A DNA stretch of 32,844 bases from Thiospirochaeta perfilievii (GTDB taxonomy: Bacteria; Spirochaetota; Spirochaetia; DSM-2461), in assembly GCF_008329945.1 (NCBI RefSeq), contig NZ_CP035808.1, positions 1 to 32,844 on the forward strand. The letters run 5' to 3'. This document shows positions 1-32,844 of the stretch, one piece after another. Both the position numbers and the translations under genes were made by a program. The stretch's first letter is position 1, and each line of letters begins with the position of its first letter. Under the pieces are notes generated by a model. The model was given only the letters and a program-made list of their open reading frames with translations, had not been told where the DNA came from and did not search any database.

Positions 1-1191
1 TAAAGGAGATATCTTTATTATGTTAAAGCCAGATGTGAAGTCTAGGTACTTAACAGACATGGATCTACAGGAACCAATTATTACTAATTTCCTTTGTAGT
101 TTTTCTAATATCATTTCAGACTTCTTGCTTATAGAGTCCATTGAATCAATAAAAAGTTTATATTCGAAAGGTTCTAATAGTTTAAGAAGATAGTCACAAA
201 GAGCAGGTACACTATCTCTAGTTATTCTTACCTTTATCTCTTCAAGGTCATAATCACCATAAAGAGCATCTTTAAGATACTCTTTATCATTTTTTAGAAG
301 ATAGATAATAGTATTAATTAAAGTTGCCTTTATGTTATCTAGATCATCCCATATAAGAACCTTACCACTATATTTATTACGTACCTTCTTACATAGTTCA
401 GACTTTCCTACTCCCTTAGGGCCTATAACAAGAGTTGAGACATTTAGCTTTAAGTTTGAAGTAATAAGACTCATCTGTTTAAACCTACCAACATAGATAT
501 ATTTAGCTCCTATATAGTCAGGAGCAAGGGTGTTGTTGTTTCTGGATGCTCTTAAGTATGATAAACGATTCTTAGCAGTAAGAAGTATTCGTTTTATTCC
601 TCTAGCCTGTATCTCAGAAGCTTTATCAAACCTTTTTCTAAGTTCAGAAGGAGTTGTCTTTGCATAGATAGTCGTTGTCTGAATACTGGAGTGACCAAGG
701 GTCTCTTTCACTGTACCAATATCAGAGCCAGAAGAGAGCAAAAAGGTTGCAAAGGTGTGTCTCAGAGAGTGAGGAGTTAATTTATTCATATTAAGACGTA
801 AACGGTACTGGTTAACTATCTTTGTCAATGTGCTTGGGGATAGGCATACTATCTCCCCAGAAGGCTTTTTTGAGGTAAATAAGAAGTAATTTTTATTCTG
901 AGGTGGATGCAGCTTTCTCCAATTAATTAGTGCATCAAATAGTCTGGGAGTTAATGGTATATGCCTATATGAGATATGATCTTTTTTAGCTGATGGGAAG
1001 TTAATAATTTTCTCAGAAAAATCTATACAACCCCATCTAAGATTACGTACTTCTACTGATCTAAGACCAGCATCAAGCATAAGTAGTATAAGTACAATAT
1101 CCCTTGGTTTATCATGCCTATAAATACAGTCTACAAGTAATGATACTTCAGATACTGTTAGGTATTTGACTTCGCTTGGATCTCTTTTCAT
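1..1191 (-). CDS. Tyrosine recombinase fused to P-loop ATPase (N-terminal 397 residues; continues at 32844)
   Basis: Reads from ATG 1191 to the window edge with no stop, then continues in phase from 32844 to 32467, giving 522 residues. Residues 1-190 are a tyrosine-recombinase catalytic domain: Arg in 'DAGLRSVEVR', the HxxR box in 'PHSLRHTF', His in 'ETLGHSS' and Tyr in 'TTTIYAKT' are all present. The usual N-terminal SAM-like core-binding domain is absent; an in-frame stop at 1218 leaves no room for it. About residues 255-397 form an ATPase with Walker A 'GPKGVGKS', a Walker-B-like 'KFLIDSMD' and sensor-like 'IIGSCR', resembling the ATPase_2/STAND group. AAAGGGAG lies about 9 nt before the ATG. 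The start overlaps the end of the TolC-like gene by 44 nt. Likely job (inference): plasmid resolution or site-specific recombination governed by an ATPase. Domain calls are firm; the purpose is unknown. Confidence 0.85.
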   Translation of the reverse strand, partial: MKRDPSEVKYLTVSEVSLLVDCIYRHDKPRDIVLILLMLDAGLRSVEVRNLRWGCIDFSEKIINFPSAKKDHISYRHIPLTPRLFDALINWRKLHPPQNKNYFLFTSKKPSGEIVCLSPSTLTKIVNQYRLRLNMNKLTPHSLRHTFATFLLSSGSDIGTVKETLGHSSIQTTTIYAKTTPSELRKRFDKASEIQARGIKRILLTAKNRLSYLRASRNNNTLAPDYIGAKYIYVGRFKQMSLITSNLKLNVSTLVIGPKGVGKSELCKKVRNKYSGKVLIWDDLDNIKATLINTIIYLLKNDKEYLKDALYGDYDLEEIKVRITRDSVPALCDYLLKLLEPFEYKLFIDSMDSISKKSEMILEKLQRKLVIIGSCRSMSVKYLDFTSGFNIIKISPL

Positions 1192-1846
1192 TCTCAAGTA
1201 CTCCCTTTGAGTAAACTAACTCCTCATATTTAAAAACAACAGATAGATAGTCTTTCTTATATTTTAAAAACTCGATAGTACTAATTACACCATCTTGAAA
1301 CTCTTTATCGTGGTAGTTGTATATTTCTAGGCATATATCTGCTAACTGTTTTTGATGAACTATTAAAGCTTCCAAGGAAAATATTTCTTGTTCTATGGAG
1401 ATTATTTCATTATGTATTTTTTGAGTTTGCTCTTCAGATAATTTTTTTTCAGATGCTAGATGTTTTTTTTCTGATTCACTTTTATCTGAAATTTCTTTTA
1501 AATATTTATTTTTAAAAATATCTTTATTGAGTTGATTTTCATAGAGAGCAAGTGAATTTGAAATAATTGCATTAAGAGAAATCTGTAAACTAAAACTGTT
1601 TTCTAAAATATTGTAGGAAAATTCAGGTAGATAACCTGTAATTAAAATGTAGTCATTTAGTTTTAGTTTTTTATACTCTGGAAGATTTTTATAATTAGTA
1701 TCTGAAAATATTAAACAATTCCCAGAAAAAAATATTATTAAAAAAAGTAAATAATAGTACCGGGGGTTATAGGGGGTACGTAAAATAACTATTTTATTTA
1801 CCACCCAATCTTGCAAAGTATGAGTTTTTTTTAACTTTTCAAACAA
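1148..1846 (-). CDS. TolC/outer-membrane-efflux-like helical protein, short
   Basis: 232 residues from a TTG start at 1846 that overlaps the stop of the preceding gene by 8 bp. A hydrophobic stretch at about residues 31-48 ('YYYLLFLIIFF') may be a signal or anchor. From residue 75 on, the chain is almost all helix and coiled coil. It ends in a segment with the feel of a TolC hairpin: Gly-Val-Ile-Ser then 'EFLKYKKDYLSVVFKYEEL'. Full TolC proteins are about 400-480 residues with two such repeats, so this is half-length: a truncated member, a single-repeat relative or an unrelated coiled coil. A GTG about 20 codons in could be the real start. It sits between the 66-residue gene and the recombinase-ATPase, all overlapping, so the three probably share a transcript. 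Confidence 0.5.
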   Translation of the reverse strand: MFEKLKKTHTLQDWVVNKIVILRTPYNPRYYYLLFLIIFFSGNCLIFSDTNYKNLPEYKKLKLNDYILITGYLPEFSYNILENSFSLQISLNAIISNSLALYENQLNKDIFKNKYLKEISDKSESEKKHLASEKKLSEEQTQKIHNEIISIEQEIFSLEALIVHQKQLADICLEIYNYHDKEFQDGVISTIEFLKYKKDYLSVVFKYEELVYSKGVLENEKRSKRSQIPNSI

Positions 1847-2039
1847 GTATTACCCCATACTTTTTTGACTCATCAGAACCAACGCTAGATAACTTCACTA
1901 CCTGATAGTATTTCCTTCTCTTTTGAAATCGTTCAGGTAATTCCTCCAGTGCTTTTTCAACTTCTTCTACAGATTCTTTTAAAACAGTTGAGTGAAGTAT
2001 TTTATTATTCTGGGTACTTACTAAAATTCCTGCAAACAT
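1839..2039 (-). CDS. Small hypothetical protein (66 aa)
   Basis: Starts at ATG 2039 behind a strong Shine-Dalgarno AAAAGGAGAAGTT, which makes it a convincing small gene despite its size. It begins 'MFAGILVSTQNN' and ends 'KKYGVILV', with a charged helical centre (residues 20-45). The alternating beta-helix-beta pattern suggests a small alpha/beta fold. No family recognised. It is the first gene of the minus-strand set that leads into the TolC-like gene and the recombinase-ATPase, and its stop overlaps the next start. Confidence 0.6.
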   Translation of the reverse strand: MFAGILVSTQNNKILHSTVLKESVEEVEKALEELPERFQKRRKYYQVVKLSSVGSDESKKYGVILV

Positions 2040-2129
2040 AACTTCTCCTTTTAACTATTACATAGTGAAGAAATATTTATGAATTCAAAAAAAATAATAA
2101 ATAATACTTTTTTTAATCTTGGCTTTTAA

Positions 2130-2172
2130 AAATTCATCATTACTAACTTAATAAGTTAGTAATGATGAATTT
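2130..2172. repeat. 43-bp perfect inverted repeat containing the shared 21-bp palindrome
   Basis: Two 21-nt arms that are exact reverse complements around one central A. The inner 21 bp (TACTAACTTA, A, TAAGTTAGTA) recurs exactly at 2883-2903. It lies 17 bp past the stop of the 226-residue gene. Read on the minus strand it is followed by a T run, so it could end transcription. It could also be a protein site or the end of a small mobile unit. Confidence 0.85.
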
Positions 2173-2188
2173 AGTATAATGAAGGTGG

Positions 2189-2869
2189 TTAATTTATATA
2201 ACAAAGATTATCAAGTTCACAAAATGATATGTAATTATATTTACTAGTTCTCTCTTTAATATTTTTTCTAAAGGGAATAACTATATTTTGAGGTGTATCC
2301 TCTGGTAAAATGAGTGCTAAACCTCTACGGTATTGGAATATTTCTCTAGAGTTATCATTGTAATGTACTGTAATACGCCAAGCATTACTTGCAGGTCTTT
2401 GAAATAAATTCCGTCCATTAAGTTTTTTTAATAAACATTCATAGTCTGATAAAAAACGATCTTTATCTATATCATGAATATTTGGATTATACATTTTTTT
2501 TATATTTATGTTTTTTGTAACCCTTTCAAATAGTGAATCTGGAGAAGTATTTACTATATGTTTAGTAAAGGTTGTATTGCAATAATAATGTACTGCAATA
2601 ACTGGTGTGCTAATAATCGGTATCTTTTTTAACAGTTTAGGCTTTAATTTTTGCTTTCCTGCTTCTTTTATATAGTCATCAACAACATTATTTAATTTGT
2701 TTGCAACTTGTAATAACTCTTTATATGCAGGAGATATAATCCTGGTTGGCTTTTCTTGTTGCTTGTCTATTAGTAGGTTCCAATTATTATTATCTAATGC
2801 TAACTCATAAGCTTTTTTGTGTAATAAGAAGTATAAATCAGGAGTTTTTAGTTTTATTGCTTTTTCCAT
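2189..2869 (-). CDS. Hypothetical protein (226 aa) flanked by matching palindromes
   Basis: Starts at ATG 2869 behind AAAGGATAAAAA; the start looks sound. The N-terminal 85 residues are Lys-rich and helical. The C-terminal half mixes strands and helices around 'RPASNAWRITVHYNDNSRE' and 'EIFQYRRGLALILPED'. No signal peptide, membrane segment or known motif is visible, and I do not recognise the family. The gene stands alone: the left neighbours share its strand but lie 150 bp away, and the IS3 element lies to the right. A copy of the same 21-bp palindrome stands on each side. A DNA-binding or replication role is possible but unsupported. Confidence 0.6.
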   Translation of the reverse strand: MEKAIKLKTPDLYFLLHKKAYELALDNNNWNLLIDKQQEKPTRIISPAYKELLQVANKLNNVVDDYIKEAGKQKLKPKLLKKIPIISTPVIAVHYYCNTTFTKHIVNTSPDSLFERVTKNINIKKMYNPNIHDIDKDRFLSDYECLLKKLNGRNLFQRPASNAWRITVHYNDNSREIFQYRRGLALILPEDTPQNIVIPFRKNIKERTSKYNYISFCELDNLCYIN

Positions 2870-2880
2870 TTTTTATCCTT

Positions 2881-2905
2881 TATACTAACTTAATAAGTTA
2901 GTATA
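2881..2905. promoter_or_regulatory. 25-bp palindrome just upstream of the 226-aa gene
   Basis: TATACTAACTTA, A, TAAGTTAGTATA is a perfect inverted repeat 11 bp before the start codon of the gene at 2869, next to its ribosome-binding site. Its core 21 bp is identical to the centre of the repeat at 2130-2172. Candidate operator or leader hairpin for that gene. Confidence 0.7.
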
Positions 2906-2933
2906 AGTGTTCTATGTATAGTATAAAACACAT

Positions 2934-2960
2934 TTGATATAAAGTCAGCTTTTTTATATA
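2934..2960 (+). promoter_or_regulatory. Promoter of the 4238-4777 RNA, split by the IS3 insertion
   Basis: TTGATA at 2934-2939 is followed by exactly 17 bp and then TATA at 2957-2960, where the IS3 element begins. Removing the element and one copy of the TATA duplication restores TTGATA-17-TATATT, whose last two bases are 4231-4232. Transcription would start near 4238. The -10 box survives beside the RNA, while the -35 now lies 1.27 kb away. Confidence 0.6.
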
Positions 2961-3038
2961 ACGGTCTAACTTTTTTAAACAGCATATTCTAAAAATTAAA
3001 TTCACTCCTGTATATATAAATGTATAATAGGAGATAAT

Positions 3039-3338
3039 ATGGGTAGAAGAAAAAAGCATGATAGTGCATTTAAGTTAAAAGTAGCCTTAGAAGCTATCAA
3101 AGAAGAAATTACAGTAAGTGAAATAGCTAGTAATTATGAAATTCATCCTCAGCAAGTTAGGCAATGGAAGAGGGAATTCTTACAGAATGCAGAATCAGTT
3201 TTTCAAAAAGATGATGTAGATAAGAAGAAAGTAGAAGAATTAGAAACTGAAAAGGAAGACCTCCAGAGTTTAATAGGACAACAAACTATAGAGATCAATT
3301 TCTTAAAAAAAAACTTGAAAAAGTTGAACATCGATTGA
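3039..3338 (+). CDS. IS3-family transposase OrfA
   Basis: 99 residues. The N-terminal helix-turn-helix of the HTH_Tnp_1 type is clear ('HDSAFKLKVALEAI', 'TVSEIASNYEIHPQQVRQWK'). A leucine-zipper-like coiled coil at about residues 65-95 follows, as usual in IS3 OrfA, where it multimerises and binds the inverted repeats. AGGAGATAAT precedes the ATG. The stop TGA at 3336-3338 overlaps the TTG of OrfB. An in-phase slippery heptamer near the end allows a fused OrfAB. OrfA alone normally acts as a DNA-binding regulator of transposition. Confidence 0.92.
   Translation: MGRRKKHDSAFKLKVALEAIKEEITVSEIASNYEIHPQQVRQWKREFLQNAESVFQKDDVDKKKVEELETEKEDLQSLIGQQTIEINFLKKNLKKLNID
3308..3314 (+). other. Programmed -1 frameshift site A-AAA-AAC in the IS3 orfA-orfB overlap
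   Basis: Within an A9 tract (3305-3313) followed by C, the orfA reading frame presents A, AAA, AAC in exact X-XXY-YYZ phase. A -1 slip continues through KKLEKVEHRL into orfB, which is open in that frame through this point. This is the standard way IS3 elements make the OrfAB transposase. Confidence 0.8.
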
Positions 3339-4174
3339 AGGTGCCTATGGTCTCTAAAGATGAAAAATTATCACTTTCAAAACAGTGTGATCTACTTAAT
3401 ATTAATCGCTCAAGGATATACTATACCCCTAGAACGAAGTCCAAAGAAGATCTTATGATAATGCGTCTTATTGATGCTTTATATCAAGAGAATCCTTGTA
3501 TGGGTAGTAGAAGAATGAGTAAAGAAATCTCTAAGACTCATGGTATAAAACTAGGTAGACTTAGAGCTCGTAGGTTGATGAGAGAAATGTGTATAAGTGC
3601 TATATATCCCAAGAAAAACCTTTCAGTACCTGATTCAGAGCACAAAATCTATCCATATCTGCTTAGAAATTTACGGATAGAGAGACCTAATCATGTATGG
3701 TCTACAGATATTACATATATTCCGCTTTCAGGTGGTTTTGTATACCTTACGGCTGTTATTGACTGGTATAGTAGAAAGGTTCTGACATGGAAACTATCAA
3801 ATACAATGGATGTTGGCTTTTGTAAATCTGTAGTAGTTGAAGCTATAGCTAAATATGGTACTCCTGAAATATTTAACACAGATCAAGGGTCTCAATATAC
3901 AAGCAAAGAATTTACAGATCTACTTAAAGATCATGAAATTAAAATCAGTATGGATGGTAAAGGTAGAGCTCTAGATAATGTATTTGTTGAAAGGTTATGG
4001 AGATCAGTTAAACAGGAAGATGTATATCTTAAGGATTATAGAGATATTAGAGATACAAAAAGGCATCTAACTAATTATTTTGAGTACTATAATAATAGAC
4101 GAAGACATCAATCTTTAGATGATGAATTCCCTGAAGATATATATTATGGTAAGGTTAAATTAATAGCAGCTTAA
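3335..4174 (+). CDS. IS3-family transposase OrfB (DDE integrase domain)
   Basis: 279 residues if started at TTG 3335; it is more likely made as the C-terminal part of an OrfAB fusion. The N-terminal HTH_21-like region ('GSRRMSKEISKTHG', 'GRLRARRLMREM') is followed by the rve integrase core. The DDE triad is visible: Asp in 'WSTDITYI' (about residue 126), Asp in 'FNTDQGSQYTS' (about 186) and Glu in 'NVFVERLWRSVK' (about 222). The C-terminus 'YFEYYNNRRRHQSLD' is the family hallmark. Full length and no lesion. It carries out strand transfer of the element. Confidence 0.95.
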   Translation: MKVPMVSKDEKLSLSKQCDLLNINRSRIYYTPRTKSKEDLMIMRLIDALYQENPCMGSRRMSKEISKTHGIKLGRLRARRLMREMCISAIYPKKNLSVPDSEHKIYPYLLRNLRIERPNHVWSTDITYIPLSGGFVYLTAVIDWYSRKVLTWKLSNTMDVGFCKSVVVEAIAKYGTPEIFNTDQGSQYTSKEFTDLLKDHEIKISMDGKGRALDNVFVERLWRSVKQEDVYLKDYRDIRDTKRHLTNYFEYYNNRRRHQSLDDEFPEDIYYGKVKLIAA

Positions 4175-4237
4175 TGGCGGGTGTGAATTTAATTATGCTA
4201 TATGCCTGTTTGATTAATTAGACCACTATATTTATTA

Positions 4238-4777
4238 GGGAACAATATTCCGAAGAATGAGGAAGTTTGAGACCGGAAACGACTGTAAGTACTAATAGGT
4301 TTAAACTATATCTAGAAAAAGGCGAAGCCGACCTTTGTTTAGAATAATGTTGAGAACTAGAGGGAACCCATGTTAGAAACATTATTCTAAACACCACCGC
4401 TACCTGCGAAGCTTACAAGCAAATACCGAAGGTTCTTGCTTCTCTAAAGGACAAGATTTAAACAAAAGCAAAAAAGGAAGACCGAGGACCGAGGTTGTTT
4501 TTGCGATAGTTACAGCGTAAGAAATTAATTGTTTACTAGTTCATTAATACACCCTGATGTAAAAGACACTAACGGTTAGGGTTTAGCCAGGTGAACAGAA
4601 TACTGGTTATTGGGTGGAGGGAACCGGAACGAACCGTTAACTTAGTTGAATGTGTTGTAAGTTAATGGTTTTGAAAAAGACACCTAAAAAAGTTATTGGC
4701 AGTAACTAAGTTCACTGACAATAACCCGTGTTCTGTCTCTTCCCCGAAGGGGATTGCCTGGCGTAATTATTTTTTTT
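4238..4777 (+). ncRNA. Large structured noncoding RNA (~530 nt), unassigned
   Basis: There is no credible ORF on either strand between the IS3 element and the McrC-like gene. This stretch is more GC-rich and purine-rich than its surroundings and packed with hairpins. Examples: 4264-4274 with 4298-4307; GGC-GAA-GCC at 4321; a perfect 16-bp stem 4336-4351/4378-4393; AAGCAA/TTGCTT capped by ACC-GAA-GGT; TAACGGTT 4570-4577 with AACCGTTA 4632-4639; TTAACTTA/TAAGTTAA; and GTTATTG 4692-4698 with CAATAAC 4719-4725. CCCC-GAA-GGGG (4742-4752) and the long-range pair GCCAGG 4586-4591/CCTGGC 4757-4762 precede a T8 run at 4770-4777. The plus strand is favoured by that T run, the A-rich loops and the reconstructed promoter. 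The size fits the ornate phage/plasmid RNAs (ROOL, GOLLD), but I cannot match it to one. Confidence 0.65.
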
Positions 4778-4783
4778 ATAGAA

Positions 4784-6469
4784 CTAATATTTGTATTTTA
4801 TTAAAAGTTTTTTAATAATAGGTTTTAAGCTTACTAAATCGTTATTGTTCCCAGGCTTTAGTTTGAAAGCTCCTACTCCATATAGTAAATCATTATCAGA
4901 ATTTGCGTTTTCATAGAATAATTTATTAATATTCCCAGGATATAAAATAAAAGCACCTTTTGCTAATACTAAAGCGTCCCTATAAGTATGCATTTTATCT
5001 ATATCTGTGTTCTTATATTTTTCTATTTTTTTTTCTGTTAAATTTGTATTTTCTATAGATATGGATTGAATTTTAAATTTTGCATCAAAAATGTAAATGG
5101 CGGCTAATTCACTTCCATTGAAAATTTCTAATGATATATCTGGATCATATGACGTAGAATAACTTTCAACAGTATAATTCTTATTATAGTGAAGTCTTAT
5201 CCTTGGAAGTTGTTTGTTTTCTTTAAATTCAAAGTAGTTTGAATAGGTTTGTTTTTTTAATGTTTTAGAAAAATCAGATTTCAATATGCTATACTTTTTT
5301 TTATTTAATTTTTCTTCATAAATATCAGCTATTATTTGAGAAATAGCAAAGAAACAATAGTTTTCATACAAAACATCAAGAGATTTGTTTTCAATCATCT
5401 CTTCTATATTTGTAGAATCACTTAGTTGTTTAGGTAACGATTTTATACCTAAATAAAGATGAAATATATGTCTATAGCCATCTTTTCTTGTTAAGACTGT
5501 AGAATATGAAGGAATATTATTCATAACTCCGATATTTTTTAAAAAAGATCTCTGCAGTATATTTTTTAATTTACCTATATGCTCTTGATTTTCTTCAATT
5601 AATTCATAGTTACTAAAATTATCTTGATTGATAAAGAACTTTTGGAATTTTGTTATTAATTGCAGACACCATTCTATAAAGAATTTTATAAATCTATTTT
5701 CAGAGTTATCAAAAGTATCTATAGTTTCTTTTATAAGTAATTCTTTTGGAATATAATTATTTTCATTGATTTTAAACTTGAGATTCAAATTATTATTACA
5801 AGGAATAAGTCTTGTTGAACCTGAAAATATATCTACTAGAGATTCGTTTGATATTTCATTTACATTTTCTATGTTTTCATACTTTATTACGTTGGACATA
5901 AGGCGATTAGGATTATTTTCAATTAATTTAAAAATTGAAAATATATTATTTGATGAGTTTTTCGTGTTTAACGCATTATGAATAATTAGAAATGTATGAT
6001 AGTTTAAATCAGTTTTTTTTAACTTATTTCTCTCTATTTCAGAAAATGTAGATTGGTTAAAATCATATGACAAATTTATTATAAAAGAATTAACCGTGCT
6101 TATTAAGAAGTCCATTTCTTCTGAAGTAATTTTTTCAGACTCAATAAGCAATTTTATTTTTTTAAAAAAAGTTATACCTACACAGTTTTTAAAAAGTAAT
6201 GTTCCATAGTCTTTGGATCCAAATTCACCTTTTTTTATGAAGTCAGAAAATATAAAACTGTTATCTAATGATTTTACTTTATATTTATTCCATTCTTTTA
6301 AGATAATATTGTTATTTTCAAAATAAATATTCCCTTTTGATGTGTCACTGCATTCTAAGAAAGAAGAAGTACCATTAATAAAATCATCTAAAACGTGTTG
6401 TTCTAAATTTTCATTATAAATTATAACATTTTCTGTCTTTATAGCATTTATAGATAATCTTGTTTCCAC
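4784..6469 (-). CDS. McrC-like restriction nuclease subunit (LlaJI R2-like)
   Basis: 561 residues. The long N-terminal part resembles the DUF2357/McrC-type region. A PD-(D/E)XK nuclease core follows near residues 440-470: 'SYDPDISLEIFNGSEL' then 'IYIFDAKFKIQ', giving the D...E-x-K-type metal and catalytic residues. It starts 8 bp after the McrB-like gene ends, so the two are co-transcribed. In McrBC and LlaJI systems this subunit cuts DNA when driven by the AAA+ partner. The two methyltransferase genes transcribed away from it make an LlaJI-like system more likely than a modification-dependent McrBC. The gene looks intact. Confidence 0.8.
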   Translation of the reverse strand: METRLSINAIKTENVIIYNENLEQHVLDDFINGTSSFLECSDTSKGNIYFENNNIILKEWNKYKVKSLDNSFIFSDFIKKGEFGSKDYGTLLFKNCVGITFFKKIKLLIESEKITSEEMDFLISTVNSFIINLSYDFNQSTFSEIERNKLKKTDLNYHTFLIIHNALNTKNSSNNIFSIFKLIENNPNRLMSNVIKYENIENVNEISNESLVDIFSGSTRLIPCNNNLNLKFKINENNYIPKELLIKETIDTFDNSENRFIKFFIEWCLQLITKFQKFFINQDNFSNYELIEENQEHIGKLKNILQRSFLKNIGVMNNIPSYSTVLTRKDGYRHIFHLYLGIKSLPKQLSDSTNIEEMIENKSLDVLYENYCFFAISQIIADIYEEKLNKKKYSILKSDFSKTLKKQTYSNYFEFKENKQLPRIRLHYNKNYTVESYSTSYDPDISLEIFNGSELAAIYIFDAKFKIQSISIENTNLTEKKIEKYKNTDIDKMHTYRDALVLAKGAFILYPGNINKLFYENANSDNDLLYGVGAFKLKPGNNNDLVSLKPIIKKLLIKYKY

Positions 6470-6477
6470 TATATTTC

Positions 6478-8184
6478 CTATTTAATGAAAGTAGCAAATC
6501 CAACTTTGTCTAAATCTGATAACATTTCTAAGATTTTTAAAGCAGTTTTTGGATATTTAAAAATTTCTATTGCAATATTCGTTTCTATTTCCCAATTGTT
6601 AATTTCTGAATTTGAAGAATTATTTAAAGCCGCTATTATTTTATCCCCATCAGAGTTAGGGTCGAGATTGATTATTTTTTTCATACAGCAGGATAAAATT
6701 TCTACTAAAGGACCCCATATCTTGTCGTAAGTACCATAAAATTTGGGTAATATCTTTTGAAGGATTTGATAATCTAAGGCAATAACAGCTTTTTTTTCAT
6801 AACTTGTATTTTTACAAACATTACATATATATCCGGAGATTTCATTGATTACTCTGTATCCAAAATGCATATTGTATTTTTTTAATGCTATGAATACTTT
6901 AATAATATCATCAAAGCATTTATTTTCATCAGCTATAAGTTTGTTAACTTCTGTATTGCTAGGCATTGTTATTTTTAATTGAGGAATATAAGAATTGTTA
7001 TCAAAAAAGAAATTATCATCGATGATAGATTTATTATTAGTTTGGAGATATTCTTTGTTTTTATCTGATATATTGTAAAGTCCATTAAAGTCAATTTCAT
7101 TAAATTCAATAACATTACTTCTATCAAGAACTTTAGGACTGAACATGTATGTTGTTTCATCAACATTTACAGTACCTATTGTAAATATATTTAAAGGTAT
7201 TGGTAATTCTGGTGGAACAAAACAATGATTGTTTTCTTTTGTATATAGTTTGGTACACTCATATTTTCTATTTTTCTTATATGGGCAATTTTCTTCAGGG
7301 CAGATGGTGCCATTAGAACTTAAGCATTTTTCATTATTATGCAAAACCATATTGTCTTGAGTTATTATATTATTATTGGTAGCTTCAATATATATTTTTT
7401 CAAGATGTATAATAATTTCCAAGTCTTCTTCACTTATTTCAGATTTTAATTTTCGTTTATATAGACCTTTATATTCTCCATGTCCTCCACCTGTAAAGAC
7501 TCTATGTGCTAACCTTCCATCCCCTTGGTTTAGTTCACTTCTTACTTGAGGAGTCCATGATTTATCATCATTTTGCTGAGAAAATTGTTCCCTCCATAAA
7601 GTTACAAATCTATTTTCTCTATATTTTTTTACTTCCAAATATTCATCTGGACTATTTAAGTCTATAGATGCTAAAATAATTGCTTCAGATAAAGTTATTT
7701 TATCTTCATATCTAAAAATTTTTTTTAGATCGTATAAACTAGTACTACATTTCTGGTATTCTACTCGTCTACTTTCTATTAGACTCAAATAATCAGCAAA
7801 ATAATGTTCTGTTTTTGCAATATTCATTTCATCCAAGATTAAAAAATAAGGTATATGAGGAGCTTTTAGAGCTTTTAGAAAAAGTTCTATTAATGGAGTA
7901 ACATAATAGCTATTATCAATTAAATTGTGATAGCCAAATAATCCTTTACTATCTCTCCAATTTGGTTTTACAGGAATTAATTCATATTGTTTTTCATCGT
8001 CTGTTGAAATAATTTCTGAAAAAATTTCTGCTATTTTTGATTTTCCAGAACCAGATATTCCTGTTAAAATAACAAAGGGTTTTGTTATTAAGGAGTTGAA
8101 ATAATTAAATAATAAATCTTTATTGTAATGAAATCCTCTTTTATTAAATTCTGGAATAAGTTCATCAGATTTTTGAATGCCCAT
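6478..8184 (-). CDS. McrB-like AAA+ NTPase restriction subunit (LlaJI R1-like)
   Basis: 568 residues. Walker A 'GISGSGKS' is at residues 42-49 and Walker B 'LILDEMN' at 114-120. A sensor-like 'TIGTVNVDETTYMFSPKVLDRS' corresponds to the MNTADRS region of McrB and its arginine finger. Between Walker B and sensor there is a long insertion holding a cysteine cluster (CLSSNGTIC, then EENCPYKK, then KYECTK), a probable zinc site that is unusual for McrB. There is no N-terminal DNA-reading domain in front of the ATPase core, so target recognition may lie in the insert or C-terminus (inference). AAAGG precedes the ATG. It would form the translocating ring that activates the McrC-like nuclease. Confidence 0.82.
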   Translation of the reverse strand: MGIQKSDELIPEFNKRGFHYNKDLLFNYFNSLITKPFVILTGISGSGKSKIAEIFSEIISTDDEKQYELIPVKPNWRDSKGLFGYHNLIDNSYYVTPLIELFLKALKAPHIPYFLILDEMNIAKTEHYFADYLSLIESRRVEYQKCSTSLYDLKKIFRYEDKITLSEAIILASIDLNSPDEYLEVKKYRENRFVTLWREQFSQQNDDKSWTPQVRSELNQGDGRLAHRVFTGGGHGEYKGLYKRKLKSEISEEDLEIIIHLEKIYIEATNNNIITQDNMVLHNNEKCLSSNGTICPEENCPYKKNRKYECTKLYTKENNHCFVPPELPIPLNIFTIGTVNVDETTYMFSPKVLDRSNVIEFNEIDFNGLYNISDKNKEYLQTNNKSIIDDNFFFDNNSYIPQLKITMPSNTEVNKLIADENKCFDDIIKVFIALKKYNMHFGYRVINEISGYICNVCKNTSYEKKAVIALDYQILQKILPKFYGTYDKIWGPLVEILSCCMKKIINLDPNSDGDKIIAALNNSSNSEINNWEIETNIAIEIFKYPKTALKILEMLSDLDKVGFATFIK

Positions 8185-8272
8185 AAAATACCTTTCTGTT
8201 AAATATAACCATATACAATAAATTAATTAGTATCATATTATATAACTTCAAACAATCAATTAAGGATTTCTA

Positions 8273-8302
8273 TTGAAATAATATCTTTTTATATGCTATG
8301 CT
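8273..8302 (+). promoter_or_regulatory. Promoter candidate for the methyltransferase genes
   Basis: TTGAAA (8273-8278), 18 bp, TATGCT (8297-8302), then AAAGGAG and the ATG at 8336. It lies in the 151-bp divergent region between the restriction and modification genes. No equally good promoter was found for the restriction side, which would let modification lead expression (inference). Confidence 0.4.
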
Positions 8303-8335
8303 TCTGATTGACTTAAAGGAGTTGAATAACTTTCT

Positions 8336-9943
8336 ATGAACAGTAACAAAGAGCTATTTACGACAAAAGAAACAGCGCAAGTATTAGGAGTGTCTACATC
8401 AACTATACGAAGATGGAGTGATGATGGGATTTTACCGTGTTTTAGAATAGGTGTTTCTCAGTACAGAAAATATGAAAAATCAGTTGTTTTTTCATTAAAA
8501 GAAAAATTCTATGGGAAACAAGAAGTTAGCCCCGAAATAAAGAAAAAGATTGAACAAAAGGGGATGATAACTAAAAATATTATTGCAAAATCACATCCAG
8601 CACATTATTTAATGCATAAGTATTGGGGGAGGAAACCACACAATGTAGTGAATGAGTATATAGCCTGTTTTACAAATGAAGGAGATACTGTACTAGAACC
8701 TTTTATGGGTAGTGGTGTAACTGTAATAGAATCTTTAAAGCTGAATAGAAATGTTATTGGTCTTGATATCAATCCTATGTCTAAATTTATAGTTGAAAAC
8801 ACTATATGTAGTACAGATTTAGATTATTTTTCGAAATCGTATAATGAAATATTGCTAAAAGCAAAAAGTAAATATTCTGAATTATATGATACCAGGTGTC
8901 CCATTTGTTCAAATATTTCAACCATAGAGACTGCAGTATGGGAAGATGATAATCTCGTGAGAATAAAAGGAATTTGTCCTGTACATAATAAATTTGTAAA
9001 AGATGCAGGGCCTGAAGATTTTGTTAAATATGAAGAGTGTTCTAATTTGAAACAAAAGTTGTTGACTGAAGGTTTTTTAGAATACCCTACTGATGAAATA
9101 ATGAAATATGTAAAACGAAGTGGACGGAATAGAGTAGATGAATTGTTTTCTGATAGAGCATTAATTCTATTAGCATATATTAGAAAATTAATGTTAAGAG
9201 AAGAAAATAATGGAATTAAGAATTTATTACTTTTTTGTTTTACATCAATGCTATCAAATGTTTCAAGAATGTTACCAGGCGATAAAGACAAATCGACATA
9301 TAAATCAGGTTGGGTAATAAGTAAGTTTTGGACGCCAAAAATTCATACAGAAAGAAATGTTTTCATGTGTTTGGATTTAAGATATAAAGCTATTATTAAA
9401 GGAAAAATTGAGTTGCAAGATATTCCTACAGAATTGGCACAACTGTATACTTATGATTCATCAAATCTAGACTTTATAAAAGATAACAGTATAGATTATA
9501 TTTTTACTGATCCTCCATATGGAGAAAGTATAGCTTATTTATCTTTAAGTCATTTTTGGAATAGCTGGCTCCCTGATCAAGTAGAATATTCAAGAGAAAT
9601 AATTATTGATCCATATAGGCAAAAAGATTATCAAGACTATTCTAAAAGATCAAAAGCTGTATTTAAAGAGTTGTATCGTGTTTTAAAAGATGACCATTAT
9701 ATGTCTTTTACTTTTCATAATAGAGATTTGAACGTTTGGAAAGCTATTTTGGATGCTTGCTATGATGCAGGTTTTGTTTTAGAAAATGTTATACTTCAAG
9801 AGCAAGCAGTTAGCTCTGGTACTCAAGGAATTAATAGGAAGAACACTCTGACGGGTGACTTTATTTACAATTTCAAGAAGATGCAAGATAAAAAATTAAA
9901 ACAAATAATAATATTGATGAAAGTATTTTTATTGCTGATTTAA
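8336..9943 (+). CDS. DNA methyltransferase (DPPY type) with N-terminal HTH; 3' end frameshifted
   Basis: 535 residues as read. Residues 1-55 are an excisionase/MerR-type helix-turn-helix ('TTKETAQVLGVSTSTIRRWSDDG'). 'HYLMHKYWGRKPHN' and the SAM-binding motif 'EPFMGSGVT' follow at about 100-130. Then comes a central recognition-like region with a zinc-type cluster (CPIC and CPVH). The catalytic 'FTDPPYGESI' is near residue 395. The DPPY order (motif I, recognition region, motif IV) suggests adenine-N6 methylation of an asymmetric site. The last ~15 residues ('KQIIILMKVFLLLI') look like frame-shifted sequence. Adding one A to the A6 tract at 9890-9895 would extend the protein to a stop at 10167, overlapping the next gene. 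The fused HTH could also regulate its own promoter. Partner of the C5 methyltransferase and the restriction pair. Confidence 0.82.
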   Translation: MNSNKELFTTKETAQVLGVSTSTIRRWSDDGILPCFRIGVSQYRKYEKSVVFSLKEKFYGKQEVSPEIKKKIEQKGMITKNIIAKSHPAHYLMHKYWGRKPHNVVNEYIACFTNEGDTVLEPFMGSGVTVIESLKLNRNVIGLDINPMSKFIVENTICSTDLDYFSKSYNEILLKAKSKYSELYDTRCPICSNISTIETAVWEDDNLVRIKGICPVHNKFVKDAGPEDFVKYEECSNLKQKLLTEGFLEYPTDEIMKYVKRSGRNRVDELFSDRALILLAYIRKLMLREENNGIKNLLLFCFTSMLSNVSRMLPGDKDKSTYKSGWVISKFWTPKIHTERNVFMCLDLRYKAIIKGKIELQDIPTELAQLYTYDSSNLDFIKDNSIDYIFTDPPYGESIAYLSLSHFWNSWLPDQVEYSREIIIDPYRQKDYQDYSKRSKAVFKELYRVLKDDHYMSFTFHNRDLNVWKAILDACYDAGFVLENVILQEQAVSSGTQGINRKNTLTGDFIYNFKKMQDKKLKQIIILMKVFLLLI

Positions 9944-10167
9944 TTGATGAATATATTGAAAATAATAATGGAGTTACTCCTTCAGAGTTATATGAATATA
10001 TTATTCCTATAATAGTAAAGGCACATGTATATACAGACAAAAAAGGTGATGTAATTAATATAGAAAATATTTTAAAAAATTCTTATGACTATATAGAAGT
10101 TGATGTCGAAAATAAAGATAAGCATAAAGTTGGAGGGGCATATAAGTGGGTAAAGAAAAACAAATAA
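9898..10167 (+). pseudogene. Displaced 3' end of the DPPY methyltransferase (-1 frame)
   Basis: In the -1 frame after the A6 tract the sequence stays open and protein-like to TAA 10165-10167: 'NNNIDESIFIADLIDEYIE', then 'GVTPSELYEYIIPIIV', then 'GGAYKWVKKNK'. This adds about 90 residues, giving a methyltransferase of about 610. The extension overlaps the GTG start of the next gene by 22 nt, as expected for a normal operon junction. The zero-frame heptamer is not a good slippery site, so this is a deletion, a phase-variable tract or a base-call error. Confidence 0.65.
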
Positions 10168-11252
10168 ATGCGCTAGATTTATTTGCTGGAGCAGGAGGTT
10201 TTTCTCATGGAATGAGAGACGCTGGTTTTAATATAATTGCTGCGGTAGAATATAACCCTCAAATAGCAAAGACCTATATGCATAATCATCCTGAAACAAA
10301 AATGTTCGTGGATGATATAAGAAATATTACTACAGATGAAATAGAAAAAATATTCATGTCACAAAAAGTACAATGTGATATTATTTTCGGTGGACCTCCA
10401 TGCCAAGGATTTAGTATGGCTGGAAAACGTATTCGTGCGAAAAAATCTTTTTTAAAAGATGAGCGTAACTATTTGTTCAAAGAATATATAAGAATGGTAG
10501 AAAAACTACGACCCAAAATATTTATAATAGAGAATGTCCCTGGAATACTAAATTATAATAACGGAGAAGTAAAACAGGAGATCTTTGAAACTTTTAGAGA
10601 TTTAGGATATGTGTTGGATGCTCAATTACTTTGTGCTGCAGATTATGGAGTACCCCAATTAAGAAAACGTGCAATCTTTATCGGAAATCGTATAGGGATT
10701 AATCCTAAGATATTATTTCCAATGAAAACAAATAGTTTAAATAATTATGTTACTGTACGAGATGCCATAAGTGATTTACCACCTTTAGATTCAGGAACAG
10801 GGCAAGTGCAAACTAATTATATCAAAAACTTTATTCTAACAAGTTATCAACAACGAATGGTTTCTAAGTCTGGAATAGTTTTTAATCATCTTAGTTCTAA
10901 GCATAAACCTGAAACATTAAAATTATTATCAATGATAAAACAAGGTGAAACCATGAAGGATTTGCCTGAAAAACTTAGAACTAAATCCGTTCATAGTGGA
11001 GCTTATGGCCGGATGGTATACGATGAACCAGCATATACTTTAACAACGAGGCTAAATACCCCCTCAGTTGGAAGGATCACTCATCCTGTGCAGGATAGAA
11101 CTATAACACCACGAGAGGCTGCTAGAATACAATCTTTCCCAGATGATTATCTTTTTATAGGTGATATAACATCTATTGGAATGCAAATTGGAAATGCTGT
11201 ACCGCCTTTATTAGCAGAAAAAATAGGGCGAAATATATTAAATATTTTATGA
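10146..11252 (+). CDS. C5-cytosine DNA methyltransferase
   Basis: 368 residues from GTG 10146, preceded by GGAGGGG. Canonical m5C motifs occur in order: I 'DLFAGAGGFSHG' (about 11-22), IV 'GGPPCQGFS' with the catalytic Cys (about 81-90), VI 'IENVPG' and VIII 'LRKRAIFIG'. The variable recognition region follows at about 190-280, then IX 'TPREAARIQSFPD' and X 'IGNAVPPLLA'. Complete, no lesions. With the DPPY enzyme it probably protects the two strands of one non-palindromic site, as the two methyltransferases do in LlaJI. The GTG and its Shine-Dalgarno overlap the restored 3' end of the upstream methyltransferase, which indicates translational coupling. Confidence 0.95.
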   Translation: MGKEKQINALDLFAGAGGFSHGMRDAGFNIIAAVEYNPQIAKTYMHNHPETKMFVDDIRNITTDEIEKIFMSQKVQCDIIFGGPPCQGFSMAGKRIRAKKSFLKDERNYLFKEYIRMVEKLRPKIFIIENVPGILNYNNGEVKQEIFETFRDLGYVLDAQLLCAADYGVPQLRKRAIFIGNRIGINPKILFPMKTNSLNNYVTVRDAISDLPPLDSGTGQVQTNYIKNFILTSYQQRMVSKSGIVFNHLSSKHKPETLKLLSMIKQGETMKDLPEKLRTKSVHSGAYGRMVYDEPAYTLTTRLNTPSVGRITHPVQDRTITPREAARIQSFPDDYLFIGDITSIGMQIGNAVPPLLAEKIGRNILNIL

Positions 11253-11276
11253 CTGATATATAATTTTTATTGCTAT

Positions 11277-11304
11277 CCTCATCTAAAGGTACTTTTAGGT
11301 GAGG
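11277..11304. terminator. Hairpin between convergent dcm-type and yhcG-type genes
   Basis: CCTCATCTAAA pairs over 11 bp (one G-U) with TTTAGGTGAGG around the loop GGTACT, 25 bp past the cytosine methyltransferase stop. T-rich DNA follows on plus but not immediately, so termination efficiency is uncertain. Confidence 0.55.
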
Positions 11305-11413
11305 TTAATAGTATTAAGGTAAGTTTTTCTTGATTTTTTTATTCTGTATAATTCTATATTGCTGTTTTTCTACTATTTTAAAAATATCATATGGGATTTT
11401 AGGAATATTAAAT

Positions 11414-12412
11414 CTACCTGCTATTATTATCTTCCAACAACTTATAGAATTCATTTAATTTCTTCTGCAGAACTCTTTTAGGTATTAGTTTTGTTTCATA
11501 TTCAGCTATAACAGCAGGACTCATAGACCTACTAAGAGCATACTTTACAACTTCATCGTTCTTTTCCCGACACAGTAATATACCTATACTTGGATTTTCA
11601 TCATTTCTTTTTACATCCCTATCAAGAGCTTCTAAATAGAACTCTAGTTGGCCAAGATCTGCTGGCTTGAACTTAGTTGTTTTAAGTTCAAATGCAACTA
11701 GGCATTTTAAATGTCTATGAAAAAATAGAAGATCAATAAAGAAATCATCAGTTCCAACCTGGACCTTGTATTCTTGGCCAATAAAAGAAAATCCGGAACC
11801 TAGTTCTAGTATAAAATCTTTCAGTGAAGAAATAAGAGCAGCAGAAAGATCTTTTTCCTTATATGGAATAGGCAAATCAAGAAATTCCAATACATAACTA
11901 TCCTTGAAAATACCATCTGTATTTTGAGGTAAGTTTTTTATAACATCAGAGACTTTATTATCAGCAAGCATGGTTCTTTCAAAAGTAGAACTGTCTATAA
12001 GTCTATTTAACTCTCTTACTGAATAATTTTGTTTAGAGCAAACAGTTAAATAAAATGCTCTTTCCTCTTCTGTTTTAAGAGTCATTATTCTTGTATTATG
12101 ACTCCAGGTTAATTCTGCCGACAGTGTCGACAGTTTTGTATTATTACTATAAGTTTCGTAGAATTGTTTCATTCTCCATATGTTACGAGAGCTGAAACCC
12201 TTAATTGTTGGGTTTGATTCTTTAATGAAATGAGAAAGATCATCAACAACAGATTTCCCCCATAAAGCATTGCTAACCTTTTCAGATACATACTTCCCCA
12301 CAGAATAATATAAGCTGTTAAGCTGATTGTTAAGCTGCTTATATGCACTAGATTTTGCTTTATGTATTAGTGATAATATATAGTTAAAGTCTTCTTCGAT
12401 TAAATCTGGCAA
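11414..12412 (-). CDS. yhcG: YhcG-type PD-(D/E)XK nuclease (DUF1016)
   Basis: 332 residues from a TTG start at 12412. The N-terminal DUF1016 region is typical: 'LNSLYYSVGKYVSEKV', 'GFSSRNIWRMKQFYETY' and 'LTWSHNTRIM'. The C-terminal nuclease carries 'FFIDLLFFHRHLKCLVAFELKTTKF', with the Asp and Glu-x-Lys of the PD-(D/E)XK core, and ends 'SPAVIAEYETKLIPKRVLQKKL'. Full length for the family. It is the third gene of the partition operon, 9 bp after the ParB-like gene. YhcG homologues are common near restriction loci and on plasmids. Placement with parA hints at a plasmid maintenance or exclusion role (inference). Confidence 0.88.
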   Translation of the reverse strand: MPDLIEEDFNYILSLIHKAKSSAYKQLNNQLNSLYYSVGKYVSEKVSNALWGKSVVDDLSHFIKESNPTIKGFSSRNIWRMKQFYETYSNNTKLSTLSAELTWSHNTRIMTLKTEEERAFYLTVCSKQNYSVRELNRLIDSSTFERTMLADNKVSDVIKNLPQNTDGIFKDSYVLEFLDLPIPYKEKDLSAALISSLKDFILELGSGFSFIGQEYKVQVGTDDFFIDLLFFHRHLKCLVAFELKTTKFKPADLGQLEFYLEALDRDVKRNDENPSIGILLCREKNDEVVKYALSRSMSPAVIAEYETKLIPKRVLQKKLNEFYKLLEDNNSR

Positions 12413-12421
12413 TGCAATAAC

Positions 12422-13297
12422 CTATGATTTAACGGTCTGTTTAAAGTTTTTACAAATGATATCAAACTCTTTTTCAGTTAAGAATCCACTACTTTTTAAT
12501 ATTTCGACTAACATCAAATAAGATTGATCAGCACTATTAGAAGAAAACCCTTTAATAGCAGGGTGAGTACTTATTAGTGTAGAAGATAGAGAGCTACTTG
12601 GTTTTTGTATATTTGATTTAGGTTTAGATATACCATAGGATTCTTTTAGATTTTTTGCTTCTTCAGACAACTCTCTAAAAGACTTTCTATCTAAGTTATT
12701 AAATACTTCATCCCTTAAACTATCTTTAGCATCAGAGTCCATTTTATCACTTTTAAATAGAGGCATGAACGCTCTTATCTTAGATTGGTTAGAAGATAAT
12801 TTTTCTATGTCCTCTTGTGATATTAAGTTCTTAGGAGTAATTACTTGCTCTACTATATCTATGTAGTTGTAAACACTCTTCTTGCTTATTTTTAATTCGC
12901 TGTCAATAAATGATTTAAAGTCTAAATAACCATCTTCTTTATATAGTTCGTTATCTCTTATAGATTTTAGGCGTATAGCCATATATATACCAGAGACCTC
13001 ATGGAGATCAGCAAGGTACTTAGCTTCTCTTTTAAGGTCGCTGTAATTAGATGGTAGAGTATTAACTGAAAAGGCTTTGATAAATAAAATTTGAATATTA
13101 TCCAATAAATCTGCTGAAGCTACGGATAGAGCAGAATCTGATTGTACTGCTGCTACAGCCTTTTCTTTGTTTTCTATAGTAGGTTCCTGTTCAAATATCT
13201 TAACTGCTTCAACTGTTTCTGATTTACCTTCAAATTCTTTAACAACCTCTGACATAGGTTTACTTCTTTTGTTTATATCAAACTTTTTTTTAGCCAT
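12422..13297 (-). CDS. ParB-like partner protein, putative
   Basis: 291 residues, starting 4 bp after the parA stop. The first 60 residues are charged and disordered. A central helical domain at about 95-165 ('GYLDFKSFIDSELKISKKSVYNYIDIVEQV') resembles the DNA-binding helices of plasmid partition partners and recalls the Borrelia PF49-type proteins. This is a resemblance, not an identification. There is no classical ParB CTPase motif. The tail 'STHPAIKGFSSNSADQSYL' echoes 'NPTIKGFSSRN' in the neighbouring YhcG, which may be chance. Position after parA makes a centromere-binding role likely. Confidence 0.6.
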   Translation of the reverse strand: MAKKKFDINKRSKPMSEVVKEFEGKSETVEAVKIFEQEPTIENKEKAVAAVQSDSALSVASADLLDNIQILFIKAFSVNTLPSNYSDLKREAKYLADLHEVSGIYMAIRLKSIRDNELYKEDGYLDFKSFIDSELKISKKSVYNYIDIVEQVITPKNLISQEDIEKLSSNQSKIRAFMPLFKSDKMDSDAKDSLRDEVFNNLDRKSFRELSEEAKNLKESYGISKPKSNIQKPSSSLSSTLISTHPAIKGFSSNSADQSYLMLVEILKSSGFLTEKEFDIICKNFKQTVKS

Positions 13298-13300
13298 CTA

Positions 13301-14218
13301 TTAAGCACCTTCATATATCGATTTGTCTATTGCATCAAATACTGCTAGTATTTTCTCAATAGCATTGTTAGAACTTGTATATTGGTTAAAGAGGTTATCT
13401 GTTAGAGGCCTCTCTTTTATTCCTACAAAGTTTGGAATAGAACCTTCTACTAGATAATCCTTTAGTTCATCCTTAGCCATTGTTATATACTCTTCCTGTA
13501 TTCTTATTGATCTTTGCTCATGTGCATTTATAAGAACCTTTAAAGACTTAAAGTATTCAGAATATTTCTTTACCTGATTAACAGTTCCAATAGCATCTTT
13601 AACACCATCATAATTGAAAGGCTCTGGAACGAACGGAATGATTACATGATTAGCAGAAAGCAAACCGAACTTAGAAAGACTATTTACATCAGGGCAACAA
13701 TCTAATATAACAACATTATATTTCTTGAAAGTTGAATAAAAGCTTTTAACGAACTTATCTAGGTCATCAATATCATAGTCTCTCTTCTTTGTCATAAGCT
13801 TTAGAGAAGATGGAATCACATCAATATAGTCATTATATTTAAGAACCAGCTTATTAACTGGTGTATTATCCTCAAAGAAATTATATAAACTCTTAGATTC
13901 AGCAAGTGTTTGGTAATCAAAGAATGTTTTTGAAGTATTCATTTGAGGGTCTAAATCAACAACTAGTGTTGTATAACCCTTCTTCTCATAATAATCAGCA
14001 AGGGTAATTGATGTACTAGTTTTACCTGGACCACCTTTCTGATTAAACACACAAAGAACACTTGGAACTTGTAACATTATCTCTCTTTTATCTAGCAAGT
14101 AGGTGTTAGAAGACTCTTCTATTTGAGCATTAACTCGACCTTCTGAAATATATTTTCTAATTGTTGTTTCTGCTAAACCTGTATATGCAGAAGCATCTTT
14201 AACATTAACTAACCCCAT
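13301..14218 (-). CDS. parA: ParA-family partition ATPase with N-terminal HTH
   Basis: 305 residues. Residues 1-50 are a MerR/excisionase-like helix-turn-helix ('VKDASAYTGLAETTIRKYISEG'), suited to autoregulation as in type Ia ParA. The deviant Walker A 'FNQKGGPGKTS' follows at about 60, then 'LVVDLDPQMNTS' (A') and 'YNVVILDCCPDVNSLS' (B). AAAAGGAG stands 6 nt before the ATG. The promoter at 14242-14271 and the dyad at 14277-14312 lie just upstream. First gene of a three-gene operon with the ParB-like and YhcG genes. Complete and convincing; it identifies the replicon as a low-copy plasmid. Confidence 0.95.
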   Translation of the reverse strand: MGLVNVKDASAYTGLAETTIRKYISEGRVNAQIEESSNTYLLDKREIMLQVPSVLCVFNQKGGPGKTSTSITLADYYEKKGYTTLVVDLDPQMNTSKTFFDYQTLAESKSLYNFFEDNTPVNKLVLKYNDYIDVIPSSLKLMTKKRDYDIDDLDKFVKSFYSTFKKYNVVILDCCPDVNSLSKFGLLSANHVIIPFVPEPFNYDGVKDAIGTVNQVKKYSEYFKSLKVLINAHEQRSIRIQEEYITMAKDELKDYLVEGSIPNFVGIKERPLTDNLFNQYTSSNNAIEKILAVFDAIDKSIYEGA

Positions 14219-14241
14219 AGAGACTCCTTTTAATTACATAA

Positions 14242-14271
14242 ATAGTATCACAATAGAGAGAGTGTTGTCAA
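14242..14271 (-). promoter_or_regulatory. parA operon promoter
   Basis: On the minus strand TTGACA (14266-14271), 18 bp, TACTAT (14242-14247), with the parA Shine-Dalgarno 3' of it. The -35 matches the sigma-70 consensus exactly. Confidence 0.75.
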
Positions 14272-14276
14272 AGAGA

Positions 14277-14312
14277 TGCAATATTTATTTTTCGTAACAA
14301 AAAAATATTGCA
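14277..14312. promoter_or_regulatory. 36-bp dyad upstream of the parA promoter (parS or operator candidate)
   Basis: TGCAATATTT (14277-14286) and AAATATTGCA (14303-14312) are exact inverted arms, with further T/A pairing inward. The dyad ends 5 bp upstream of the -35 box. It is a natural candidate for the centromere bound by the ParB-like protein or for ParA autoregulation. Confidence 0.55.
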
Positions 14313-14361
14313 CAAATAGGATTTATAAGCTAAATTCTAATTCAGAAACATATTTAGAGTA

Positions 14362-14392
14362 AAAAAAAGACAGCCAATCAGCTGCCATTTTT
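14362..14392. terminator. Bidirectional intrinsic terminator
   Basis: GACAGC (14368-14373) pairs with GCTGCC (14380-14385, one G-U). An A run lies on the left and a T run on the right, so it terminates in both directions. It insulates the parA promoter from the origin and RNA region. Confidence 0.75.
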
Positions 14393-14393
14393 T

Positions 14394-14696
14394 ATAGTCA
14401 AACGTATATCGCCAAATATACGGTTTATAAATAGATATAATCATCTATGTCGTAGTTGTCTTGATTATAATCTTTTTTAATAAAATTTGTCTATAAAAAA
14501 TACAGGAAAAATCTGTCTAAATTTTTTTCTCAATAAAATACTGAATTTATAGCGAAAATATTTGCTATAAAAATTGCAAAAGGATTTTTTTTGGAAAAAG
14601 TAAACGGAATGTCTTGTGTTAAAATTATCTGATTTTAAGCAAACAATTAAATTTAAAAATTTACCAACTCACAAAACCACAGCTATTAAAATTCAA
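14394..14696. other. AT-rich gene-free stretch, replication-origin candidate
   Basis: About 300 bp without a credible ORF, very AT-rich. It contains dyads CGTATAT/ATATACG (14402-14421) and TTATAGC/GCTATAA (14547-14570) and an extended -10-like TGTTAAAAT near 14617-14625. I see no clear DnaA box and no iterons. It is proposed as the origin only because it adjoins the partition locus and an RNA and is AT-rich. Confidence 0.3.
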
Positions 14697-15220
14697 AGCA
14701 AAAGGTTTTGCTCTCTTTCTTCCTTCTTAAAACCTAACACCCTTTTTGGAGGTGTTTACTATCAAAGGAGACATTTGAACTAAAGTAGTTAAACCCTTAA
14801 GCAGTATATTTTCTCATTCCCGACAGATCCCTTTAGCTCTGTAAGGTGAGGTTTATCAAAATAATAATGCTGATTTATTAGCGAAAAAATCCTGAAAAGG
14901 TTCCTATGTCCTTGGCATCATGAGAATGGGGTATAGTAGAGGTCTATCTTGAATAGGCTACTTGTTAGAAGGTGAGAGCAAAAGCAAGAGGCAGGGGAGG
15001 TTTGATCCAGTACAGCCTAAGCTCCAAAGTTGCAGATTTGAATAGTACGGATGTTGAGATAGGCCTGCAAGCTAAATCAACCGCCCAATGATGGCCGGCT
15101 CCGATGGTGAAAATCATAGAGATACGGAAAGGGTGATCTCCTCCAGTCAATCCTATAGTAGGAGGGGCTGGGGGAAGTCCGCCCTTCTTCAAGCACTCAC
15201 CAATAATGATAAACCATCGG
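14697..15220 (+). ncRNA. Second large structured RNA (~525 nt), unassigned
   Basis: A GC-richer block in AT-rich DNA with no convincing gene and dense complementarity. Local hairpins include AGCAAAA/TTTTGCT (14697-14712), AACACC/GGTGTT (14736-14756), AACTA/TAGTT (14778-14790), ACAGA/TCTGT (14823-14842), GTCTAT/ATAGGC (14942-14958) and ATGGT-GAAA-ATCAT near 15104. Long-range pairs: CCGATGGT (15101-15108) with ACCATCGG (15213-15220), and TTTTGCTCTC (14706-14715) with GAGAGCAAAA (14974-14983). The second competes with the first local hairpin. The GAAA loop favours plus. No terminator follows; the next gene starts 35 bp on, so this could be a leader, an origin-linked RNA or an independent RNA. 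It shows no obvious similarity to the RNA at 4238-4777. Confidence 0.55.
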
Positions 15221-15255
15221 ATTAATATAATTTATATATATAAGGAGTTTTTATA

Positions 15256-15459
15256 ATGGCAGAATTTTTTGAGATTTTAAAAGAACATAGGAAGAGCAAC
15301 AATATAGATAGAAGTGTTGTTGAAAAGTTAGCACATATAAACTACCAGACTATAACTAAAATAGAAAATGGAGATTTTAAATCAGTTAATGCCTCTGATT
15401 TATTAGCTTATTTTAGAGTTTTGGGATTTAAAATATCAGCAGGAAAGCCAAGGCTGTAA
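15256..15459 (+). CDS. Small XRE-type HTH protein (67 aa)
   Basis: AAGGAG stands 9 nt before ATG 15256. The sequence has the five-helix XRE outline: 'DRSVVEKLAHINYQTITKIENGDF' is the recognition region and 'SDLLAYFRVLGFKISAG' the closing helices. It forms a single DNA-binding domain with no partner domain. It sits directly after the second structured RNA and before the res-like site and resolvase, on the same strand. Likely a copy-number or resolvase regulator (inference). Confidence 0.75.
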   Translation: MAEFFEILKEHRKSNNIDRSVVEKLAHINYQTITKIENGDFKSVNASDLLAYFRVLGFKISAGKPRL

Positions 15460-15474
15460 AATTATTTACATTTA

Positions 15475-15510
15475 GAGTGTTTAAATAATCGACCGGTTAA
15501 TTGAACACTC
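15475..15510. promoter_or_regulatory. res-like crossover site for the resolvase
   Basis: A 36-bp imperfect dyad with exact outer arms GAGTGTT and AACACTC and a partly symmetric centre (TCGACCGG). It lies 114 bp upstream of the serine recombinase gene. Length and position fit a resolvase site I. It has no T run to act as a terminator. Confidence 0.55.
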
Positions 15511-15623
15511 CAAACCCAGCAACAAGAACTACAAAACTGTAAATAAAATACTACCAATAAAAGACTTAACTAAACAAAAAAGTAATAGACCTGTAAAATT
15601 AAAAGCATTACACTAAAATAGTT

Positions 15624-16220
15624 ATGATAATTGCCTACAGTAGAGTAAGTTCTAAGGAACAAGATAAAGAAAAATACAGGACCTTTTTCAACCGGTACGA
15701 AAATACCATGAACATTAAATTCAACGACATTATCCTGGAACAAGTATCAGCTTCTAAAACAAAACTAGAAGATAGAAATCTCTGGAATTATATAACTAAC
15801 CCTAACATAAAAAAAATAGTAGTAACAGAAATATCCAGGATAGGAAGAAATACTAGGGATGGAGTAAAACTACTAAAACATATAACTAACCAGCGTGAAG
15901 ACCTGGAGATCTATGTAGTAATGTCTAACCTAACAATCAAATCAAATATGTCTGCTGAAGAAGAATTTATATTCGACCTGCAGCTCTCTTTAGCAAAAAG
16001 AGAAGTAAAACTCCTTGGAGAAAGAACCAAATTAGGAATACAAAGAGCAAGAGAATCTGGTAAACATATAGGCAGACCATTTGGATCTACTAAGATAACC
16101 AAAGAAAAAGAGCTGCAGATAAAAGCGTTATTAGCTCTTGGAGAAAAGAAATCAGAAATAGCTAGAGTAACTAATATCAGCCGGACAACCCTTTACAACT
16201 ATCTTAGTGATAAAGGATAA
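15624..16220 (+). CDS. Serine recombinase (resolvase/invertase family)
   Basis: 198 residues. The catalytic Ser is in 'IAYSRVSSKEQD' (about residues 3-14), with the Arg-rich 'VVTEISRIGRNTRDGVKLL' at about 65-85 and the E helix ending 'LGERTKLGIQRARESGKHIGRPFG'. The C-terminal HTH_7 ('KSEIARVTNISRTTLYNYLSDKG') binds the site. Standard size for resolvases that reduce plasmid multimers. The res-like dyad upstream and the replicon context support that role. The ATG has only a poor Shine-Dalgarno. Confidence 0.93.
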   Translation: MIIAYSRVSSKEQDKEKYRTFFNRYENTMNIKFNDIILEQVSASKTKLEDRNLWNYITNPNIKKIVVTEISRIGRNTRDGVKLLKHITNQREDLEIYVVMSNLTIKSNMSAEEEFIFDLQLSLAKREVKLLGERTKLGIQRARESGKHIGRPFGSTKITKEKELQIKALLALGEKKSEIARVTNISRTTLYNYLSDKG

Positions 16221-16282
16221 CTTTAGTTATATGGCATGTACTATTTTGGATTGATAATATGTTAGTTATTGCAAAGAAGTGA

Positions 16283-16387
16283 ATGTCAAAAGTAGATCAA
16301 GTTCAGACAAAAATAAATGAATTAAGTGGTGGTCAATTTCAAACACTATGGACCTCTTTTTTATCTAGACGATTTGGAGTATTCTAA
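16283..16387 (+). pseudogene. N-terminal remnant of a larger gene (34 aa)
   Basis: An open frame reads MSKVDQVQTKINE, then 'LSGGQFQTLWTSFLSRRFG', then stops. The 'L.GG.FQ.l...fL..rfg' pattern resembles the first helix of restriction-endonuclease-like or TPR proteins that continue for hundreds of residues. Here it ends at TAA 16385 with no continuation. Probably a scar of a deleted accessory gene. Confidence 0.35.
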
Positions 16388-16445
16388 ATAATTATTATAT
16401 GCCTTAACTATTAAAAAAGATGTTAATTTAGAGAAGTAAAGATAA

Positions 16446-17413
16446 ATGGACGATTATTATAAAAAGCTTAAAGTAGAAATGCATAGTTTTATTGATTCAG
16501 AGCTATATAAAATAGCATTAAATATCTTACCCAAAAGAGAGAAGCATTTCTTTTCCTCAGAAGATCTTTTAGATTCTATTTTTATTATAGAAAAATTTTT
16601 ATATGGGAATATCTATCCTCAGAAGTGGTCAATAAGTTTCTCCTCAAAATTTGAAAAACCAAATGAAGATAATACTAAAAAAGATTTAGACAGATTGAGA
16701 AGTTTATCAAAGAAGGTGATATTAGAATAAATTCAAGATCATATAACTTTTTACCTAGATCATCCAGAGAATATCTTAGAGCAGAAAGGGATGGTGATAA
16801 AAGGAGATATAAAGTTGATTTTTCTAACTCTTTTTTTGGTATAAAACATATGCACCTAAGTCAAAAACATAATGATGAGTTACTATTCTATGTAAATGAC
16901 CATGATACTATATATTTTTTATCTATTGGTAATCATAAAGATATGTATCGAAAGAATAATGTAGAGATTATTGTAAATGAATATCCTCATCTTTTACCTA
17001 TTTTGAAAATATTTCCTTTACCAGTATTGATGAGTAGGTCTTCTAATTATAGTGTTGAACAGATTAAAGTTTTATGGGAATCTGGTAATAATATTTTGCT
17101 GCAAATCAATGATCAGTCTTACATGGGGATGCCACAAACTTTTTCCAATATTTCTAATCAGAACATTATTACATCACAAAACCATATTTATCAGCTAGAG
17201 TCTCAGTTAGAAGCTATTTTAACTTCACTTAAACAGGATTCCAATAAAGTAAATTTAAGATTGCTATATGCAAAAAGTCGGTTATCAATAAAACAAGGTG
17301 TTATTCATTTTAAAGACCGAGTAAGTGGTAAAGAGTTTCAGGTGGCTTCTGATTTTTTACTGTTGCTCAATACTATAAATATTATTCTAGGTATTAAAAA
17401 TGTGAGTAATTGA
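16446..17413 (+). pseudogene. Hypothetical protein (~322 aa) split by a frameshift
   Basis: Two frames: ATG 16446 to TAA 16730 (94 aa) and 16850 to 17413 (187 aa from ATG 16850). The second frame is open upstream to 16679 without an ATG, GTG or TTG in that extension. One extra A in the A6 tract at 16677-16682 joins them: 'NTKKRFRQIEKFIKEGDIR' leads into 'FSNSFFGIKHMHLSQKH', then 'YFLSIGNHKDMYRKN'. The middle segment has a toxin-like alpha/beta look (conserved His in 'KHMHLS' and 'IGNHKD'), but I do not recognise the family. The zero-frame heptamer T-AAA-AAA is not slippery, so programmed frameshifting is unlikely. It may be intact if the tract is miscalled. Confidence 0.6.
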
Positions 17414-17456
17414 TAATTATTGTATGATGTGTAATGAGAATAGGTTTTTTTGTATA

Positions 17457-17520
17457 TTGTTATTTAAATTGTAGTTCATATAAGCGTAAGTTACTGATAA
17501 TATAATTATCAGAGGCTTAC
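17457..17520 (+). promoter_or_regulatory. Promoter and leader hairpin of the 17523 operon
   Basis: TTGTTA (17457-17462), 16 bp, TATAAG (17479-17484). The transcript would begin at the hairpin GTAAG-tta-CTGATAAT-ata-ATTATCAG-agg-CTTAC (17486-17520), which ends 2 bp before the ATG and places the Shine-Dalgarno AGAGG (17511-17515) at its base. It is either an operator over the start site or an RNA switch that hides the ribosome-binding site. Confidence 0.55.
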
Positions 17521-17522
17521 TA

Positions 17523-18380
17523 ATGGATAATAAAATTACAGTTGAATATATTCATAATCTATTAAAATTGTGGGATCTTAGATTTTATTCTGAGTTACGG
17601 ATGAGAGATAGATCTCCTTTTATAATTAATGATGATGTTAGAAATAATATTATTTCTGAGAATACTGAATTCAAAGAGATAATTAAGCCTATATATACTA
17701 GTAGAGATATAAATAAATACTATTTCTACTGGCATGGAACTAGGGTTATTGATATTAATTTAAATCCAAAGCTTTATAGTAAGTTAGAAGAGTATATACC
17801 GATTTTGAGTAAAAGTGCTAATGAAGAGTATATAAAGCAGACTTACCAGAGACCTAAGAAAGATAAGATTATTTTTTCTATAGTTGGGAACAAGGTTGTT
17901 GCTTATCTTGATAAGAATAATTTTTATTCTACAGTTGGTACCAATTTTATTTATGGGAAATTTCTTAGTTATTTGGTTGCAGTATTAAATTCTAGGTTTT
18001 TATTGGATATTTCTTCTATCCCATTAATAACAGAAGAAGAGGAAGAACCTTTTAATGAATTATTAGAATACCTCGTATATGCCATTAAGTTTAAAGTTTT
18101 AGATATTACTGAAAAAGTCCATGTAGCATCATATTTTGAGAGCGTTATGGAACTTTTAGTTGCAGGTATATTATATACTAAAGAACTAAAGGCTGATAAA
18201 TGTTATATAAATAGTGATATACTTGCAGTATTACCACCATTAAGTGCTTTTGATGAAGAGGATAAAGAGAAACAAGTTAAGCTTGTTTATAAAAGTTTAT
18301 CTATTGATCCTATAATTGAGTCAGCAAGAATGAGATATAAACTTATAAAAGAGATAAACCCAAGTGGAGTTAGTAAATGA
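17523..18380 (+). CDS. Free-standing TaqI_C-like target-recognition domain protein
   Basis: 285 residues. 'FKEIIKPIYTSRDINKYYFYWHG' (about 50-75) is the 'ikp.l.grDi.rY' opening of the TaqI/Eco57I-type C-terminal specificity domain. 'KIIFSIVGNKVVAYLDKNNFY' and 'LSYLVAVLNSRFLLDI' match its 'kii...i..r...a..d...yy' and 'LLalLNS' signatures. No methyltransferase motifs are present; normally this domain sits behind one. The C-terminal 120 residues are helical and acidic at 'TEEEEEPFNE'. Its ATGA junction overlaps the next gene by 4 bp, so the ATPase is translationally coupled. Proposed role: DNA recognition for that ATPase (inference). The domain match is from pattern only. Confidence 0.6.
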   Translation: MDNKITVEYIHNLLKLWDLRFYSELRMRDRSPFIINDDVRNNIISENTEFKEIIKPIYTSRDINKYYFYWHGTRVIDINLNPKLYSKLEEYIPILSKSANEEYIKQTYQRPKKDKIIFSIVGNKVVAYLDKNNFYSTVGTNFIYGKFLSYLVAVLNSRFLLDISSIPLITEEEEEPFNELLEYLVYAIKFKVLDITEKVHVASYFESVMELLVAGILYTKELKADKCYINSDILAVLPPLSAFDEEDKEKQVKLVYKSLSIDPIIESARMRYKLIKEINPSGVSK

Positions 18381-20119
18381 GATATTATGTAGTTAGAGCT
18401 TTATGGGGAGATACTGATAAGAGTGAAGATTTTGTTAAAGAAGGTATTTGGGAGAATGGATATGGTGAAGAAAAATATTCTTTAACTGTTAGTAGTATTA
18501 CCCCAGGAGATATTCTCATTTTAGCAAGACCAGGTAGAGAGATATTTAACGTAGGTATTTGTACTAGAAATGAGAATGATTTTAAAAAAGTTATAGTTAA
18601 TTGGTTCGAAGGATTTGTTGCTGTTGATGCTGGAAAAGCCATTAGTCCATATATGAGAACTATTAATAAACTAGGTTCTGATGATTTTTGGACTGGAATT
18701 AAAAGTAAACTATATAGTGTAAACCCTGACTTAGAACAGTTTTTACAGAATTTAGATGATATTGATCAAATAGAAAATACCAGGATTAATAATATTTCAC
18801 TTGGTTGGTTTAAGTTCTTTGGTGAAAAAACTACTTTTAATTTGTCTGGAAAAAATATGCTTCTTTATGGAGAGAATGGAAGTGGGAAGACATCTTTTTC
18901 AGATGCAATTAGATTCATTGCAAATACAAGTATAGAACCTAATACTTCGGTAGAATATTATAAAAATATATTTGCAGGTGATACAGATGAGTTTCATGTT
19001 GGTATTGAGTTAAGTAACAATGACGAGTTTATTGTAGATAGTGTTGAATCTATACAACCCCATACCGTTTTACAACATTTAGCATTTATTAATCCATTTA
19101 TAACATATAAAGATATAATACAAATATACTTTAGAGAGATAGAACAAGAGGGGACAAGAAATCTTTACCATTTCTTTAAAGTTATACTAGATGATTATCC
19201 AGTTGGAACAGATTCTAGAATAACTCGTTTAGCAGATTTATCAGGTATAGAATATTTTAATAAATTAACTGAGTTAGTTTTAGGGTTAAAAGAACTTGCA
19301 AATCAATTTTTAGAAGAGTTTAAAGAAGATATCTTTATAGAAGATTTTAAAGCTGATTCTTTTGATAAGAAAATAACTTTAGAATTAACATTTAAAGATA
19401 AGGATGTTCCTGAGTATCAGACCTTTTTAAATGAAGCAAAACTAACAGCATTAGGTTTAAGTGTTTTTTTTGCAGCAATAGTTCAGAAATATAGTGTATA
19501 TGATACGGAGTGCAAGATATTGGTGCTTGATGACCTTTTGGTTAGTCTTGATATGGGGCATAGAATGGCTGTACTTGATATTGTAACCAAGAATCATTTT
19601 GAACATTATCAGAAGATTATTTTAACCCATGAGAGGGGATTTTTTAACTTATTTAAGAGTCAACTTAACTCAAAAGAGTGGGCTTTTTATGAGATGTATG
19701 AGAAAGCTAATGACGAAAAGGGATGTTCATTTCCATATGTATTGCCATCATTAGATTTTCTAACTAAGGCTAAAATTGCACTAGATGAAAAAGATTTCGA
19801 TTGTTGTGCTAATTTATTACGAAAAGAAACAGAGAAGATATGTACTGATTACTTAGTGAATATTAACAAGAAAAATGGACAACCAATGTCTTTAGAAGAA
19901 TTACTAGGTAATTTGAAGAGATGCTTAAAAAATGATAATACAATAAGTTCTGATCTCAAGAGAGATATTACAAAAATTGTAGATGAAATATTGTTATTTA
20001 AGCGTTTCATTTTGAATCCGTTCTCCCATGCAAACTCTAATTCTCCTTTGTATAAAAAAGAACTGACTGAAGCTATGGAAATTATTACTGGTTTTAAAAC
20101 TGCTATAGAGAATGTATAG
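18377..20119 (+). CDS. RecF/AAA_15-type ATPase with PUA/EVE-like N-terminal domain
   Basis: 580 residues. Residues 1-115 resemble PUA/EVE-type modified-base readers ('YYVVRALWGDTDKSEDFVKEG', 'ITPGDILILARPG', 'KVIVNWF'). The ABC-type ATPase follows: Walker A 'YGENGSGKTSF' (164-174), a signature-like 'LTALGLSVFFAAI', Walker B and D-loop 'ILVLDDLLVSLD' (about 381-392) and the switch His in 'ILTHERGFF' (about 416). Only about 200 residues separate Walker A and B, so there is no long SMC coiled coil. The C-terminal 130 residues are helical with 'LNPFSHANS', a HEPN-like flavour. Tightly coupled to the TaqI_C-like gene before and the primase-like gene after. Likely a defence ATPase (inference); nuclease residues were not identified. 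Confidence 0.7.
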   Translation: MRYYVVRALWGDTDKSEDFVKEGIWENGYGEEKYSLTVSSITPGDILILARPGREIFNVGICTRNENDFKKVIVNWFEGFVAVDAGKAISPYMRTINKLGSDDFWTGIKSKLYSVNPDLEQFLQNLDDIDQIENTRINNISLGWFKFFGEKTTFNLSGKNMLLYGENGSGKTSFSDAIRFIANTSIEPNTSVEYYKNIFAGDTDEFHVGIELSNNDEFIVDSVESIQPHTVLQHLAFINPFITYKDIIQIYFREIEQEGTRNLYHFFKVILDDYPVGTDSRITRLADLSGIEYFNKLTELVLGLKELANQFLEEFKEDIFIEDFKADSFDKKITLELTFKDKDVPEYQTFLNEAKLTALGLSVFFAAIVQKYSVYDTECKILVLDDLLVSLDMGHRMAVLDIVTKNHFEHYQKIILTHERGFFNLFKSQLNSKEWAFYEMYEKANDEKGCSFPYVLPSLDFLTKAKIALDEKDFDCCANLLRKETEKICTDYLVNINKKNGQPMSLEELLGNLKRCLKNDNTISSDLKRDITKIVDEILLFKRFILNPFSHANSNSPLYKKELTEAMEIITGFKTAIENV

Positions 20120-21153
20120 TGATAAATGAACTTGATTTAAGCAAATATCAAATTCCTTGGTTTGTAGGTGTAAAGCAGAGTCAAATTGTAAATCATAGTA
20201 CTATTTTTAATATATTAGATGGAATTAAGACATCATATATTACCGAGACTAATAAACTTAGATCTTTTAAGCCTGATAGTATTGAAAAAGCAGACTATAA
20301 AAAGACTTTGAATGGAGTTGTTTTCTCTGCTAACTTCTATAATTATAGACGAAAAGATCAGTTAAAAAACTATTACTCTTTAATTGTATTAGATATAGAT
20401 AAGCTAGACAAAAGATTACATGAAAAACATCTTAATCAGTTAAAAAGTGATAAATATGTTCAAAGTGCATGGACTTCTCCGTCTGGTGATGGAATAAAAG
20501 GCATAGTCTTTTTGAACTATCAATATGTTTACGATGATGTTGTTGAAGCACATAAAAATGCATATAACCAATTAAGATCTTATTTTTGGAATAGATATAA
20601 CATTATTTTAGATGAAAATTGTAACGATATTACAAGACTTTGTTTTGTATCACATGATCCCAATATACATATTAAAGATACATTTAGTTTATATAGAATT
20701 TTTAAAGAAGAGTCGATTTCAAATCCATCTGATAAAAAAAATGTTAGCAAAGCTACTAAACCTTTTAGATACTTTGAATATAAAGATATGGTTATATCTC
20801 AAAACTCTGAATTAGAAGAATTAAAAAGAGAAAAATATAAATATAATCGTAGAAGTATGCAAAGAATCTATAAGTATTTAGTTAAGAGATCTAGAAGTAT
20901 AACAGCAACTTATCATAGATGGGTTTTTGTTGCACTTGCTTTATCTACTACTTTCCCCTATTTAACTGCAAGAAAATACTTCATTAAACTATGCAGACTT
21001 GATGGTCATAAACATGATGAGGTTGCTAGTTTTAAACTCTTTGATGATTGTTATAAAAAGAATAAGGGTGAATACAACTATAGTTCTATTGTTTACTATG
21101 CAAAAGAACAAGGTTACTATGGAAGCGAGAAGAAGCAAAGTACTGAAGATTAG
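20119..21153 (+). CDS. BT4734/VirE_N-type primase-like protein
   Basis: 344 residues from GTG 20119, whose G is the last base of the previous TAG. Residues 60-200 match the BT4734/BF3469 (VirE N-terminal) domain: 'NGVVFSANFYNYRRKDQLKNY', 'LIVLDIDKLD' with its acidic pair, 'AWTSPSGDGIKGIVF' and 'DITRLCFVSHDP'. This domain is linked to archaeo-eukaryotic-primase-like replication proteins. Here it lacks the helicase part often fused to it. The C-terminal 110 residues are basic and helical ('YLVKRSRSITATYHRW'). It is followed by a reverse transcriptase gene, so it may belong to a DNA-synthesising defence or retroelement unit, or supply plasmid replication. The latter is notable because no other Rep is evident. 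Confidence 0.75.
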   Translation: MINELDLSKYQIPWFVGVKQSQIVNHSTIFNILDGIKTSYITETNKLRSFKPDSIEKADYKKTLNGVVFSANFYNYRRKDQLKNYYSLIVLDIDKLDKRLHEKHLNQLKSDKYVQSAWTSPSGDGIKGIVFLNYQYVYDDVVEAHKNAYNQLRSYFWNRYNIILDENCNDITRLCFVSHDPNIHIKDTFSLYRIFKEESISNPSDKKNVSKATKPFRYFEYKDMVISQNSELEELKREKYKYNRRSMQRIYKYLVKRSRSITATYHRWVFVALALSTTFPYLTARKYFIKLCRLDGHKHDEVASFKLFDDCYKKNKGEYNYSSIVYYAKEQGYYGSEKKQSTED

Positions 21154-21286
21154 ACCTAGTAATAGACTGATAATTTTCGATGAAAAACACTCATCTGGAA
21201 AGCAAAACGTTGGGAACAAAACAAAATCAGTAATCGAACTGTACAGGTACAAAAGCTTCTTCTCTTTTATTTATGAAAAGATTTGA
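21119..21286 (+). CDS. Possible 55-aa basic protein between primase-like and RT genes
   Basis: ATG 21119 is preceded by AAGG and overlaps the primase-like gene's end by 35 bp. The frame 'MEARRSKVLKIRPSNRL', then 'IELYRYKSFFSFIYEKI', ends in a TGA that overlaps the RT start at 21273. It has a basic first half and an aromatic tail. The overlaps on both sides fit the operon, but length and composition alone do not prove it is translated. Confidence 0.3.
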   Translation: MEARRSKVLKIRPSNRLIIFDEKHSSGKQNVGNKTKSVIELYRYKSFFSFIYEKI

Positions 21287-23032
21287 AAGTTATTTTAAAA
21301 CTAGCATTATAGAGAATTATCTCATTTCTGAAAGGATTAAGCGTGCACATAAAAGAAGTGAGCTACATTCTATTACTAATTTGTGCAACCATGGAGATAC
21401 TAAGAAGAAAATTGATAACTCTATAAAATATGATCAAGAGATTTCACAGTTCTTTCCACCTAGAAGAAAATGGTTAAGACCATCTCCTAGATTACGCTGT
21501 AGAAATAGCAAAAAGTGTCTAGAAAAGAAATGTGATAGTGTATGTTCAAAAAGAGAAAACTATAATAGTAAGGACATAGCAAAAATATCTTTAGTTCTAA
21601 CTATGAATAAACTACGACAATCAGATAAAAAGAATAAATATATAATTTTGATTGATGAATACTGTAATAAAATAAGAAAATTAGCTTTAAATAAGGATTA
21701 TTGCTTTAAAACTCCAGATATAAAAGCTATACCAAAGGATTTAGACAAAGGATATTACCGACCAATTGCAATGTACTCTTTGACTGATAAAATAATAATA
21801 AGCTTAACTAATAGGTATCTTACAAATCTCTTTGATTCTCTTTTTTTAATAATTCATTTGCTTTTAGAGTTAATTCAGAGACACAAATAAAAAACCATCA
21901 TGAAGCATTTAGACAGATTATTAATTTTAACAAACAAAAACAGAATGAAACTTTGTGGGTCTCTGAGTGTGATATGTAAAAGTTCTATGATACCATCAAT
22001 CATAAAACTATAACTTGGTGCTTTAGAATTTTAAAAAAACTTATATTGCGTGATGGAGATAAGGAACAATATTATTCACTAAATGGTGAACGTCTTTTTT
22101 ACTCGTTTTTACAATCTTATTCCTTTAATAAAACAGTAATGGCATGTAATTGCAATAAAGATTATTGGAAGAATGTAAGCGGAACAGCTACTAAAAAGCA
22201 GTTTAAATGGATTGATGACGAGACTATTAAAAAGCAATATAAATATGGAATTGATAACGAAAAAATTGGTGTACCTCAAGGAGGAGCTCTATCTGGTTTA
22301 ATTGCGAATATTGTATTACATTTTGCAGACTATAATGTTCTTAATAGTAGAGATCCAGATTTATTATATGTAAGATTTTGTGATGATATAATTTTAATTC
22401 ATCCTGATAATAAAAAATGCAAGGAATATTATCAGGTTTATGTGGAATCATTATTTAAATTAAATTTATTTGAGCATATTCCTGATGAATCAATACTTTC
22501 ATATAAAAAAAGTTTTTGGAGTACAAAAACAAAGATTTGCTATAAATGGGCTAATAGCTCTTTCCCGTGGATAGGTTTTGTCGGTTACGAGATAAATAGA
22601 TTTGGAGATATCAGAGTAAGAAAAGGTTCACTTCTGAAAGAAATCGAGAAACAACAAGAATGGGTGAAAACTATTCATAAAGCTTTAGAGAATGGCAATA
22701 ATCATAAAAGTAAATTAGAAATATTAAGTTCAGTTAGGGGGAAGCTTATTGGTATGGCTGTAGGTAGACCTATGATATATAATTATGATTTCTGTGAGCC
22801 TGATATGTGTTGGGTAACAGGTTTCAAAATGTTAAATAATAATAAATATGTTCGAATGCAGTTAAGGCAATTAGATCGATCTAGAAATATAGAATTATAT
22901 AAAATGAAACAAATCCTTAAAGGTATGGATAATCTTGATTCTAAAAATAAGGATGATGTTTATTCTAGATATATTGAAGAGCATTTTGGTAAACCTTATA
23001 GTTATTATTATCACGCATTAAAAGATAAATAA
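21273..23032 (+). pseudogene. Reverse transcriptase gene, disrupted by a frameshift and a stop
   Basis: Reads from ATG 21273 in one frame to the T7 tract at 21841-21847, then must shift (one T short) to continue 'NNSFAFRVNSETQ' and so on. An in-frame TAA at 21977 interrupts block A ('WVSECDM', stop, 'KFYDTINHKTITW'). The frame then stays open to 23032. RT landmarks: 'YYRPIAMYSLTDKI', 'VPQGGALSGLIANIVL', the catalytic 'YVRFCDDIIL' (FCDD instead of the usual YADD) and a thumb-like 'FVGYEINRFGDIRVRK'. The N-terminus has a cysteine cluster (about residues 75-92: CRNSKKCLEKKCDSVC). No maturase or HNH domain, so probably not a group II intron protein. Class unassigned; full length would be about 586 residues. 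Confidence 0.8.
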
Positions 23033-23050
23033 AACGAAGCTTTAAACATT

Positions 23051-23170
23051 CGGTTAGGGATATGGAAGATTGCAACGCAACACACACTATAGTGATGGAA
23101 ATGGTAACCTGAATTCCCCAGATGGGAGTGTGGATATTAATTAAAACTGCTTCCGATAATTAGCAAACCG
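23051..23170 (+). ncRNA. Compact structured RNA just after the RT gene
   Basis: Nested long-range pairs CGGTT (23051-23055)/AACCG (23166-23170) and GGAAG (23064-23068)/CTTCC (23150-23154) close a junction. It holds TTGC-AAC-GCAA (23070-23080), the palindrome CACTATAGTG (23085-23094) and CCC-AGAT-GGG (23117-23126). It starts 18 bp after the RT stop, on the same strand. RT systems often carry their template RNA beside the gene. It does not show a group II domain V. Confidence 0.5.
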
Positions 23171-23217
23171 TCTAGTATTTTTATTTACATGGGGTGCATT
23201 GGAGTGTATAAATAAAT

Positions 23218-23430
23218 ATGAGAAAAAAGAAAGATACACATGATTTTAAAGTAAGGGGTATCCCACAAAAGGATTGGGATCTTTTTATGCAGCACTGCCG
23301 GGAAGAAAGCCTAAACAGAGGAATGACTATTAGTGCTAATAAAAGAATAATAGAGATGATAAAAGTTGTTGCCAGTACTGTTAAGCCAGATAGTCTTTGG
23401 GAAAAAGAAAATCAGAAGACACTCTTTTAA
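23218..23430 (+). CDS. Small ribbon-helix-helix-like protein (70 aa)
   Basis: ATG 23218 lies 14 bp after TTGGAGTG. 'HDFKVRGIPQKDWDLFMQHCREE' reads as the beta-strand and first helix of an Arc/MetJ-type fold, followed by 'GMTISANKRIIEMIKVV' as the second helix. Basic N-terminus. A typical small plasmid DNA-binding protein, convergent with another small RHH-like gene and separated from it by a terminator. Confidence 0.6.
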   Translation: MRKKKDTHDFKVRGIPQKDWDLFMQHCREESLNRGMTISANKRIIEMIKVVASTVKPDSLWEKENQKTLF

Positions 23431-23454
23431 TAAGGTTTAAGATTAAAAAAATAA

Positions 23455-23473
23455 TAGGGTGAAAAACACCCTA
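23455..23473. terminator. Terminator between convergent small genes
   Basis: TAGGGTG, loop AAAAA, CACCCTA. Read on the minus strand it is followed by TTATTTTTTT, a good intrinsic terminator for the 23479-23694 gene. It probably also stops the plus-strand gene. Confidence 0.75.
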
Positions 23474-23478
23474 CTAAA

Positions 23479-23694
23479 TTACTTTTGATTTACTGGACAA
23501 CTAGTACAATCGGAACCCCTACCTTCGCATGCGATACAAATAGATTCAGGTGACACCTGTTCAAATGCCTGCTTAATAATGATATCCAATGTTTTAGTCA
23601 TTGGCTTACCATGTAACCATGATAACCTTTTAATGATTTGATACGAATTGAATGAGATTTGTGGATTATAAACTTTTGATTTACTACTGAGCAT
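23479..23694 (-). CDS. RHH-like protein with C-terminal zinc knuckle (71 aa)
   Basis: The middle 'ISFNSYQIIKRLSWLHGKPMT' and 'TLDIIIKQAFE' fit a ribbon-helix-helix. The C-terminus 'CIACEGRGSDCTSCPVNQK' holds a C-x2-C-x6-C-x2-C cluster that probably binds zinc. AAAGGGGGG stands next to the start. An inverted repeat (23722-23735) upstream could be its operator. The pairing of an RHH with a four-Cys tail is uncommon. No further function visible. Confidence 0.6.
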   Translation of the reverse strand: MLSSKSKVYNPQISFNSYQIIKRLSWLHGKPMTKTLDIIIKQAFEQVSPESICIACEGRGSDCTSCPVNQK

Positions 23695-23721
23695 AATAGC
23701 CCCCCTTTAGGATTTTATATT

Positions 23722-23735
23722 GTAGTATTTACTAC
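23722..23735. promoter_or_regulatory. Operator candidate upstream of the RHH-zinc gene
   Basis: GTAGTA-TT-TACTAC is a perfect short dyad 28 bp upstream of the minus-strand start at 23694, a suitable place for autorepression by an RHH dimer. No clear -35/-10 pair was assigned. Confidence 0.4.
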
Positions 23736-23761
23736 TACTTGATTACCCATAAGGATCTGGC

Positions 23762-23816
23762 TTTTAATTAGTCAAGGTCGAAGAATGAGCCGAAGGGAAA
23801 CCTTTACTAATTAAAA
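23762..23816 (-). ncRNA. Strong hairpin between nuclease and RHH-zinc genes
   Basis: TTTTAATTAGT (23762-23772) and ACTAATTAAAA (23806-23816) pair perfectly over 11 bp. AAGG/CCTT pairs inside, around a loop with CCGAAGG. Read on minus the inner loop has CCUUCGG. It lies 40 bp past the nuclease stop and may be a terminator, a processed 3' RNA or a folded DNA site. Strand is uncertain. Confidence 0.4.
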
Positions 23817-23856
23817 ACAGATTGTATAATTAAAAGACAGTAGAAGGAAAACTAAC

Positions 23857-24777
23857 TTAACCCCCACACGTTGAGCATGGTTTACCTTCTTCTTTATCAG
23901 TAAAATAACCAGACTTGGTATTATTGTAATATTTACAACTACTGTTATGACGTGTCATAGAGTTGCTGTTAATCCAATATGTTTCCGAAATATTAGAAGT
24001 TTGTTCTTGATCAATATATGTCTTAGGGAAAGAAGTAATATTGAAAGACCATAAATCTAAATTAACATTAGCCTCTATCATATTTTCAATTGAGTCTTCT
24101 AAAGAGGGATATAGGTCAAAACCTAAAAGTTGTTCAAGTTCATCAATAGAGTAAATATATGTTTGTAGAGCATATTTATTCTTACCTTCTATATTTGGGA
24201 GGACAAAACCAATAACTTGCCACTGATTGTTTTTAAATAGAAGAATAGCCTTATAATAGTAATCAGGGATAGATACCTTATTTGGACCTATAGAAGGAAA
24301 ATCATTTCTATTTAATATAGGACCTGTAACAATATAAGCTGCTCCATATACATAAACCCAGGAACGAACTAGTTCTTCTAAATTTTTCCAACGACCTCTG
24401 TTTAGAGAAGGAAGTTGAGGAGACATATTACTCATATAAAATGAGTCTGACATGGAATCTTTATTAAGTTTCATATCAGCAGCAGGAGCAAGATGACCTC
24501 TATCGTAACCTGAACCTTTATAATCAGATAAAGAAGCGGATCCTGTTTTAACCAATGGATCTTCCCGAAAGTTGTCCGTTCTATCGATATCATTGATTAT
24601 TTCTGATTTTAAAAGTTCATAAGCAACCCAGTCAGCCTGTTCATGCTGTTCATTATATTGAAGGGTATAATTATCTCTAGTAATTACCGCAGTAGATTTA
24701 GTTATCTCAGGGATTTCCAGCTGAGCAAATAGATTGAAGAATATAAATAGAATAAGAACTAGTATTATTTTTCTCAA
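23857..24777 (-). CDS. Secreted DNA/RNA non-specific endonuclease (NucA/EndoG family)
   Basis: 306 residues from TTG 24777. Residues 1-19 form a signal peptide (K-rich then 'IILVLILFIFFNLFA'). The His-Me nuclease motif 'DRGHLAPAAD' is at 92-101 with the catalytic His, 'FYMSNMSPQLPSLNRGRW' gives the metal-binding Asn, and 'YIVTGPILNRNDF' is also present. The extra C-terminal segment 'HNSSCKYYNN' and 'GKPCSTCGG' is a small Cys/His metal-binding-like tail not usual in NucA. The start overlaps the stop of the small XRE gene (TTGA), so the two are coupled. Probably acts in the periplasm or outside the cell, degrading foreign nucleic acid or scavenging nucleotides. Confidence 0.9.
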   Translation of the reverse strand: MRKIILVLILFIFFNLFAQLEIPEITKSTAVITRDNYTLQYNEQHEQADWVAYELLKSEIINDIDRTDNFREDPLVKTGSASLSDYKGSGYDRGHLAPAADMKLNKDSMSDSFYMSNMSPQLPSLNRGRWKNLEELVRSWVYVYGAAYIVTGPILNRNDFPSIGPNKVSIPDYYYKAILLFKNNQWQVIGFVLPNIEGKNKYALQTYIYSIDELEQLLGFDLYPSLEDSIENMIEANVNLDLWSFNITSFPKTYIDQEQTSNISETYWINSNSMTRHNSSCKYYNNTKSGYFTDKEEGKPCSTCGG

Positions 24778-24953
24778 AGGATACCTGCCAAGATGTTTAG
24801 TTTGTTTAATATGGTCTTGGGCGGTGTTTTAGTGCCTAACTCCCAAGAAATAATTGTAGATAATTCAGTTTCTAGTTTTTGGGCTAGAAATAGCCTACTC
24901 CAGTTATTTTTATAGCGAATAGCTTTAATATCAATAGACTTTTTTCTTTCCAT
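24774..24953 (-). CDS. Tiny XRE-type HTH protein (59 aa)
   Basis: ATG 24953 to TGA 24774. It begins MERKKSIDIKAIRYKNN, then the HTH core 'WSRLFLAQKLETELSTIISWELG', then 'TKTPPKTILNKLNILAG': the helix 2-3-4 pattern of XRE domains, including the W-E-x-G turn. It overlaps the nuclease start by 4 bp, so it is probably co-expressed and may regulate the nuclease. The Shine-Dalgarno is weak (GGATG). Confidence 0.7.
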   Translation of the reverse strand: MERKKSIDIKAIRYKNNWSRLFLAQKLETELSTIISWELGTKTPPKTILNKLNILAGIL

Positions 24954-25061
24954 AACACATCCATAAATATTGAATCACAAACTTATATGAAGGTAAAGGA
25001 TAAATTATAGGAGAGTGAATTAATAAGAATAAATTAACTATATATAAGATGGAGGGTTTAA

Positions 25062-25163
25062 ATGAAGGACGATGACCAGATTATAGATGTAGAACTAGAA
25101 GAAACGAATGAAGAGTTAATTATAAGAGGAAAAGATAAATCTGAAGGAGATAAGCAATGTTAA
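25062..25163 (+). CDS. Micro-ORF 1, acidic (33 aa)
   Basis: GGAGGG stands 7 nt before the ATG, one of the best ribosome-binding sites in the plasmid. The peptide MKDDDQIIDVELEE, then 'TNEELIIRGKDKSEGDKQC', is strongly acidic. Its last codons overlap the start of the next micro-ORF (ATGTTAA). No family known. Confidence 0.45.
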   Translation: MKDDDQIIDVELEETNEELIIRGKDKSEGDKQC

Positions 25164-25255
25164 AAGAAGCTAGTAATAAAAGAAAGGTGTATAGTAGAAA
25201 TATAAATATAAATAGAAAACCATATAAGTATAGAATAAGAAAAAAGAAAATATGA
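25157..25255 (+). CDS. Micro-ORF 2, very basic (32 aa)
   Basis: Starts inside the end of micro-ORF 1; AAGGAGATAAGCA supplies a Shine-Dalgarno. MLKEASNKRKVYSRNININ, then 'RKPYKYRIRKKKI', is almost half Lys/Arg/Asn. The stop overlaps the start of micro-ORF 3 (ATGA). A basic peptide after an acidic one suggests paired products, but codon bias of AT-rich DNA could also produce this. Confidence 0.35.
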   Translation: MLKEASNKRKVYSRNININRKPYKYRIRKKKI

Positions 25256-25335
25256 CGATTGGCATTGAAGAGGATATTTGTTTTACTAAGGAAGAAGTTG
25301 ATTTTGTATTAAATAACTTAGAGTTGTTTTTTTAA
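25252..25335 (+). CDS. Micro-ORF 3, acidic (27 aa)
   Basis: Overlaps micro-ORF 2 by ATGA and reads MTIGIEEDICFTKEEV, then 'DFVLNNLELFF'. Acidic and amphipathic. No separate strong Shine-Dalgarno, so translation would depend on coupling. It ends 9 bp before the 24-bp palindrome. Confidence 0.35.
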   Translation: MTIGIEEDICFTKEEVDFVLNNLELFF

Positions 25336-25344
25336 TAATATAGG

Positions 25345-25368
25345 GCGAGTGTACGCGCGTACACTCGC
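25345..25368. repeat. 24-bp perfect GC-rich palindrome
   Basis: GCGAGTGTAC, GCGC, GTACACTCGC: self-complementary over 24 bp, in DNA that is otherwise about 30% GC. It lies between the micro-ORFs and the convergent lipoprotein gene. No T run follows closely on either strand. It may be a terminator, a recombination site or a protein target. Confidence 0.8.
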
Positions 25369-25370
25369 AA

Positions 25371-27023
25371 CTACTCAATAGAAATATTTATCATGTGATT
25401 ATTACTATAAACACCATTTGTAGTAATTTGAATATACCCACTAGTATCAGAACCTAATAAACCATGATCTATAGTAAATGATAAGTTATCTATTTGGTCT
25501 GCAGCCAATAAACCAGAATTGTTAGATAATTGAATCCATGAATCAGAAGCGTTTATATTATATGACATATTTCCAGTACCTCTATTCGCAATAGAAAATG
25601 ATTCACTTGTGTTTGAGTTAATATCAATGTTTATTGAACTCCTATTTACAAACATTCGAGGGTCTTGCTCTGGATCAACCTGTCTCATAGTATTAATTTT
25701 GAAAGTCTTTTGCTCTCCATTTATTTCAAGTTCTATTTCTCCGTAGGTATATACATCCCAGTCTAATAATTCAAAGTCTGCAGAGATGTTAATCTCTACA
25801 GACTCACCATAGTTTAAAAACCCATGGTTATTAGAAAGATGTAAGAAAGAATAATCGGTAGATAAGTTATATTCGGATACACCAGACCCTGTATTTGTTA
25901 TTTCAATTACGGATGTAGGTACTTCTATACTTTTCATATATATATTGATTGTAGAGGTTTTATAGGAAGGATAACCTGTTGCTGTTAGATTAATTGTTTC
26001 ATTACCAAAGTCAGAGTCTATATAAATAGTTGCGTTCTTAGAAAGGTCTTCTATGAATTCGGTATAATCAATATATACTTCTATTATGTCGTTTGTGCCT
26101 TTTATTACACTACCTGATGATTGATTGAAAGAAACCCAATCTTTATCGGAAGAGATAGTATAAGGTAGTGACAACGCTAATATATTGCCAACTTCAAAGG
26201 TATTAGAGTTGCTGGTATTACTTTTTTGCGTTAATGTGTTCTTGTTAACATACAGTTCCGGTTCTGATCTGGCCTTTATTGTAATGGTCTCAGTCTGTAT
26301 TGGGTCAACGTTATTAGAGACTGTTATATGACCACGAGTAAGAAGTTTGTCTTCTATAGAATCCCAATCTATAAAAACAGGGACATCTACAGATTCTGTT
26401 CCTAGTATATAACCAGGTGGAAGGTCGAACTCAATCCAATCTTCATCTGATGAAAAAGAGTAAACCATGCAACCGCCTTGATAGCTATTACTTATGTTAA
26501 AAGATAGATCTTCATCTGACTCATTATAGATAGTGAATATATTGTGATCTACTTCTAGAACAGTGTTTGTATCACTATAGAAATAGTTTTGAGCTATTAC
26601 AGGAAGTATAATAGTCTGTTCATTAGATTTAATAGTTATAGAACCTTCCTTTATTTCTTGAGGGGTGAATTGTTTAAAATCAACATAAGCTGTAATAATC
26701 TCTTTGTCACTGTCTACAACACCTGTAAGGTTACTAAAGGATAACCAATCAAGAGAGTTGACTATCTCATAGGGATAATTAACACCAATACCTTTAAGCA
26801 GAGTTATTGTTGCTGTATTAGTTAAAGCTTCAGTTATATTAAGTGTTGGATTAAGGGAGGTTAATATATAACCATCAGATAGAGTCACTTCATCATCTAA
26901 TATGATTTCAACAACATCGCTAGATTCTTCGGTGATTTCATCGGTTTTAGGGTTAGATATATTACAGGTTAAAACTAGTAATAAAGATACAGAGACAATG
27001 GGTAATAGTAAAATACGTTTCAT
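25371..27023 (-). CDS. Lipoprotein with tandem BACON-like domains
   Basis: 550 residues. An N-terminal lipoprotein signal 'RILLLPIVSVSLLLVLTC' ends at Cys 20 with a loose lipobox of the kind seen in spirochaetes. The rest is a string of about five to six repeats of roughly 80-90 residues with the BACON pattern: 'W...n..sG.......i.v..d', for example 'DWVSFNQSSGSVIKGTND', 'DWLSFSNLTGVVDSDKE' and 'SWIQLSNNSGLLAADQID'. Such domains mediate carbohydrate, mucin or protein contact at the cell surface. GTGAGGAA precedes the ATG. It follows the YdjM-type gene by 7 bp and is probably co-transcribed. The C-terminus shows no anchor. Confidence 0.8.
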   Translation of the reverse strand: MKRILLLPIVSVSLLLVLTCNISNPKTDEITEESSDVVEIILDDEVTLSDGYILTSLNPTLNITEALTNTATITLLKGIGVNYPYEIVNSLDWLSFSNLTGVVDSDKEIITAYVDFKQFTPQEIKEGSITIKSNEQTIILPVIAQNYFYSDTNTVLEVDHNIFTIYNESDEDLSFNISNSYQGGCMVYSFSSDEDWIEFDLPPGYILGTESVDVPVFIDWDSIEDKLLTRGHITVSNNVDPIQTETITIKARSEPELYVNKNTLTQKSNTSNSNTFEVGNILALSLPYTISSDKDWVSFNQSSGSVIKGTNDIIEVYIDYTEFIEDLSKNATIYIDSDFGNETINLTATGYPSYKTSTINIYMKSIEVPTSVIEITNTGSGVSEYNLSTDYSFLHLSNNHGFLNYGESVEINISADFELLDWDVYTYGEIELEINGEQKTFKINTMRQVDPEQDPRMFVNRSSINIDINSNTSESFSIANRGTGNMSYNINASDSWIQLSNNSGLLAADQIDNLSFTIDHGLLGSDTSGYIQITTNGVYSNNHMINISIE

Positions 27024-27030
27024 AGATTCC

Positions 27031-28293
27031 TCACTTTAATATGATTTTGTAATTTATAGATTGAGTAGTTATATTTGGTTTTAAACTTTCTAGTTCTGTT
27101 GTTAGCTGATTAATAAGAAGTGATGTGTTTAAGGAATTATCTTCTGCAGCTTCTTTAAGCTTCTTAATATTCTTTATATCTGTATTAATAATCTGTAGTT
27201 TTTCATCATAGACATATAGGTTTGAGTTTAGATTTAATGATGCTCTCATTTTAAGTAAATTATCCTTTTTAATTAGCAGCTCATCGTATTGATAAATGTA
27301 AGTATTAAGTGAGTTATTTAATAAAACTAAGTCACGTTTATATTTAATTAACTCCTTCTCTTTCTTATCTGTTCTATCTGATATTAAACTTACAATATTT
27401 GAGTTCCAAAGAATAAACTGATACCCATTATCTTCATGGTTAAAACCATTTGAGAAATATGTAATAGATAGTGGAGAGTCTGAGGTTATTACTATTTGAT
27501 GATGGGAAGTATAAATATCAGTAAGTAGAGAACTATTTATTACTTCTACATCAGCAAAGCCTATATTGGTAATTGAGTTGATAGTAGTCAAAGATGAGTT
27601 GTCATACAGTTCAACAACCTTATCTGTATAAAGATCTAAACAGTAAAGTTTCTTCTTGTCTCCTGATAGAGCAACTACATTTAGAATCTGTCTTTCTCCA
27701 TTAAAGGAGAAATCTACAGTAAATGAGTTATTAATAGATTCAAGTATGTTAACAGTAATTTTTTCGAAAGGAGATATTTTAAATCTAAGAGTATCCCAAA
27801 AACCATGAGCATATAGAGGTTTTAACATAACACCTATTATCACAAATAGTATAACCATAAGGACTTCAGACCTTGAACCTGTTTTTATTCTGTAATCAGG
27901 ATTACCAGGGACAACACAAGTCCGTTTAGATATAGGATAGAATAAAGCAACACCATTAAGAGTGGAGGCATCTAAGATTGAGTGAACCAGTAGAGATAAA
28001 AATATTATTAAAGCTAACTCTTTGTTGAACCTAGCAATAACTATGGATAAAGGAATAAAAAAGATTAGAGAGTGAGTTATAGTCCTATGCCCATAGTGAC
28101 GAACCAGGTATGAACTAATAGGGCGGAGCAGACGACCTAGAATACTATGGGTGTGATCTATATCAGGAAATATGGAAAAGAAAGCTACAGTTATTATATA
28201 ACCAATAGACTGAAATATATTGATAGAAAAGAGAGAAGCTATGATGGCTGTTATTATTGTACCGGCTGCAATATGGCTGGAGGACGTCACCAA
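27031..28293 (-). CDS. YdjM-type membrane metal-dependent hydrolase with coiled-coil extension
   Basis: 420 residues. The N-terminal 180 match the YdjM/DUF457 family: 'SSHIAAGTIITAI', 'FFSIFPDIDHTHSILGR' with the Asp-x-Asp-His metal motif, 'YGHRTITHSLIFF' and 'LLVHSILDASTLNGVALFYPI', with four or five membrane helices. Residues 190-300 look like an extracytoplasmic beta domain and 310-420 a coiled coil ('DKKEKELIKYKRDLVLL'). Typical members are about 200 residues, so the extension is unusual. The TTG start at 28293 lacks a good Shine-Dalgarno; the GTG one codon later is equally possible. It shares an operon with the BACON lipoprotein. Confidence 0.82.
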   Translation of the reverse strand: MVTSSSHIAAGTIITAIIASLFSINIFQSIGYIITVAFFSIFPDIDHTHSILGRLLRPISSYLVRHYGHRTITHSLIFFIPLSIVIARFNKELALIIFLSLLVHSILDASTLNGVALFYPISKRTCVVPGNPDYRIKTGSRSEVLMVILFVIIGVMLKPLYAHGFWDTLRFKISPFEKITVNILESINNSFTVDFSFNGERQILNVVALSGDKKKLYCLDLYTDKVVELYDNSSLTTINSITNIGFADVEVINSSLLTDIYTSHHQIVITSDSPLSITYFSNGFNHEDNGYQFILWNSNIVSLISDRTDKKEKELIKYKRDLVLLNNSLNTYIYQYDELLIKKDNLLKMRASLNLNSNLYVYDEKLQIINTDIKNIKKLKEAAEDNSLNTSLLINQLTTELESLKPNITTQSINYKIILK

Positions 28294-28383
28294 TGTACCG
28301 TTTGTTCTGTTTTATCCATTTATACCTATATAGGGAGTATTTTCCCTTTAATTCAAAAGAGTAAAAAATATAAATAAAAAAGC

Positions 28384-28434
28384 TTGATAATCATTATATA
28401 ACGTTATATAATGATACTATAACATTATATAATG
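28384..28434 (+). promoter_or_regulatory. kfrA promoter with overlapping operators
   Basis: TTGATA (28384-28389), 17 bp, TATAAT (28407-28412). A 26-bp perfect palindrome, ATCATTATATAAC and its mirror (28390-28415), covers the spacer and -10. A second shorter copy, CATTATATAATG, occupies 28423-28434. A repressor bound there would block RNA polymerase, as KfrA does on other plasmids. Confidence 0.85.
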
Positions 28435-28452
28435 ATATGGAGGTTTAAGGTT

Positions 28453-29052
28453 ATGGCAAGGAAAACAGATATAGAGCAGAGCGAAATAGACTTGATTTGT
28501 AAGACTTTAGAGGGGGATGGGTTCAAAGCTACGGTTGATAGGGTACGAGCTGAGGTAGGCAAAGGAAGTAGAACTACTATTAACAGAATGATACGGGTAT
28601 ATGAGAGTAATAGAGATACTATTAACCCAGAGGTAGAAGTAACCGCAGAGACTGATATGATCCTTAGGAGACTACATACTGCCATATCACAAGAGTATAT
28701 AGGTAAAATAAAAGAGTACCAGAAAGAAATAGAAGAACTTAAAGGTAAGATGGATCACTATCTTAATGAATCTCAAAAATATTTAGAAGAGATAAATATG
28801 TTAAAGTTAATACACACAAAGCTCTCAGAGGATCAGAAAGTAGAAAGAGAAAGAGCCGATGATGCTATAAAGAGAATGAAAACAATAGATGAAGAAAATT
28901 ACAAGTTAAGAGATATAGAGTCTGCATATAAAATATTACTCGACCAGAATAAAGAACTAAAGAAGAGCCAGGAGAAAGATAAGAAGCAGATAGAGAGTCT
29001 TATACAGAGAGCTACTGTTGCTGAGACTAAACTAGAATTATTGAAGAAATGA
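28453..29052 (+). CDS. kfrA: KfrA-type plasmid DNA-binding coiled-coil protein
   Basis: 199 residues from ATG 28453, chosen because GGAGG lies 9 nt upstream; an in-frame ATG at 28432 has no Shine-Dalgarno and sits inside the second operator. The N-terminal KfrA_N domain ('ICKTLEGDGFKATVDRVRAEVGKGSRTTINRMI') is followed from about residue 75 by an unbroken coiled coil to the end. Known KfrA proteins bind their own promoter, form filaments along DNA and help plasmid stability. The overlapping palindromes at the promoter match that autoregulation. Convergent with the 588-residue gene. Confidence 0.85.
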   Translation: MARKTDIEQSEIDLICKTLEGDGFKATVDRVRAEVGKGSRTTINRMIRVYESNRDTINPEVEVTAETDMILRRLHTAISQEYIGKIKEYQKEIEELKGKMDHYLNESQKYLEEINMLKLIHTKLSEDQKVERERADDAIKRMKTIDEENYKLRDIESAYKILLDQNKELKKSQEKDKKQIESLIQRATVAETKLELLKK

Positions 29053-29067
29053 TTCTAGTTTAGTATT

Positions 29068-30834
29068 TTAACCCCAATTGGAATATTCTATTTCTTTAAC
29101 ATTGTGTAAAGTTTTTAAAATCCTAGCTGGAATTGGTAACTTTAGTTTATTAGCTTCTTCAATAATTTTATTTATAACTCTAATAAAATTAAAAGTTCTT
29201 TCTTTTGAAGAATCCTCCCATACTCCAAGATAACAATCATACATTAAATATGGGTTGTTTAATGGAGTATGAGAATATACTTCAACTAAACCATCAGAAT
29301 CTCTGTAATAATCAACATATTCAGATAAATGATGATTATTAAATAAAGTAAAAATATCAGGTGTGAGAAGAAATAACCCTTCTAATGACTTTATTGCCCA
29401 ACTAAAGTCTTTAAAATCATATTCATCATTAGAAACAGCAGAAATAATCTCACAACAGATATACAGTTTCTTTAGATACTCATTTTCTAATGGAAAAGAA
29501 TCAATTTGAGTTTTAATTTTTTTAGCATCTGAAAATGCAATATTATAAGCCTCTTTAAATTTATTAGATTTTAACTGTAAATTAATTTCTTGGGAAGATA
29601 TTGAATATTTTTTTACTAGACTATTATATCTGAAATGACTCACACATAGTTCTTCGTTTTTTTTAATAAATTCTTTTTGTTGATCTAGTGTAAATGCTAT
29701 ATCTAAAGCAATATCCAATAAAAATGATTGTTTTATAAAGTTAGAAACTTCAATAAAATTTTCTTTTAAATATTCTAAAATAAAGACAGTTGATTCTTTA
29801 GTCTTTGCGTGTTTTATATAGTTCATAATAAATATAAATTTCAAAGACTCTAAAGTCGAATCACTTGTTGTATATCTAATACTGGAATAATTGTTTGATA
29901 TAACTTCATCTACAAGTTTTGTTATTGGGACCAGTTCTTCACAAATTATTTGATCATTATTAAAACAAAACTTATAAGTAAGGTCTAAAGCCCATTGGAA
30001 TATTTTATCTCTAGTTGTGGAGTCCTCATAAGATAAAAATTTTTCATATTTTCTTTTTACTTTCCAATTTTTTAAAGCAAGTAATATATATCTGAAGGAC
30101 TCCTTATAATACATATATCCTTGATGAGCAATAGCATCAGCTCTATCTTCCATTATACTTTGATTAACATAGCTTCTTTCATTCTCAGCCCTTAGCCTCT
30201 CTTTTGAAGCTTCAATATATCTATGGTTTCTTTTTTTATATAGAATTAAAACCTTTACATAAGTAGCATAACCAAAAGATGGATTTTTATTTAAAGTGGT
30301 ATCAATTAGTTGTTCTGCAATACCTAGCTCCTCCATGAGGTAATATTTATAGGCAATATCTACCTGAGCATTTAGATTTTCTGATCTCTCAAACTCTTCT
30401 ATTTGGCTTAAAAGAATGAAGTTGTTATATGTTGCCAAATCACTATTAGAAAAATAATCTTTAAAAGAAAATTCATATAAATGTTTCTTTTCAAATTGTT
30501 TAAGATCTAGTCTTTTAAAAGCTGTAAAAAACTCCATAAGATATTTTGATTTTACTTCAATAATATCTAGCTGGGTATTTATTGACGATGAAAAAAAAGA
30601 ACCTAAAGGGTTATCTATATAGCTTTTAATCTCTTTTGGTTTTAGTCCTGCCTTACTTAGAATAAGAATATTATTTAATAGAGAAAAAATAGATTCTTTA
30701 TCTAATGATGATATTGTTGATCTTACGTTTATATCATCTGTTATATTTGTAATTGTCTTTTGATCTTTACTATCAGTTATTTCAAGTTCTTCAAGAAAAT
30801 TTAGTATGCTACCATACTCTCTTGGTCTAGCCAT
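29068..30834 (-). CDS. Large helical hypothetical protein (588 aa)
   Basis: AAGGAAG stands before ATG 30834. Almost entirely predicted helix, with TPR-like pairs around residues 150-240 ('YKYYLMEELGIAEQLIDTTL', 'NPSFGYATYVKVLILYKK') and again at about 420-480. No signal peptide, membrane helix or catalytic motif is visible. I do not recognise the family. It is the second gene after the 39-residue Gly/Pro-rich protein on the same strand; the IS110 element sits upstream of both and may supply or replace their promoter. Confidence 0.7.
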   Translation of the reverse strand: MARPREYGSILNFLEELEITDSKDQKTITNITDDINVRSTISSLDKESIFSLLNNILILSKAGLKPKEIKSYIDNPLGSFFSSSINTQLDIIEVKSKYLMEFFTAFKRLDLKQFEKKHLYEFSFKDYFSNSDLATYNNFILLSQIEEFERSENLNAQVDIAYKYYLMEELGIAEQLIDTTLNKNPSFGYATYVKVLILYKKRNHRYIEASKERLRAENERSYVNQSIMEDRADAIAHQGYMYYKESFRYILLALKNWKVKRKYEKFLSYEDSTTRDKIFQWALDLTYKFCFNNDQIICEELVPITKLVDEVISNNYSSIRYTTSDSTLESLKFIFIMNYIKHAKTKESTVFILEYLKENFIEVSNFIKQSFLLDIALDIAFTLDQQKEFIKKNEELCVSHFRYNSLVKKYSISSQEINLQLKSNKFKEAYNIAFSDAKKIKTQIDSFPLENEYLKKLYICCEIISAVSNDEYDFKDFSWAIKSLEGLFLLTPDIFTLFNNHHLSEYVDYYRDSDGLVEVYSHTPLNNPYLMYDCYLGVWEDSSKERTFNFIRVINKIIEEANKLKLPIPARILKTLHNVKEIEYSNWG

Positions 30835-30868
30835 TATACTTCCTTTATATTTTTATACTTTATGTATA

Positions 30869-30884
30869 CCCGGCATAAACCGGG
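30869..30884 (-). terminator. Hairpin between the 39-aa and 588-aa genes
   Basis: CCCGG, loop CATAAA, CCGGG, the only GC-rich stem nearby. No T run follows, so it may act as a partial terminator or mRNA-stabilising stem that changes the ratio of the two products. Confidence 0.4.
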
Positions 30885-30892
30885 CATTCATT

Positions 30893-31012
30893 CTACTTAG
30901 ATGGTTTAGCATTGCCTCCACCAGGACCTGATGGTTTACCTGTAGTTGAAGGCCAGTTTCCTCCTGGACGTGATGGGCTTGCTGTTCCTCTAGTACCTTT
31001 TCCTTTTGACAT
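30893..31012 (-). CDS. Gly/Pro-rich small protein (39 aa)
   Basis: ATG 31012 is preceded by TATAGGAG at a good distance. The product reads MSKGKGTRGTASPS, then 'RPGGNWPSTTGKPSGPGG', then GNAKPSK: basic, glycine- and proline-rich, no hydrophobic core. Short proteins with the same 'GNWPSTTG.PSG.G.GN' core recur in many bacterial genomes as uncharacterised ORFs, so this frame, rather than the overlapping 60-residue one, is the gene. The IS110 right end lies 12 bp upstream, between the gene and any older promoter. Confidence 0.65.
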   Translation of the reverse strand: MSKGKGTRGTASPSRPGGNWPSTTGKPSGPGGGNAKPSK

Positions 31013-31073
31013 AATAGTCTCCTATAAAAAGTCAATATATACCCTTCCGTAAAAAAGCATATATCGTGCTGTT

Positions 31074-32186
31074 CTACACAGCAAGTGCGGCACCTAATGC
31101 TGTCGCCTGCATTTCTTTATATTTACTATTGTGAGCCATTTTCTGAGGATCAAATGGTTCTCTAGTTTTTAGTATTGTATAAACTATGGTACTCATTTTT
31201 CTGGCTGTAGCTATAATACTTTTCCCAGAACCTTTATGTTTTTTCATATCTGTATACCTACTCATTAATCTGTATCCCATAGTATGTTTTTTACTTCTAA
31301 TCATTCCCATTACAGTTTGTACAAATGCAGTTCTAAGCTCTACTGGTCCTCTTTTCGTTATATGACCATGATGTATTGTCATATTTGAGTTTTGAACCCA
31401 TGGAACAAGTCCTGCATGTGCTGCATATTTTTTTGCACTACTGTATCTTTCAATATCATCAGTAAATGCTCTTATTGTTGATGCTGTTATTATTCCAACA
31501 CCAGGTATTGTTTGAAGAAGTGCAACATCTTCATCTTCTTCAACCATTTTAGCTAAGACTTTTTCTAAAATCTTGACTTCTGATGATACCTGATCTATCG
31601 TATTAAGTAGCGGTCTTACCGCATTGGCGGCGTTTCCGTTAAACCTATGGTCTTCGAGACCCACAAGGATTCGCTGCCTCTCTTTTTTACTTTGCAACTG
31701 TCCTCTTTTGGATTCAATACCATATCCAAGTAATAGACCATGAACTTGATTTTTTAAAGAAACAACAGTTTTTACTAAAATAGATCGTGACTTTAATATT
31801 CTTCTGATATCTTCACTTTCCTGAGAACATAAAATCGACTCTGGAAGCATATCTTTTTCCAAAAACTCTGCTAATGTTCTTGCATCATGCTTATCTGTTT
31901 TCTTCACAGACTCATTTATAACTTTGAACTTCAGTGTATTCACAACTTTTACTTCAATTCCTGCACTAATCATTTTGTTTCTAAAAAATCTTGCATTTCC
32001 AGTTGATTCAACAGCAATAGATATTTCGTATCCTTGCTCTATCCATTCTTTAACCTGTTTTAAGAATTCTTCATATCCCGTTTTATTTGTTGGATACATT
32101 CCTGATTCTTCAATTTTACGATCTTCACTAAGTGAAAGTGTTGTAAATTGTGTTTTGTGTAGGTCTGAACCTATACTAAGTTTCAT
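31074..32186 (-). CDS. IS110-family DEDD transposase
   Basis: 370 residues, complete. The N-terminal RuvC-like DEDD domain shows 'SIGSDLHKTQFTT' (Asp 8), 'SIAVESTGNARFF' (Glu about 60) and 'KKTDKHDARTLAEFL' (two Asp near 98-101). The C-terminal Tnp_20 domain shows 'LLQTIPGVGIITASTIRAF', 'YAAHAGLVPWVQNSN' with the region of the nucleophilic Ser, and 'GHITKRGPVELR'. TAGGGGGC precedes the ATG. Such enzymes recombine donor and target DNA under the guidance of a bridge RNA encoded by the element. No lesions are seen, so the element may be mobile. Confidence 0.95.
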   Translation of the reverse strand: MKLSIGSDLHKTQFTTLSLSEDRKIEESGMYPTNKTGYEEFLKQVKEWIEQGYEISIAVESTGNARFFRNKMISAGIEVKVVNTLKFKVINESVKKTDKHDARTLAEFLEKDMLPESILCSQESEDIRRILKSRSILVKTVVSLKNQVHGLLLGYGIESKRGQLQSKKERQRILVGLEDHRFNGNAANAVRPLLNTIDQVSSEVKILEKVLAKMVEEDEDVALLQTIPGVGIITASTIRAFTDDIERYSSAKKYAAHAGLVPWVQNSNMTIHHGHITKRGPVELRTAFVQTVMGMIRSKKHTMGYRLMSRYTDMKKHKGSGKSIIATARKMSTIVYTILKTREPFDPQKMAHNSKYKEMQATALGAALAV

Positions 32187-32370
32187 ATATTGCCCCCTAT
32201 ATTAGACAGCTCCTGTACGGTTGATTAACTCCAATCTCCTATTCGGTCTCGCAGACCATTGAATGTTACGGCTACAGCTCTTCAATCTCCTTTGCGGTCT
32301 CGCAGACCAATAAATATGACGAACAGTAGCTTTGCTGTCTTACTAATTATAAAACAGTCTATCAACCAAA
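32187..32370 (-). ncRNA. Bridge-RNA candidate of the IS110 element
   Basis: The leader before the transposase carries two 26-bp direct repeats (32232-32257 and 32283-32308, 24 of 26 identical). Each holds the hairpin GGTCT-GCG-AGACC and, on the minus strand, GGAGATTG 3' of it. Bridge RNAs of IS110 elements sit in this position and have two similar stem-loops with guide loops for target and donor. The noncoding span and its doubled architecture fit. The guide bases cannot be assigned without the donor site. Confidence 0.55.
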
Positions 32371-32466
32371 AGGGTTATATTTACTTTTTATCATTCCTCC
32401 TTTATTATTGATCTAATTACTATTTTCATTACACTAAATTAGTCAAAAAGACATTTTATAAATTAT

Positions 32467-32844
32467 TTATACTTTTTTTCTTTTACCGGATACTAGCAGA
32501 GTTCTAATTATATAAACAAAGACTAAAGCAGCACCACCGATAAAGGTCAATACACTATCTTTTTGAGCTCTACCTATATATCTCAGAATAGAGATGCAGC
32601 CTAAACCTAAGATGAGAACTGCAGATAAATCTAGTTCTTTCCTGAACTGGCCATAAGAGATGATCTCTATTATCTCTGGAGTTATTATAGGCTCTTTAAT
32701 TATTCGCTCTATTAGTAGTTTTATTATATATGGGTTACCTCCAGACTTATCATATATCTTAGAGATAATAAGGTTGTAGTTATCTATATTGTTAGATAGT
32801 TCAGATGTAGCATGTTCAATAAGTGTTAGTGATTCGCTTCTATT
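32467..32844 (-). CDS. C-terminal 125 residues of the recombinase-ATPase fusion, with two membrane helices
   Basis: Continuation of the protein that starts at 1191, joined across the linearisation point. The seam reads 'IIKISPL' then 'NRSESLTLIE', which matches the usual 'L.pL...Ea..L' segment after sensor 1 in STAND/ATPase_2 proteins. It is followed by 'SGGNPYIIKLL', the family's GGNP motif. Two hydrophobic segments follow, around 'AVLILGLGCISILRYI' and 'TFIGGAALVFVYIIRTLLV', and a basic tail 'SGKRKKV' before TAA at 32467-32469. A membrane-anchored recombinase-ATPase is unusual. The N-terminal recombinase half would sit in the cytoplasm with the ATPase (inference). The frame match and motif continuity make the circular join very likely. 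Confidence 0.85.
   Translation of the reverse strand, partial: NRSESLTLIEHATSELSNNIDNYNLIISKIYDKSGGNPYIIKLLIERIIKEPIITPEIIEIISYGQFRKELDLSAVLILGLGCISILRYIGRAQKDSVLTFIGGAALVFVYIIRTLLVSGKRKKV

Follow-up and report, generated by a model that had tools for sequence, protein, structure and literature searches.

The window, by which we mean the whole 32,844-nt stretch of Thiospirochaeta perfilievii DNA that was analysed, carries a primase-polymerase gene, a structured RNA and the gene of a UG39 reverse transcriptase (RT) in immediate succession, and this core recurs in relatives from several phyla with an RNA of 120–230 nt. The copy in the window is a decayed one on what is probably a plasmid of 32.8 kb, and we put at about even the chance that it represents a Class 2-like DRT module working in the way proposed below.

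Operon organization and the damaged RT

The operon consists of four same-strand genes, encoding a recognition-domain-like protein, an ATPase, a BT4734/VirE-PriCT2 primase-polymerase and an RT of PADLOC family UG39. The sequence-only reading had already given this order with overlaps of 4 bp and 1 bp, which we locate at 18377–18380 (genes 1/2) and 20119 (genes 2/3), respectively; it also tied the primase to the RT by a short overlap, whereas the actual junction is a gap of 119 nt. The first gene (17523–18380, + strand; 285 aa) weakly matches the C-terminal (specificity) region of PADLOC type IIG REase-MTase proteins (4e-10), in keeping with the recognition domain originally suggested, and nothing further matched, the Pfam search included. 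No homologue was found beside the RT in the 80 loci of relatives in which it was sought. The second gene (18377–20119, + strand; 580 aa) encodes an AAA_13/RecF-like ATPase (Pfam AAA_13, 1.6e-10) with homologues in three relatives only (L049, L050 and L054), where they lie immediately 5′ of the primase and adjoin a GmrSD-type gene rather than a recognition-domain gene. The two front genes are thus not the constant pair whose conservation was to be checked; both are optional cassette genes, and elsewhere the front position is held by GmrSD plus an ATPase, an AbiE pair (AbiEi/AbiEii) or a HEPN gene.

The RT is split between two frames of the + strand, evident over 21282–21848 and 21836–23026. Its N-terminal part (21273–21848; PADLOC RT_UG39, 8e-36, 118.5 bits) lies in a frame that stops at 21888–21890, and its C-terminal part (21836–23032; RT_UG39, 9.7e-103, 425.7 bits with one stop) lies in another, in which the FCDD motif is intact. 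Besides the frameshift, an in-frame TAA at 21977–21979 interrupts the gene directly behind the first catalytic Asp and one further residue, bearing out the damage perceived from the letters; the RT of this copy cannot be produced as a single protein. Programmed frameshifting or stop read-through is unsupported because intact relatives encode the RT in a single frame and the broken copies L008 and L065 are interrupted at other sites. The catalytic residues are intact in the relatives.

UG39 is the best profile for the RT (9.7e-103 versus 5.7e-15 for the next defence RT family), and the relatives are likewise UG39, with Drt2, Drt9 and UG17 among their next-best defence-RT families. Kinship to these three, as expected of a Class 2 DRT, emerges from profile ranking, PDB sequence search and Foldseek, in which the best solved structure for the RT model is DRT9 (9vma, 5.3e-15); VIA-align of the RT gave a tie among DGR, DRT9 and group II RTs. 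The closest relations of the RT are thus DRT9, DRT2 and UG17/DRT10, all of them Class 2 defence RTs, which copy an RNA encoded in cis and of all bacterial RTs have been reported to stand nearest to telomerase (PMC12632851).

The primase-polymerase and its pairing with the RT

The primase-polymerase gene (20119–21153, + strand) is a core gene and apparently intact, its product combining a BT4734-like_N domain with a PriCT2-like C-terminus. Its assignment to the BT4734 type, made earlier by eye, is confirmed by Pfam BT4734-like_N (1.7e-25) and PADLOC RTasVirE-PriCT2 (3.9e-82), and the family-invariant residues D92, D94, S120, P121, S122, G125, K127, D165, D170, R173 and D180 are present. The AF2 model has a pLDDT of 87.7, and archaeo-eukaryotic primase folds are among its structure matches. 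Against the CRISPR-associated PrimPol model NF040562 the protein scores 63.9 bits, below the curated cut-off of 200.

About 75 relatives, mostly intact, show whether primase and RT travel together, as the sequence-only reading had asked. The two adjoin in 60 of the 72 loci with enough upstream sequence, on the same strand in 46 and on opposite strands in 14, and the pairing thereby survives inversion. Twelve of the 72, in two clades, carry the RT without this primase, which is therefore not indispensable; on the RT tree, primase presence takes 3 label changes versus 24 when shuffled. Together with the RNA-sized closing stem found before the RT in most loci (see below), the 60/72 pairing makes the suggestion of a DNA-synthesizing immune module of primase-like protein, RT and RNA a probable one.

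A structured RNA between the primase and the RT

The structured non-coding RNA of the window (21127–21264, + strand) is bounded by a closing stem, P1; it takes in the final 27 nt of the primase gene, which thus contains its 5′ end, and otherwise lies in the 119-nt gap. It folds better than all of its shuffles (z −3.41, 0/200 as good). The 5′ arm of P1, GAGAAGAAGC (21127–21136, + strand), is the perfect complement of the 3′ arm, GCTTCTTCTC (21255–21264, + strand), which ends 8 nt before the RT start (p = 8/500 for the stem in this copy). An inner stem, P1b, is predicted to pair its 5′ arm GTACTG (21140–21145, + strand) with 21244–21250, and the element is also present in the Treponema relative L010. 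A conserved CAGTA motif (21228–21232, + strand), a candidate template or RT-binding element, is located in the 3′ half of the RNA. Family models see the window RNA only weakly: on 20500–23600 (3.1 kb) it is the best match of covariance model R1 (10.8 bits, E 0.049), and over the whole window it ranks third with the wider model R2 (E 1.4), which is not above background. It nevertheless occupies the same position as the covarying RNA of the relatives, so that position, z-score, stem and, weakly, model point to the cis-encoded structured RNA expected of a Class 2 DRT.

Seventy-six related loci, in which the RT start had been placed by aligning N-termini, were examined for a closing stem that finishes immediately in front of it, and each was compared with 50 dinucleotide shuffles. 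The stem beats 50/50 shuffles in 44 of the 76 loci; controls placed before the primase, after the RT stop and inside the upstream gene gave 0/46, 1/72 and 1/74, respectively. In an alignment of 18 RNAs, 91.4% of the cells pair and both sides vary in 12 pairs, a result equalled by 0/500 shuffles; in a fitted alignment of 27, two-sided covariation is seen for 23 of the 27 pairs, internal helices 3–5 included. Outside its build set, model R1 matches just 5′ of the RT in L022 (6e-7), L032 (3e-6) and L011 (6e-5). The CAGTA motif recurs in 38/76 loci versus 2/74 and 3/77 in control windows. Of 39 relatives, 36 resemble the window copy in that the 5′ arm of the RNA begins within the primase gene. A construct that is cut down to the RT gene, or in which the primase is recoded, would therefore lose the RNA.

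Repeats of the A-B-A′ type, which form the template pattern of DRT10, showed no excess over shuffles around the CAGTA motif (mean p 0.54) and so point to no template at that site. Two such repeats that catch the eye in single loci, TGTCA-GTATCTT-TGTCA in group 1 and AATTTG-GTCGTATTG-AATTTG in L010, were likewise not above shuffles over the tested loci.

The sequence-only reading had placed a folded RNA of ∼120 nt at the end of the operon, 3′ of the RT (about 23050–23170), as the partner of the RT. The two ends of that stretch do pair visually, but 23041–23180 (+ strand) folds no better than its shuffles (z +0.60, 143/200 as good; z +0.17 on the other strand) and has no Rfam match. No conserved element recurs after the RT stop in the relatives, consistent with the 1/72 of the stem test there, and 49 nt of the stretch recur at 82% identity elsewhere in the chromosome. 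We therefore reject an RNA downstream of the RT and regard it as extremely improbable that the partner lies there, the actual RNA being the one upstream.

Comparison with known systems

The RT–primase pairing itself is already known. In PADLOC, RT_UG39 with RTasVirE-PriCT2 describes the same RT family next to the same primase family, an adjacency that the window reproduces with 119 nt separating the primase from the RT start. That description includes no RNA, whereas here a covarying RNA lies between the genes and overlaps the primase end, and the pairing is seen to withstand inversion. RT_UG39 probably corresponds to the myRT class UG28b. DRT9 (UG28) is also a Class 2 system with a structured RNA upstream of the RT gene, but it comprises no more than an RT and its RNA and synthesizes poly-dA on a U-rich template (PMC12483538), whereas UG39 loci have a primase gene and RNAs without an obvious U-rich template. 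DRT10 (UG17) combines RNA, RT and a partner protein, and its RNA of 137 nt is of similar size and general shape (PMC12632851); however, a SLATT protein serves as the partner, with the RNA encoded 5′ of its gene, and the A-B-A′ pattern of DRT10 was not detected around CAGTA in UG39 loci. In the UG39 module, by contrast, the partner is the primase (the 60/72 loci above), and no SLATT match was found among the scanned neighbour genes.

Two polymerases and one RNA are also the components of DRT3 (Drt3a, Drt3b and RNA), in which the second polymerase makes the complementary strand to give double-stranded DNA (PMC13174585); that polymerase is another RT, whereas the one found here is a primase-polymerase of a different superfamily. 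RTs are combined with primase-polymerases in DRT7 (UG10) and in CRISPR RT-CAPP fusions (PMC13213688, PMC10415136), but these are fused proteins or stand in a CRISPR setting, whereas here the genes are separate, on opposite strands in the inverted loci, with the RNA between them and an RT of UG39.

Proposed mechanism and alternatives

Class 2 DRTs with such RNAs produce RNA-templated repeat cDNA (PMC12632851, PMC12483538, PMC13174585). In the proposed mechanism, the RT would bind the UG39 RNA, which would be cut from, or transcribed with, the primase–RT message. A phage-linked signal would then cause the RT to make cDNA from a short single-stranded segment of this RNA, and the adjacent archaeo-eukaryotic-type primase-polymerase would start or complete the complementary strand, the end product being a toxic or decoy double-stranded DNA. 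The coupled front genes may be exchangeable partners or separate neighbouring defences. Gene order, the position of the RNA, its covarying structure in relatives, the retention of the primase through inversion, the intact catalytic residues of the relatives and the broken RT are observed directly; we infer RT–RNA binding, templating, the role of the primase and phage defence. The most specific form of the proposal, in which two polymerases form one immune machine, the RT copying the cis-encoded RNA while a dedicated primase-polymerase writes the second strand to yield a defined double-stranded DNA, is held tentatively, as a possibility that falls well short of probable.

The primase could instead lay a short starter on the structured RNA or its end for the RT to extend, only one strand being made. 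Retention of the family catalytic residues, the tie of the primase to RNA and RT in most loci and the de novo priming of CRISPR-associated RT-PrimPol fusions on RNA and DNA (PMC10415136) agree with this, but priming in the fused enzyme is due to the RT domain and not the primase domain (PMC10415136), the nearest relatives DRT9 and DRT10 are reported to be protein-primed (PMC12483538, PMC12632851), and 12 UG39 loci have no such primase; we consider it unlikely. Still somewhat less likely is an arrangement resembling retrons or toxin–antitoxin pairs, in which the RT–RNA complex or its cDNA restrains the primase (or the front genes) until a phage frees it and replication is poisoned. It is favoured by a constant RNA–RT core whose front genes vary and include several of the toxin or restriction kind (AbiEi/AbiEii, GmrSD, HEPN), and by a same-strand gene ≤60 nt from the primase in 14/61 cases. 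Retron RT models, however, score far below UG39 (e.g. 2.6e-9 versus 1e-125 in L084), the front genes vary by locus and in most loci are missing or lie far off, as would be expected of defence islands, and the primase faces away from the RT in 14 loci, unlike a tight toxin–antitoxin operon.

It is improbable that the primase–RT gap only adjusts RT expression, as a processing hairpin or transcription attenuator, and provides no RNA for the RT to use. A T-rich run does follow the closing stem just before the RT start in many loci, in terminator-like fashion; against this, the internal stems (helices 3–5) covary, CAGTA is conserved in the RNA interior, the RNA remains with the RT where the primase is divergent, and the RT-binding RNAs of DRT9 and DRT10 are also upstream and comprise a large stem-loop with smaller ones (PMC12632851, PMC12483538). 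Slightly more improbable again is a mobile or replicating retroelement without a defence role, whose RT and primase would copy the RNA and bring about insertion or replication of the element. Mobile elements commonly carry archaeo-eukaryotic primases, to which the BT4734-like family belongs (PMC5862659), the plasmid-sized contig carries transposase-like genes, and the module crosses phyla; yet nothing is conserved 3′ of the RT, no recombinase recurs near the module in most loci, the genomes looked at hold a single full copy, and the RT falls among defence RT families.

Search scope and significance

Alignments A1–A3, the source of the genome-scan patterns, include made-up rows round motifs chosen by hand and by a profile-masking test; they were used solely to pick search patterns, and matches were confirmed with the real window protein. 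Viral scans gave nothing with single-protein queries and otherwise distant RTs only, and the plasmid and phage records held no close relative. In the searchable literature we found no study dedicated to UG39, and within that literature the RNA appears undescribed.

Each Class 2 DRT solved so far has revealed a new kind of DNA product made from a built-in RNA. The UG39 RNA supplies the part that experimenters were missing, i.e. boundaries, a structure and intact systems to clone, and, with a primase as its standing partner, the module permits a direct test of whether such an enzyme can provide the primer or the second strand when immunity is RNA-templated. If the two-polymerase proposal is true, the job of Drt3b in DRT3 would here be done by an unrelated enzyme.

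Organization of the operon in the window

Within the window, a recognition-domain-like gene (17523-18380) overlaps the following ATPase gene (18377-20119) by 4 bp, which in turn overlaps the primase gene (20119-21153) by 1 bp; the sequence-only reading also had an overlap at the primase-RT junction, where 119 nt separate the primase gene from the RT start. For the first product, the sole resemblance is to type IIG enzymes, in their specificity region (4e-10). The second is an ATPase of the AAA_13/RecF type in which ~130 residues ahead of the P-loop region lack any Pfam match. The primase gene product combines BT4734-like_N with a weak PriCT_2 tail and matches PADLOC RTasVirE-PriCT2 at 3.9e-82. 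The damage already noted in the RT is confirmed: its RT_UG39 match is split over two frames, which join at ~21836-21848, and a TAA at 21977-21979 interrupts the second of them, adjoining the first catalytic Asp. Thus, in the sequence as given, this RT is broken twice; the module copy is probably dead. RT genes are also interrupted in two related loci, L008 (~10363) and L065 (~7146), at sites unlike those of the window.

The window makes up the complete second contig (32,844 bases) in a 3.70 Mb genome, the first contig being 3,667,739 bases long, and is therefore very probably a plasmid. The RT occurs in this genome alone among 296 genomes of the phylum, and likewise among 26 of the order. Elsewhere on the contig lie an McrBC-like pair (4784-8184; AAA_5-type protein and DUF2357/PDDEXK_7 nuclease), a DNA methylase with an N-terminal helix-turn-helix (8336-9943), a cytosine-5 methyltransferase (10146-11252), a PDDEXK nuclease of the DUF1016/YhcG type (11414-12412) close to a ParA-like gene (13301-14218), and a DNA/RNA non-specific endonuclease (23857-24777, minus strand). 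A 187-aa protein (16850-17413) matches only the C-terminal part of PADLOC PD-T4-7 (positions 139-278), and is possibly a remnant of another defence gene.

Pairing of the UG39 RT with a primase

Scanning 84,980 species genomes with conserved RT motifs as a guide yielded 80 loci, the majority in Bacteroidota and the others in Spirochaetota, Ignavibacteriota, Pseudomonadota, Acidobacteriota, Planctomycetota, Verrucomicrobiota and other phyla; RT_UG39 was the top PADLOC match in all six loci tested, chosen across the set. Of the 72 loci with sufficient upstream sequence, 60 have a primase of the same family adjoining the RT, on the same strand in 46 and divergently in 14. On a quick RT tree, in which the primase-less rows have long branches, the primase states (same, divergent, none) require three changes versus 24 in shuffles. 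As the partnership persists through inversion, the primase is unlikely to be a mere chance neighbour. Catalytic residues are invariant in the aligned sets of both proteins. The primase model weakly resembles archaeo-eukaryotic primases and PrimPols (best Foldseek E 0.011; VIA Z 9.2 against viral PrimPol, with a high rmsd, and 6-7 against PriS and Prim-PolC).

The proposal that primase, RT and RNA travel together holds for most loci; twelve UG39 RTs lack this primase (L076, L078, L082, L084, L085, L068, L070, L072, L073, L081, L083 and L087). Many of these 12 retain a stem before the RT. In L078, L084 and L085, a TPR and TOTE-type S1/CSD protein (families identified in L084, where it lies immediately 5' of the RNA) recurs near the RT, and is possibly a second type of partner.

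The sequence-only reading asked whether the ATPase pair is constant; it is not, as an ATPase homologue is found in only three relatives (L049, L050 and L054), directly 5' of the primase and after a GmrSD_N gene. There (~4900-11000) the GmrSD-type gene, ATPase, primase, RNA and RT form a tight row, in which the gene preceding the ATPase is from another family than in the window. Elsewhere, an AbiEi/AbiEii or HEPN gene occupies the front position. In each of the six Pedobacter/Sphingobacterium loci, the primase is preceded by AbiEi and AbiEii toxin-antitoxin genes (families identified in L011; L012, L013, L015, L019 and L065 assigned by clustering). The front genes look like interchangeable, or simply adjacent, defence genes.

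A structured RNA between primase and RT

In the related loci, a long stem closes the primase-RT interval, its 3' arm stopping only a few nucleotides short of the RT start; among 39 same-strand relatives, 36 have the 5' arm beginning within the primase gene end. The best stem in this position was compared with 50 dinucleotide shuffles in 76 loci, and was better than all of them in 44 (p <= 0.04 in 55), whereas in three control positions all shuffles were beaten in 0/46, 1/72 and 1/74 loci. The arms diverge strongly among clades (GGGGTTCC/GGAACCCC, TAAGGCGTAGG/CCTACGCCTTA, GAGGGTAGCG/CGCTGCCCTC). For 18 related sequences, a four-helix structure has 91.4% of cells paired and 12 two-sided pairs, a result equalled by none of 500 shuffles, with slid controls at 43-59%. 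With nine model-recruited sequences added, both sides change in 23 of 27 pairs, in an alignment fitted to the structure and hence biased toward it. The model from the 18 sequences detects the RNA at the equivalent place in unseen loci, clearly in L022, L032, L011 and L041 and marginally in others. Of 76 loci, 38 carry the motif CAGTA in the 3' part of the RNA, versus 2/74 and 3/77 control windows; it may be a template or binding element. Around it, the loci tested showed no excess of the flanking repeats that characterize the telomerase-like pattern of DRT10.

The window RNA (21127-21264) has the anatomy of its relatives, with a 10-bp perfect closing stem whose 5' arm lies within the final 27 nt of the primase gene and whose 3' arm lies 8 nt 5' of the RT start. 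The inner stem GTACTG/CAGGTAC is similar to the one in the Treponema locus L010, and CAGTA lies in the 3' half. None of 200 shuffles folds as well (z -3.41; for L010, z -5.06), which supports the case and does not carry it, because the RNAs of some relatives (L034 and L015) are ordinary by folding energy alone. Within the operon, this place is the top hit of the family model (10.8 bits, E 0.049), but it is not the top hit of a wider model scanned over the whole window. Judged solely by the sequence and structure model, this RNA is therefore a weak family member, and the case rests on position and fold.

The sequence-only reading had placed a ~120-nt folded RNA after the RT. The fold there is not better than shuffles (z +0.60), and comparison of the sequence after the RT among relatives gave no likeness; the RNA lies instead between primase and RT. 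The 49 nt after the RT (23035-23083) have a counterpart of 82% identity in an intergenic region of the chromosome (C1:222462-222510), and a weaker one of 25 nt at C1:245827.

Relation to known DRT systems

By profiles, UG39 is closest to DRT2, DRT9 and UG17/DRT10, and by sequence comparison with solved structures to group II RTs, Drt2, DRT9 and Drt3a; Foldseek places DRT9 nearest, and in VIA-align DGR, DRT9 and group II RTs tie. The RT-primase pairing is already known, being named by PADLOC and reported in PMC8934634, in which UG28b RTs co-occur with VirE_N in 45-46%. A description of the RNA of the UG39/primase family was not found in the searchable literature. In the Class 2 systems studied to date, a cis RNA is bound by the RT and a short template gives repeat cDNA (PMC12632851, PMC12483538, PMC13174585). 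By analogy with DRT3, in which a second polymerase makes the complementary strand (PMC13174585), a primase-polymerase adjoining RNA and RT would take the place of that polymerase; alternatively, it may act in priming or as an effector. Judged from sequence, the module would be a Class 2-like DRT that has an RNA plus a separate primase.
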